The notes under the pieces were generated by a model that saw nothing but the letters and a program-made list of their open reading frames with translations, made no database searches and was not told the origin of the DNA. From NCBI GenBank assembly GCA_010093515.1, contig MU001682.1, forward strand, positions 7,997 through 71,996: 64,000 nt of DNA, read 5' to 3'. Source of the DNA: Lineolata rhizophorae (Eukaryota > Ascomycota > Dothideomycetes > Lineolatales > Lineolataceae). Positions 1-64,000 of the stretch are shown here, in pieces. Made by a program: the position numbers and the translations under genes. Numbering within the stretch: the first letter of the stretch is position 1; each line of letters starts with the position of its first letter.

Positions 1-90
1 AAAAAAAAAAAAAAAAAACAAAAGGCAAGTTTCTAGTCATCGAACTAACACCATACGCAGAAAGTCAAGTATCGAGTACGACTGGCCAAG

Positions 91-1252
91 ATGGTCCTGC
101 GAGGTGTGAACTTCAGCTGCAGTTTGATCGTCGTGTCCATGCTGGCGACCGTCTTCACAATCTTCAACGCTACCAAGCATTTACCTCCTCGAAATAATCT
201 CCCCCCGTGGGCGCCCGACACTCCCGTCTGGCCCCAGATCACACTTTTGGTTATTGCCTGCATCTCTCTCGCCATGTCCATCGTCATCTTCTATGCCTAC
301 TGGAAAGGTGGTCACCGAAGAGCAGAGAAAGTAGCCGTCTACTACACCGTCTTTGCCGTCGCATTCTTCATCTTCAGCATCATCATGTGGGCCGTTGGAG
401 CGGGTATCCTCAACCAGAGCAAGGTATCTAGCGACGGCAAGGACATGTGGGGATGGAGCTGCAAGGAGAACACGCGCCGCGAGCTTTTCGAGGATGACGT
501 CGAATACGCCTTGTTGTGCCGTCTTCAGGTTTGTGTTCTCCACCACCACCCTAAACTCTATGAACATATGTAGCTAACCATACTATCACTGTCCGTAGGA
601 CTGGGCCCTCGTCTGCTCCATCATCGAGATCGTCGTCGAGATCCTCACCATCATCATCTACGGCGTCGTCTTCTACCGCTACTACTCGAAGCGGCGCCTG
701 CGCAAGTCGATGGCGATCCGCGACCGCGCCCGCTCCGACCTGTACCTAGCGCAGCTGCGCTCGCAGTCGGCGCCTAACACGCCGGGCCTCAACGGACCCC
801 TCTCGCCGCGCGACGGCGGCTGGCGGCCGCCTCCGGGTCACCCGCTCTACGTTGACCCCCAAGGTGCGGCCGAGAATGGCGAGGCCGGCGCAAATACGCA
901 GTACGCGGTGGCATCGCCGCGGTCCTTCACCGCGCCCAAGCCGTTCGCGCTGCAGCCGCCACCCATCAAGGTGCAGAGCGCGACGCCCAAGCCGGAGCAG
1001 GACGGCTTCGACCATCCCGTGCGCAGCGCGACGTCGTCGCCGCCGCAGATCCCGCCGCAGTCGCCCCCGCCGCCGCTCGCCTCGCCGCCGCCCTTCGAGG
1101 TCCAGCACGAGCACATGCCGGCTGCGCCCGGCGAGCAGACGTACGACGCAGTGCCCATCCCCGGAGCCTACGCGAGCCCTGCGAGCCCGAGCTTCCCGCC
1201 ACCGCAGCAGGCGAACGCGGGTGGGCCGTACGTGGCACCACATGCGCAGTAG
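91..1252 (+). CDS. Four-helix (MARVEL-like) membrane protein, conserved in filamentous fungi
   Basis: Two exons, 91-528 and 599-1252, give 363 residues. The 70-nt intron has a GTTTGT donor, a CTAAC branch site and a TAG acceptor; joining restores frame at LCRLQ|DWALVC. Hydrophobic segments lie near residues 8-27, 50-70, 82-108 and 150-172, the spacing of MARVEL-type tetraspan proteins. A basic patch (YYSKRRLRKS) follows the last helix. The remaining C-terminal half, about 180 residues, is rich in Pro, Ser and Ala (many PPxP stretches), probably disordered and cytosolic, perhaps binding SH3 or WW partners (inference). Role unknown; plasma-membrane or endosomal location is a guess from topology. 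The second exon is much richer in GC than the first. Confidence 0.8.
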
Positions 1253-4200
1253 GAAGGAGGTAGTGGGAGAGGGGTATAGATGATGATGACAGCGCCGTGC
1301 ATGCAGACTTGTACAGTTACCTTTACCTCGTTTTTTCTTCCTCTCTGCTGCGTGGGTGTTCTTTCGAGGAGTGTGGGGCGTGGGTTGGAGTGGAAGGAGG
1401 GATGCTGCTTTACGAGGGACGGTGACGATGCTCAGGAGACGGTAGGATAAATCGGTGAGATATTTGGTGAGATGTGTGAAACTGCTTTTTCATTTTCTTA
1501 CTCTCTTTTATTTGGGCATTTCCTTGCTTACTTTCTTCTTTTTTTTCTTTAGTCTCCATCTGGCTGGATACCTGTGTGGGCAACTTTTTGTCTGTTGTTT
1601 GAGTCGCCTGTCTCGTCTGTCTTCCCCCTCTATGATATCTGCTGCTCGCTGTCCCTGGTTCGAGAAGTTTGCGCGTCTGAACTACCAAATTCCTTTTTTT
1701 TTTTTTTTGCGCGCGTGATTTGGTGGCGGCAAGAGCAAGCACACGCGCATGCATATACACATACGCGCGTATCCGCGTGTAGGTTTTTGGCTTTTGTGGT
1801 CTGCGTTTGTCCATCGCTTTTTCTCGTCTTTTTTTCGGGTTCGACGGCGTTCTAGCGGGAGGGAGCATGGGGACGAGCAGTGTCTAGTCACGATGCGAAG
1901 GGGGCAGAAAGTGGCGGAGCGGACGCTGGGAGTGGGTTGGTGTAGAAGTGCGGGGAGTAGGGTCACGAACTGTTATCGCCAACACATGTATTTGGCCCTG
2001 TAATTACCCAAAATGAGAAGAAAGACATCAGTTTAATTTTTTGATTCTCTTCAATGTTTAACTCTTAGCTTTAGCTAGTATTATTATTTCGTATGAAGGT
2101 TGAGGGTAGACATCATGGTTTCCGAATTCTGGCGTAAACTGGGGCGGAGTACTACTGGCGGAGCAAAGTCAACCGAACTAAACTCCGCCGTGAGGCACAG
2201 GCGCCGGGCGCAGCTTGCCTCTACCTACTCAGCACACACTCCACTACTTCGTACGTAGTCCGCTCACACACTAACTCGGGACGATGGGAGACAGATAGCA
2301 TCAAACTGAGCGGCGCTGGCGTGACTCAAGCGGGACGAACGCATGAGACTCGAAGCGCCCGCCCACCTACCCGCCCATCTACTCGCCCACCAGAAGAACT
2401 CAACGAGGGGGGCAAAAAAATACTCGGAAAGGGAACCCTCAATTCCGTCCGTGCGGCACAGAAAAGGGCGAAGAGCGGGCGCCGAGCAGTTCGAAACGAC
2501 GGAAGCTTTGCCGCATTAGGTATGTAGTGCGCCAGTGTTCCCGTCGTTCGATCGAGTGCCAGAGCCGCTCGGTGCGGCGCGCTGACGAGTGGACTAAAAT
2601 AGCCGCCCCGGGTCAAGGTGGGCTGGCGGGTGGGTGAGTGAAGGCCGGGCGCTTACCGGGGGGGACTTGGAGGGAGAGGACCGTTGAGGACGCACGGGCG
2701 GGACGGGGAGAGAGCCCGTACGTTAGGGATGTAGGCACATTGTTGGAAAGTGCTAGGCGCGAGGGCGAGGTAGGCCTTCAGTGGACGAGGGTGGCGGTAG
2801 AGTTCGGCGTCGATGGAACTTCATGCATGCGGCCCGGGTAATAGTGGTTTCCTGTGTTGCGGAGAAGGTAGTCCTTTATTTTTCCCTTTTTTTTATGTTT
2901 AACTTTGAGCATGTATAGTTTGTTTGTGCGCCACCAACAGCGGATAACGGGACAGGTATGCAAGGTTGTCTGTTCGCGTTCATGGGTCGATTTAGTCGGT
3001 AAGAGGAGGTACATGCGGGGCAAGAAGGACGGACACGTATAACGGATACGTCGCTATGAAGTTTATTCGGACATTTACCCGGGAGGCATACCACATGCAG
3101 CGTCTATTTCCAAGACCATCACCTTGACTATCACCGATAACGGCGATAGGCTTTTGAGGTCTCGAATGTGGCCGCTCATGTGCCTTGCAGAACCTAAAGA
3201 TGGCATCGCAATGGGTGCCAACCCCGTCCTCCGTCCCCCAAATTCTGACGGCGCAGTCACTCATTCATTTATCATTACTGCCGCCGGCAGAGGCGCTCAG
3301 TCACACCAGACGAACCTACCGAGGTATAGACCAAATTTCCGACTCCGTGGCTCCGGCGAAGGTGCGCGCGCGTGTCGGGTCTCGTCAATAGCGGTAACTG
3401 CTTCCCCCAACGGTGGTAATATTGAAACCGTGGTTCTGGGGCATGGCTGTCCTGCGCCTTACCCCTCCTCTCCCCGTTGAGCCGTGGTACCGTTTCGTGT
3501 GTGTGACAGAGAGCTTACCGCTATTGCCTGGTGTCACTGCTACCACGGTTCGCTTCCACGCACGGCGCCGTTGCCGCTCCATTGGAAATTGCAGACATGC
3601 TAGTCTTCCATGTGTACTCAGGTAGGTAGGATACCTGCTCTGTGGAATCGGAGACTTGAAAAACTATTAGTTTCTATCATTGCACCATAGCGTCGACTCC
3701 ATTCAAAGGATCCCCTTTGTTGCTTCGTTCATTCTTTAGTGAGGCTCAAAATTTCGAACTATGTAGTGATGAGCTCAAAAGATAGTCAGCAGCGACAATT
3801 AGTTCCATGATACCTTGTTGCACTTAAGGGAAGGCATAATAGGTTGCAGTTACACAACTTATATAATAAATACGCAATTGTTAGACTTCCTAATATTCTT
3901 AGCGCACGAGCGGATGTCTAAATTTCTTTACTACTGCGGCCTGAGTGTTTACTTGCATCTGCAATTACTGCTAACCGACAAAAAGTGCCACAGCAAAGCT
4001 AAAGACACCTCCACCACACCATTCTCGAATCAGTTCTCCGGCTGACTCGATCTAGAGAGTGTGTGTGAGCAGGAGAGAAGACTAGAACTCACTAGACAAT
4101 CATTAAAAAGAAGCCGGCTGGATCTGTGTCAGTGGCACGTACTCTACGTAGTCACAATTCGGTTAGTTTAACCATATGCCTATGACTTCATACATTCGAA

Positions 4201-4654
4201 ACTATTCACTAGCCCGGGAACATGGATAATGCAGCAAACGAGCTAACAAGGGAGAGCTGAATTCAGTCTAAATACCACGTCTAGCCTCGTGTTCGGCCCA
4301 TTAGGCAGCTGCTGCAGATCTTCAACCCCTGGTATTTGTGATGTAAGTTTTGCCTGCCTCAGCCTTGGCCTAGGCTGCTGCCTGTTTGTTCTTCAAATAC
4401 CATTTAAATCTAGCTCGCTACAAAAATGTATACATACGACGCAAACTCCATAGTTGGTCTTGCGGAAAACTACTAAGCCGCTGGGAAAGTTCTCAAAGAT
4501 AAGTCTGCGGCTTGAACGTGGAAAATACACCCATTTTGTTGTAACTGAGGCTGGAGCTCGTCGGCTACAGATCTGCCTCTACCCCTCCTGCCCCGAACAG
4601 CGTAGTACTAGAGTACTCCTCCCTGAAGCGACCAAGCTACTTTGTCTGGTGGAA
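1253..4654. other. Intergenic region, about 3.4 kb, no convincing gene
   Basis: No frame here looks like a conserved protein. The first part is T-rich and probably 3' UTR of the preceding gene, with homopolymers near 1690-1710 and an alternating CA/CG-type tract near 1740-1785. From about 2290 to 2840 the DNA is GC-rich with repeated CCCACCTACCCGCCC-like blocks. I saw no tRNA or clear transposon ends. A 17-codon upstream reading frame (4426-4476) precedes the ATPase gene. Confidence 0.5.
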
Positions 4655-6064
4655 ATGGGCGCCGAATCACATCTCCCACCAGATCAAGAGCTGTACGTCA
4701 CATACCGCTCGCACAACTCCGGTAGCCGCATTCACACGGACACCACCATCCAGTCCGCACTGCTAGAACAGTACCCGGACAAGTGCCTCACCTGCACCCA
4801 TTGCGACCTGATCAAGTTTGCCGAAGAAGGCAACGCGACGGCCGCCATCGTCAAGGATGGCCCGCCGCGACTGTTCCGGCGCGACTTCGCCCCCGCTAAT
4901 AACACGATCAGACTTGCTGGTGACCGCGTTTTCGGGAGGCTGAACACGCAGGTCACCTTTGGCTGCTATGATTACGTCTGGACGGACCCGAACGGGCAGG
5001 AGCTCACTTTCCTCATATACGTTGTGGAAGGGCAGAGCAACCTGGGCGGCATTTGCGACCGCCGCTACTACATCCTTAAGGAGCCCGCCGAGGGAGAGGT
5101 CGTTGGCCAGGCATCCAGTGCCGCCGCTGACGAGCTGATCATGGCTGCGGGAATCTGGTCCGAGAGAAGTCATAACGAGGTGTGGGTCTTCGACCAAGGC
5201 AGATGGTTGAAGGATAAGGCGCTGTGGGCGGCCGTGCAGGATGCGGAGATGGACGACATCATCTTGGACGAGCAGATGAAGTTGTCTATCACGAGGGATG
5301 TGCTAGGCTTTTTCGACGCGAAGGATGTCTATGCGCAGTTTGGCACCCCGTGGAAGCGTGGGCTCATCTTCCACGGTCCACCTGGAAACGGCAAGACTAT
5401 GACCTTGAAAGCTGTCATGCGTATGCTGATGGCTCGCGAAGAGCCGATGTCGGTGCTCTACGTCAAGACGCTCGCACAGCGTTCGTTTGGTCCGCAGCAG
5501 TCGTGCCGTTCAATATTCTCAAAGGCCAGACAGGTCGCGCCGTGTCTGTTGATCTTCGAAGACATCGATAGTCTCGTCACCGACGCTGTACGCAGCTACT
5601 TTTTCAACGAGGTCGATGGACTGGAGATCAACACCGGAATTGTCATGATTGGGTCCACCAACAACTTGGACAAGCTCGATGCGGGCTTGTCGAAGCGTCC
5701 CAGCCGCTTTGACCGCAAGTACCGTTTCGACAACCCGCAATTTGAAGAACGGCTACGCTACTGCGAGTACTGGAGCTCAAAACTCTCGAGCCACCTAGCC
5801 GCCCACGTGACTTCGGCAGTGCCCCATCGCGTGGCGTCGCTAACGGAGGGGTTCAGCTTCGCCTACGTGAAAGAGGCATACATTTCGTCGTTGCTGATCC
5901 TGGTGCAGGAGTCAAGTACGAACGCTACCCCTAAGAAGTCGGAGGAGGATTTCAAATATGGCCGGTTTGGGTCCGTTCTTCAGCAGCAAGTTGCGTCCCT
6001 TAGAACTGAAATGAGCGAGGAAAATGAAAAGGCGGTGGAAAAGAGCAGTTCTAAGAAAAAGTAG
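4655..6064 (+). CDS. AAA-family ATPase (proteasome-activating-nucleotidase/BCS1-like fungal family)
   Basis: Single exon, 469 residues from the first in-frame ATG (4655). The frame is open back to a TAG at 4451-4453 but has no ATG in that stretch, so the N-terminus could be longer if an upstream exon is spliced on; 4655 is the conservative choice. A VWVFDQGRW segment precedes the AAA domain. Walker A is GPPGNGKT at about residues 241-248, Walker B LLIFEDIDSL near 298-307, sensor 1 is GSTNN, and KRPSRFDRK supplies the arginine finger. The C-terminus is Lys/Ser-rich. Members of this fungal family are annotated as AAA ATPases of unknown substrate. The ATPase core looks intact and active; the biological role is not predictable. 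Confidence 0.85.
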   Translation: MGAESHLPPDQELYVTYRSHNSGSRIHTDTTIQSALLEQYPDKCLTCTHCDLIKFAEEGNATAAIVKDGPPRLFRRDFAPANNTIRLAGDRVFGRLNTQVTFGCYDYVWTDPNGQELTFLIYVVEGQSNLGGICDRRYYILKEPAEGEVVGQASSAAADELIMAAGIWSERSHNEVWVFDQGRWLKDKALWAAVQDAEMDDIILDEQMKLSITRDVLGFFDAKDVYAQFGTPWKRGLIFHGPPGNGKTMTLKAVMRMLMAREEPMSVLYVKTLAQRSFGPQQSCRSIFSKARQVAPCLLIFEDIDSLVTDAVRSYFFNEVDGLEINTGIVMIGSTNNLDKLDAGLSKRPSRFDRKYRFDNPQFEERLRYCEYWSSKLSSHLAAHVTSAVPHRVASLTEGFSFAYVKEAYISSLLILVQESSTNATPKKSEEDFKYGRFGSVLQQQVASLRTEMSEENEKAVEKSSSKKK

Positions 6065-6257
6065 TGGATGAGCTAAATGAGGCAAAGAGACAGTCTAGAG
6101 AACAACTTAGCGTAGGTAAGGCGCAAGGAAATATACAAGACTTGAATAACAGTTGAAATGCTTTAGTATGTTAGCAACGAAATTCGTTCGTCTTATGCAT
6201 TGGGTAAATATACAATCAATACATGTTTTGACCCAAAGACCAATGTATAGTTTATCG

Positions 6258-6952
6258 CTATCTCATACTCCCGGAATCTGCTTTCCTCCTCTCTAGGATG
6301 CGGACTGCGGCTTGCCTCCGTTCGTCTCGAAGTGATAGGAATACCTGTGGTGACAATCAGCGATGACTCCAACGAAAGTCGAAATGCCGAATATTAGCAA
6401 GGAATCCGAACCCAGAACCAAGCCGCAAGCTCCAAAAAGCCCCATGTGAACACCATGCTGTTCTTCAAGTTCTCGCCCGGACCTGACGCCACGTTCGTAT
6501 TGCCTGCAGCAGCGAAGAGCCCACCCTTCTTAAACACGTAGGTGTAGCCGGTGACCGCGAAGAGAAACAAGAGTCGGATCGGGCACTGCGACATCCAGTA
6601 TGGCAGAGCGACTTCGTCGGCCATCGATGCCGCTGTCAGATCGGAAACGCCGAGCAGGCCGAGTGCGACGGCTATAAAGGCGGTTGCGGGTGAAGGGGAA
6701 TCGAACCGTATGTGCGGCTGCTCGATATGAGGGTAAATGAATTGCCTGTTAGAAATTGTGACCAAGACCTAGAAAATTATTCGCTAGGAGTGGTATGGGA
6801 ACACCGATACTTACAAGCTTCATAGCTTCCCCAAGTAAGAACACGATATTCTGATTGGTGATGGCGTCGGGCGAGGTGAGGAAAAAGAAACCCAGAGTCA
6901 AATGGAAGACTGATAGTCCTCGAATGATGGTGAAAGGAGATACAATAGCCAT
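6258..6952 (-). CDS. ILM1: ILM1-family membrane protein (increased loss of mitochondrial DNA)
   Basis: Three exons (6952-6815, 6717-6412, 6344-6258) give 176 residues. Intron 1 has GTAAGT, a CTAAC branch site and a CAG acceptor, giving GEAMKL|PHIRFDSPS as in family members; intron 2 joins AAWFW to VFLSLRDERR, also the family pattern. The ATG begins MAIVSPFTII, the usual family start; a longer upstream frame exists but is not conserved. Four hydrophobic segments (about 10-27, 56-74, 85-102, 125-147) and a short basic tail make a small integral membrane protein, probably of the ER. Yeast ILM1 mutants lose mitochondrial DNA; the molecular activity is unknown. It is head-to-head with the dipeptidase gene, 313 bp between ATGs. 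Family assignment is from memory of the conserved segments. Confidence 0.85.
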
Positions 6953-7265
6953 AGTGTGGGCGGCAAAAAGGCTGGAGCTGTTGCAGCTTGTCCGTGACGC
7001 CCGGCATGGAGATACAGAGTATGTGATGCCAAGCCCAACCCTTGCACGCTGCAACACTATACATAAGCGACGGATCGACAACACGCGTTCCGTGCCTGGA
7101 GGGTGATTACAAACCAGCTTCCAACGTCAACCGCGCTCTTCGGCTTCATTCAGAGCCGAGAAGTATAATGGACCGATAGTCAGTTTTCGATTTCACTGGA
7201 GAATCGAGGCTTTCATGGAACTAATCCGTCAATCGAACGACCAGCCAACCTTTTCTAGGACAGTG
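6953..7265. promoter_or_regulatory. Shared divergent promoter, ILM1-like / dipeptidase
   Basis: The 313 bp between the two start codons must hold both 5' UTRs and both core promoters. If the dipeptidase starts at the upstream in-frame ATG (7215) the gap is 262 bp. No motif stands out to me. Confidence 0.5.
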
Positions 7266-8798
7266 ATGGGCTCACAAAAGGAATCAGGCACTGGTAATAA
7301 TCCTGGCCAGCGCCGGTGGACTTTGAGCCAGATCTTGGGGATAGCGTCTGTATTTGCGATCGCGGCGCTACTGGCTTTCGCTGGATATGGAGGTGGCATA
7401 ATTACCGAATCCGTCCATCACTACTTGCTTGGCTCAGATTCTCCGGAGAGTAAAGCAATGAAGATTTTGACCAAAAATCCTCTAATAGGTAAAAGCCTCC
7501 AGCCCCAGTTCGAAGATAAAGAACTAACTGACGTTCACTCTAGACGGCCATAATGACCTGATGATTCTTATTAGATTCCTCTATAAGAACCATATATACG
7601 ACGACGAGTTCACTAAACCGTTTGAGGATGGAAGAATGGCCGCTCAAGTTGACCTTCCTCGTCTGGACCAAGGGAAGGTAGGAGGCGCTTTTTGGAGTGC
7701 TTTCATGCCGTGTCCCGAGAACGGATCGGACTTCTCAGACGAGAATTACGCCCCTAGTATGTCGGACCATCGTATTGGGACTGCTTTTTTCATGCATAGA
7801 TTCTCACGCTCTAGAAAGTCGTCCGCGCCACTCTTGAACAACTCGACCTCTTCCAACGCCTGCAGGTCAAGTACCCAAAGTACTTCACCCCGCCGGCTAA
7901 TAGTGCCGAAGCCCGCCACGCTTTCTCTGCCGGTCGTCTCATCTCGCCCACCGCCATCGAGGGTTTGCATCAGATCGGCAACTCGCTGTCTGCACTGCGC
8001 CTCTACCACACCCTTGGCGTCCGCTACGCAACGCTAACCTGGAATTGCCACAACATATACGCTGACGCCGCGCTCGTGTCTAACGATGAAGGTCAAACGG
8101 TCAAGTCCAAGCCACTCTGGGGCGGCATTAGCTCCGGTCCCGGCCGTCAGCTGATCTACGAAATGAACCGGCTGGGAATGCTAGTAGACCTATCACACGT
8201 GAGCGCGGACACGATGCGCGACGTGCTGATGGGGCAAGGGGCTAGAGGTGACGGCGTCCCCTCCTGGAACGGTAGCCTGGCGCCGCCAATATTCTCGCAC
8301 AGCTCCGCCTACGCACTCTGCCCGCACCCGCGCAACGTGCCTGACGACGTGCTGCAAATGGTTCGCGCGCGTAACGCGCTCGTCATGGTCAACTTTAGCC
8401 CCGATTTCATCTCGTGTGTCGCAAACGACGACCCGTCCGGGATCCCTGACTTCGTTGAAGCCAATGCAACTCTCGCTCAGGTCGTAAGGCACATTATGCA
8501 TATAGGCGAGCTAATCGGATACGACCACGTCGGCATCGGGACGGATTACGACGGCATCCCTACCGCGCCGCGGGGGCTCGAGGACGTATCCAAGTTCCCG
8601 GACCTTGTGGCTGAGTTATTGCGACAGGGCGTGGGCGAATATGACGTGGCTAAGGTTGTAGGGAGGAATTTGCTCCGGGTCTGGAAAGATGTAGACGAGG
8701 TTGCCGCCCGGTTGCAGCGGGAGATGCTACCGGCAGAAGATAATATTCAGCCTCTCCAAGAGGAACTCAATACGGAGGATGAGCTGCCGCTCGTGTGA
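7266..8798 (+). CDS. Membrane-anchored zinc dipeptidase (peptidase family M19)
   Basis: Three exons (7266-7488, 7544-7756, 7819-8798) give 471 residues; an in-frame ATG at 7215 would add 17. Intron 1 is 55 nt with a CTAAC branch site; intron 2 is 62 nt and the AAAG acceptor restores YAPIVRATLEQLDL. The N-terminus has one transmembrane segment (about 19-43), so this is probably a type II membrane protein. M19 metal ligands are all present: His77 and Asp79 (DGHNDL), Glu193 (TAIEG), His272 (VDLSHVS) and His306 (FSHSSAY), followed by RNVPDDVL and a GIGTDYDG motif. Family enzymes hydrolyse dipeptides, including D-amino-acid dipeptides, and human renal dipeptidase is the model. Catalytic set complete; expected to be active. 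Exact substrate unknown. Confidence 0.93.
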
Positions 8799-10375
8799 GG
8801 ATGGCTTTGACTGGACGATTCCCTAATTGTCGCACTTGCTTCAGAAGACGCAGGCTGATTCTCTGTATCAAGGCAGAACCCAAAGCCTCAAGATTGGCCA
8901 CATAGAACATTAGAAATAGACGTTTGGCACTTGCCATCGGCGTAGATGGTGATGGTGATGGTGATAGGTGAGTCGGCCTTCTGGCACTCTGGATATGTAC
9001 TCGAGTTGTATCACGAGTTCGCGATTAGTTGATCGGTGGTAGTGCCAATGTCGGTGTCCAGAGACGTGTCTCGTGAGGACGAGGATAAGATAAGTGATGT
9101 ACGTTTCTTGCGATCCTTCCCGGTGGAGAAAGTAATTATGCACCGTATGCCATAGGTGGACTGCATCGACATGGCGAAAAATCAAGTGATCGAGCTTGTT
9201 GCTCTACTGTTAGTATGTGTTGTGCCTTAAAAGTAGCTTCGACGTGCTTAGTGACTAAAGTCGGGTCGGTGGACATACAAACTGCGAATCCCAACTACGC
9301 CAAATGCTACACCACGTGCAGAAACACCTATGTGAATGTCGGTGGTGGTGGTGGAGGTCAAGGTGGTGGTGATGCAGCCACAAATGAGTTCGATGGAATC
9401 GGAGCCGGCAGTAAAAGTCGGTGTTGAACTCGTAGGGACAGTACCGGCTGCGACAGCGTCGGTAGGAGTGCCCCCGCGACATGTGATGCCGTTCGTCATT
9501 ATCCCATTCCCAGGGACAACCGAAGATGCATAGTTGCAACATGGCTTTATGAGAATCGGAGTCACGAATCTGAAATAAGTGAAGGAACAAATGAATAGCA
9601 GTGTCTATTTGGAAATCGAGGTGTAGGAGTAAAAGGCTGCGAGCGTGCCAGATATGCGGGAGACCCCATTATATGTCCACCGAAGCCTACAGCTGAATGG
9701 ACCAGACGTCTCGTGAATAACATAATGCCTGAGGTCTGAGACACAGCGAAGTTCCCAGGCGGCCATGTAGTATCGGAAGACGGATGGGCGGTCGAGCGAG
9801 AACAAGCCGGAGATGCGGCCACAAAATAAGACATGGGCAAGAGTTCGGTGTGTTTGACAAGAAGCCAGCGACACGAGACACCTTCGGGCACGCTTATAAG
9901 GGAAGCCTGACTGTGTAGTGTGAGGACGTTGGGAACACGTGCGTGCCGTGTGGGTGGAAGCCAATGCCATGAGACCGCAGCGCGCCTCCTGTAGCTCGCG
10001 TGGACGATTTTGTGGCGGTGCAGGGAGTGCAACGGTCCGTCGTAGCGCAGCGTTGTTCATTGGGCGATGATTCGGATGGCTGGATGTTCGGCGATGCGCT
10101 AGCCCGAACAAGGCCGCTAAGTGTGGCGCGAACGCGACGCGGTCGACGCGACTCGTTGCTCCGCGCTACCTCGCGTACCGGCGCTTCGTGCTCGAGCCAT
10201 TCTTTACCCCCAAGTCAGTGCCCATTGCCATATCTCCACCTTCGTGGCTGCTCTATCCACGTCCAACACATCCACTATCGCATTGCCGGATCGAACTCTC
10301 TTGAAAATTATTGTCTGTGGCTTCTCCGTAATCGCTGACTTCCTTACAATCATCCTTCTTCTTGTGCCTTTAGCG
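8799..10375. other. Intergenic region with simple repeats and weak minus-strand open frames
   Basis: Contains a (GATGGT)n tract near 8946-8970 and a GGTGGT tract near 9340-9375. On the minus strand, 9565-9248 is a Thr/Gly/Cys-rich open frame preceded by a good intron-acceptor look (TTATTTCAG), but no start exon with a signal peptide could be found; I do not call it a gene. The last part is the CDC6 promoter and 5' UTR. Confidence 0.45.
10132..10151 (+). promoter_or_regulatory. Cluster of ACGCG (MluI-box/MBF-like) motifs upstream of CDC6
   Basis: Three ACGCG cores occur within 20 bp (10132, 10137, 10146), about 230 bp before the CDC6 ATG. ACGCGT-type boxes bind MBF in yeasts, and cdc18/CDC6 is a classical MBF target in fission yeast. 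That they work here is inference. Confidence 0.5.
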
Positions 10376-12481
10376 ATGCCTTGTTCTGTCCTTGGGAAGA
10401 GGACGCGAAGCGTCACTGAGAGCTCCGGTAAGTCTTCACGCGTACGCCCCTACCTCAATCGATCCATTCCTAACTCTCTGCTTAATGTAGGCTCAGCATC
10501 ACCTCAGAAAGAACGTGGCAGAAAACGCACCCAATTCGTCGTAGGCAACGACGAGAATGAGAACCCATTCATCACGCGCCAGACACGTTCGTCTGCCAGA
10601 CTTGGCCACGACGATGCACCCTCTGACGCGCCTTCCGACGGCTTCCAATCAGCGGGCAAAGAGAACAACTTGTCTTGCAGTGTACCAGCAAAGCATGGCG
10701 CTTTCGAGAGCAGGGTCGCTTTGACTCCGGGAAAGATCAACTCGCACTTCAAATCGACGAAGTTCCTTACTACCTCAGGAGCCAAATCTGTGCGAACGAC
10801 CTCACAAACTCCGACCCGCTACCACGATGCGCTTCTAGCCGATACTTCTGTTACACCGAAGCGTCGCGTTGGCTTATCGGGAAAGTCTCTCACACCTCGG
10901 AAATCTCAGACACCGGCAACTCCTAAAACCGCGCCCTCAGTTTACAATGAAGCGCGCCAGTTGTTCTCACAGACTGTCCTGGCGACTGATCTCGTCGGAC
11001 GAGAGAGCGAAAAAGACGAGCTCGAGGTATTCGTTATGGATCGCGTTGAGTCCATGTCATCGGGTTGTATCTACATATCCGGGCCTCCAGGGACTGGCAA
11101 GAGTGCCCTTGTTAGCCAAATCACTCGGCAGTTTGAGGGGATGAAAGTGGTTAAGTCAGCCTACCTGAACTGCATGAGTATCAAAAGTGGAGCCGACATA
11201 TACACGACGTTACTGGATGACTTCGGCTGCGATGCTACGGGGTTAGAGGCAAGCCCAATGGAGACACTACGCGAGGTGTTCTTTAAGCGCGAATCTGTTT
11301 ATCTCGTTACTCTAGATGAGATAGACCACATCTTGGACCTGGACCTCGATTGCCTCTACAAGATATTCGAGTGGTCTTTGCTCCCTAGCAACAGTCTTGC
11401 GTTAGTTGGCATCGCGAATGCCCTCGATTTCACCGACCGATTTCTCCCTCGGCTTAAATCCCGGGGTTTGAAACCTCAGCTCTTGCCATTTATGCCGTAC
11501 TCCGCTGCTCAGGTGGGGCGCATCATTACCTCAAAGCTGAAATCTCTCCTCCCATTTGGTTCGACAGCTCCTCGCGATTTCACGCCATTCATCCACCCAA
11601 CGGCAGTTCAGTTTCTCTCAAAAAAGGTCGCCGCTCAAACTGGTGATCTGCGCAAAGCTTTCGACATTGCTCGTCGTGCCATTGATTTGGTCGAAACGGA
11701 AGCAAGGGATAAGCAGGCGAGGGATGCTACTACGCAGCAGCCTCCAACGCCGACGCCGAGCCCCAGCAAGACGCCGTTGATTGCGAATATGAATTTGTCG
11801 TCCCCGCCGGGAGCACATTCTCCGATCAAGACTCCTAGTCGGAAGACGCCTCTTACTTCCGCACTAGGAGATCTGACCATCGAGACAGCACCTAGAGCCA
11901 CCATCTCCCACATCGCACGCATTACTGCTACTGTCTTCGGCAATGGCGCACAGCAGCGACTATTAGGACTGAACTTGCAACAGAAGGCAGTTCTGTGCGC
12001 TTTGCGCGCCCTCGAAAACAAAAAGAAAGAGACGGCGCATCATCAGCAGCGGCAACGCATTGCGACTGTAACATCAACGCCGACAGGCAAGCGTATATCG
12101 ACGCCCAGTACTCTATCAAAGCACGCTGCCACAGCTGCAGTAGTCGCTCCGACAATCCGCGAGCTTTACAATGCTTATTCGTCCCTCTGTAGACATGAAG
12201 ATATTTTTCACCCTCTTTCTGCTACCGAATTCCGCGACGTGGTGGCGAGCCTGGAAACCTTGTCCCTTGTGGCTATGGTTGAAGGGAAGGGCGGGTCGTT
12301 CGCCACTCCAACTACGCCAAGCAAGAGGGGGAGGGCGAAAGGCGGGTTTGCCACAAGCATCATTGAGGAGAGAAGAGTTGCAAGTGCAGTGGGGGCGGGA
12401 GAACTCGAGACTGCTTTGAATGGAGTTGGAGGCAGGATTCTGAAGAGGATCCTAATAGGAGCTGGCCTGGATGAGTTGTAG
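10376..12481 (+). CDS. CDC6: Replication licensing factor Cdc6/Cdc18
   Basis: Two exons, 10376-10427 and 10491-12481, give 680 residues. The 63-nt intron (GTAAGT, CTAAC, TAG) is a multiple of three without a stop, so the unspliced frame also reads through. The frame extends upstream with other ATGs, but SVLGKRTRS right after 10376 is the usual fungal Cdc6 start. An N-terminal disordered region has many CDK-like sites (LTPGK, VTPKRR, LTPRK). The AAA+ domain begins near residue 185: Walker A GPPGTGKS at 215-222, Walker B LVTLDEID near 289-296, then ANALDFTDRFLPRL (sensor 1 region). A winged-helix region follows after a Pro-rich linker. Cdc6 loads MCM2-7 on ORC-bound origins in G1. CDK regulation is likely by analogy with yeast. 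Confidence 0.95.
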   Translation: MPCSVLGKRTRSVTESSGKSSRVRPYLNRSIPNSLLNVGSASPQKERGRKRTQFVVGNDENENPFITRQTRSSARLGHDDAPSDAPSDGFQSAGKENNLSCSVPAKHGAFESRVALTPGKINSHFKSTKFLTTSGAKSVRTTSQTPTRYHDALLADTSVTPKRRVGLSGKSLTPRKSQTPATPKTAPSVYNEARQLFSQTVLATDLVGRESEKDELEVFVMDRVESMSSGCIYISGPPGTGKSALVSQITRQFEGMKVVKSAYLNCMSIKSGADIYTTLLDDFGCDATGLEASPMETLREVFFKRESVYLVTLDEIDHILDLDLDCLYKIFEWSLLPSNSLALVGIANALDFTDRFLPRLKSRGLKPQLLPFMPYSAAQVGRIITSKLKSLLPFGSTAPRDFTPFIHPTAVQFLSKKVAAQTGDLRKAFDIARRAIDLVETEARDKQARDATTQQPPTPTPSPSKTPLIANMNLSSPPGAHSPIKTPSRKTPLTSALGDLTIETAPRATISHIARITATVFGNGAQQRLLGLNLQQKAVLCALRALENKKKETAHHQQRQRIATVTSTPTGKRISTPSTLSKHAATAAVVAPTIRELYNAYSSLCRHEDIFHPLSATEFRDVVASLETLSLVAMVEGKGGSFATPTTPSKRGRAKGGFATSIIEERRVASAVGAGELETALNGVGGRILKRILIGAGLDEL

Positions 12482-12893
12482 CCGCGTTGCTTAGCATTTG
12501 TACCTGATTATTCTTAAGGGGGTTTTCAGTGCCTAGGAGGTGGGGTACCTGTGGGAAAGGCTTAGCAGGACTTTATCGCTTTAGCGTCTTCAGAGACTTC
12601 CGTCGTACTGGTATAGGCCCTCGAAATTTGAGGAATGGGACTCATTTGACTAGCTTGCCCGTGGCGAAGTTTCTGAAATCTGACATGTGCAGGCGAAAGT
12701 ATTGTCTAAAAACTGACTTTCTCGTGGTGCTGCAATGGCTGTGCGGATCCTCCCGCGCCACTGCCGAAGAAGGAAATCCTAATCACGTGACCGACGCGTC
12801 TCGCGTTCCGTCACGCCTCGCCTTGACTTCCCCAACGAATACCTCACTACCTCTCCTATACCATAATAGCACCACCGGCCCACGCCGAACACA
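12482..12893 (+). promoter_or_regulatory. CDC6-MSH3 intergenic region with CACGTG and ACGCGT boxes
   Basis: The 412 bp between the CDC6 stop and the MSH3 ATG hold an E-box-like CACGTG (12784-12789) and a perfect MluI box ACGCGT (12794-12799), about 100 bp before the MSH3 start. A perfect ACGCGT near a replication/repair gene suggests G1/S transcription by an MBF-like factor (inference). Confidence 0.5.
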
Positions 12894-15800
12894 ATGGACT
12901 CTGGGAGCAAGTCTTCCTTACCGTCATGCTCTCAACCTCGGAAACAGCAGACAATTTCGAGCTTCTTCGCCCCGAAATCCTCGCCGCCTCAACCTTCGTC
13001 GCCTGCTCATCCATTGAAACCGTCCGCTCCAGCATCTGCTCCTAATAAAAGCAATGCGCCCCGCTTACCAGCTTCTGATGACGGCGAATATTATGAGGAG
13101 CCTGTTGAGCAGCCGAAGCTGACTCAGAGGCGGAAACGCGTCCTTCACGAGGATGAAAGCGACGTCGAAAGTGGACTCCCGGGTTCAAAAAAAAACCGTA
13201 GCGTGTCTGGCGAAGTATTTACTGCCCCGAATGGGGATGCACCCGCACAAATTGGGTGCAAGACCCTTGAAGACCACCGCCAGTCCTCAGCTCGGCCCGG
13301 CACTGACGGCAAAACACCGAGGGCATCAGACAAAACGTCGAGGTACCTCTTCTCAAGCTCTCCGGTGCAGGAGGATGCTATGGAAGATGATGACAGCCCA
13401 GAGGCACGGAGAAGGAAGGAATGTCTGCATGAGAAATTCGTGAAGAAACTAGGCAGACCGGACAGCATTGCGGAGATCAAGAGGCGGAACCCTTGGGCGA
13501 CGGATGGAGTGGATGTTAACGATGAAGCAGAACAAGGTGAAGAGGAGGAGGAAGAGGAGTCACAACCGAAGACTTTGCCAAAGAAGGGAACTGCCAGGAA
13601 AAGCAAGCTCACTCCGATGATAAAGCAAGTCATAGACATCAAGAGGAAGCACAAAGATACGATCCTAGTTGTGGAGGTTGGATATAAGTTCAGATTCTTT
13701 GGGGAAGATGCTAGGGTGGCTGCAAAGGAGCTTGGGATTGTGTGCATACCGGGGAAACTTAGGTTCGACGAACGTACGTTGTACCTGCGTCTTAGCGTAC
13801 CATATTGTTGGCAGCTAACGAAGACCAGATCCTTCGGAAGCTCATCTTGATAGATTCGCGTCTGCCAGTATCCCGGTGCATCGACTACATGTCCACGTTA
13901 AAAGGCTCGTGCAAGCCAACCATAAAGTCGGCGTCGTCAGGCAGCTAGAAACGGCGGCTCTAAAGGCAGCGGGCGACAATCGCAATGCGCCCTTTGAGCG
14001 AAAGCTCACGAATCTCTATACCAAAGGCACCTATGTGGACGATCTCGATGGACTTGTTGGACCTGTTGCTGGACCGAACAGAGGAACCCCGGCTACAGGC
14101 TACCTACTATGTATTACCGAGACCAGCGCTAAGGGACTGGGAAATGATGAGAAGGTACATGTCGGCATAATCGCCGTCCAGCCGGCCACTGGGGATATCA
14201 TCTACGATGATTTTGAAGACGGGTTTATGAGAAGTGAAATAGAGACTCGCCTTCTCCATATCGCCCCTTGCGAGTTCGTCATCGTTGGGGAGCTGTCGAG
14301 AGCCACCGAAAAGCTAATCAAGCACCTTTCTAGCAGCAAGACAAATGTTTTTGGCGATGCTGCCCGTGTCGAGCGCGTTACAAAAGGCAAAACAACAGGA
14401 TCGGAATCCTACAGTCACATCTCCAACTTCTACGCCGAGAAGGTCAAAGCATCTCCCGGTGCCTGTCAGGAAGGACTTCCTAGTCAGATTCTGGACAAAG
14501 TTCATCAGCTTTCGGAATTGGTCACCGTTTGTCTGTCGGCGATGATAACGCACATGACGGATTACGGGCTAGAGCATGTATTTGACCTTACGCAAAACTT
14601 TCAGCCTTTCAGCGCCAGGTCGCATATGCTTCTCAACGGCAATACACTCACAAGCCTGGAAATCTACCAAAATCAAACCGACCATTCCGAGAAGGGAAGC
14701 CTATTCTGGGCACTGAACCGCACCCGGACGCGGTTCGGAGTGCGGCTTCTTAGGAAATGGGTCGGCCGGCCCTTGTTAAATAGGCCGCTCCTTGAGCAGC
14801 GCATAGTTGCGGTCGACGAAATAAAAGACGGAGAGCGGACGCGGCCCGTCGACAAAGCAAAATGGGTCCTTGGTGTAGTAAAGAGCGACCTCGAAAAGGT
14901 CCTTACCCGTATCTACTACAGAAAGTGCGGCAGAACGGAGCTACTTGGCTTTCTACAGACTTTGCAGCGAGTCGGAAACGAATACGCAGAAGCTACCTCT
15001 CCAGAAAAAGCAGAATTCAACTCCGAGACCTTGAGGGATGCAATCTGCAGCCTCCCAAAGATTTCACGTTTCACCACAGAGTATCTCGAGAGAATCAATT
15101 TTCAAGCGGCCAACACAGACGATAAATACTCCTTCTTTCGAGAAGAGCATGAGTCCGAGGGAATTACCGAGCACAAAGTTGGCATTGCAGCTGTGGAAAT
15201 GGAATTGGACGCACATCGCAAAGTAGCCGCCGAGAAACTCAAGAAGAAGCGAGTAGAATATGTCACTGTCGCTGGGATTGAATATCTCATAGAGGTTCCA
15301 AACAATAACCTCAAGGACGTTCCTGCTAGTTGGATCAAGCAGAGCGGCACTAAAAAGGTATCTCGGTTCCACACCCCCGGGGTATCTGCAATGATTCGCA
15401 AAAGAGATCAACACAAAGAAGCCCTTGCGGCGGCATGCGATTCCGCCTTTATTGCCCTCCTTGGAGAAATTTCAAGCAACTACGAGGCTTTTCGCGACTG
15501 CATTCAAGCTCTTGCGACCATTGATTGTCTGCTATCTCTCGCGGAAGTGGCCAACCAACCTGGTTATGTCCGGCCCATATTCGTCGATACTCCTAACATC
15601 CACATTGAAGGTGGTCGTCATCCGATGGTCGAACAACTACTTCTCGATCCTTACGTCCCAAACGATACGGAGCTTGATCCGAACGGCACGCGTGCACTTC
15701 TCATTACAGGGCCAAATATGGGCGGCAAGTCCAGCTATGTTCGACAGATCGCATTGATCAGTATCATGGCACAGATTGGGTCTTATGTTCCTGCTGATGC

Positions 15801-16556
15801 GGCACGGTTAGGCTTGCTGGATGCCGTTTTCACGCGTATGGGCGCCGCGGATAACATCTTTGCTGGTGAGAGTACCTTTATGGTGGAACTATCGGAGACG
15901 TCAGACATCCTAAAAGCGGCATCCCCTCGCTCGCTTGTCATTCTCGATGAGCTAGGCCGTGGCACTAGCACACACGATGGGGTGGCGATTGCGGAGGCTG
16001 TCTTGGCACATGTGATTCGAGAGACCAAGTGCTTGGCTCTGTTTATCACACACTATCAGAACTTAGCAAAGCTGGCAGACACTCTCATCGAACAAACTGG
16101 CGAAAATGCTGGGAGCGAAGTGCGTAGGCCATTGAAGAATGTGCATATGCAGTTCACGGAAAATGAGGAGTCAGGCAAAGAGATCACGTTTTTGTATGAA
16201 GTTGGCGAAGGAGTTGCGCATCGTTCGTATGGGTAAGTCAACATACTATATAATGTTTAATGATCCTGGCATAGTACTGAACATTCTCACAGGCTGAACG
16301 TCGCCCGCCTAGCTAATGTTCCTGAATCCGTCCTGCGGGTAGCGGCGGTAAAGTCCCGTGAAATGGAACAAAGTATGGCACGGAAGAAGTTGTCTGGCTT
16401 GTAAGTGCACCAAACACAAATCGCATTCACTGCATTCCTGTCAAGCTAACCACCAGATTACCCCGCAGGTCGAAGAGCATGGAATTGCTTCTTAGCTCCA
16501 GGGCCATGGACGGAGACGAGCTAGATCGTGCGCTTGCTAACATGGAGCAGCTTTGA
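12894..16556 (+). CDS. MSH3: DNA mismatch repair protein Msh3 (MutS-beta subunit)
   Basis: Four exons (12894-13773, 13829-16232, 16293-16400, 16469-16556) give 1159 residues, close to the family norm. Near the N-terminus [12 protein letters not shown] is a PCNA-binding PIP box. An acidic, low-complexity region is followed by the MutS mismatch-binding domain (KLTPMIKQV...[10 protein letters not shown]; its join across intron 1 gives [14 protein letters not shown]), connector, lever and clamp domains, and the ABC ATPase with Walker [10 protein letters not shown] at about 921-929 and Walker [13 protein letters not shown] near 997. Introns 2 and 3 split the C-terminal helix region. Msh3 pairs with Msh2 to recognise insertion/deletion loops of several bases and acts in single-strand annealing. 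All key residues look intact. Confidence 0.96.
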
Positions 16557-16751
16557 GTTCTTTCGGTAAAATGCCTTTCGGGTTTGTACATAGTGTATTT
16601 TATACGGTTCGGATAAAGGGTTTTCGGCCAGGGCCGGTGTCTAGAGTAATACAAAAATTATAGTACAAGCTCCGTCCAAAGCCAGGGATACTATATGTAC
16701 ATTTCGGCCTTACCTCGAGTGGTCGGAATCAAGGTTTGCCGGCTGCAGTAT

Positions 16752-18974
16752 CTAGCGTTCAGCCGTAAGGGGCGGGAAGAGAACCTTGTCCTGTCCTTTG
16801 CTAAGCTCAACACTACTTTCTCCATAGGAGTTGTCCAGCATGAATTTCGCATGCTGGAAGGCTCTGCAATTGCCGTCTACTCCTAGCATGTCTAGGAGCA
16901 ACGTCATTTTGTTGGGCATAACAGGCTGCAGGAGGATGCCTGATAGCCGGAGTGCTTCGGTAATAAGATACACGCACTTGTTGACCTCCTCTGGAGGTGG
17001 TCTTTCCCAATCAAACTGGGTGCCACGGCCGACGCGGGACCAGGGTGCCACATGGTCAATGTATTTGTTTCCCTGTAGGAAAGATAAAGGTGAGTACTCG
17101 AACTAGTTTGTTCAAAGCTAATATGGACTTGTATGCTGTGAGAAATGCAACTTACGAGAAATAGTACGTCGACAATGGCTCTCACAGCACCGGAAACATC
17201 CAAAGCATCCATGCGAGTCGTAACCAATGCCGGCAGATCTCGCAATGCCTGCGTTATTTGACGCTCCATTGTGTCACTCGGATTCAATTCAGCTACTCGC
17301 GCATATTGCATAACAGCGTACCGAATACTCCAGATCTTCGGCCGTGTCACTCGGCTTACGAGGTTACCGAGTGTACCCTTGAGCACTTTCTTGTATCGCT
17401 CAATAATCCAGTAGTTAGAGTAGTCGGCATCATTCTCAATAGAGCCATCATGCACCATGTAGAATCGCATCGTGTCGACCCCGAAACGGTCTAGTGCAAA
17501 AAAGGGATTGACTACATTGCCGGTGGATTTAGACATTTTGAGGCGACCCAGTGTCCAATGTGAATGTGTCAAGATGTGCTTTGGAAGAGGTAGCGACAAT
17601 GCCATGAGAAAAGCTGGCCAGTAAATGCAGTGGAAACTGTCTACCCATTAGCACGCAAGGCCACCTTCGAATTATCGATGCCACAGAACTGTAACGCACC
17701 GAGAAATGTCCTTTCCAATGACGTGGACGTCAGCAGGCCAGCCCCCCGCGCTTTCATGGCCAGGAGCCCATGGATAGCCGACAATTGAAGCATAGTTGAA
17801 TAGGGCATCCAGCCAAACGTAAATTGTTTGCGAAGGATCACCGGGAACTGGTATGCCCCACGAAAGACGCTCGGAAGGGCGAGATATCGAAAGATCTTGG
17901 AGACCTTCTCTTACAGCCTTCTTTATTTCTCTATGCCTGAACGAAGGCTTAATCCAGTCTGGACATTCATTGCAAAAGCTGAGGAGGTCGTCCCTGAATG
18001 CGGATAGACGAAAATGATAGTTTTTCTCCGAGGTCCATTCGACTTCCTTTCCGGTTTCCATAGACGCCTAAAATAATAAACGCGACGTTAATATTTGAGG
18101 ATCAGTCAAGCATTCCGTTGAAGTGCCCTAACCATAATCTTGCGTCCACTCCGAGGTTCCACGATAAGCTGAACACCAGATTGTGGGTAAAATGTCTCGT
18201 CACTGACACAGTACCAACCCTCATGCTTGGACTTGTAAATGTACCCGCGATCACTAAGCAGTTGCTACATACACATTAGCAATCTCATTCGGGAGGTATG
18301 GCAGCAGCAGGGCAAAATGCATACCCAAGCATACTGTACAGCATCTTGGTGAGACTTATCCGAGGTGCGAACGAAATGGTCATTCAAGACATTAGCCTTC
18401 AGAGCCAGGTCCTAGGTTCAAAAGTTAGGTCGTTGTGATTAAGCACGCAAGAATGACTGCCCATATTTACTTTAAAGGTCTCTGCACCCCTGTCGCAGAA
18501 GGGTTTTGGGTCAAGACGGGCTTTAGCAGCGGCTTGCTGGACCTACATAGAAAGCAGCGCGTTAGCGTTAGGGTAACTCCCGGGATCTCATACGGACATC
18601 CCCACCTTCATGCCATGTTCGTCAACTCCTGTGCTAAGCACAGTAGGTATTCCATTTAGGTCCTTCCACCGTCGGAGAACATCAGCCAGGACCATCGAGT
18701 ACATGTGACCCACATGGGGATCTGCAAAAAAATACGTCAGGGGGGAAGGATGCGTAAAGAGAAAGCTAGTTGGAGACTACATACCGGCGTTTACGTAGAA
18801 AATGGGCGTGGTCACATAGTAGGGCTTGTCGGCAGTCGGTGAAGCCGTAGCGACGGCCCTGGAACAAGACACGAACAAGGAGCGCGCCGGGCAAACCCAG
18901 AGTCTCGTTGGCCACGGAGAGGGCAACGGCGACAACAATCTGGAATTGTAGCGGGAAAGTCTGTATGCGCGCAT
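16752..18974 (-). CDS. MSM1: Mitochondrial methionyl-tRNA synthetase
   Basis: Eight exons: 18974-18785, 18721-18606, 18542-18471, 18411-18325, 18264-18133, 18067-17700, 17636-17156, 17072-16752; 588 residues. Introns are 59-83 nt. The HIGH signature is ADPHVGH (residues 63-69), created across intron 1; the KMSKS loop is LKMSKSTGN near 354. DEHGMK, GKDISRFH and DADYSNYW are further class I MetRS landmarks. The first 45 residues are Arg/Ser-rich without acidic residues, a mitochondrial presequence. The exon 2 donor is uncertain: GTGGGG after DEHGMK fits homologues, whereas GTATGA 12 nt later is the stronger donor and would insert four residues. The enzyme charges mitochondrial tRNA-Met. It is tail-to-tail with MSH3, 195 bp between stop codons. 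Confidence 0.93.
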
Positions 18975-19954
18975 CGCTGCGGCGGCCTGGAATGCCGAGA
19001 CAAAGCTGCAACCCTGGTCCAAGGTCGCGAAAAGTAAAGGTCATCTCGAGGTCACGGGATTTGGCTGCTCCGGTATGGCCGGCCGCATAAACCATATGCG
19101 CAAAATACCTCGTGCCACTCTCGCGGTAGTGCTTGTAGCCCGATCCGCCATTTGCTGTAACTCCATGTTTCTTTTCGTGCTTTGTTCTGACCCAATATTT
19201 TAGATTTTGCCACCCTTGTTTGCCTTATCCAATCAGTCTCTTGAACTTCTATTCAGACCCATTTCCGGCCATGAAAGCAGCGCCATTGCCCCCACCATGT
19301 TCCGCGCCTTTTCCTGCTGTTTCTTTTAGTCAAGAATGCTCTACGAGGCCTATGCATGGCTTCAAATGTCGCTTTATTGAAGCATTGGTGGTTTGGGCCG
19401 AAAGGGCTGAGATAGGGTAACCTCCACGTAGATTGGCACATGGGTGTCAAGACGAGCCGTAATCTAAAGCCACTCACAACATCCGTCAGTGCCGTTCTGA
19501 ATAAATTTCCATAGGCTAGCATGAGGATATGAAGGCTACGTCGGGTCCCTGCCACCTAGCGTGTCCTAGAACTTGATCGTCACTTGCCTTGTCCCGCTCA
19601 ATTATCCCCCTTACGAATGAATACTCATCGTTGACTCCAGTTGAAACAGGGCAAGAGAACACACTGAATGAATTCCTTGTTATTATTTCCCAAAATGATT
19701 GAGTTATGCACTAGCTTCAATAGCCATGGCCGCTATGACCACCTCATTCTCTGTTCTATTCAGGCCTCTTTTGGGAAATTCTTTATTCGGCTCAAAGGCA
19801 CGGCCTATTCAGCAGAATCTATTTAAGGCTTCATCTCTGGCATCGTCTAGAGGGCTACTACCTTCAACTCCAGAAGACTCTCCCTTGCAATTTCCATCCA
19901 GTCAACCCTCTCGTTCCGTCCGGACGCCTTCTGTACTCGTCAACTTCCAACGCA
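18975..19954. other. Divergent intergenic region, MSM1 / pheromone precursor
   Basis: About 980 bp between two start codons. No conserved frame on either strand. The last 150 bp, CT-rich, looks like the promoter and 5' leader of the pheromone gene. Confidence 0.5.
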
Positions 19955-20629
19955 ATGAAAGTCACTGCATTTCTCACCGCCGCTATCCTGGCGATCTCTG
20001 CCAATGCTGCGGCCACTCCCTATCAGGATGATGCCACCGTGTTGAAGCGAGCCGCGGACGCTCTCGCGGACGCTCTCGCCGAGGCGGATCCTCAATACCC
20101 CCCGTACTGCCACTTGCCTGGGCAAAGCTGTTCCGAGAAGGAGAAGCGTGATGCTGAGGTTTACAAGCGCTTCTGCCATCTGCCCGGTCAGAGCTGCTCC
20201 AAGGCTAAGCGTTCCGCTGATGCCCTCGCCGAGGCTGCCGCCGAAGCCTCCGCTGTTGCGGAAGCTGGTGCGTTTGACACGTCTAATCTGACTCCCCGAC
20301 AACTAAGAAAATACCCTGCTAAGCCAAGCAACGCAGACTCTGAACCTGGCTACCCTCGCTTCTGCCACCTTCCGGGCCAGAGCTGCTCCAAAGAGAAGCG
20401 TGACGCCGAGGCCGAGGCTTACAGGCGCTTCTGCCATCTTCCGGGCCAAAGCTGCTCCAAGGTTAAGCGTGCCGCTGAAGCCATCGCCGAGGCCATCCCG
20501 GAGGCTGAAGCCGAGGTGTACAAGCGCTTTTGCCATCTCCCCGGTCAGAGTTGCTCCAAGACCCGCCGCGCCATTGTCGATCTCCTAGACGTCACCAAGA
20601 GAGCCGAGACCGAACTTGCGGGCATCTAA
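19955..20629 (+). CDS. Alpha-factor-like mating pheromone precursor with five peptide repeats
   Basis: Single exon, 224 residues. A signal peptide (MKVTAFLTAAILAISANAAA) is followed by five copies of a CHLPGQSC core: YCHLPGQSC once and FCHLPGQSC four times. Each copy ends in Ser plus a basic linker (KEKR, KAKR, KEKR, KVKR, KTRR), the Kex2 processing sites, and most are preceded by acidic xA/xE dipeptides (DAEVY, EAEAEVY) of the type trimmed by Ste13 aminopeptidases. This is the architecture of ascomycete ppg/MF-alpha precursors; the two cysteines and GQ pair match known alpha pheromones (A. fumigatus has WCHLPGQGC). Phe or Tyr replaces the usual Trp before the first Cys. The peptide should be secreted and sensed by a Ste2-type receptor. 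A longer spacer separates copies 2 and 3. Confidence 0.95.
   Translation: MKVTAFLTAAILAISANAAATPYQDDATVLKRAADALADALAEADPQYPPYCHLPGQSCSEKEKRDAEVYKRFCHLPGQSCSKAKRSADALAEAAAEASAVAEAGAFDTSNLTPRQLRKYPAKPSNADSEPGYPRFCHLPGQSCSKEKRDAEAEAYRRFCHLPGQSCSKVKRAAEAIAEAIPEAEAEVYKRFCHLPGQSCSKTRRAIVDLLDVTKRAETELAGI
20105..20554 (+). repeat. Five in-frame pheromone peptide repeats
   Basis: Nine-codon cores lie at 20105-20131, 20171-20197, 20360-20386, 20429-20455 and 20528-20554. The peptides are nearly identical while synonymous positions differ (CTG/CTT/CTC, GGG/GGT/GGC), so selection acts on the peptide. Spacing is uneven: 39, 162, 42 and 72 nt between cores. Confidence 0.95.
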
Positions 20630-21856
20630 GACAGTCCGATCCGCCGTGCTTGTTTATTCTCCTGGTTTTGACTCTCTATTTCGATTCTTTTCGCTACTCT
20701 TCACTTCAAATGCCACATGCAGCTCAAATCCTATCCACAACGGTCAAATGCTTTTGAACAAGCGCTTCGTCTTCTTCTGCTCTGGACTGTTTCCCAATCT
20801 GTATCATTTATGTACCTGGTGGGCGCAATTCTCCGGAGTTATTTTAAACACGTACAGGCTCGGAATGCATTCGGTGATCTCTGGCTACTAGTCTAGACAG
20901 CCGGCTCTCTTCATATCTCGACCTTTGCGCCGAGCGAGGATGGCGTCACGACGCTTTGAGTTGCTTATGCCGTCCTTTTCTTACCCCTCTTTTGACCTCC
21001 TTCCATCCCCCTTTCCCGGCCAGGTTTCATCTGGAGCCTCGGAGATTCCTTTCAGATCATGTTCAGAAGTACCCTGGGTACAGCTCCAAACAAGAACCCC
21101 TTATAGGATTCTACAATAGTTTTGTTTACTAGGCCCGCCTGCTCCGTGTGATCAGGCTCCATTGAATTTATTTGACAAAATATTTTAAAATATTGATTTA
21201 CCTAACCAACTGCACCGTTTAGTGCGTCCACGATCCCTATACTTTATTGATGTATCCATGATTGATTACCATATTTATATTGCTATGTGCTTCACAGCGT
21301 GCTAACATGTGCAATTTGTGAGCCCCACTGCAAACGCCCTATGCTTGTCTGAACTCGGTGTATTTTTACGGCTTGGAGGCACACGATTATGAAACAGCTA
21401 GGTTCTCGTAGTCTCCACATGTTATTCCTTGTAGATTTCCTGCCTATGGCGGTAGTATTGTTTGGCAAGATGTTGCATATCAAAATAACTCCAATAAACT
21501 ACGCAACCCATGGTCGTAACATTATTTTTTACTACGTACAAGAGAGCCCTACGCCTAATGCATTGGGAGACCTATGGTAGAACAGAAGTGCCTACTCCGT
21601 TCTGTCCGCTCCATTTTATCTTGTGATGCCTTTCCTATTACCTGGGCTTCCACTGTTGAAATGGAACTCCCAGCAAAACCGCAAACGCCAAACTTTAACC
21701 ATGTTGCCTCACATCAGGATTACATGAACAAAGGAAAGACAACCGAGTTAATGCAGTGAGTACACGTGCACGGCTTTGAAGGCAAAGGGAAAGAGTAGTG
21801 GGAAAACTCGAATTGGCCGAACAACAAGATTCGAGGGAATACCATCGCCGTATTGG
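20630..21856. other. Intergenic region between convergent genes
   Basis: About 1.2 kb between the pheromone stop and the PRP39 stop. AT-richer near 21120-21300. No conserved frame, no clear repeat ends. Confidence 0.5.
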
Positions 21857-24280
21857 CTAGGGGTAGCGTAACGGTGTGGGCTAGATTACGTCGCGATTAG
21901 CACCAGCTCCTTCTACAAAGACGTCGTAACTTACTTGTCCATTGTTCCCGACTGAATTTTCCCCCTGCTGTTGGTAGTACTTGGTATAGGGGCTCTCGCC
22001 ACGGCGAACTGCAGCTTCATTGACTTCAACACCAGGATGCCCGTTCTCCAAAATCATGCGACGCATAGTCGTAGCTTCGTTGCCGTCTTCTGCTAGTTTT
22101 GCTTTGGCTCCTGTTCGTGCGGAAAAAGGACTGTTCTGATTTAGTAGGTCGGAGTTCCATCAAAACCAGTGTGCAAATGACGCTTACCCATTCGCCTCTT
22201 TGTCTAGTTCCATGTATTCCTTGGCTGCACCAGGTCCACCGCGCTCTAGAAGGTACATCATGAAACGATGCGTCATGTCCTTCACTACTAGGGGTGGCAG
22301 ACGAGCATTTTGAGTAGCCTGATTGTGAACCTGCTTGATGCGCTGATAGTGGGCAGTTTCTGTCTCTTCGCTCGTCGGTTGTTCCAATTCGAATTCTAGA
22401 TAGTTTACCCAAAAGCGGCGTACATCAAGGTAGTACTGAGCATTCTTTTGGAAAACTTGGCGGGCTTCTTCCGGGGAGCCTTTGATCTTCCAAAGAAGCT
22501 TAGCCCACTCTGCAACAAGAGCGCCTTTGACGTAAATGGTGTAGGCTGGGTTGTCGGTGTCAATATAGGCTTTAAGGACTGTGATAGCTGCATCAAGTCC
22601 TCCATGACGACGTTCAACCTCCGCGAGTGCGACAACTGTCTCGACGGAGCCCGGAGTGGAAAGAAGGATGGCCTCGTAAATGGCCTTCGACACGTCGACA
22701 CGCCCACACATCTCCTCAAAAAGCGCGTAGTTGTGGCGGGCAGAGAGGCGCGAGATTGGCACATAGACGCAGCTTGCGCGCTGGTAAATAATGCGCACCT
22801 CCTCTTCCTTGCCAGCTTGGGCCATCATCCAACGCGCATAACGCAGCCAGAATTCCTCGTAGAGCGCCGCAGTAGTAAGGCACCGCTCATACAGGTAGAC
22901 TGTACGACGGTAATCCCCCTCAACCTCCTCAAAATCGAGGTACTTCCGCCAATTAACCAGCTCGTTTTCATCGAGGGGCAGGACGTGGAAATATGGGCGG
23001 CTGATGGATTGCTCGAACTGCCAGCGTTTGGTAGTCTCTAGTTGGGTGCGCGCATAGATCTCGGCGTGGAATTGCGAGATCTTTGTGCGGAGTTCTCGCT
23101 CAACTTCAAGATCCGTCAAGACCTTATTAGATGTCTCCCGGCCAATCTCTTCCTTGAAATGGCTGAGGATTTCGGACGGGGCTAGCTCGTCTGTAGGGCG
23201 CGAATGGGCGAGCTGCTGATGCCGCTCGAAGTAACGCGTGGACTGGTGTAGAGGGATATGCACCACCCGGTCCAAGACCGCAAATATGCGGTCTGTGGCC
23301 TCCATGCGCTCCTCAAACTCGAGGTACTTATCCCAGAACGTATGAGACATAAAGTCTAGACCGACACTACCGACTCCACGCTCAAACAGCCTGTAAAACC
23401 GAGATGAGTATCTCTCTCCATAGCAGAAAAATTGGATCCGGAATGGAATAGGGAAAAGAAAGAGGGGGAGGGGTAGGGGGTCATCAAACGCAGTATATAG
23501 TTTTTTTTTAGAACAGGTGCGTTTATAGGCACATGTTCTGCGCGGCTAACCAAATCGGCAGGAAGAGGGCACGATGTTGGACGGGGTAGGGGTATAGGTG
23601 CGCAGCGCAAGGGGGGAAAGTGAGTCTGAACGCAGATGGTGAGACGCGACGCCACGGCTGATCATGGTTCAGAGTGATTCTCTCACCCGTATCCGTATCT
23701 TATAGCGCAGCACGCGCGAGCATCATCGGAAAATTGCGGGGTCGCGATTGCTACCACGGTGCGGTCCATATCGGTTCGTGCTTGGTTGTTATTCAAGGGA
23801 AGAGGCTACACTAAAAACTTACTCTCGGATCACATCAGTGTCATGTGTGGTATCGACTTTGAAGCCGCAGTAGTTTGCCCAGAGTTCGACTCCAGTCGGA
23901 ACGCTCGCAACACCGCGCTCATAGACCATCTCGGCAGCCTCAGTACCGGCGATGGAGAACTCGAGGTCCGCATATTTCTTCCAATAGCCGTAGAAAAGAG
24001 GGAACTTGGCTAGGAAGGCATCGTAGATCTCACGGACAGCGGTGATGGCCTGCGGACTCGAGTTACGGTTGAGGCCGCCTTCGAGCGACTCGGCATGTGC
24101 AACAAGTTTCTCCCATAATTCCATTTCATCGGGAGCCCTCGACTTTGAAAACTTAAGCATCACAATTTTTCACCGCTTGCGACAAGGAACGCGATGGTAG
24201 ATAGAGATACTTACAACTTGATCGGCAAGGTCCCGAAGCTCAGGTTGGTCCTCTAGACCACCCAACGTGAACTGCACCAT
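21857..24280 (-). CDS. PRP39: U1 snRNP component Prp39
   Basis: Five exons (24280-24215, 24142-23823, 23390-22188, 22130-21935, 21880-21857) give 602 residues, normal for fungal Prp39. HAT-type helical repeats run through the protein: WEKLVAHAESLEGG, YGYWKKYADLE, ELWANYCGFK, FWDKYLEFEERM, LVNWRKYLDFE, FWLRYARWMM, RFWVNYLEFE. Intron 2 (23391-23822) is 432 nt, far longer than any other here; it joins VIRE to LFERGVGSVG. The last intron (GTAAGT, GCTAAT, CTAG, 54 nt) leaves an eight-codon final exon; without splicing the frame ends at the TAG inside the acceptor with another 17-residue tail. Prp39 helps U1 snRNP hold 5' splice sites at commitment-complex formation in the nucleus. Confidence 0.92.
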
Positions 24281-25315
24281 CTTCCCAGCCTCGACGACGC
24301 GACGGCGACAAGACAGCGGCAAAACGTGATAAGTCGGAGGCCAAAGCTGTGGTGAAAGACCTTAGGTAGAGAAAAGACCGAGGAAGTGCACAGAGGTAAG
24401 CAACGCGTGCGCAAGCAAGGTGATGCTGGATCTCGGCGGCGGAGGCGGTGGTGGTAAGGAAGGAAGAGTCGCGACGTGCGCGTGGCAGAAAGAAAAGCGC
24501 TGGGCGACGCGAGGCTGCCGGGGAGGCTTCGGGCCGAACGGACGCATGCCAAGCCTATGCTGCGGTGCTCGGCTCGACCATCTGTGCCCGGTTGCTTCCT
24601 CCGGTCTTGTACCACTAACTCTGCAGGTACGCCTGGGCACTAGATACTAACACAAAGCCTCAAACAGCAGCAGCAGCAGGCATGTGTACGCTGGTGCCTG
24701 CCCTGCAAGATATTGCCCGATCCAAAACAGCGGCGGCTATACGCTATCATCGGGTATGCCTGCTTGGATAAGCAGCGAATCTGTTGCACAGCTCCGAGCC
24801 AGGCTGCATACCACGTGACGGGCACTTTTACGGGTATTAGTCCGAAGTAAGGCTCTTCTGCCAGCCAGATTGACTGGCTTCCATGATACCTGCTAGGAAG
24901 GTACGTACGTACGTACCCTGCACCTAAAGGGCACCTAGACAGTGAAGGCTAACACTATGATTCAGGCTTTAGATAGACCAAACCAAAATGCTCTCATTTG
25001 TCTCCATGACCACATTCCTGATATTCGCCCATGGCTTATCCATCAGGCATTTTCTCGATTTTTCATCTGAGGCCCAAGCCATGGAAACAACCAGCACGTG
25101 ACCGCCTTCGCCTGAACCCCGATGCCCCCAAATGCTCGCTCTCTTCAAGTTCTCTCCCCTTCCGCCCATCAGCCGCGCACTCACCATTCTAGTTTCTTTT
25201 TCATCTTACTTTGCTCGAGAAGCTCTTGACTCTGTCCTGTCGCAGCCGTACCGAATACAAAAGAGGGAAAACGCCAGTTGAAATGTAACAAAGAACAGGT
25301 CCCCTTCTACTACTG
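24281..25315. other. PRP39 promoter region and 3' flank of the next gene
   Basis: About 1 kb without a convincing gene. A GGC/GGT-rich stretch lies near 24430-24460. At 24900-24917 GGTACGTACGTACGTACC is a perfect palindrome built from the GTAC unit. Confidence 0.5.
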
Positions 25316-26647
25316 TCATACGGTATTCCCGCCTTTGACATATTTCATCGTGTCAGCTGCAGCAAATGAAAACGGACTCTTCGCCATCTCAGGACTCCGC
25401 GGGCTCATCGGAAGCGCAAACAGGCCTTCTTCCTTCTCGTCCTCCTTGCCTAGTACGTCGGCCCGCTCTGGCGTTGCGCCGCCAGCAAATGCATCCAACG
25501 AGCCTATACCTGTCTCTTGCATCTGACGCCGTTGCTGGGCGAGAACTTCCGGCGGGGGACCTTGCGGTGCAACGCGGCGGGCTTGCTGTTGCGAGGAGAG
25601 CTGGGCTAAAGAAGCCGCTGGAGCCGCTGGCGCTGCGGGCCCTTTGAATGCCGAAAACGAGGATACGGCTACGTCAGACGATTCCGGGGAGAGTGGGTTG
25701 TGGCCTGCCCCGAAGGGTTCGTGACGTCCCTGAGAAAGGTCTCTCTCACTCGTTCCTAGCTTAAGGCCCTTCATCTTCTCCATGAGGCGGTTGCCGCCCG
25801 GCGACCTTGGTGACGCAGGGGTCAATGGCGGCCCTTCCGATCCACTTGACGTTGCAGTAGTAACTGCAAGGGCAGGGGGCTTCGCGTTCACACCGAAGTG
25901 GTTCTCGATCCACTCTTTCTCTTGGATGGCCATAATGAGACCGACGCTCTCCGTATTGACCCTACCCTCGGTGTCGATCTCACGTTGCAGCGCCTGCAGC
26001 CTCTTCTTGGCCCAGATGGTGTGTAGTACGCCTTTTTTGCCAGCAGCGCGAGCAGAGGCGCCCAACTCTGGTGGGAAGATGGCTGGGAGAGAATTGATTC
26101 GCCAGACGAGGGGCTTCATGTTTGGGTCGACGTCCTTGCCAGGGTGCCGAATCAGTGTGATAGTGGGGGGAACTTGCACTCCTGGAGGAAGCAAAAAGTA
26201 AAGACGGTGGAGATCTTGACGTTCCTGCAGCAATTGCTCGTCCGCGGGGAGAACGGTACTTTTCCCTTCCCAAGAGACATGCCAGTCTCCTTGTAAGGCT
26301 CGCGATGCCTCGTCATCCTCCCATTCCACCATCAAGATCTTAGTCCCATCTTTACTTCCTTTCCCAGCCTCGAACTCAAATCGCGCCATCGCGTTGGGCG
26401 CATTCGACACGCTGGGGGACTCCACCTCATCCTCTCCAGAAAAAGTCGTCGGTCCATCGTTCAGAGCAGCATTCAGATTGTAGGCGCCAGCGCGTGCGCC
26501 GGCCGTCGATGCCGGCTGCGCCATGTCGCTCTCGCGTGCAGATGCGCCGGCTTCGGGGGATGGTAATGGTGCAAAAGAGTATGGGAGGATGGCCCGGATG
26601 TGCCTGGCCTCGAAGGTGGTTGGAATGGGGTTGGCGTGCGGCAGCAA
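25316..26647 (-). CDS. Conserved fungal protein of unknown function
   Basis: Single exon, 443 residues. No signal peptide, membrane segment or motif I can name. The middle (about 85-270) looks ordered: FEFEAGKGSKDGTKILMVEW, RLYFLLPPGVQVPPTITLIR, LVWRINSLPAIFPPELG, HTIWAKKRLQALQREIDTEG, LIMAIQEKEWIENHFG. The C-terminal 170 residues are rich in Ser, Pro, Gln and Ala with SPRSP and SPESS motifs, probably disordered and phosphorylated. The N-terminal MLPHANPIPTTFEARHIRAI fits a conserved start. I believe the family is widespread in filamentous ascomycetes but have no function to offer. Confidence 0.75.
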   Translation of the reverse strand: MLPHANPIPTTFEARHIRAILPYSFAPLPSPEAGASARESDMAQPASTAGARAGAYNLNAALNDGPTTFSGEDEVESPSVSNAPNAMARFEFEAGKGSKDGTKILMVEWEDDEASRALQGDWHVSWEGKSTVLPADEQLLQERQDLHRLYFLLPPGVQVPPTITLIRHPGKDVDPNMKPLVWRINSLPAIFPPELGASARAAGKKGVLHTIWAKKRLQALQREIDTEGRVNTESVGLIMAIQEKEWIENHFGVNAKPPALAVTTATSSGSEGPPLTPASPRSPGGNRLMEKMKGLKLGTSERDLSQGRHEPFGAGHNPLSPESSDVAVSSFSAFKGPAAPAAPAASLAQLSSQQQARRVAPQGPPPEVLAQQRRQMQETGIGSLDAFAGGATPERADVLGKEDEKEEGLFALPMSPRSPEMAKSPFSFAAADTMKYVKGGNTV

Positions 26648-28521
26648 GCTAGAGGCCTAACGGCAGCTATTGCTCTCTAGGAAGAGCCGGACCGAGAGAT
26701 TGGGGTCTGGAGTGGTGTTGACTTGCTGCAGGCGCCGTTGCGTGCGCTGTCAGACTAGACACGAGCGCTAGGCGGGAGCGGGAGGGGCTCACAGTGGCGG
26801 GCGGCGCACGCGATGTGGACGTCCCTCTAGAGCCGCAAGGCCGGATTGCAGGGGAACGGTGTGGCGTTCGTCTGATGGTGCAGGCTCGTCGGCGCAGAAT
26901 GCTCGCGCATCCGTCCAGCGCGCTCTATCAGGTGAGGGCGACACGGCTGGCGGTAGGGTGCCGGCGAGAGCCGCGGGCGGGGAGGTGGTTGCAGACGGTA
27001 GAGTGACAAGAAGACGGACAGAGAATGGAGCACCGAGGGACGAGGGACGCTCGCCGATCTAGAACGGGGCTGTACGCAGAGCCAAGCACGACGGTAACCA
27101 CGCGAAGACAAGGACCGTAATAATTAATACAACCTGGACGTGACTAGCACGGCGCGAGACTCGGTACATAGGTATCGTTCAGCAGGCCACTGGCCACCGG
27201 CTGCTCTGCTTACCTAGCAAGGTGTCAGGGCCGTTGTGCCTGGCGTTTTATATATAGCTTCGCGCGTCCTCTTTGGGAGTCGCACCCGGCCTCCGCGCAG
27301 AAGAGCCGGCAAGCGAGCGAATCGAAACCGCCGGCGGGGCTCTCATCAGCTCGCCCGGCCAAAACAGGACGATTTCGGCACCACGAGCACGCGGATGGCC
27401 AAGCCTGCGCGTCGCCCGCCACTCACTCGCCAACTCCGCTAGGGATAAGCACCGCTGGGACGTCGGGGTCCCGCGCAAGAGCCGGCGTCGTGGCGCGGAT
27501 TCAACCACGTGCGAGCGGGCTATTATTAACAGGAAAACCTGCTTGTGCCGGTCTCAGCTCTAGCGTGTGGGCCTCGCTGCTACATAGCCTTGTGCCGGCC
27601 TGGGCCAGCCGCAATCAGCCGGGACTTGCCCGGAGGCCTCCAGCGGCCTCCTGGCCGCCCAAGAACGAGGGTCCCCAGCACGTGACTAGCCAGCATGCCC
27701 CAATCCCGGAAGCCAGTCGGGCCAATAGGGCCCGGCCATCTAACTGCCGCGTACGAGAGAGACAGCTCTTCTTTTATCACGCTAATCGAGTGTTTACTTT
27801 GGGTTTGGGAACTTTCTTCTTCATTCTACAGTCGCCAACGGACTGTATTAGACGCGTCTCACACGAGAGCGATCGTGGCGCTAAGGAGCCTGCCGCTGTC
27901 CTCCCTTCTGCCACACCGTCATCGCCTAAGTATTATACATAAAAGTCGCACCGCCAGCGCGCCGCCTTCGGGCTCTGTCGGCGCCATTTCCCACGATCCT
28001 GCTCTATCGTTGCCCTTGTGTTTCCCCGCAAAACTCGAGTTTAAGGAAATGCTGGAGAGATTCGCTCCAGCCAGAGTGACGTAAAGAATGTCGCATGGTG
28101 TGTCGGTCGCGGAATGCGTGGTTGCGGGCAGCAAGCGGAGAACCATCCGGTATTGTCTGGAGAGGTCGCATCCCTCGCGGCGTTGCCAGAAAGGCATCCG
28201 GGTCGCGGCGGAGTAAAGGAAAGTGGAATTACAAAAAGGGTATCTATACAAAAAGTATGTGCAAGAGAAACGAAAGGTAAGTAGGACGCCGCTTCTAAAT
28301 CATCGACGCCCAAAGAAAATTCCGGAAAGCTAGATTTCCCCCCAATGCAAAGATTTGCTGCCGTAAGGTCGTACAATTAGGTTACGAGGATAGTGTATCT
28401 TAGCCGTAAGTAGGTGGGCGTAGAATGCGTAATCGAGATATCGTCGTGACGCACCTTGCGCTAGCTCAAGCAGACCAGGATGGGCTCTTCCATCGAGGAA
28501 CAGTCGAAGAGACAAGGACTT
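26648..28521. other. Intergenic region, GC-rich, no gene seen
   Basis: About 1.9 kb upstream of the conserved protein gene and downstream of the regulator. Long frames are present on both strands only because stops are rare in GC-rich DNA; none resembles a protein family. Contains an inverted CCAAT (ATTGG on the minus reading) near 27720 and TATATA near 27250. Confidence 0.5.
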
Positions 28522-30586
28522 CTAGATCAACAAGAAGTCCCAGCCCTTCTGCCTCATCACGTCCCGCCAGTGGACGTTCTGCTTGTCGCCTCGCGCAAGC
28601 GCATCGTCATTGACGCGCCAGACATCCTTCAGAAGCTCCTTGACCCGACCGAAAGAGCCGAATTCGGCCGCTTCGCCGAGTCTAGAGATGCGCTCGTTCA
28701 GCATAACACGGAAAGGCGATCCGGGAGTTGCGATAGAACCTGCCATCAACAAGGGCCAGACAAGCGACCGGTCAAATCCGTCGGGGCCAGTGGGGATGAA
28801 GTCCATAGCCTCACTGAGCTGCGCTACCAAGTTGGTGATGCTGGGCGCCTGGCGGTCGAAGTCCGGAACGAGGCTACAGAGATATATGCGAGCTGCAATG
28901 CGGAAGACAGCTGTCATATTCCAGCAGAGCTGCTTCGGACGGATCGCACCGGTCGAAGAGTACACGTTGTCAACCGGACCGGACTCGTTCTCTGTGAAGC
29001 TGATTTGGTCGCCAAGTTGCTTGATGAGGTTGCAAAGGGCAACGTCGTCCATGCCCTCGAGTTTCAGAGCTTCCAGGCAAGCGATCTCCGAGATCAAGAA
29101 CATAACCTTGTCGTCACAACCCATAAGCTCAAGCAACCCAGCCGGGGACCGTGCAAGGTTCTTGTCCCTGTAGGTGTCTGCGAATACAGGAGCACGTCCC
29201 AACATGGTAGCGCCTAGGATGTCGATCCATGATGCCAGAGTCATGTTGAATGGCGGCTGACCACTAGTGCTGTTCAAGTTGACAAGCATCTGTGGAAGCT
29301 CAAGCTTCTGCACAAGCTCCGTGGCAGCCTGAAAATGATGATGCCACGGAATATCTGCAAGAGTGTCGTCTGGCCGTCCAACAGAGCACTGGAAGAATAT
29401 CATGCCCAGAGTCGCCTCGAGAATTTGCATATGGTCGGTGTCGCGGTTCAAGGCCGCGCAGAGTTCGGAGATGGTCGCATAACGGTGCCGGAGGATGTCG
29501 TTGTCAATTTGCTCGCCCTGAATGCGCTCCGTCGCCTTAAGGTGTTGTGCCGACATGCTCAAGCAGCAATGAAGGTAGCACTTGTTGGACTCCAGAGCCG
29601 GAAGAACAACATCGGAACGGGCAGAGCCGTGCTGGTTGACTTCAAGTATCGGGAAAATAAGCCGCAAGACATGGTCGATGAAATGGTCCAAGAGATGCCT
29701 GTCGCAGTCATCCACCTGAATAAGCGACTGATGTGACGGCGTCAGAGGGCCATGGTTGAATTCGAAGAAGTTGAAATCCAAGGGCTCCTCGGCAAATGAC
29801 TCCCTTCTGCTCTCGAAGTAGTCCTGTTGGATCCAGTTGTCTCCTTGGAAAGCAATCCCAGAATGAGTCGGCGCTTGAAAGGTGCTGAAGGATGATATAG
29901 ACGAGTCGCGTCGCAGCGGGATGTCGTTGACAAAAGTCTGGCGCTCCGTCTTGATATCGACTTCGTACGGCGGCAATTGCGGGTATCCGGGGTATGTGCT
30001 TGGGAACGGAGCTGCAAACATGCCGTTACCGCTGAACATGTCCGGAGTGGCCATCCCGTGGAACCCATTCTCCATTGACAACTGTGACTCGACCGACACG
30101 GCGCGAGTGTTTGCGATGCCATCGGAAAATGTGTCGGAAGTCGGCAGGGAGTGGCAGAGACTCGGCGGTGTGTGCGAGCTCATCGGCACAACCTGGGCTG
30201 ATTTCTCCGATAGTTTTGTCCGCTTGATGATGTTCTTGATTACCTCCTTCTGGTGTCTGCGCTGTTCGTTGTTGCTCCACCACATTGGCCTCTTGTACTC
30301 GCATTTTAGCCCGAGATTCTTGCAAGCCCTACACCCAGGCTTTCCTTCATCGCACTTCTTCCTTCGCAACCGGCATGTGAAGCAACCTGCATGTTCATGT
30401 TTCAGCAAATATCCCTGCAAACGCCGAGATCCCGGCAGGTGTTCAAGCGAGTTCGAACCAAAAGCACTGACCTGTTCGTGACCTCCGGTGCATCTTCGAA
30501 GCAGTCTGCTGCTTCGAATTTGACGAATTTGCAGGAGCAGCCATATTCGCAGATTGTTTCTGACTTGGGTTCGAGGCCGCCGACAT
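28522..30586 (-). CDS. Zn(II)2Cys6 transcription factor
   Basis: Two exons (30586-30472, 30386-28522) give 659 residues. Intron 1 (85 nt, GTCAGT to CAG) lies just before the zinc cluster: HRRSRT and GCFTCRLRRKKC join. Reading from the first ATG of the long frame alone would lose the true N-terminus and leave KHEHAGCF. The six cysteines are at 40, 43, 50, 57, 60 and 67 (CX2CX6CX6CX2CX6C), followed by EYKRPMWW and a basic helix region (RRHQKEVIKNIIKRTK), which places it in a C6 subfamily with a conserved WW after the cluster. The rest resembles the fungal-specific regulator domain: helical, with LNRDTDHMQILEATLG and GRAPVFADTYRD. DNA target unknown. The 4.3 kb upstream gap suggests complex regulation (inference). 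Confidence 0.92.
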
Positions 30587-33500
30587 TGATATACGAGCTG
30601 CCGTAAACAAAAACGAAAAAGGGATTGAGGTTAATGCGGTGGGTAGCGTAACCAAACTGCTGCGTAAGGGATCTTCCAATAAGGACAGGGAACGAGCACC
30701 CGGCTTTACACCAATCAATTAAAAGGATCGAATAGGTACTAATCGAAGCTCGACCAGCGACTTCGACCTGGTGATAGACAGACAAAAAAGAGAGCAAATT
30801 AGTTCGACCTGCCACTGAAGGCTTCGCAGACGGGCGATTGTACCTTATATGTTCCCTAAGAGGCATTCAAAATTGGAGCAAAATCTATTCTTAGGGGCAG
30901 CTAGCATGCTGGTCGAGCCAAGCAGAGAGGCGGGTAGGCGGGCCATGATTGGCGGCAACTCAGCACGGGCCATGCGGAAAATGCCCCTAATTTGGGGCCG
31001 CTCGACGTGCGTTTAGCGCCGGGAGGGGCCCAAGCTCCAAACCCCACCAACCGCACGTCCCCCTGTACCCCGGCCGCCGCGGCCATCCTAGATGCTCTCC
31101 GCCAACCCCGATGCTGTGCCGTGCGGCACATCGCAGGAGCCCACCAACGCAAGATCCTCGTTGCCGCTGCACATCCGCTTTGAGATTCGCGCACCACCAA
31201 ATGGACCTTCGTCCAATGTTCCCGCTCTCCCAGGCCTGCAGCACCGCTGCATTCTCCGAAAGTGATGCGGAGTGGCAGCCTTGCGCAGTTCGACCCGTGC
31301 CTCGTGGTTCTCACCCGTCGCGCAACGCCCGAACAGAAACCTCCAGACCGCCCAGGTAAGTAGACCGGTCTAATTTCCTGCCTCTTTTCCCTTAGCAGCC
31401 TCCGCTAAGGGCGTTCCGTACCGTGTGACGTGCCAGGCGTGGCTTCCTATTGGCATCTTGGCAATCCTCACTTAGCTCAACGAGCTCGGGCCTATCGGCC
31501 AACACTTGCAGCTAGGCCGTGATAACTGGCCGCCGCGGGCCGTTGGTCAGATATGAGGGGCCGTTAATCACTAGCGATACGGCCACTCGCAAGGCCCCCT
31601 TGGGAATTAACATATTGTGGCTTTCAAGTTCCAAGGCCAATGGGGTTCCGGCCTCAGGTGGGTCCAACACCGAGAAATGTGCGCAGTTTACTACTGTAGT
31701 ACTCCAAGGTTCGAGTATTGCTATGCATTGTACAGAACATACGGTGAAGGGAAATCGATGTCGGCGGTCCAGCCTCGCTCTCCTAGGCCGTTGACACAAC
31801 AGACGCCTCGTATCTGGGCTTCTCCGCAGCAGCGGAGCTGCGGTGACACGGTGAAAGCTGCGAGCTTCAGCACCTTCGCACCGAGTGCCGGACCAAAAAG
31901 GGAGCGACTGCGTACGGCATCGCAAGGCCTGGAAGGTCACGCAACCGGGACGGCAGAAGCGTGACCGTGTGGGCCGCCGAGCGGGATCGCGGGCGGCTGG
32001 CGGGCAACGACTGGCTAGGAGCGCACGGCGTGTGATTGCGGAGTGCCATCCCGCAGACCAAGCTTCTCTAACCAAACAGCTCCGCTGATAGCGCGGCGCT
32101 ATGCATGCGGCTTCTCGCTTCTGATAGGCGTTGTGCTGCAAGCGGAGATCCAAAAGCGGGATTGCTCGCATGGCCGGGGCCAGGGGTCAAGCGCCACACG
32201 CGTGCCATGGTGCCAGCCGCTCGCTCGCGGCTGCTAAATAAAGGCAGCTAATTATTCTCAATTCCAATCCACACTAATTACCCCAAAGCGGATGTCGGAC
32301 GGGCCAGATCCCATAATTAGCATCAATTCGGGGCCGGGGCCGAAGGAAGCTCTCGGCATGGCTCCTGCCAGCCGACTTTCGCTTGCTTGCGCAGCTGATT
32401 GGATACCGACAGCAGAATTCAATAGTGCGCCGACCCGCGAATAGCCAGCGCCAATTACGACGGATGCTCGCCAGCCCAAGTCACGAGTACTTCGGTCTCG
32501 TGCGGTCTTTCATGCGAACAAAGTGGCGATTCCAGCTCCCTGGCGGTGCCCGCTACCTCGAGACGCGAATCCAATAGCAGACTGTAGAGCTCGTCACGAG
32601 CGACGACCCTGACTCGACGCCAACAGACCCGTTTGTGGTAGGTTTACGGCTTTATGAGGGATTAACGGGCCTAGATTTCAGCTGCCATGACTGCTCATAC
32701 ACAATTCCTCGGATGTCATGCTCCGTACATCGCTGTTGGGGCACCATCATGAAATGGGTTGGGGCGGAGGATTCCGGTCGTCGAATGGCTAGAGAGGACG
32801 AGGCAAGGACGATGGAGGCTCGGACAGAGATTGGGGCTCCTGGCCAGAGATGCGGCCGACCGCGAGCGGTTCCTGCGCTCTCCGTGGGGGGCCCTGTAAA
32901 ACGCGGATACGACCTCTGCAGGGGACGTTTACTGAATCTGATATCGATAACATTGTCGGGCTGCAGCCACGACCAGCATGAACGCGGAAGGCTCACGCAA
33001 GCCGCGTTGTGGCTGCCAGCAAGAGCGGGGCCGAAGCGGGTGGGGAAAAGTTCGCGTCTCACCAGATCCGGGCACTGACGATTCCGGACATGGCAGCGAA
33101 GTGGTGGGCAGCTCCCGAAAAGCTCGATGCTCGTTCCTCGATTCTGGTTGGGCTTCAACCGCCCGTGAGGATCACACAGAGGTCAAGATCAGGGACGGCC
33201 CGCATAGTCTGAAAGTCATGTGAGAAGATGGAGGGAGGGCATTTTGGAGGTCAATTGGCTATCCTTCAAATAGAATTCGCGTCCATCCGGACTCTGGGGA
33301 GGGAGAGGAGGGCCGCGTTTTACCGTGTCGTAGGTTTGCTTGCGCGTGGGACCGGGGAACGTTGCACCCAACAAGGCGGTCTGGATTGGGCGATGGGCGG
33401 AGCGCCACAACCAGGCCACGAAAAGGGCGGCAAGCAAAGCGGTGACGGCAGTGGTAGTTGCAGTCACACGGCATGGGCGGTGGGCGGCCACTTTTCAGGC

Positions 33501-34863
33501 TCGCGGGTCACCAGCTCCATAGTACCTGGTAGTATGCAGTGCCTCCTAAGGCGGGCTCCTAACAGCGGAAAGAGCCAAAGTCACATCCAGCGCCGATCCC
33601 TGGAACGGCGTCCGAACGGCGGTAGGCCCTGTGTACATCGGTACCAGCCTACTACGCACATTACCACCACACCTAACTGCGCGGTCACGGCAGCCAAAGC
33701 AAGCTTGCTGCATACATATACATGCTCGGCGCATATATTGCCTCTGTGCTAGGTGGTCACATCAACTTGATCCCGCATTGCTCGCAAACGACAGCCAACG
33801 CGGCAGCGTCCGCCCGCGCGCATATTACGCTCCTCAGTCGACTGGGGTTGCATCGTGACCGATCATCGAGGCTCGGACGGACGAGGAGGTCCTCGGTCGC
33901 GAAGCGTCGCAAGACGGCACGGAGCGCCCTTCCCTTTAAGCGTCGAACTAGGAGAGAGCCGTGTGCGCAGCGCACGTACTATGTAGATGTAATTGGGCAT
34001 AAGAGCCTGGCGCGGACCCTTCGATCGGCACGTATGCCCCACAGCCAATCTAGAGCCGCAACGGCGTGCCGGTCGAGCGGCCGAGGGGCCAAGGCCATCT
34101 CCGTCGTCTCCGTGCATGTGCGGGCGTGACGGGGGCGCTCGCGAAGGCCCGAAGGCCGCATGGGCGGCCGCGTCTCCGATTCGGGCGGGCGTGCACCATT
34201 CTCAGTCCGACGCGCGAGAGAGGGAGGCGGAGACGGAGACGCAGCTTTTTGTTGGTGGCTTGGGGTCGGCGGGCAACGTCGCTTGGCCGGGCGGCAGCCA
34301 GCGACCCCTGGCCCGCGAGAGGCCCTGGACGGTGAGGCGCCCGGGCGCTGCGGGCGGCGACGAATGGGCGCGCGCGTCACGACGCCTTTAGCCGCCGGGG
34401 GCGCATGGGCCGCACCGCGATGCCCGGCCAGCGAGATCCGCCACCCGCCATTGGCCCTGCCCGATGCTTGGCCCGCTGCTGCTGCACGTTCGACCAACCT
34501 TCGTCTGCGTCCGGCCAGTGTGATGGCCGCCCGCCATGCCTGCGCCTGCGCGCGCCGGCCATCGTCGACACGGCGCCCGCTGTACAAAAGCGCCGTGATC
34601 GCCCTACGCCCGCGCAGTCCCCCTCAGTTCCTCCTCCTCTCCCCCTCCTGCTCCCATCTTCTTCCGCCGCCCGTCCATGTTGCCGGCGCCCGCGATATCC
34701 AGCCGCGAGCAGAGACCGCACTCGCGCCGCTGAACCGGACGTACCGTCCCGCCTCTCGCTCGCACGTGCCCGCCGGTGTCGGCGCCTCCCGCCCACTCCA
34801 GCTCGCTGCCCGGAGCAGCAGCGGCAGCAGTAACGGCGGCAGTACCAAGCGACAATTCCCAAA
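30587..34863. other. Long GC-rich gene-free region between two divergent genes
   Basis: About 4.3 kb. Frames of up to about 240 codons occur on both strands, but they overlap each other, have Arg/Ala/Pro-rich composition and no family match, as expected of GC-rich non-coding DNA. The last kilobase (33800-34860) is very GC-rich and probably includes the promoter and long 5' leader of the SAM-PH gene. I saw no tRNA, no repeat pair and no transposon ends. A non-coding transcript cannot be excluded. Confidence 0.5.
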
Positions 34864-37450
34864 ATGGCAAGTGCGCTCATGACGGCGAAAGCCAAGGGGG
34901 AAAGGAACGGAGGAGGGATCGCTGGTGACCTTTGACGGCCGTTTCTAACCCTCTGCAGGAGGCCTTCCAGTCCATGACGCCCATCACGCCGCTGGAACCC
35001 GGCGTGGAGATGTTCCAGAGCCGCAAGTACCAACCGTTGATCCAACCGAGAACGACAGCCCCGCGCCCGCTCTCAGAAGCGACCGAGATCTTCGACACCG
35101 ATCTGGATGGCGACGACTCGAGCGAATTCGAGGAGGACTCGCCCAAGTATAGCTTTGAATCCGTCAGTCTCTCTCCTTGCCCGACTCTAATTATTTTCTC
35201 GCTAATTGCCCGCAGAACGATGGCCGTCGAAGCCAAACCACCATTTCCACCTACGATGAGGTCTCGACGCCTCGGTCTGGGCGTCGGAGCCACTTCGAGC
35301 TTCACATCCACACCGAGCCGTCAAAGCCCGTCGAGGGACCCAAGGGGCCTCATCTCTTCCGCACTTCTCATGCATCTTCGGACTTCTCCTTCGACTACGC
35401 ACTGCAGATGTCGCCTTTGTTGCCCAAAGAATCTCCCTTGCGGGCACCAACGGCATTCCGGCGTCCCATGGATGATTACGTCGCCAATCCCTACGATGAC
35501 CCCACGGTTGACATGCCTCTCGACACGGCCGAGCTGCCATTCTGGTCGGCCCAGCAGGTTGCTTTGTGGATGGCCAATGCGGGCTTTGACCAGGGCATCG
35601 TAGAGAAGTTCGAGATCCACGACATCACTGGAACCGTCCTAATCGAGCTTCAGTTTGACCACCTTAAAGAGCTCGGCATCGCATCCTTTGGCAAGCGACA
35701 CCGCCTCTGGACCGAGATTCAAGCTCTGAGAGGAACGGACGGCCAATTTAGCCCGGTACAGACGCCCTTCCAGGATGTCGACAGTCCTGTGCATGATACG
35801 AAACCACAGAAGCGTCACCGTGACAAACAGCGGACCCGCCACCGCGCAGGATCTCCCGAGGATGTGAACACTCCCAACACTCCTGCGGGTAACCATCGCC
35901 GTCGAGGCCGAAAGCATCGTCAGGGAGGCGAGAACCAAGGCACCCCGTTGTCAATTGTTGCTATTGAACAGCTAGTGCCCAAGCCTCACAAATGCCATAA
36001 GGGTGAGAAATGCCCGAAGTGGAGGAAACAGCAACGCCAGCTCGCGAGGTTGCAAGAGGAAAACAGGGGTTTTCCAATATCTCCAGAGAACGGCGGGCAC
36101 ATCGTTATCTCCGGCGACCCTGGCAACCCGCATTCAGCCGACAAGGTTGTGGACAATGTGTATCGTCCGACTTCTGAAAACGTGCCGTCGCTAGTTGCCT
36201 CCTCGGATATCCTCGGGCCTGGCCAACTTCCGGACTTTGCACTTCAGGAAGAGATGCTCCGTTCACTGGAGTCCCGGGATCCGCAGGAGAATGTCAAGCA
36301 GTTCCTATCACTTCAAAAGATCGAACCCCCCGCAGCCTTGACGCATAGTGCCACGGCAACGCCTATTGTGGAGCGTCCGCCGACCCCACCTTTAGACATG
36401 TTTCCTCCTCTTCAGCCCCCTTCGAATGGTTCGGGTCCCCACAGCAATCTGAAATCGCTCCCGAGGCTCAGCATTCCTGAGTCGCAGAGCTCCAGCAGAG
36501 GCATTTACTCGGGGCGCGGCGATGGGTGTTCCTCCGCACTTGGGTTAGACCCTGACTCGGCGGTTTCACCCTGCCGGACGGCTATCACCGCCGTTGCGTC
36601 GCCTGGAGGGAGTCTGTACCGCTTCGGCACACCATGCTCTGAGATGGATGTTCCTGTTACGTCGGTGCCTCTTGGCCCAGTATCTCGCGATACGTCCCAA
36701 TCTGTACCGCCCAACATGCTTTTCCGTGATCCCATTGCTCGATCGGCATCACGTGCTACTGCTCGGCCATCATTTGTCCTTCCTTCGCTTAACGAAGGGG
36801 AGGTCTACGCTCCTCCTCCCCAGTCGGACGGTAACTCCACGTTCAATACGGAGACTACCGCTGTTGCCGAGACCGAAAGTATTTCGTTTGACAAGGAAAG
36901 GGCGTCGACGGCAGGCATCACATCTGTTACAGACCAAGCTGGGCATCAGAGACGCACAAAAGGCTTTAAGTACGAAAACGTGAACCACGCCGGTTGGATG
37001 AAGAAGCGGCGCACACGTCTCCTGCGCCACGAGTGGCAAGACCATCACTTCCGATTGACGGGTACACAGCTCGCCATGCACGAGAACGAGTTGCCATCGT
37101 CCGGTGCGATTGATACCATCGACGTTGATGATTATACCGTCGCATGCTCCTCCCTGGCAAGCAACAAGTTGGCTGCCAAGCTAAAGAGCTTAAAGATCGC
37201 CGGCGGCGCAGCAAAGAAGGATGGTTCCAACGAACCGATGGCTTTCACATTCCAACTTGTGCCGGCTGGTGGCAAGGATGGCAACAGCTCCGAACTGAGG
37301 AAGCTGGCAGTTATTGGTGGCAAGTCCTATCACTTCGCCACCAAAACGAGAGACGACAGGATCGAGTGGATGAGGGAGCTCATGCTTGCAAAGGCACTCA
37401 AGGCCAAAGGTGAGGGTTACGAGGTTAACGTAAATGGTGAGTCGCTTTAG
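34864..37450 (+). CDS. SAM- and PH-domain protein (Pob1/Boi-like polarity factor without SH3)
   Basis: Coding exons 34959-35162 and 35216-37450 are clear; the 53-nt intron joins YSFES to NDGRR. For the start I favour ATG 34864 followed by a GC-AG intron (34867-34958, donor GCAAGT, branch CTAAC), reading M|EAFQSMTPITPL, 813 residues; the alternative is ATG 34974 (807 residues) with the first intron in the 5' UTR. The SAM domain (FWSAQQVALWMANAGFD...LGIASFGKRHRLW) is near 170-240 and a C-terminal PH domain (HAGWMKKRRTRLL...RDDRIEWMRELMLA) near 660-795. Between them is a long disordered region with a basic CHKGEKCPKWRKQQRQ patch. Pob1 and Boi proteins act at growing cell tips with Cdc42 and exocyst; assignment to them is by domain order only. 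A possible donor (GGTGAGT) lies at the very end, so the last residues are uncertain. Confidence 0.85.
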
Positions 37451-38219
37451 AAAATTCGCGCAAGCGCCTTGGAAAGAGGATTTGCATAGTGCTTCCCAGC
37501 AGTCTGGGAAAGCATGCGTTCTACCACGGTGAATCTCCTTTGCTTTATCACTTCATATGTATGCTTCTACGGAGAACACACGTCAAGGCAATCATTGGAT
37601 GCTCCCTCCCTTCCCAAAGTTATATACCCTTTCGACTTACGCGCTTCTGGGCTGACATAGAACTTTGCATCTTTTGGTTGCATTAACTTGTATGGCTTGT
37701 ATTCCATTCTTTGCCTTCAACTTGGTAATACTAGGAGATTCGAAATAGTAGTAGCGGTAGCACTGGTACTAGTAGTAGTTCATAAAATAATATTTCCATC
37801 TTCATACCGCCCGATCTAACTCTGCAACCATTAACTCAACGTATCTATCAATGCTTTCCGGTGAAATTTAGTAGGGTATCCTGGTTATTTACATATATAG
37901 GCAGACTCCACACAACACTAACCATACTATACATAAATTAGTCACCCTATGCGCTGCTGGCTAGGTGCTAAACGTCGTTGAAGTCAACCGCTTTCTTCAT
38001 GAGTTAATTTCGAATACAGGCAAGAGTGCTCTTGCCGACCAAATTGATTTGAAGGCAGGTAGCAAAGCAACCCACGTATATACAGATACTCTACGCAGGG
38101 ACAGATTGTAATCTCTTCAGCCGTTCGACTGTTCCAATTTGCGAAGTAGGTAACACACTATAGCGTTCGTTTCAGCCCACTAACGCCATGAACTTGTTTA
38201 CGTTGCCCTTATCCCCCAT
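37451..38219. other. Intergenic region between convergent genes
   Basis: About 770 bp holding two 3' ends. A degenerate (TAG)n microsatellite lies near 37748-37780. No gene seen. Confidence 0.5.
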
Positions 38220-39715
38220 TCAATCCACAATTTCCATTTCCGTTACCCTCTCCTTTGCAAAGATGTCTTTCCAATCGTCCCAAATCTTCTTGAGCTCGCT
38301 AACATATCTTGTGTGTAGCTCGTCAATATATGCCTCTTCAGGACGCTCTTTCTTCTGAACTGTGATGGGCCTCCCAACGACGACGTTGATGGGACGCCGG
38401 TAAGGCATCATGCCAACGTCGTAGTTGAACACACCCCTTGCGTGAAAGAGCGGAATCGTGAATCCAAGCAACTTCTTCACAAACAATTGTGCCTGGTGTA
38501 TGCGTGGGTGCTCTATCGCGCGGTACTGATCGTACAGCTCGTTTTCGCCGAAGGCAAGTACAGGCACAAGATCAGCACCAGTGCGGACAGCTAGCTTGAC
38601 GAACCCCTTCCGGCTCCGAAGGACAAGGCGAAGCGAGTGCGGGTGTGCGTCCAGCGATTCGCGAGCACCTCCAACAACAATCGTGATGGCGCGCCCCATG
38701 CCTTCACCGTTGGGGCCCCCTCTACTAAGAATGTTCTCACAACTCTCGCGCGATACCGACGCCACCCCCATGCGCAAGGCGTAATCTCGGTACAGAGGGA
38801 TGCGAAAATTAGAATCGAGGGTGAGCAGGGTGTTTGTGATGCCTGGGAATAGTTGTCCAAACCCGAGAGCTTCAGTCGCAAAGGCAGCGAATGCACCGTG
38901 ACTGATGATCCCGTGGGGATGGTATCCGAAAATGTACTTTCGTGTTGGCGGCAGCTCTGCAGAGCGATGAAGCCTAGCAGGGAAATACGACGCAAAAAGA
39001 GACCAGACGGGCGAGCGCCGAAACCGTTCGGATCGCAGGGCCAGCGAGCCGTCCACACCGGCTCGCGAGAACAGGATGTAGATGAGATACGGGACTATGA
39101 TGGGCCACAGCAATGGTATAGCACAGAGAAAAAAGAAGATAGTTAGGGACAGTACGATGCTCAGTGTGTGGAGCAACACAGTGAGTGTCTGGAGGCGCCG
39201 TTTCAATGGCACGTTGAGAGGGGCCCAGCGTATTCTAGGCTACAAGTTAGCATTGTAGGCACACGGGGCAACGAGTCTGCTGAGCCTTACCCGCTTCTCT
39301 CCCACCCTGACCCAGCGCGCCTGCCGCTGACGAGCTCGCCTCGTTCGCCCGCCTGATGTGGACGCGGCCGTCCCTTGTCTCCATGCCTCAGCGCCGTCTC
39401 GTAGTCGTCCGTCGGCTTCACGCTAGCCAAGCCATTCTGCTCGCCCTCCCCGTACTTCTGGAAAACCACAGCCTTGCCGTCGTCTGCCGTCCTGTTCACC
39501 TGCGGTCCAAATGAACGCTCACGCTCGCGGCTCGAGCCAAGGCAGCCATCGTTCAATTCCCCTCCGGTCAGCTCATCCGACGAGACGCTACCGTCGCCAT
39601 CCGCACCGTCCCTCCCGGGTGTTACGTCCGGGTCGACCGCGGCGGCGTAGGATCTAGGTGGGAGCTGTATCGACGCCCGCTCCTCGAGTTGAGAGGGCTC
39701 TGCGCTTGGCCCCAT
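38220..39715 (-). CDS. DGA1: Diacylglycerol acyltransferase, DGAT2 family
   Basis: Two exons (39715-39291, 39234-38220) give 479 residues. The 56-nt intron joins GWERSG to IRWAPLNVPLKRR; the AG nearest the branch site is out of frame and the second, 5 nt on, is used. Residues 1-140 are hydrophilic and disordered. A hydrophobic hairpin (about 158-195) anchors the enzyme in the ER or lipid-droplet membrane. The catalytic YHPHG motif is at about 246-250; GGARESL, RKGFVKLA, GADLVPVLAFGENELY and RRPINVVVGRPI are the other DGAT2 landmarks. The reaction is diacylglycerol plus acyl-CoA to triacylglycerol, the last step of storage-lipid synthesis. All landmarks are intact. Confidence 0.94.
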
Positions 39716-42329
39716 AGCGTATTCCTGGCTCTGATGATCGGTGGTACGGCGATGCCCAGTTTGCCTACATCAATAGTCGCATTGCAGAGGCCCGGGTAGT
39801 CGCAAGACGCGATGCGTTTGGTCACTGAGATAGCACGTTTGTTTCTGCTTGTTGAAGGAAGTTGGAATCGGCTTTGTATGGCGTGCTGGGAATATATCGG
39901 AAGATTTGAAGAAGCGTATTCCAGGCGCTCTTCGAGATCAACTTACCAAAGCACGGCGTTGGGGCGTCGCTCGATTACGAAGCGGCACATAGGTACCGTG
40001 CATCGAGCGACAAGGGTACAGTACAAGGATGTAAGTCGGCCCCGCATTGATACATTGCATAACCTTTGTATTAGCTCTATCCTACCACTAGTACTATATG
40101 CTGACTATATTTGTTTCTTGGCGCCTTAAAAAAATGGAACCCATCTTTGTATAACAGTATTATCTGTATAAAATGACACAATTTTATTATAGGTATATCT
40201 AATTCAGTTCCAAGGTAGAGTAACCAACTTAAAAGGACAGTTTGAAGGTAAATTCCTTTAACTTTAGACTATAAAGACAGACTGGATACCATTAAGGTTT
40301 TTTTGTATCAACCCAATTAGATAAGCTTCTACTATTTGATAAGGGGCCTGTTGAGTGCAAGAGACTTATGACCTGGCACTCTATCTAGCCGGTCTCGCTC
40401 CTACCTAAAACTCAACTTAGTTCATTACAATAGAGTAGAGGTCAATGTGGATAGTTCAAAATGGAAAGAATCATCTATATAAGAGTAGCTTGGCCTACTT
40501 TACTATCATGTCTGCTTTTCTTCTTATTCGCCCGTTTTTTTTTTTTTCAAAAAAAAAAAAAAGAGCCAAGCAGTTAGTGGACTTGCAGCGAAAAGAAAAA
40601 GAGAAAAACCCCCCCAAAAAATTGGGGGTTAGAGTCCAGAATCTTACGCCAATGTGGACTCTAATTTACAGCATTTAATAAGCTCAGAAATATTCATCTA
40701 GCTTAATTCTGGTATAAAGCTCAATAAGCCAGGTACCAATTATGTGTGGTCTATAATGAGGTCTACAGGGTCGGAGTTTAGATTTCTTTTGAGGAGAGTT
40801 TTCATTGGAGTTCAGGGTCTTGACATTAGGCTCGATTGGGGTCTGATCAATCATCAGAAAACACCGCTACCAGAAAAAATAGTAGTGTAGTACGGTAAAA
40901 CAATTTACCTGGAAATAGCACAAAAGAACGGCGACTAATCACGTCTTTACTTTTTCACAGCATCGTATCTCGGGTTGGTAAAGCAATAACTGTATAATAA
41001 TAATTAACTTTTGAGAAAAGGGAGTGAAAATAATATGAATAAAAGTAGTGTTCGTGTATGCGTGTTTTTGAGGGGAGAAAGGAGTACAAGAAAGAATAAT
41101 ATACAGTTTGGGGGGGGGGGGGGGGGGAGTCACGTGCAAACACTGAAAAGAAAAAGGTGTGTGGGGACCCTTCTACTCCACTATATTAGTACATTTGGTA
41201 GCAGTATAGCCCATATTTGAGCTTCTTATACGGGGCTTAACTCCATTAATATCGAGGTTTCGGGGCCCCTATCAAATAATCCCAAAATCTCATCCCATTG
41301 AGGTCTTTAAAAAAGCTCCTCCCACCTACCCTACCTTAAAGGGGTTACGCCAAATCCAAAGGGGAAACCCGAGCTAAATCTCAATGGGGTCAACCCCACC
41401 CTATTATGGACCACATATAAAACCTACCCCATTATAAACTATATATTAGGGTAGGATAGGGTGGAAGAAGCTTCTTTCGAAAACCCCAATAGGGTAGGGT
41501 TTTGTGATTGAAATTCCAAAACCCTAAATAGTTAACAGGGTTAGATTTCCTCTAAATTTAATACCATTTTTTGGTAGAGGTAATTTTGATAACTAATAAT
41601 TGACACCGATGCCAAGACCCTAAACACAATAAAAGCTCACCCCAATAGAAATCTAAACTCTGACCCTATCCTATCCTATCGGACTATGTAGGTGAGTAAA
41701 AGCGAGACCCGAGTAAGCTCTCGAAGCGAGCACTGTTACCGAACAACGGGTCGTGAGGCGGAGCTGCTTTCCGGAAGTGGGTCACCAGTCAAGATGTAAA
41801 CAAGGTTGATTGATTCCTATAGGCTTGGATCCGGCCCTGTTGCACTTGTTCCCTTGCCTAATGCTTGGCCTCGATCGTAACAAGTGCAAATTGTATATTT
41901 ATATTATTTTAACCAGTTCTAGGAAGTAAGTAGCTACATAAACTGTTCGGAATCTACGAGTTATATTTCGCAATAAGATACAAGACGAGTCGCGTATATC
42001 ATGCCGCAACAGACCCCACTTGCCATTTCCTTTAGATTGGTCTAAGAACTTGTAAGGTTACCCCGTGTCGAGCGCAATGTAGGTTCCAACTAGGGTTTGC
42101 GTAATTAATAGTTAATACGCGCTAAATCAACATTGGTTCGTAGCTATGCTCACGTCGCATTATATCGGCAGCTATGACTTTACTCCCCTCCTCCCTCATT
42201 CGGAATACGGTAGACCTGAGCCTCTTGTTAGGGTAATACGGTAGGTTAGAAGCTTCGGGAAAGCTTCAGGATTGTATAACCCAATTCCCCCCCCCCTCTA
42301 GCTGAAAGGCATCTAGAAGAGTCACCAGC
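39716..42329. other. Start of the AT-rich accessory block: non-coding, repeats and homopolymers
   Basis: From about 40080 the DNA becomes AT-rich with many short stops in all frames. It includes a T13-C-A14 hairpin (40535-40562), a C7/G5 palindrome near 40608-40628, an 18-G run (41110-41127) and a repeat pair described separately. 41690-42200 has a stem (GTTGCACTTGTT near 41838, AACAAGTGCAA near 41879). No intact gene. The composition suggests old repeats altered by repeat-induced point mutation (inference). Confidence 0.55.
40767..41670. repeat. Inverted-repeat element, about 0.9 kb, with arms of about 100-120 bp
   Basis: Left arm 40767-40888 and right arm 41571-41670 are diverged reverse complements: both carry AGGGTC(G/A)GAGTTTAGATTTC, then AGGGTCTTG(A/G)CAT further in. 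The interior holds the 18-G run. A third diverged copy of the same arm lies at 51380-51510. No coding capacity inside, so this looks like a non-autonomous (MITE-like) DNA element or a pair of relics of one. Confidence 0.6.
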
Positions 42330-42865
42330 ATGATCATGATCTGGCCGGCCGGCAGGTGTATAGATGCGATTAAACCCCGTGCCAAAGGAAAGAGGGCTCG
42401 ATAATTCCACCTCGCAGTTGTCATCAACTATGATTTTGACGTTGTTCAGGTCAAAATGGGAGACAAAAAACAGTAGTATCTTCCAGTTTGCCGAACAAAT
42501 CTCTCGCTACACAGTGATACTGGCGGATCTAGTCACCCTCAGAGGATAGGAGTAGCTCTACATGTAGGCGGAGCTTGCAGTTAACAACTGGCCCACTACT
42601 GTCCTTGACACGACCCTTGGAAAAAATCCGGCCCAATGATCGGACGGTATTGACTAGAGTTTGAGGACCTTTCCCCTCTTGCGCTATCGAACCATGTTAT
42701 CCAGTAAGTCCATACTACACCCTCACGTTCCAGCTCTTCATCCTGGAGGATTTTGACCTCGGGGATTGCCGGGCCAGGCATTCCCCGGGCAAGTTCGAAG
42801 AGCTCGAGATCTAGGGGTTCGGGACGGAACTGTACAACGAGTTCTTCATCATTCTACAACGTATT
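42330..42865 (-). pseudogene. Aminoglycoside-phosphotransferase-like (APH) pseudogene
   Basis: Fragments in two or more frames resemble fungal APH-family phosphotransferases. 42862-42596 reads ELVVQFRPEPLDLELFELAR and then PGPAIPEVKILQDEELEREG, ending at a stop; 42610-42490 continues with RLHVE and RQYHCVARDLFGKLED after a frame change and a stop; near 42460-42360 FDLNNVKIIVDDNCEVELSS corresponds to the usual HxDxxxxNIxVD catalytic loop, with the conserved acidic/His residues altered. At least one frameshift and two stops break it. The fold-back element starts about 30 bp from its 5' part. Family call is by remembered similarity. Confidence 0.6.
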
Positions 42866-42892
42866 CATCCATTTTGGAAAGTAGGTATATAG

Positions 42893-43795
42893 TAGAGTAG
42901 GGCGGCGCCGACCCTAATACCCCTTTTTGGCAATTGCTTCCTCTTTCTTTCACATGATTTCCTTTCCTTTTTAAGTAGGTTGGGTTTTCTCCTCTAACAA
43001 CACTTACTTAATTTAATACATATATATATATATATATACAAAAGCTTTCTTTCCTTTTCTTTCTTTTACCTCCCTCTTTATTACTAAAAGTTAGTTAGCA
43101 AGCAGTAGTACTCCTCCGAACTCAAACGTATAATACCGTGAAGTAGTGACCACGTGACTCCTCTTTTATTCTTTAGGTGTTGGTCTTAGGTTAAGTGCTC
43201 TACCCTGCTACAGTAGGGCACGCAATAGAGGAGCAAGGAGTAGAGGAGTAAGGAACACGTGGTAGAGGAGCACAATATCACTGGAGAATCTCCTAAAGAT
43301 CTACCTAGTCGCAGCGTGCTGGAAACTTGGCGTAGAGGTGGCGCGAAGCTCGGTCTCTTAGTGTAGGGGCGACATGAAGCTCGGTCTCTATATATAGCCG
43401 TGCGTGCTAAAGTGGCCAATCAGCTGGTTTTACTCTAGTTTCTGCCTATTATCGACGGCCATAACTGAACCAACGCCTCCATAGCCTACCTTTCCTTCCT
43501 CGTAGGAGTCTCACCCTAGAAAACGCATTATGGCCATTGAGATTGCGTTTGATACTATAGCAGGGTAGAGCACTTAGCCTAAGACCAACACTTAAAGAAC
43601 AAGCTAGGAGTCACATCGTCACTACTTCACGGTATTTATACGTTCGAGTTCGGAGGAGTACTACTGCTTACTAACTAACTTTTAGTAATAAAGAGGGAGA
43701 TAAAAGAAAGAAAAGGAAAGGAAATCATGTGAAAGAAAGAGGAAGTAATTGCCAAAAAGGGGTATTAGGGTCGGCACCGCCCTACTCTACTACAA
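42893..43795. mobile_element. Fold-back element with inverted arms of about 240 bp
   Basis: The left arm (42893-43217) and right arm (43553-43795) are long reverse complements; both contain GGGCGG(C/T)GCCGACCCTAAT at the outer end, GTAGTACTCCTCCGAACTC in the middle and TGTTGGTCTTAGG(T/C)TAAG at the inner part. The left arm has an extra segment of about 85 bp with a (TA)n tract (43020-43040). The loop of about 335 bp holds AGAGGAGTAAGGA-type minisatellite units, a tandem pair ending GAAGCTCGGTCTCT, and a TATATATAG/CCAAT pair. No transposase, so non-autonomous. Divergence between arms suggests it is old. Confidence 0.7.
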
Positions 43796-44573
43796 TACCT
43801 TCTCCAACACACACGTTACTATTACCACCTTATATACGCTTATAAGCTAATACTTGTAGTAGAGAGCTTCTATCTATAGGTAAAACTCTCTAGGGAAGAA
43901 AACCTATTATACTTCTTTATCCTCTTTATTCCTTTTACTACTTATAGTCTTTCATTATACTCCGTCTTCTAGTAGGGCGATAGATTAGTAGATATGTAAG
44001 TATCTTGAATACTTAACTAGTAGTCTAGGGCTAAGCGGACTATAATTGGATAGAGGTTCTGCTACTAGACACTATACCTTATTGGCTACCTTAGGCGCCT
44101 GTGCATGGACTGGAAAAACATAATTGCCGTCCCGGCTATTTCTTCCCACCACCAACACCACGTCCAACAACATCATCAGCAACATCTTCGCCACCTTCAT
44201 GGCTCTGACAGAAGCCAATATACGGCGTGTATTTGGAAGCGATGGCCAAAGCGATCCTCGATCATTAACGCCTTGCCAGGGTTCGCTCTCCTGTACCTGA
44301 CCCGGGCTTCCGAGACCCTAGCCATCGTTTAGGGCTTCACAAATCGACTGCCGCTCGTTGTATGACCTACCTAATTTACCAAGGACCCGAAGGCATTGCT
44401 GTCCTTGATCACGACGAGCTATACTTTAGTGGTAGTAGCCTCGCCATGAAGGATGGCTGTCAATTATCAGAAGAAATCGAGTTCTGGAAAGCAAAAACTC
44501 AACATTTTGACCGACAACCCGCAAGAATCCGAGCGAAGCAAAATAAGAAACAGACGACAGAAAAAAAAAGGAA
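43796..44573. other. Non-coding spacer
   Basis: AT-rich to about 44100, then more balanced. A CAC/CAA-rich stretch (44145-44195) gives a His/Gln-rich frame that I take as low complexity. No gene. Confidence 0.45.
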
Positions 44574-45062
44574 ATGCCCGTCTCAAATATGTCTGTTGCG
44601 AATCGGATATATCATTGGATCCCTGAACCTAGATCAAGAAAACGCGTTCTTGACGATGATCCCGAGCCGGACGTTCGGCCTGCTAAGAAATCGAGACCTA
44701 GTCACGTAGGTGTCCATCGGCCGAATAGCGATACGAAAAAAAATGCAAGAAAACGCAGTCATCCAGACACTCCCAAGTCTCGTCTGCCATCTGAGAAGCC
44801 GAAGGTCAACTGCCCGCCCGCTAAGCACCCGAAGCGCCCTCAACCGCAGATAGAGCCAAGGTCTCCTGGACCAAATGGAAGTAATCTCGACGTTGCGAGA
44901 AAGTCGGATAGAATTGGCACACGGCCAGAGTTTCTCAGAGGTAATGCGCGACAGTCGAGCATTGCCAAAAAACGGACATCAAAACCTCAGGCGGAACCCC
45001 TTCGACGCAGCCTTTGCGTTGCAAGGCAAAGAACGCGAGTAGGACAGAGTGGGGTGACTTGA
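44574..45062 (+). CDS. Short open frame resembling the disordered head of fungal PD-(D/E)XK-type proteins
   Basis: 162 codons beginning MPVSNMSVANRIYHWI, followed by a Lys/Arg/Pro-rich low-complexity stretch (KRVLDDDPEPDVRPAKKSRP). Many fungal nuclease-like proteins start with a short xIxxWL helix and a basic disordered region with KRxRL-type signals; the likeness is general. It could be the displaced head of the nuclease-like gene that starts at 46932, or an unrelated fragment. No catalytic motif in this piece. Confidence 0.35.
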   Translation: MPVSNMSVANRIYHWIPEPRSRKRVLDDDPEPDVRPAKKSRPSHVGVHRPNSDTKKNARKRSHPDTPKSRLPSEKPKVNCPPAKHPKRPQPQIEPRSPGPNGSNLDVARKSDRIGTRPEFLRGNARQSSIAKKRTSKPQAEPLRRSLCVARQRTRVGQSGVT

Positions 45063-45134
45063 CGATGGAGTCGACCCGGAAGCACGTGATGCAGCGACTT
45101 TGCTGCAAGCGATGAGTCAAGATGTTCACCCGTG

Positions 45135-45216
45135 CAACAACTTTGGGTTAGTCGATCCGCCCTCTCCTTAAGCAGCAGTTCTGCTGTACAAGGACTCTTA
45201 TTGAAGTCGCCGTGAG
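45135..45216 (+). repeat. Direct repeat, copy A
   Basis: Starts CAACAACTTTGGGTTAGTC and matches copy B at 47856-47933 with about ten differences and one 4-6 bp indel. The pair brackets the kinase-like relic and the nuclease-like gene, 2.64 kb between copies. Confidence 0.7.
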
Positions 45217-45242
45217 AGCTACTCCTGTAGCCCAGGAGACTT

Positions 45243-45491
45243 TTGTCCCTTATGAGGACTCTATCGCTATATGTCGTGACCATGAGCACCGCTACCAGCT
45301 CGGCTGCCAGCTCGACCACGATGGAGACTGCCACCTCTACGGCCGCTTCCCCCACGCCCGCGGCCACCACCGGCTCTTCTACCTCTGCTCCCCCGGCTCA
45401 GGTCACTGACGGCGGCTCTGCTGATCCCCGCACTGCTGCCAACATGGTCCTTGCCGGTGCTGGTCTTCTTTTAGCCCAGCTAATACTATAA
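45243..45491 (+). pseudogene. Possible tail of a GPI-anchored cell-wall protein
   Basis: 82 codons ending in a Ser/Thr/Ala-rich stretch (TATSTAASPTPAATTGSSTS), then a short spacer, then a hydrophobic end (MVLAGAGLLLAQLIL) directly before the stop, the pattern of a GPI-attachment signal. No signal peptide or upstream domain is attached, so it is at most a captured C-terminus. It begins right after direct repeat A. Confidence 0.35.
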
Positions 45492-45744
45492 ATTCGTTCA
45501 CTTCTAGATATACTGTGTGAACATATCAGTGACTTCCTCTCTTGGAGGCTGCTCCTGGTATTATCCCGACTTCTTACGGTGAATGTGAGGAGAGAATCCT
45601 ATCTGGTTGAACGGATGCTAAAGAGACTTCAGCATTGCAAGCCGACCTTCTCGATCGCTATATTAAGATATGTGAAGACGTTGTACCAGTGTAAATATTA
45701 TTACCTAGACATAGGCCCGTTTGATATCAAGTCAAATGCGCTTA

Positions 45745-46557
45745 TCAACCTTTAGCTGGCAGGAAGCCATCATGCCGCAAACACTTCACGTGCTCTTGAT
45801 ATTGCCGCATCAGCATGTCAACAGCAGACCTTGTCATGAGTTCCCCATCCTCCTGTGATTTCACTTCATCCACTCGCTCTAGATCAACTACCATGATCAC
45901 TCTGTCGCCTGCACGCTCAACACGCCGAAAATTATCGAGCTTGATGTCATCATGCGAGATACCGCATGCCGCCATTGCCACCAAAGCCTGATACAGCATT
46001 TTTTGGAGATCAGTCTCGCTCAAGATCTCGCCATCTTCCGTTATGGCGCCTCCCGCTTCTGCCATACTTGTCCCCCCAATATCAGATAATATTAGGGCGC
46101 GAACGCCGTCGTAATTAACTTCTCCGAACAGAACTGGAATGACGTGACCTTGGAGGCGCCCAAGCTTGTTATAGGCTGCTTTCTCAATGTCAAACTCTTC
46201 TTCCCATTTGTCCTTCTGTTTTTTTCAGAATAACGTGGTCTGGTAAAGTCCAGTCGGAGAGCGCGGACTTGAGGTAGGAGCTTAGAGAGACCGGGAGTAC
46301 AGAAAGAATCGTGCGCATGAAACGTGCGTAAAGCGGGGTTTGGATGGTGAGTCGAAGGATATTAGGGTGGGATCGATGCAATGGCTCTCTCGATGCCACA
46401 ACTGTGCGCTTGCCGAACTGAAATGACTAGTATGCGATGTTAGCACTGTGGCAGGCAGCGAGGTGATGGGGAGGAAACCAACAACTGTCGACCTCGACTT
46501 TGTGTCTTGCTGCTGCACAGTACACATGTCATCGTCGCTCGAAACCCCCTCATCCAT
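45745..46557 (-). pseudogene. Protein-kinase-like relic of the fungal accessory type
   Basis: The C-terminal part has GISHDDIKLDNFRRV, a catalytic-loop type HxDxKxxN motif, followed by IMVVDLERVDEV in the place of the DFG segment. Upstream pieces (VILKK, SDIGGTSMAEAG) fit the N-lobe and hinge. The whole is not one continuous frame; it looks broken, with about one break plus a probable normal intron near the start. These lineage-specific fungal kinase-like genes commonly sit near nuclease-like genes. It lies head-to-head with the nuclease-like gene, 374 bp between the likely starts. Confidence 0.55.
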
Positions 46558-46931
46558 AGCTATCGTCTTTGAGGTGATGTGAGAACGAGGCGCAATGTTG
46601 CAAAGGAGAGGAGATCCGACCTACCAAAATGTGTGGTAGGGGTCAAGATTTTATGACTAAGCACGGTACAGCCATGACGGACTCCGTCTCCCCGCCGTGA
46701 ATAAAGCCTAGGCTGCAATCCTTCGTCGCACCAGCAAAGGCAAATTAGCGGACCAAGTCCTGTTCATTTCCATGGCCTATCAGACTGCAAATAACCACCT
46801 ATTCATCCATCCGGACAACTATGTCCTATAATACGCACTACGAAACTGGATCAGACAAAGAATGGGCCCGGCATTACAGACCCATCACGAAGCTCTTCGT
46901 CTGATCAAGGATAGGCCAAGACAACACACTG

Positions 46932-47745
46932 ATGGCAGAATTCGAACCGGCTTTTCTTCCCATGTATAACGATGACAGCATTCGTCTTCAAGAGCCTTGT
47001 GTAGCCCCTAATGCTCGTCAATGGCGATTCGAGGTTGAGGCTGATTGCGAGGCCTGGTTCCACGCTGAAATTTCCAACATCGTCCTTTCTGCATGGGCCA
47101 ATTATCCCACGATCCTGCAGAGTTCGCATAATAAGCCTCTCAGTGAGGTGAACACTACAGAGACTGTGGACGTCATGTACTCAATGAAGTACGGGAACGC
47201 AAAACTCCCCCTTGTCATTGGTGAGTTTAAGCGAAATCTAATTCACCCTGTCCAATGGCAAAGTGGCGAGACTCCATCTTCATCCCAAAAAAAACTCTCT
47301 AGAGAACTTCGAGGGTATGTGGCATTTGTCCTGTTAAATTGATCTCTTATAATACCGAGTGCTCGCCAATGACATGGCTTATAGCTATGCACATAAATAT
47401 CAGTGCCCTCACGTTTTCTGTTTCGATGGTGAAACTCTCCTCCTCCAATTTCGAGCCTCGAAAATGGAGAACCTTGAGGATGAAGAGTGTCCAGTTGATT
47501 TCTGGGTTCTCCCACGAACTAACTCTTCTTGCACACTGCGCTACGCACTATACCGATTGCTTGTGCAAGGCTTGCGACGTTGCCAAGGGTACCTAGGAGG
47601 AGAGCTCACTATTGGCAATCTGACGACGAATTCACGCCAATTTTATAGCGGGAGGCCAACGTGGAAGATCAATGGGAAGAAGGAACTCCAGCATCCGCAG
47701 GGCTTCGAGCGGTCAATTGATGCTAGCACCGGTTCATTTGTATAG
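46932..47745 (+). CDS. PD-(D/E)XK nuclease-like protein, possibly N-terminally short
   Basis: Two exons (46932-47314, 47385-47745) give 247 residues; the 70-nt GTATGT...ATAG intron joins LSRELRG to YAHKYQCPHVF. Segments seen: ADCEAWFHAEISNIVLSAWA, ETVDVMYSMKYG, then LVIGEFKRNLI, so an Asp followed about 17 residues later by ExK, the core of the PD-(D/E)XK fold. The second half (FCFDGETLLLQFRAS, LRYALYRLLVQGLRRCQGYL, SIDASTGSF) is also typical of this fungal family. Function unknown; members are accessory genes with variable presence. Relatives are usually longer at the N-terminus, so the head may be missing or lie in the upstream piece at 44574. Confidence 0.6.
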
Positions 47746-47855
47746 AGCCTGCAAGGGTACCCTTCTGTGGTAGAGACATACCCCCTCTGGGGTTCGTCCT
47801 AAGTCCCTCTAGGGGAGATGAAGAATGAGCAGACTACCTGTCACCTGGTTGTAGA

Positions 47856-47933
47856 CAACAACTTTGGGTTAGTCAATCCGCCCTTTAAGCAGTAGTCTTG
47901 CTGTACAAGGGCTCTTATTGCAGTCGCCGTAAG
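47856..47933 (+). repeat. Direct repeat, copy B
   Basis: Second copy of the repeat at 45135; shares CAACAACTTTGGGTTAGTC, the GCTGTACAAG core and CTCTTATTG(C/A)AGTCGCCGT. Confidence 0.7.
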
Positions 47934-48241
47934 GGAATTTACTCCAAGGGTTTATATGTAAATGGATGTTCAGTTTCTAAGACGACGAGCTCTAGATGAA
48001 TCAAAACTTGCTCTGTCTTCGATTATTGACTATCTGAAAATATAGGCGGGATCACCGCTATCACACTATCTACGCACACTCGCTGATGTCTGTCGGACAA
48101 CCAGGTCTGCCTAAGATCTCGATCCGGATCTGCCTATTTGTTGAAATTGGCCATTGAGTAACCCAAGCATTTTATATTGAGTGCTTGGCAGTTTCGGCCT
48201 TCCGGTATCAGTGCGCCTAGAGCTCTGTGGTATGGGAACCT

Positions 48242-48316
48242 ACAAAATGGCTTCTCTTCGTCGCATTTCTTTTTCCGAGCTCGACAGGTTCGCCAACCAG
48301 TTTTGCTGCGCCGATG
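48242..48316 (-). pseudogene. Zn(II)2Cys6 DNA-binding domain fragment with first Cys replaced by Trp
   Basis: The minus strand encodes HRRSKTGWRTCRARKKKC then DEEKPFC, the start of a C6 zinc cluster (normally TGCRTCRARKKKC). The first ligand is Trp (TGG for TGC/TGT). A GTAGGT donor-like site directly follows the fourth Cys position. No regulator domain follows downstream, so this is a small gene relic. Confidence 0.6.
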
Positions 48317-48421
48317 AAATAGCTTTTTACGAGAATGTCCACTTGATAGTTGCCTAACTAGAGGGAGCTCTTGCTTAGGACCAACAGCTCGAAACGCCGA
48401 TCAGTAACGTATTATAGAGCA

Positions 48422-49543
48422 TCAGCTCACTCGCATACCTTTAACGTTTCTTTCTCCTATGTTAGTATCCTCCTGAGCCGCTTTGCCGTCCGTGGCTGCT
48501 ATTGCGGCAGGAAATCCATGGTCCTGGCCTAAGCGGTCTTCGCGGCACCTGGCGATTCTGGAACGGAGCTCTCGGGCTGATTTGCAGCCAGACACAGAAT
48601 CGGAGTCAGCCGATTCCAAGTCCGGGAACCTTACCGAGTCGGCCGAGATCCATAAGAACCTAGCATCCCTGGGAAGTCCAAATTCCCCGTCCACTGGGAT
48701 ACACTGCTCACCGGGATACATCACAGGAAGTATCCGCCTCTTCATATCCGGCCCGCCATCCTCATACCCCTGCTGCCATCCGAGAATTTCTTTTGTGTGT
48801 CTATTGAAATAGTAGCACCGCGGAATATGTTCTGTAAGCCTCGTATCTGAGAGTGATGCGGAAAGGCCAACAGAGTCGAGTCTGTTGACTGTCTGTACCA
48901 CAATGGCATGCCAGCCAGCTGAAGTACTGAGATATGCTTGGTATATATCTCCAGTGTGAATCTTAGCAATAGGACTCTCCGATTCGACGACGGTATAAGG
49001 AAGTTTGGTCAGTCTTCTACTCGTAGAACCTTTGGCCTTAAACGGTTTATATCCATTTTCCAACGCCTCGCGAAATATGTTGTTGTTCCTCTTGGATTTG
49101 TCTGAATTACAATTCTCAACTCCAATACCGAGGATCCGTATCGCATCAGCTCTGGTTGCGGAGGGGCCATGTTCACCGCCAACTAGATGTCTCATTGCTC
49201 CGACTACAGGTTTCAACCCGAAATGCATATGCTGGCAGCGGAGGATATACCACCTATCAGTTACCGGGTGCTGGAGGATCATATGTTTCTCCATAGCGTG
49301 GCCGCTTTGGTAAATATCGTCGAAGTCAACTCTCGCCTTAATTCCATCGGTCATAGGCTTAAAACTCCTAGAACTCTCCCCTTGTCTACCGCAATCTCGA
49401 GGGCCAGCATCGGTGTTAAATTGAGCGTTAGTAGAGCAACTCGTGGTGTTGAGAATTGAGCGGGTTGAAGCGAGTTCAATTTCTTCCCGACACAGGAGCG
49501 CTGGCCCTGGTATGCCGACTGTCTTGCATTGATATGCGATCAA
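48422..49543 (-). CDS. Conserved fungal protein of unknown function
   Basis: One open frame of 373 codons. The core (about 65-305) looks conserved: YILRCQHMHFGLKPVVGAMR with a C/H-rich RCxxxHF...H spacing, RILGIGVENC, NIFREALENGYKPF, HTGDIYQAYLSTSAGWHAIV, RCYYFNRHTKEILGWQQGYE, DGGPDMKRRILPVMYPG. I recall the arrangement 'IYxAYxxxxxxWxAVxxxP ... CYxxxxxxxIxGWxxGYEDGG' from lineage-specific fungal proteins but know no function. The start is uncertain: the first 60 codons are not obviously conserved and an upstream exon is possible. A GTATGC donor (AAAG|GTATGC) just before the stop hints at one more intron. Confidence 0.55.
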   Translation of the reverse strand: MIAYQCKTVGIPGPALLCREEIELASTRSILNTTSCSTNAQFNTDAGPRDCGRQGESSRSFKPMTDGIKARVDFDDIYQSGHAMEKHMILQHPVTDRWYILRCQHMHFGLKPVVGAMRHLVGGEHGPSATRADAIRILGIGVENCNSDKSKRNNNIFREALENGYKPFKAKGSTSRRLTKLPYTVVESESPIAKIHTGDIYQAYLSTSAGWHAIVVQTVNRLDSVGLSASLSDTRLTEHIPRCYYFNRHTKEILGWQQGYEDGGPDMKRRILPVMYPGEQCIPVDGEFGLPRDARFLWISADSVRFPDLESADSDSVSGCKSARELRSRIARCREDRLGQDHGFPAAIAATDGKAAQEDTNIGERNVKGMRVS

Positions 49544-49689
49544 GTTTAAGCCTGAGGAACTGGAACCTGGTCTTGCCTTCTGGAAAACCCATCAAAATAT
49601 CGCCTGCAACAAGCAGAGAATTTGTCTCACCATGGGAGAAAAGCGATATTCTATACGTTCTCTCCTTGAATCAAAGCGGCTAGCTTATA

Positions 49690-50120
49690 ACTCTTCTCAT
49701 AAAAGTCCTAGAGATAAATAGCTAGAACCTTCTTAATCGCTGGTAAAAGCAGTCCTTCGGGGGACCTTCTTGCCGTTGTTGCGAAGGCGCTGCTCTGGCA
49801 ATCCTGGTGCATATAGGGGGGCTAATAGGGGAGTCAGCCAATAGAAAGAGTCAGCTAATAGAAAGAATTCCAGCCTCGGCGAACAGGCCCGACTGAAGCG
49901 CCGTGGTGATGCCTGCACGATAGAGAGGGAGAAGGGGCGAGAAGACAAGAGGACAAGGGGAGGACAGAAGTCCAGAGTACGTCGAGAGGGACGAGGACGT
50001 AGTCAGAGTATTTATATAGCGGACGTTGTGGCCGGGGGGATCAACGGGGTTACGGGGTCATGGCGGCGAGCGCGCCTTGCCCGAACGGGTGAGCCGCCAT
50101 TCCTAGATGGTGTGACAGCG
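49690..50120 (-). mobile_element. Possible solo LTR-like relic
   Basis: Read on the minus strand from TGTCACACC near 50120, a TATA-like CTATATAAATAC follows about 100 bp in, then a CT-rich transcribed-looking leader. That resembles an LTR promoter, but I could not find the other end or a target-site duplication. Old and incomplete if real. Confidence 0.25.
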
Positions 50121-51379
50121 TGTTCTCCCTTGCCTTTAAAAAAAAAAAAAGAAAAACTTTCTACCTTAAAACCGAGGCGCAATGATATTTCTAGTTTTAA
50201 ACGGTACTAAATCTACAGAAATTATCATATGGTATTATTGCAAACCCCTGCCTAAGGTGATTCTGCAGATACATGATGTAAGGAAAAAAAAAACCCCCAC
50301 TAGGGAATAAAAACCTTGCGACAACTTGTCAGCCACCAAAAAACTCGCAGCTAATAGATACCTTTTATCGCGCACGATAAACTACTTCGCTGCCTGCTAC
50401 CTGCCCGTCTATGTTACGACCCATCTTTCCCTATGTTACCCCGCTCCGCTCCACGCCTCATCTGCGTACATATCGATAAAAAAAACCCATAGGGCAAAGT
50501 GCCCAGTCACTTATCCCGTACGTACCGTAGCCTGCCCGGCTATGCTGCAGGGACCCAACCTGCTACGGCATTTTGTAGTTTCGACCGCCTGCGGCGGGAA
50601 GGAAGGAAGGAACAAATCGGGAGCGGCTCGCTGTCGGCGCTTGTATTGTTGTTGGCGGACGCTGTCGGTGTGGTAAGGTGAAAACTCTGCAGGAGCCTCT
50701 GGGGCCTGGCTCGGTGTCGTGCGCGTCGAAACGGCGGACTCGGCGGCTAGAAAAGAAGCGGAAATCCCTGCTGAGCGCTTGTGCTAAGTCGCATCAGCAG
50801 TTACCGGCAGCGTTCGCGGCGGAGGAGGCCGGTCCAACGTGGTGTTGCGGTCGGTAGCCGTGATATCACGGTCGCACGATAGTATTAAAGAAGAAGGTAA
50901 AAAAAACTACCTTTACTTAGTATATTACGCTGGGGTAAAGAGAGTACGCACGCAGTACGTATTCCGGGTTAGATCTAAAGGTATAAGATACATTCCTACT
51001 ATTCCTAGCCGGCGAATCCTCCAGGTACCCAACATAGTAAAACAATTATATACCTTCAGAAGCTTCAACTATACGAGGAGTCTTTGTTATTGGCTACTTA
51101 CACACATTAAAAATCGCCTTTGAAGCTTACCAAGGGCTCAAAGCAGATGCAGATTACTCAGTCTACTAGGAGATAGGGGAGTAGAACACCGGAAATCCAC
51201 TCTTACTCTGTATGTAAGGAAGAGCTTCACCCTATTGAAATCAACACTAAACTGAATTACTAAAGGCCTTGGCGCCTATATAACAAATCCACATTGTATC
51301 GATTTCGTGGCCATAGCGTCCGGGTATAGGGCACGCCTTTACAGTCGTTATAGGCAAGGTATACCCACTACCAAATGCT

Positions 51380-51510
51380 CTACCAAATAATTTTGGTAGT
51401 AGTAATTTCGATGGCTAATTGGACCTCGATTGACCTAAAAACCAAGACTCTGAACCCTAATAAAAATTCCGCCTCAAATAAAACATAAACACCGAACCGA
51501 ACCGACCCTA
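51380..51510. repeat. Third copy of the 40.8-kb element arm
   Basis: Carries CTACCAAATAATTTTGGTAG, then CAAGACTCTGAACCCTAA and AACCGACCCTATTGTAGACC, matching the right arm at 41571-41670 at many positions. Diverged. Confidence 0.5.
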
Positions 51511-52437
51511 TTGTAGACCGTAGACTATAATGTAGACCATAATTTCAACTAATGGGGTGGAGTGGATCCTATTGGGGCAGGATTTGGGGATTGCGTAATA
51601 GGTGTTCTAAACCCCCACAGTAATGCGTTACGTCCTCTCTAGACTCAAATCTGCTGTACTACTACCAAATGCGCTACCAGATAAAAAGTCGGTAGTAGAA
51701 ATTCCTACCCACTTTCAACCTACCTTACCCACCTGCCTAGGAGGTTCGGAGGGGAGGGGGGGTCAAATACCGATGGGGTTAAAAAAACCCCACACTAACC
51801 CTCCCTGTGAACGAATCCCCAAAGCCTTCTCCAAAATCCGCAAGGTTAATTTACCAAATGAAGAGCACCCTCTCCTCCTCCAGGAAACCGCTACACTAGG
51901 AAAAACCTCCGAACAAGCTCTAGACTTAATTTGGCTACTCAACTGTGGCCCACAACGAGGTGAGATTTGGAGCCCTTTCCCAAAACCCCCCCTTAGGGTG
52001 GGTTTTCTGTCTAGGTAGCTACTAAACTCTTTTAGAACACCCACCCCCAAACCCAATGGGGTCGACCCCACTTTATTATGGACTATGTACGCTGCTTAAT
52101 AATAACTCTAATCTACGGTGGATGATGCATATGCCAGCTCCTAGAAAGAAAAACGTCACGTAGAAGATGCGCTCAACTATGCTCCAAAGCAACTCCTCGG
52201 GTCTCTACTTATTATCAGGACTATACTTTGTCCAACATTTCTGTGCGATTTAATATCCACCTCACGCGGCCTTTTTTAAAACTTAATTTAATTCAAATTT
52301 TATTTCTTAAGCACTAGAACCTATGTAAATCCGGTGAAGGACGTTGTTATAGGTGCTACAAGTGGATTGGTCTACGCCGAATACGCCGGGTAGTCTATGC
52401 AGAAATAGGAGTGGTCTACTTTGATCGAGCCTGATAT

Positions 52438-53587
52438 CTATCTTACAACTGATGGCAAGCCCCTGTCGAGTAGTTCACGAGCAGCAATCAATTCCGCCTC
52501 CTCGTATCCCTCCCAGCCAATTTCTCCAACCGTCCCCCTTCGAATAATCTCAGCAAGCTTAGAGGTAGCCAATTCGTGAAGCTGTTTGACAGTGTCCAGC
52601 GGAAGTCCAGGAGTACCTGAACCAGAGAAGGTTGAACTAGACTTGGAAAGTAATCCGAGGAGGTGGCCGGCTGTCTAAAGCGAACATTAGGCGGGTTCTC
52701 CTTTTCTAGTCATTGCCAATAGGAGGACTCTACCAAATTTAAACCGTAGTATCCCCGAAGATAATTTTCACATAGTTCGATGCTCCGGCAGAACCTTTTT
52801 ATGGATTCTGATAGTATTCTGGTCGTGCCACCGTCGTTGTTCGTTGTTGAGATTGCAGAAATATAAAGCAACTCTCCCATTCGAGCGTGCGCCTAGTGGG
52901 GTCAGTAATCGGAAGGACTGGCGTAGATAGTATAGCTTACGTTCCAAGCATTTGGTGTAATGAGAAGGACCTCTTCCATGCTGAATACAGCCTGGGGATA
53001 GAGCTTTTGTGTTAAATACAAGTCCGCGAGCTCCGACCATGCTTCCACATCGGTGGGGGATACATCCAGCAGCTCCACGAGCGCCGCAATTGCGTCTGGC
53101 ACCTTGGACATCGATTTCAACAGAGCGATCCTCCGCTTGCGGATTGGCTTGTCAACGGGCCAATTAGCTAGGGCGTCGGATCGGAGACTGGCAGCAATTG
53201 CAGACGGCTCACCATATTCGCAGGGTCATCTTTGATTTCTTTCTCGTAGCTCTTTAAGATGGCTTCTAGGGCGTTATTGTCCGGGGCTACCGCTTCTTGG
53301 TAGAGCCCTCGCAAAGCTTTTACCCGCTGGTTTGGGTCGCCGAATCGCTCGGCGAGGCGCTCGAGGCAGAGTCGAGCAGACCGGTCGTCGCCCGTTCGGA
53401 GACAGGCGAGAAGAAGATTCTCATATCTAATCCAAGTCTCCGGGCTTTCCGCGGCGTAGAGGAGGGAGAACGGATAAGGTAGAGACTTCGAAGATGAGTT
53501 GCCCAATACTCGGGGAGCCTCCTGGGACAGGCGAAGAGCGGCAGCAGGAGGCAGATGCGGAGGGGGACTGAGGAGGTCGGCTGACAT
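52438..53587 (-). CDS. EMC2: ER membrane protein complex subunit 2
   Basis: Four exons (53587-53213, 53147-52941, 52892-52734, 52674-52438) give 325 residues, the usual fungal length. Introns are 65, 48 and 59 nt. TPR-like helices are visible: PETWIRYENLLLACLRTGD, RSARLCLERLAERFGD, VEAWSELADLYLTQKLYPQA, MEEVLLITPNAWN, ELCENYLRGYYGLNL. PIRKRRIALLKS after intron 1 is a conserved landmark. EMC2 is the cytosolic scaffold of the EMC, which inserts tail-anchored and multipass proteins into the ER. The exon 3 donor (GTAGAG) is weak, but the join GLNL|TAGHLLGLLSK fits the family and exon 4 keeps VKQLHELATSKLAEIIRR. Confidence 0.92.
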
Positions 53588-53925
53588 GGCGGCTTATGGT
53601 TGAGTGCTTGGTAGCAATGTCTGGAGACGACTGGTCTTCTCAAAAGCTGACAGCCCTGCTGGGCCGCAGGACGGACCGTGTGTAGCGAATCGCTTGGGGT
53701 GTGCGGATACGACGTACGTAGTAGGTAAGGGTGGCTCGTGAAGAGCCGGGAGCTCGGCTGGAGCTGCCGTGTACGTATGGTCGCCCGCAGTCGCAAGCTC
53801 GCTAAATGTTGCACACATCTAGCGCTCCCTGTAGCTAAGTATCGTCCTTGCGCAATTCAAATCTCCCATCAGAACGACAGCGGCAGTCTGAGAGAATCGC
53901 TCGACTGGAAACATTGACAAACACG
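53588..53925. promoter_or_regulatory. Shared divergent promoter, EMC2 / LSM5
   Basis: 338 bp between the two start codons serve both genes. Contains GTACGTACG-type sequence near 53714-53720 and GTACGTATGG near 53770. Confidence 0.6.
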
Positions 53926-54493
53926 ATGGCTTCACAACTACTGCCCCTCGGTATCGACCCATTGCCCCATGAAGCCACGAACACGTCAGCGTCTAACAGC
54001 GTCGCAGAGCTCATCGACAAATGCGTTGGGTCAAGGATATGGGTAATTATGAAGGGAGACAAAGGCACTGGGGCCCGGGACTGTATGGCCTGGTACTTGG
54101 AGAGGCTGACCATTTCACCAGAATTTAGCGGCACCCTTCTCGGATTCGATGACTACGTCAGTACGTGCGCTGATTCTCGTTCCCCGTAGCAATGCTCATT
54201 CAGCTCACGTCCTTGCTATAGACATGGTCCTAGAGGACGTGACGGAATTGTGAGTCTTTGATTGTGACGCCACTATTGCTGCCGCCACTTTCTTCTTCCA
54301 TGCACGACTTGCCTCCTGACGTAAACCCCCAGCGATTACACAGGCTCTCCCACAAAGCTCTCAAAAATTCTTCTTAACGGAAACAACATATGCATGGTAG
54401 GTAGGCCCGTGCTTATGTTTGGAAAGTGTCGGCTAACGAGTTAAAAAGCTCATTCCAGGTGGAGAGGGCCCCGTAGCTCCAGTGGAATCGTAG
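53926..54493 (+). CDS. LSM5: U6 snRNA-associated Sm-like protein LSm5
   Basis: Six exons (53926-53950, 54008-54064, 54122-54160, 54222-54249, 54333-54396, 54449-54493) give 85 residues: [20 protein letters not shown], then [34 protein letters not shown], then [20 protein letters not shown]. The whole matches LSm5, with Sm1 ([17 protein letters not shown]) and Sm2 ([16 protein letters not shown]). Introns 1 and 2 are each 57 nt, multiples of three without stops, so the unspliced frame reads on; they are recognised only because the Sm fold does not tolerate the insertions. Intron 2 is GC-AG (AAAG|GCACTG...CACCAG, branch CTGAC). LSm5 sits in the LSm2-8 ring on U6 and the LSm1-7 ring in mRNA decay. 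Confidence 0.95.
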
Positions 54494-57014
54494 CACTGCA
54501 AGGACTAGAGAAGTTCCAGGGGGTTAGGTTTACTGAATAACGAGCGCCCTGGCATAAATGGAGAATGGGTGGACATTTAACTCTAACGTCATGCCCTGGT
54601 ACTCGTAGGTCGTACTAAAATACACGTAAGGAGTCTGCCATCTTTTGGTGTCTAGTCCTCTACATACCTCTGGGATGACTGGGCATGGAATGAAAGCCCA
54701 CGTCCGTTGAAGGCGTAGGACTAGAACGGACGAGTTATGAATCCGAACACATCCATCCCTTAATGATTTTGCAGGCTACTCGCGGCAGGGCGCCTTCACC
54801 GGAAGGGGGCTGACCAGGGGGCAACTGTATTTTTAAAAGTGCTGGTGGAGTATTGCTATAACAGGTTTAAGATTCTACTCTTCGGCGGGTTTCAAACTCT
54901 GTGTTGACGGGTATAAAGCCATATTTAGCATAGTTTAGACTGCTGCACTGGCCAGTGGCTGATATTTCATGAAATATATATGTGTTTTTAGTTCTAGCTA
55001 GTGAGTTCGCAGCATGGTCAATTGACAAGTGATAGGTGTGAAGGTAACTGGTAAAATACGTATAGTAGTTGAATGATTTCCTCCACGGCGGCGCTCGCAC
55101 CCTGGCCTACCGGATGCATTGAAGTTTTTGATATGTCACAGTGCAAGGTGCAAGCGCGAGGGTATATCAAATTTATTTCTATCTACGTTCTAAGAAGCGG
55201 TCACTCCCGACCGTAACTAGAGGCTTTGGCGATCGAACTGTATTAGTACTCGAGCAAGCACATGCTTAGCCGTAAGGCCATGGAACCTAATTGTACACGA
55301 CGGAGGAAGGAAGTTTGAAACGAGATGTGCTAGGATCTGGCAAGCGAGACGGAGTCTGTGTACTGCCGCGGCGGTAACGATCAAACCAACTACAGTAGGT
55401 TGCGCAAATCTGGGTGCCACGTCGGTCGGTACCTAGGTAAATGCTGGGCCCATTTCCGATCGGTACCGTCGGGCGTTGCTCGGGCGCCGCCGGTCGTCAG
55501 TGGCGACAGGCGCCGGCGAGCCGGCCGTCGGCTTAGCTAATAGGCAACGGTCGGCGATCAGTTGAGGTCCCCTGGTCCCCTCGTTCCGTGGGCGGGATCG
55601 CCGCCGAACTCGGGTGGATCCCAGCCACGCCCGCGGACCGGGAGGCATGTGCCAGGGTACTACTACGTACGTGCCGTAGGTGTGTACGTGGGTACTACGT
55701 ACCGTAAATACATACTTAGCGACGGCAGGACGCTTGCGTGGACGTTACCGCCCGACAGCGCCGCCCACCGGTTCCACCGGTATGTACCACACCCTCCCCG
55801 CCGACCCTTACCGCGTCGGTCGCACCGTTCCAACTTCTTCCTACAAGCCCACGCGAAGCCGGTGCGCCGGCCCCTCGGCCAGCTGCAAGCGCCACTCGTC
55901 GCCTTCTCGTCACCCGTCCATCGCGGTTCTGCGCTGCTTGCTGTCGCTGCTGCGTATTGCATGCCTACCTAGGCTCGCTCCTACCTAGCTGTCGAGCTTG
56001 TCGTGGTGGCAGCTGCTGCCGTCGGCGCCGCGGCCGCCTCCGCGCCCCGCAGCCAACCAGCCAGCCAGCCAATCACCCGTCCAACTACCAGGTCGCCAGG
56101 CTCAGTGTCTCCCCCCAGGTACCCGAGCTGCTGCTCCCGCCCAGCGCTCGGAGCCGAACTCCGACGTGCCGCCGCACACCGCACGCACCGCCGCGCGCAG
56201 CGGGCTGTTTCCTTCCGCTTCTCATTCTTCATCGGCCCAAGCAAGAGCCCGTGCTAGATGCGCCCTCTCTGTCGCCGCCCCAGGCCTCCTTGGTTCGAGC
56301 CGTGCACCGAGAGCCGTCGCAAAGTCCTGCGCTCCAGGCCCGTTGCCTTCGAATGTTCGCCCGGCCGTGTCTCTACGTCATCGCCTAGGCTCGAGTCCTG
56401 AGCCGGTGCGGCGACGGGCGTTGAGGCGAATCATCTTCCTCACCCCACCTCGCTGTGGCCGCATGGATTGAAACGCAATCGGGGAATATATACACGGAGG
56501 ATTTCTTCTACTTTTCTTGCGCTCCGCGCCCTGCAACAATTGTCACTTAGACTTTGCTTTTTCCTTCCTCCTCTGTACCATCCTAAACCACCGCCGCCGG
56601 CTGGAGTACGCGGATACCGTCCTGCCGCCGTCCATCTTTCGCCTGCTTTTAATCGTTCTTTTTATTCCTCTTCTTCTTTTCTTATCTTTTATTTTTCCAG
56701 TTTGGGTGCTTTTCCTTGCTCGCACCGTTGATCCTGCATTTCTCGTGTTCCCTTCCACTCCCCTTCTCTATACCATCGACGTCCTCTAGGCGCCAGCCCT
56801 TCAGGTTCTCTGCACCCAGTTCTTTTTAAAATCTGCTCGCCCCTTTCGTTTAGTCGAAATTGTAACCTGTATCGGGCTCGTCCTTGCGGCGCACTCCGAT
56901 TTGGCCGCCCGCGTCCTGTTCCTAGAGCCTTTGCTCTCTGCTCGCGCAGCCGCAGACGTCCAGTTCTGCCGAATACCGTAGGACGTTGCCTGTCACCTCG
57001 CGCGCCGATCATTC
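54494..57014. other. Intergenic region and long 5' leader of the SAM-HMG gene
   Basis: About 2.5 kb. 54500-55150 is mixed composition with no gene; 55400-56460 is GC-rich with overlapping non-family frames; 56470-57010 is pyrimidine-rich (CTTTTC, CCTTCCTCC), as in fungal 5' UTRs. I saw no RNA gene. Confidence 0.5.
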
Positions 57015-58874
57015 ATGAGCGAATTGGAGGGAAGGTTGGCGCAGTTGGGTCTTTCCCAATACTTGGAAGCGTTTGTCTCGGAGGGCTTCGACACTTGGGA
57101 TACCGTTCTTGACATAACGGAGTCAGATCTGTATGTTAGCTCCGCCTCGCGCGGTTCTTGCGTTGAGCTAATGCGGAATGTTGTAGTACCTTTTTAGGGG
57201 TAAAGCTTGGGCACCGAAGAGTATGCTCTGTTCGTATCTGGGCCCATGTATTTCACGAACATGGGAAGCAGCGTTCGAACCAGTTATGCCATGTACTCGT
57301 ATATCTAACTGGTTAACAATATGACAGAAACTTCAACGGGCTATAGCTGAAGCCAGGGGCTACTCCAGCGATCAGATCCTGCCTGTGGCCACGCCAGCAC
57401 AGAGCATCGAAAGTAATATTCGTAGCGATGACTCTGGCGCTGAAGGAAAGCCCGCCAAACCCGCCGAGTCCGCTGCGCCTTCAAACACTGGACCGACTGG
57501 CAAACGCAAGTATAGACGCCACCCAAAGGTATGTGCCGCTTTCGGATTGCGAGTCGCAGCTTTGCCTGAGCTTGGGTCATTGACGTATATTTATATTAGC
57601 CCGACGAGAATGCACCCGAGAGACCGCCGTCCAGCTACGTGATATTCTCAAATAGTTAGTCACCTCACGTGTTATTGTGCGCTTGTGCTAACGATGTGTT
57701 GCAGTGGTCAGAGAGCAGCTTCGAGGGCAGGAGCTCTCATTTACGGAGATTGCAAAGATAGTAGGCGAACGCTGGCAGGTCTTACCTCCTGAGGAAAGGG
57801 AGGCATGTGACAAACAAGCTGCTACTGCAAAGGAGAGGTATTATGCCGAACTGGCTGAGTATAAAAAGACTCCCCAGTACGCCAAGTATCAAGAATATTT
57901 GGCCGATTTTAGGGCCAAGCATGGGCACACACAAGCTGGTGAGTTTTGTATTGCTGAAACGCCCGCTTTCCGCAACTTAACTTTTGTTCGCCTTAGAAGG
58001 AAAGCGGTCAAAACTAGAGACCGAAACAAGTACCGGTTCGACTAGAAGTAGCAGTTATGAGACAGCGGAGAGAGCTTCCCGGCGGCACATCGGTGGTGGG
58101 GCTGATAGTTTTGCCCAAAGCCGCAAGAGAGCTGGCTCGAGCCCACCTCCTGCCTCGTATTCTCATGCTACGACCCTTCCTTCGAAGTCCGCTTCACCAG
58201 CAAACTACCCGCTGCCGACAATAAATTCCCCAAGAGTTAGAGACCAGCATTCCCCCATGTCCGTTTCGCCGATCTCGACAACCATGTATAAGGAAGCTCC
58301 TCACGAGGTGCAGCATCAATTTGGGAGCAATCTCAGTGTGGAGTCTCGACTGTCGGGTACCGAACCCCAACCAAGCACGCAGTCTTCTCCACGTATGCAG
58401 GGTTCCGTTAGCCAACCCCAAAGACTTCCTCATTCGACTTCGCCTTCGGGATTTGGAGGTCCCTATCAAGGTAGGAGAGACATCAAGTCACGCCGTGCTA
58501 TGCGAGAGACAAGTCCTCCACCACCCCTTGTTCACGAAGATACCACTCTTTCTTCCGACAGTGCGACGCACAGCCAGGCACAACCGTACCAAGGATCCCT
58601 TCTTCCGATCATGGACTCGTCAAAAGCGCACTCGCGTTTACTTCCACATCCGGTACCAACTCCCGGTGCAACTCCGTCGCCGCTTGATCAACGGCAAGCA
58701 ATCGGGCTTCCGGTGCACCCAGCTGGCCCGTCAACGCAAGCACAACAACAACAGCAGCAACCGCATGATTTCCGCCATAGCACTTCCCCGCTCTCAGCTC
58801 TTCTTCGAGCTGGTGAGCTGGCTCGCGACGCCGAAAACCAGCCCACCGGCGAGAGCAGGCAAACTAATGGGTAG
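57015..58874 (+). CDS. SAM-domain plus HMG-box protein
   Basis: Six exons (57015-57130, 57187-57220, 57328-57528, 57600-57654, 57705-57938, 57997-58874) give 505 residues. The second exon is only 34 nt; with it the SAM domain reads ESDLTFLGVKLGHRRKLQRA, as expected. Residues 1-60 are SAM (LAQLGLSQYLEAFVSEGFDT); 61-115 a linker ending KRKYRRHPK; about 116-190 an HMG box (PDENAPERPPSSYVIFSN, then VREQLRGQELSFTEIAKIVG, ERWQVLPPEEREACDKQA). The C-terminal 300 residues are disordered, rich in Ser, Pro and Gln with a short Q tract. SAM-HMG proteins are known from filamentous fungi as putative chromatin or mating/development factors. DNA binding is likely; the target is unknown. Confidence 0.92.
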
Positions 58875-59859
58875 CGGTTGTGAAATGGGTACTGGCAGAA
58901 TCAACCAGGTAGATCGTAAGATCACACACTGCGTTTCACCAACTCAGCAACGATTGTTTTATTCTTTCTTCTAAAACTTCAAGCAATGCAGGGCCTGTCC
59001 TCTGGTTAAATTTACGCCCGGACACCGAGTCTGGCCGTATCGTTTAGGAACGAACTTCGAGTCGCCCGCCGTTAACGAAGTACCTAGCGGCGAAGATGTC
59101 ACCTATCATCGTTGCTGGCCCTTATGCTGTTGGGATTTTCGGTAGATAACCTGCTGACCAGATACTAAATGATGTATTGCTATCACTCACTTGACTCGCT
59201 ATTGTGATAACGTGCGCGGTTAGCGCCCTTGGGATCCGCCTGACGCTTGGAAGCCGATAGTCGTGGAACACGCTCAATAGCATGCAGACAAAGATTGTAA
59301 TGCGCAATCGAGTCGTGATAGGAATGTCAGCGTTTCTCGCGATGACGTGATTTTTTGCCGGTCGAAGGCCAAGGCAAAGGTGCTTGTCGCGAGACAATTC
59401 TCCGCACCCACACGTGCCACGCAACATCACACTGTGGCTGGCGGGGTAGAGATATTAGGTCCAGCTGCGCAGTGCAGGACCAGGTATGACTAGTCGAAGA
59501 CCTACGCAGGCCCCTGTATGTACACATAGTAGGGAGCCTCGTTCGATGACGGGGATGCGTACCTACGTGTGCCTAGGCCTACCTTTAGTGGCTTGGCAAT
59601 TGTTGCGGCCGTGCGCGGGCATCGAGCAACCTATCTATGAGTTAGGTATTTCCAGGGGGGGAGGGGGGGTTCTTCTCAACGACGGGTCGCCGTCGGGCCC
59701 ATTCTCGCGGCTTCGGAGAGAGCTCCGCCATCCTCAGCAACTGTGCCTTGTCGGGCGCATGTCCTAATCGCTGGCATCGCACCCCCTCCCTTTACGCCTC
59801 CGAACAACTCTGATCGGGTTTCTAGAACTTGGGGCCTGGCTCGGGTTCTCACATCAACC
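58875..59859. other. Intergenic region
   Basis: About 985 bp containing the SAM-HMG 3' end and the DUF3074 promoter. A G-rich tract lies at 59655-59668. No gene seen. Confidence 0.5.
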
Positions 59860-60879
59860 ATGGATGACGCCGGTGCCTGCACGACGTCTATTGTGCGCCT
59901 GCGGCCATGCACTCTCCTGCAGCTCCCTGCCCATCCCGCCTTCGCCTCGTCCGAGGGCCCGCCCCCATCTACCCACCCATCTCTGTCATGTTTTCTGTCC
60001 GCGCTGCTGTTGGAAGCCACGGCGCGAGCGGATTCAATCGCAACGGATTTTAAGCTTCGAGGCTCGAAGCCATCACCGCCAGCAGAAGCTTTGGTGGAGT
60101 CTCTATGTGGAGTGGTTCGGCCACGGGGCGAGAGAGGGGCTGCGCGCCATGGCGAGACGTGGTTTGCGAGGCGGAGCGTCCACGAAGACGCGAGGAGGGT
60201 TGGAACGGCAGATTGGGAAGAATTCGACGACGGGATCAGGGTCGACCACGCGCGGAAAGAAGGAGAATATACGCCGGACGTGCTTGACGCGCGGCGGGTC
60301 CTCGATTGGGCAGACGAGCTGGCAAAAGCGGAAGTGCAAGTGGAGGGCTGCGAAGGCGCCGTGGAACTTTCGGGTGAGTGACCCTGACATTAGAACGTCT
60401 GAAGGAAACGGTGCGGTGTGCTCTAACATGCTCCTTGTCTCGGCGCAGTCCACGAAATGTGTCACTCGATCCCGACGCCGCTTTGCAACAGAACCTTCAC
60501 CGTTCTAGTCGCGTCGTTCGCCGTCTCGCCCGCCGTGTCCCTGGTTGCCCAAATACCGGTCGATCTCAGCACTTTCCCGGCTGCGTTCAGGCAGGAGCAC
60601 GTCATGTACGCCAACGGCCGGCACCGACAGGCAGGCGCATCGGGCGCCGGCCGGGGGCAGATGGTCGTGGGCGAGTATGTCAGCGTGGAACGCATCACGA
60701 GGGTGGAGCAGGACGGCAAGAAGCACGTGCGGTGGGAGATGGCAACGGCGAGCGACGCGAAGGGATGGCTGCCGGCGGGCATGCAGAAGCTGGGCATCCC
60801 GGGTGCGATCCGGAAGGACGTGGGGCTGTTTCTGCGCTGGACCGCGGACAGGCGGGGTTGCTGCACGGAGCGTAGGTAG
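59860..60879 (+). CDS. DUF3074 (START-like lipid-binding fold) protein
   Basis: Two exons (59860-60373, 60449-60879) give 314 residues. The 75-nt GTGAGT...GCAG intron joins VELSG to VHEMCHSIPTPL. The DUF3074 core is in the second half: FTVLVASFAVSPAVSLVAQI, VDLSTFPAAFR, VMYANGRH, GEYVSVERI, then VRWEMATASDAKGWLPAGMQ and KLGIPGAIRKDVGLFLRW. DUF3074 belongs to the START/Bet v 1-like fold, so binding of a hydrophobic ligand is plausible, but no member's role is known to me. The gene ends soon after the domain with a short basic Cys-containing tail. The protein has no signal peptide and is probably cytosolic. Confidence 0.88.
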
Positions 60880-61355
60880 GGGCTGCTGCTCGAGCCCTTG
60901 TGTAGACGGAGAACACGGCATGCATTGGCTGGCGCATGCTCCAGGCGAGCACCCGGCGTGGCATATATACCTGCTATGTATGTGTACGTGCCTCGGACGT
61001 GTGGTGCTTGGCGCAGTCCGGCGATCGGACGAGGCGAGATGCACGACCACGGGGACGGGCGCGTCGGCCGACCCAGACCCGCGGGCGGTCGCGGGGCGGG
61101 CTTGGCGCCACTCGCGGTCGAGGTCGAGGTCGCGCCTCCCGCCGGCGCGCGAGCTTGCCCGGCCGGGTAAGACTGGGCGCGACGCTGCCGTTCTCAGCCT
61201 CATCAGGTCGGGTGCGTGCCGCCGTCGCTCAGCCGCCTGCCCAGCCCCAGAAGCCGCGCTCTCCTTTTCGGCGATTGCTCCCTCACTTTCCATCTCCACC
61301 CTCGCCCGCGCGGCTTGCTCCTCGCGCGCCCTCCGTCGCGAGCGTCCTCGCCATC
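60880..61355. other. Intergenic region upstream of the Q/P-rich gene
   Basis: 476 bp, GC-rich. ACGTGC-type and CGGACG-type motifs occur but nothing I can assign. Most of it must be promoter and 5' UTR. Confidence 0.5.
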
Positions 61356-64000
61356 ATGCAGCAGCCGTACGTCGCCCAGGCCCAGGGTCAAGGCCAGCCC
61401 TACGGCGGGCCTGCCAGCTATGCCGGCCAGCAAACCGCTTACCCCGGCGCTCCCACCGCATTCGCGCCCGGCGCAGCGAGTCCTTTGCAGCAGTCCCACC
61501 AACAACCAAGCGTTGCCGCCTACAACCCGAGCGCCTATGGACCCATGCCTGGGAGCCAGTCTCAATACCAGAAGTTGCAGCACCAGCAGTACCAAGAGCA
61601 CCAGCAGCACCAGCCATACCAGCAGCACCAGCTGTACCAGCAACAGCCGTATCAGGAACAGCAACCGCAGCAACAGCAAGCGCCTCCGCCTGTACCCCCA
61701 CGGATACCAACCGCGTCGCCGCAGGCGTCCGCCCAGTCAGTGCCACAACAAATTCAACCGCCCGACCAGCCAGCGCCGCCGGGGCAGCAGCCCCAAACTT
61801 CGCAGGCGCCTGTTGCTTCCTCGCTGCCCCCAGAATACCAGCAGCAAGTTCGGCATAATCAGCAAGGCTGGCCGCAACACCCACCCTATTCGAACCAGGC
61901 ACCTTCACATCATTACGATCCAAACGCACAAAGTCACCAGAACCATGTGCAGCAAGGGGGAACGGTCCATTATGATAATTCTGCCCCTCCTCCGTCTTCG
62001 CAGACCCCTGGTGGTTTTTACTTTCCGCCATCAAAGCCACCCGCAGTGCCGCCGAAGGCGCCCGTTAATTACGGAGCCCAGGGCTCAGCGGATGCTCCTG
62101 GTAGAGTTGGTGCGTCACAGAGCCCGGCTGCCAGTGTCGACGCCTTCAGCCCTAACGAGCAACAACCTGCCTACGTCCCTCCGTCTCTCTCTGGCCAAGG
62201 GATAGCATCGTACATGCCGTCTAATACCAATCCACTTCCGGGAGTTTATGTACCTCCGCCCCCAGACAGCGTGCCTGCTTGGTCACAGGCTCAACACCAG
62301 CCTATGCAAGGAAGCAAATTCAAATATACTCGCCCGATTGTCTACCTGAATCACTCAACTCAAGGGCAGGTTCATGGACATCCTACACAGCAACCCGGCC
62401 AGGGAGCGCCCGGCCAATACCAACAACAGTCCCAACAGTCCCAACAAGCACAGCAACCGCAGCAAGTGCAGCAACCGTCACACTACGACCAGCCCGTTCA
62501 ACACCCAGCTCCGCCACAGCAGTCTTTCACGCAATCAGCGCAGGTGCAACCCGAACAGTTTGCAACGCACCAGTCCCGACTGCCTCAAGCTCATCAGCCG
62601 TTGCAGTTCCCCCAGCAGTCTGACATGGCAGCTCAGCAAGCCGGACATTGTGACAACTGGAGCCAAGGATATCACAGGCAATCCACATACGGAGCGCAGC
62701 AAACGCAACACCCCCAGGAACAAGAAGAATGGGGCACTCAGCCGCAAAATAACGTTTCTTCAAACTTATCGCAGGGGCAGCAGCAGCCGTCTTCCATGGC
62801 TCATACCAATCAAGAGCATTCTAGCGACCAACAGCAGAGCGTGCAGGTCCCCCCGTCGAATCTACATAGTCCACGATCGGAGACACGGCACTCGTACAAT
62901 GCCTTACCTGGGCACATGCAAGGGTATAGTCAACCTCAATCATTTGAAGAGAACCCAGTTTCGCCAATTCAACATAGACCGAGCGTTTCCCCCAAGCAGA
63001 GCTCTGGGGCGTCCCCAGTGCATCGAAAGCAATCACCGGCGTCCCGAAATGGGGGAAATATTCCGCCCTCAATATCTGCGGTGCAGGATTTGAATCCCAG
63101 CTCTCTAGCTCGCTCTAATACCCTCACCAGTGCATCCGCGCTTGGTTTTGGAGGCCCGTCGGATTGGGAACACTTCGGCACTTCCACCGAAGAAGTTGAT
63201 GATACAGACAAGTATGGCTCGCAAAATAAGAATGATGGTGCACCGTCTTCGCCACAGCAACTGGATAGTACCGAACTCGTCTCGAAGAGTTCTCCAGATA
63301 GCTCAAAGATTAGGACTGAATCCGTCGCTATCAGCGAGCCTTCAGAATGGCCTACACCACCGGCGCAGGCGTCCCTCCAAATGCACGGTACAGTGTCTCA
63401 ATCTGGCCAAGGTTGGAACAGGAATCCCAGATGGGATACCTTTGCCCCCACCCCTCCGCTTGGCTGTGCCTCCGTGCACAATTTAACCGACAGCATCGTC
63501 TCGGAGGACGGTGTGAGTGACAAACGTTCTCAAACTCCCCAACGTATCCAAGACGTGACCACGCAGGACGTAGCTCAGAGTTCTCAGCGAGGAAACACTA
63601 GCTCCTCTTTCGTCGTCGATGAAAGCACTATTGCTCAGAGGGCCCAGACATCCACCGAGCCGCCTGAGCATAGTCTTCAAAGCGTCCGTCATTGGACGCC
63701 ACCGCCGACATCAAACACGACCATCATCGATGATGGCGTCGTGTCTACTCAAATTCCGGCTCAACAGTCGCAATCACGTCCGATCAGTCCGTCTTCGATA
63801 TCCAACGTGGTCTTTACGGTGGATGATGGGGTTGTTCCCCAGCGGAGTAATTCGCCGGCTGCACAAAAAGAACAACAACTATCTCGCCCTACGTCAACAG
63901 TCTCAGCCCAAAACGCTCCAACCGATGCATCTGAGTCGCACGTTTCTGGAGGCATGCAAGCAGACAATGGCGGTCATGTTGCTCCCCGCGTGTTAAGGTC
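61356..64000 (+). CDS. Gln/Pro-rich protein of unknown function (partial, runs off the right edge)
   Basis: One frame stays open from ATG 61356 to the end of the window, at least 881 codons. Residues 1-180 are Gln-, Pro- and Tyr-rich (QHQQYQEHQQHQPYQQHQ), then long Ser/Pro/Gln-rich low complexity. Short islands may be conserved: QGSKFKYTRPIVYLN near 325, LGFGGPSDWEHFG near 605, WNRNPRWDTFAPTPP near 690, and two versions of an xIxDDGVV motif after 780. No globular domain recognised so far; one may follow outside the window. The Q/Y composition resembles prion-like, phase-separating proteins (inference). The frame has no in-window stop, so tools that need one can miss it. Confidence 0.8.
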   Translation, partial: MQQPYVAQAQGQGQPYGGPASYAGQQTAYPGAPTAFAPGAASPLQQSHQQPSVAAYNPSAYGPMPGSQSQYQKLQHQQYQEHQQHQPYQQHQLYQQQPYQEQQPQQQQAPPPVPPRIPTASPQASAQSVPQQIQPPDQPAPPGQQPQTSQAPVASSLPPEYQQQVRHNQQGWPQHPPYSNQAPSHHYDPNAQSHQNHVQQGGTVHYDNSAPPPSSQTPGGFYFPPSKPPAVPPKAPVNYGAQGSADAPGRVGASQSPAASVDAFSPNEQQPAYVPPSLSGQGIASYMPSNTNPLPGVYVPPPPDSVPAWSQAQHQPMQGSKFKYTRPIVYLNHSTQGQVHGHPTQQPGQGAPGQYQQQSQQSQQAQQPQQVQQPSHYDQPVQHPAPPQQSFTQSAQVQPEQFATHQSRLPQAHQPLQFPQQSDMAAQQAGHCDNWSQGYHRQSTYGAQQTQHPQEQEEWGTQPQNNVSSNLSQGQQQPSSMAHTNQEHSSDQQQSVQVPPSNLHSPRSETRHSYNALPGHMQGYSQPQSFEENPVSPIQHRPSVSPKQSSGASPVHRKQSPASRNGGNIPPSISAVQDLNPSSLARSNTLTSASALGFGGPSDWEHFGTSTEEVDDTDKYGSQNKNDGAPSSPQQLDSTELVSKSSPDSSKIRTESVAISEPSEWPTPPAQASLQMHGTVSQSGQGWNRNPRWDTFAPTPPLGCASVHNLTDSIVSEDGVSDKRSQTPQRIQDVTTQDVAQSSQRGNTSSSFVVDESTIAQRAQTSTEPPEHSLQSVRHWTPPPTSNTTIIDDGVVSTQIPAQQSQSRPISPSSISNVVFTVDDGVVPQRSNSPAAQKEQQLSRPTSTVSAQNAPTDASESHVSGGMQADNGGHVAPRVLR

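What the first reader, a model, noticed from the sequence alone, without database searches (positions are those of the whole stretch)
19955..20629. Pheromone precursor with five copies of an unusual (F/Y)CHLPGQSC peptide
The gene is a complete alpha-type pheromone precursor. All five peptides keep the CHLPGQSC core while codons drift, showing peptide-level selection. The residue before the first Cys is Phe or Tyr, whereas the ascomycete alpha pheromones I know have Trp there. Basic residues (YKR, YRR) also directly precede the core in three copies, so Kex2 could cut on both sides and release a very short peptide. The first copy (PPYCHLPGQSC) differs and may be a second pheromone form.
Basis: partly seen in the sequence, partly recalled or inferred. 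Interest (0 to 1): 0.8.

Follow-up and report, generated by a model that had tools for sequence, protein, structure and literature searches.

The report
Ordinary fungal alpha-type mating pheromone precursor
This looks like a normal fungal gene that makes several copies of a short mating-signal peptide, and an almost identical peptide has already been reported from another fungus, so it is a new example of a known thing.

Summary
Window 19955-20629 (+) is an open frame of 224 codons with five copies of CHLPGQSC, preceded by Tyr once and Phe four times. All nucleotide differences among the cores are synonymous (8 of 24 columns vary). The reading as an alpha-type (Ste2-class) pheromone precursor is well supported; the claimed novelty is not. 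RFCHLPGQGCSK was printed as a candidate pheromone of Xylona heveae in 2019 (PMC6339444, passages), and Leotiomycete repeats with Arg before the Cys are known (PMC10569646, passages). (2) Two layouts in one precursor: copies 2, 4 and 5 follow YKR/YRR directly (Kex2 release), copies 1 and 3 follow long Ste13-type dipeptide runs ending AEAD...YPP/YPR. (3) Four one-mismatch MAT1-1-1 boxes lie within 706 bases upstream, unusual against shuffled motifs, though another place in the window is denser, so this is weak support. Receptor, proteases and organism could not be checked because no genome is held. Verdict: new member of a known kind, low interest.

The parts
19955..20629 (+). alpha-type pheromone precursor gene, 224 codons unspliced, 201 residues if the candidate intron is removed
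20268..20336 (+). candidate in-frame intron, 69 nt, GTGCGT...CGCAG, with CTAAG-type branch candidates
   Evidence: GC3 0.39 against 0.68 in the rest, Ala+Glu+Asp 17% against 35%; no RNA data
19955..20008 (+). signal-peptide-like start (residues 1-18, A-N-A before the presumed cut)
   Evidence: most hydrophobic 11-residue stretch starts at residue 4 (mean Kyte-Doolittle 2.29; best beyond residue 30 is 1.0); no signal-peptide program was available
20105..20131 (+). peptide copy 1, YCHLPGQSC, after seven X-A/X-P dipeptides and QYPP, no basic residue in front
20171..20197 (+). peptide copy 2, FCHLPGQSC, directly after YKR
20360..20386 (+). peptide copy 3, FCHLPGQSC, after YPR; nine X-A dipeptides and DSEPGYPR in front if spliced
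20429..20455 (+). peptide copy 4, FCHLPGQSC, directly after YRR
20528..20554 (+). peptide copy 5, FCHLPGQSC, directly after YKR
19249..19256 (+). CTATTCAG, one mismatch to the Penicillium MAT1-1-1 box CTATTGAG (candidate site)
19642..19648 (+). TGAAACA, candidate Ste12 pheromone response element (motif recalled)
   Evidence: 3 in the window against 7.6 expected
19716..19723 (-). CTATTGAA, one mismatch to CTATTGAG (candidate site)
19756..19763 (+). CTATTCAG, candidate MAT1-1-1 site
19805..19812 (+). CTATTCAG, candidate MAT1-1-1 site

Best explanation
The gene encodes the alpha-type sexual pheromone precursor of a filamentous ascomycete. After removal of one short intron and entry into the secretory pathway, a Kex2-type protease cuts after KR/RR. 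This frees copies 2, 4 and 5 on both sides. A Kex1-type carboxypeptidase trims C-terminal basic residues, giving a peptide with the core FCHLPGQSC (9 residues, perhaps with a Ser-Lys-x tail) that can close a disulfide ring and acts on a Ste2-class receptor of the opposite mating type. Copies 1 and 3 sit behind runs of X-A/X-P dipeptides, the substrate of a Ste13-type dipeptidase, and would mature by that route, copy 3 perhaps also by a cut after Pro-Arg. Shown here: the ORF, repeats, cut-site pattern, synonymous-only drift, splice-site-like ends and motif cluster. Inferred: splicing, secretion, cutting, disulfide, receptor and mating role.
For: Frame with hydrophobic start, five cores and a KR/RR after each of them. 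All core differences are synonymous. The core with PGQ and two Cys differs by one residue from the printed Xylona heveae candidate RFCHLPGQGCSK and resembles WCTRPGQGC, which activates its receptor in yeast. X-A dipeptides follow five of the KR/RR cuts, as in the family. An intron also occurs in the Paracoccidioides pheromone gene. Upstream are 4 one-mismatch MAT1-1-1 boxes in 706 bases; of 400 letter-shuffled motifs 1 reached 3 in 300 bp and 0 reached 4 in 750 bp.
Against: No pheromone profile was matched in Pfam: the 9 hits at E up to 1 are all below their cut-offs and of unrelated kinds. No Ste2, Kex2, Ste13 or MAT gene was recognised in the 30 window references scanned, and the genome is not held. 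The promoter has no exact CTATTGAG; the window total of 49 near-matches is chance level (46.5 expected); the region 40.3-41.6 kb is denser (up to 6 in 750 bp); and the 300- and 750-bp spans were chosen after seeing the sites.
Confidence: 0.93

Rival explanations
1. A Kex2-processed repeat protein (KEP) whose peptide has another role, such as growth or host signalling, and not mating.
For: Other fungal KEPs have the same architecture and no link to sex (PMC6339444, passages). Genome and receptor were not available.
Against: The peptide itself, not only the architecture, is one residue from the printed Xylona candidate and has the two-Cys, PGQ pattern of Paracoccidioides and Leotiomycete alpha pheromones. 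An additional non-mating role is not excluded.
Confidence: 0.05
2. A ribosomal peptide natural product (ustiloxin/dikaritin type) made from a repeated core.
For: Repeated core between Kex2 sites; Tyr beside the core in copy 1.
Against: No hit to the tailoring family (UstYa/DUF3328, name recalled) in the 30 window references scanned. Four of five peptides have no Tyr between the cut site and the core. The core matches pheromones.
Confidence: 0.01
3. A pseudogene or unexpressed relic.
For: No expression data; copies 1 and 3 lack the dibasic site seen directly before the others.
Against: Frame open with or without the intron and synonymous-only drift across all five cores.
Confidence: 0.02

Closest known systems
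Xylona heveae candidate alpha pheromone, motif RFCHLPGQGCSK (PMC6339444; passages read)
   Same: Arg-Phe before the first Cys, CHLPGQ core, second Cys followed by Ser-Lys
   Different: Gly where this gene has Ser before the second Cys; the whole Xylona precursor could not be compared (it is in a supplement)
Alpha pheromone of Paracoccidioides/Histoplasma, WCTRPGQGC (PMC3464258; passages read)
   Same: nine residues, two Cys at the same spacing, PGQ, Kex2 site; the Paracoccidioides gene also appears to have one short intron (79 bp)
   Different: Trp first; one copy per precursor
Leotiomycete alpha factors such as WCGRPGQPC and RCGHPGQPCG (PMC10569646; passages read)
   Same: repeated two-Cys PGQ peptides between Kex and Ste13 sites; non-Trp first residues occur
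   Different: other residues after the first Cys; CHLPGQ does not occur in that paper's main text (one search lists only PMC6339444)
Two-Cys alpha pheromones of 13 non-Pleosporales Dothideomycetes (PMC6339444)
   Same: two conserved Cys
   Different: the sequences are in a figure that is not held, so identity with this peptide cannot be ruled out

Membership tests
Ascomycete alpha-type (Ste2-class) pheromone precursor | N-terminal secretion signal | tested here: met
   hydrophobic stretch from residue 4 and A-N-A before residue 19; simple hydropathy only
Ascomycete alpha-type (Ste2-class) pheromone precursor | repeats of a conserved 9-14 residue peptide | tested here: met
   five copies
Ascomycete alpha-type (Ste2-class) pheromone precursor | Kex (KR/RR/KK) and/or Ste13 (XA/XP) sites flanking the repeats | tested here: met
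   KR or RR after 5 of 5 copies and directly before 3 of 5; X-A/X-P runs in front of copies 1 and 3, but separated from the Cys core by QYPPY and DSEPGYPRF
Ascomycete alpha-type (Ste2-class) pheromone precursor | GQ or PG turn dipeptide in the peptide | tested here: met
   PGQ in 5 of 5
Ascomycete alpha-type (Ste2-class) pheromone precursor | match to a curated pheromone profile (not a defining criterion in the papers read) | tested here: not met
   no pheromone model among the 9 Pfam hits at E up to 1
Ascomycete alpha-type (Ste2-class) pheromone precursor | activates a Ste2 receptor | not testable with these tools
   no genome held
Ascomycete alpha-type (Ste2-class) pheromone precursor | control by mating-type factors | tested here: inconclusive
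   4 one-mismatch MAT1-1-1 boxes upstream, but no exact box, a denser place elsewhere in the window and no expression data
Ustiloxin/dikaritin RiPP precursor | neighbouring UstYa-type tailoring gene | tested here: inconclusive
   none among the 30 window references scanned with Pfam; most of the 225 open frames were not scanned

The most novel reading that the evidence does not exclude
One precursor matures its pheromone by two different routes. In copies 2, 4 and 5 a Kex2 site (YKR, YRR) stands between an old Ste13 dipeptide run and the peptide, so Ste13 is bypassed and FCHLPGQSC is released directly. Copies 1 and 3 keep an ancestral Ste13 layout (AEAD...YPP/YPR) and yield longer forms such as QYPPYCHLPGQSC. 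The gene would be caught partway through a switch from Ste13-dependent to Kex2-only maturation, secreting more than one pheromone form.
Probability: 0.35. Interest if true: 0.35.

Novelty: new member of a known kind. Interest (0 to 1): 0.18.

Why it matters
It adds a member to the Phe-first, CHLPGQ branch of alpha pheromones, which in the papers reached here is printed for one Xylonomycete, and it shows two N-terminal processing layouts inside one gene. Useful for annotation and mating tests in the source fungus; it does not change how the system is understood. Variable use of Kex and Ste13 sites is already described for Ceratocystidaceae (PMC13037118, passages, section 13).

Tried and rejected
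Whole-genome search for Ste2: no genome is held. Relatives in the prokaryote and viral collections, by a degenerate core pattern: 10 stretches in genome contigs, each with one match and one in-frame core, in records titled bacterial or archaeal, taken as chance; 0 in viral contigs. Neither collection holds fungi as such. tRNA and Rfam searches gave nothing that would place the organism. Martin et al. 2011, the survey cited by the papers, is not held. A search for pheromone loci near MSH3 or methionyl-tRNA synthetase listed 0 papers. The Cladosporium paper (passages) says no pheromone genes were predicted there; the Aureobasidium paper (passages) printed no pheromone sequence in what I saw. A search for Kex2 cutting at Pro-Arg gave no passage on it; that Kex2 cuts Pro-Arg in the K1 killer preprotoxin is recalled. 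The weak Pfam toxin-like hits (best E 0.00045, all below cut-off) were rejected as chance matches.

Full report
Observation. The frame at 19955-20629 (+) has 224 codons; 19955 is its first ATG, in a stop-to-stop frame from 19739. It contains five copies of CHLPGQSC, at residues 52, 74, 137, 160 and 193. The window holds no other match to the core at up to 2 mismatches (5 matches; 0.01 expected). The residue before the core is Tyr in copy 1 and Phe in copies 2-5. Among the 24 nucleotide columns of the core, 8 vary and all changes are synonymous (48 synonymous, 0 non-synonymous pairwise differences). The Ser after the second Cys is fixed (5 of 5) and the next residue is Lys in 4 of 5; the one after that is K, A, E, V, T without gaps. 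If copy 1 carries a one-residue insertion, its residue there is E, as in copy 3. This marks the probable edge of the selected unit near SC-S-K.

A likely intron. Codons 105-127 do not look like the rest. The stretch 20268-20336 begins GTGCGT, ends CGCAG, is 69 nt (a multiple of three) and holds ACTAAG and GCTAAG before its end. It is the only in-frame candidate of the two that my pattern found in the ORF. Its third-codon-position GC is 0.39 against 0.68 in the rest, and Ala+Glu+Asp make up 17% of its residues against 35%. Splicing gives 201 residues and places AEADSEPGYPR before copy 3, which resembles AEADPQYPP before copy 1. The Paracoccidioides pheromone gene also appears to have one intron (PMC3464258, passages). 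No RNA data were available, so this is an inference.

Processing. Cutting in silico after KR/RR and trimming C-terminal basic residues gives FCHLPGQSCSK-x from copies 2, 4 and 5 without any help from Ste13. Their spacers still contain X-A dipeptides (DAEV, DAEAEA, AAEAIAEAIPEAEAEV) but end in Y-K-R or Y-R-R. Copy 1 gives QYPPYCHLPGQSCSEKE after seven dipeptides. Copy 3 gives DSEPGYPRFCHLPGQSCSKE after nine dipeptides in the spliced form, or a 41-residue product if unspliced. A further cut after Pro-Arg would free FCHLPGQSC from copy 3; that Kex2 cuts Pro-Arg in the K1 killer preprotoxin is recalled. So two layouts coexist: 2, 4, 5 against 1, 3. Whether and how the Ser-Lys-x tail is trimmed is unknown.

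Control region. The Penicillium chrysogenum MAT1-1-1 factor binds CTATTGAG in vitro, and the pheromone precursor gene ppg1 is among its targets (PMC10512297, passages). The 706 bases before the ATG hold four one-mismatch matches: CTATTCAG at 19249, 19756 and 19805, and CTATTGAA at 19716 on the minus strand. All three CTATTCAG of the window lie here, though 26 of 100 shuffles also give three or more in the window. Of 400 letter-shuffled motifs, 1 reached 3 hits in the proximal 300 bp and none reached 4 in 750 bp; 0.8% of 300-bp and 2.5% of 750-bp stretches of the window reach those counts. Against this: no exact box, a chance-level window total (49 against 46.5), a denser place at 40.3-41.6 kb (up to 4 in 300 bp and 6 in 750 bp) and spans chosen after seeing the sites. 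One TGAAACA (recalled Ste12 element) lies at 19642; the window has three against 7.6 expected. I treat this as weak support.

Surroundings. Pfam places a CDC6/ORC-type ATPase at 10376-12481, MutS domains over 12870-16236 (probably MSH3, inferred), methionyl-tRNA synthetase pieces on the minus strand at 16904-18067, PRP39 on the minus strand at 22184-23350, a fungal transcription factor domain on the minus strand at 28522-30285, a SAM-PH protein at 35408-37450 and a DGAT-type acyltransferase on the minus strand at 38223-39239; also an AAA ATPase at 4655-6064 and an M19 dipeptidase at 7815-8795. I scanned 30 references (29 distinct frames, the pheromone among them), out of 225 stop-to-stop frames of at least 90 residues, so the annotation is partial. 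No receptor, pathway protease or MAT gene was recognised.

Known or new. A full-text search for CHLPGQ listed one paper, PMC6339444. Its passages report for Xylona heveae 'the conserved RFCHLPGQGCSK motif' as a putative alpha pheromone, and two-Cys pheromones in 13 non-Pleosporales Dothideomycetes. A search for LPGQSC and five other fragments listed that paper and PMC10569646 only; in the latter, repeats include RCGHPGQPCG and CKYVGQGCW, so Trp before the first Cys is not a rule (passages). Genes with only Kex sites, only Ste13 sites or both are described in Ceratocystidaceae (PMC13037118, section 13). The exact string CHLPGQSC did not appear, but figures, supplements and most subscription papers were out of reach.

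Verdict. An ordinary alpha-type pheromone precursor, a new member of a known kind. The point of modest interest is the mixed processing layout inside one precursor.

Noticed in passing
window 42890-43792: Nested inverted repeats: arms 42890-42971 and 43711-43792 are 98% complementary, with further arms inside. It looks like a short inverted-repeat transposon in a low-GC stretch.
   Followed up: partly
window 40001-44000, 50001-52000, 54001-56000: RIP-like dinucleotide bias (composite index +0.29, +0.69, +0.57, +0.32; also +0.13 at 2001-4000; the other 2-kb steps are negative). Short diverged repeats are shared between 41.4-41.6 kb and 51.4-52.1 kb.
   Followed up: partly
window 40767-41667: A second inverted-repeat pair (41-nt arms, 85% complementary, 819 nt apart), lying where near-matches to CTATTGAG are densest in the window.
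   Followed up: no
window 45135-45216 and 47856-47933: Two similar stretches 2.7 kb apart (97% over 29 and 84% over 56 bases), possibly a duplicated piece.
   Followed up: no
window 60906-63998: Open frame of 1031 codons reaching the window's edge, without a Pfam match at E up to 0.001.
   Followed up: no
window 20132-20149 and 20555-20572: The residue between Ser-Lys and the final dibasic site varies strongly among copies while everything before it is nearly fixed, which marks the likely end of the selected peptide.
   Followed up: partly
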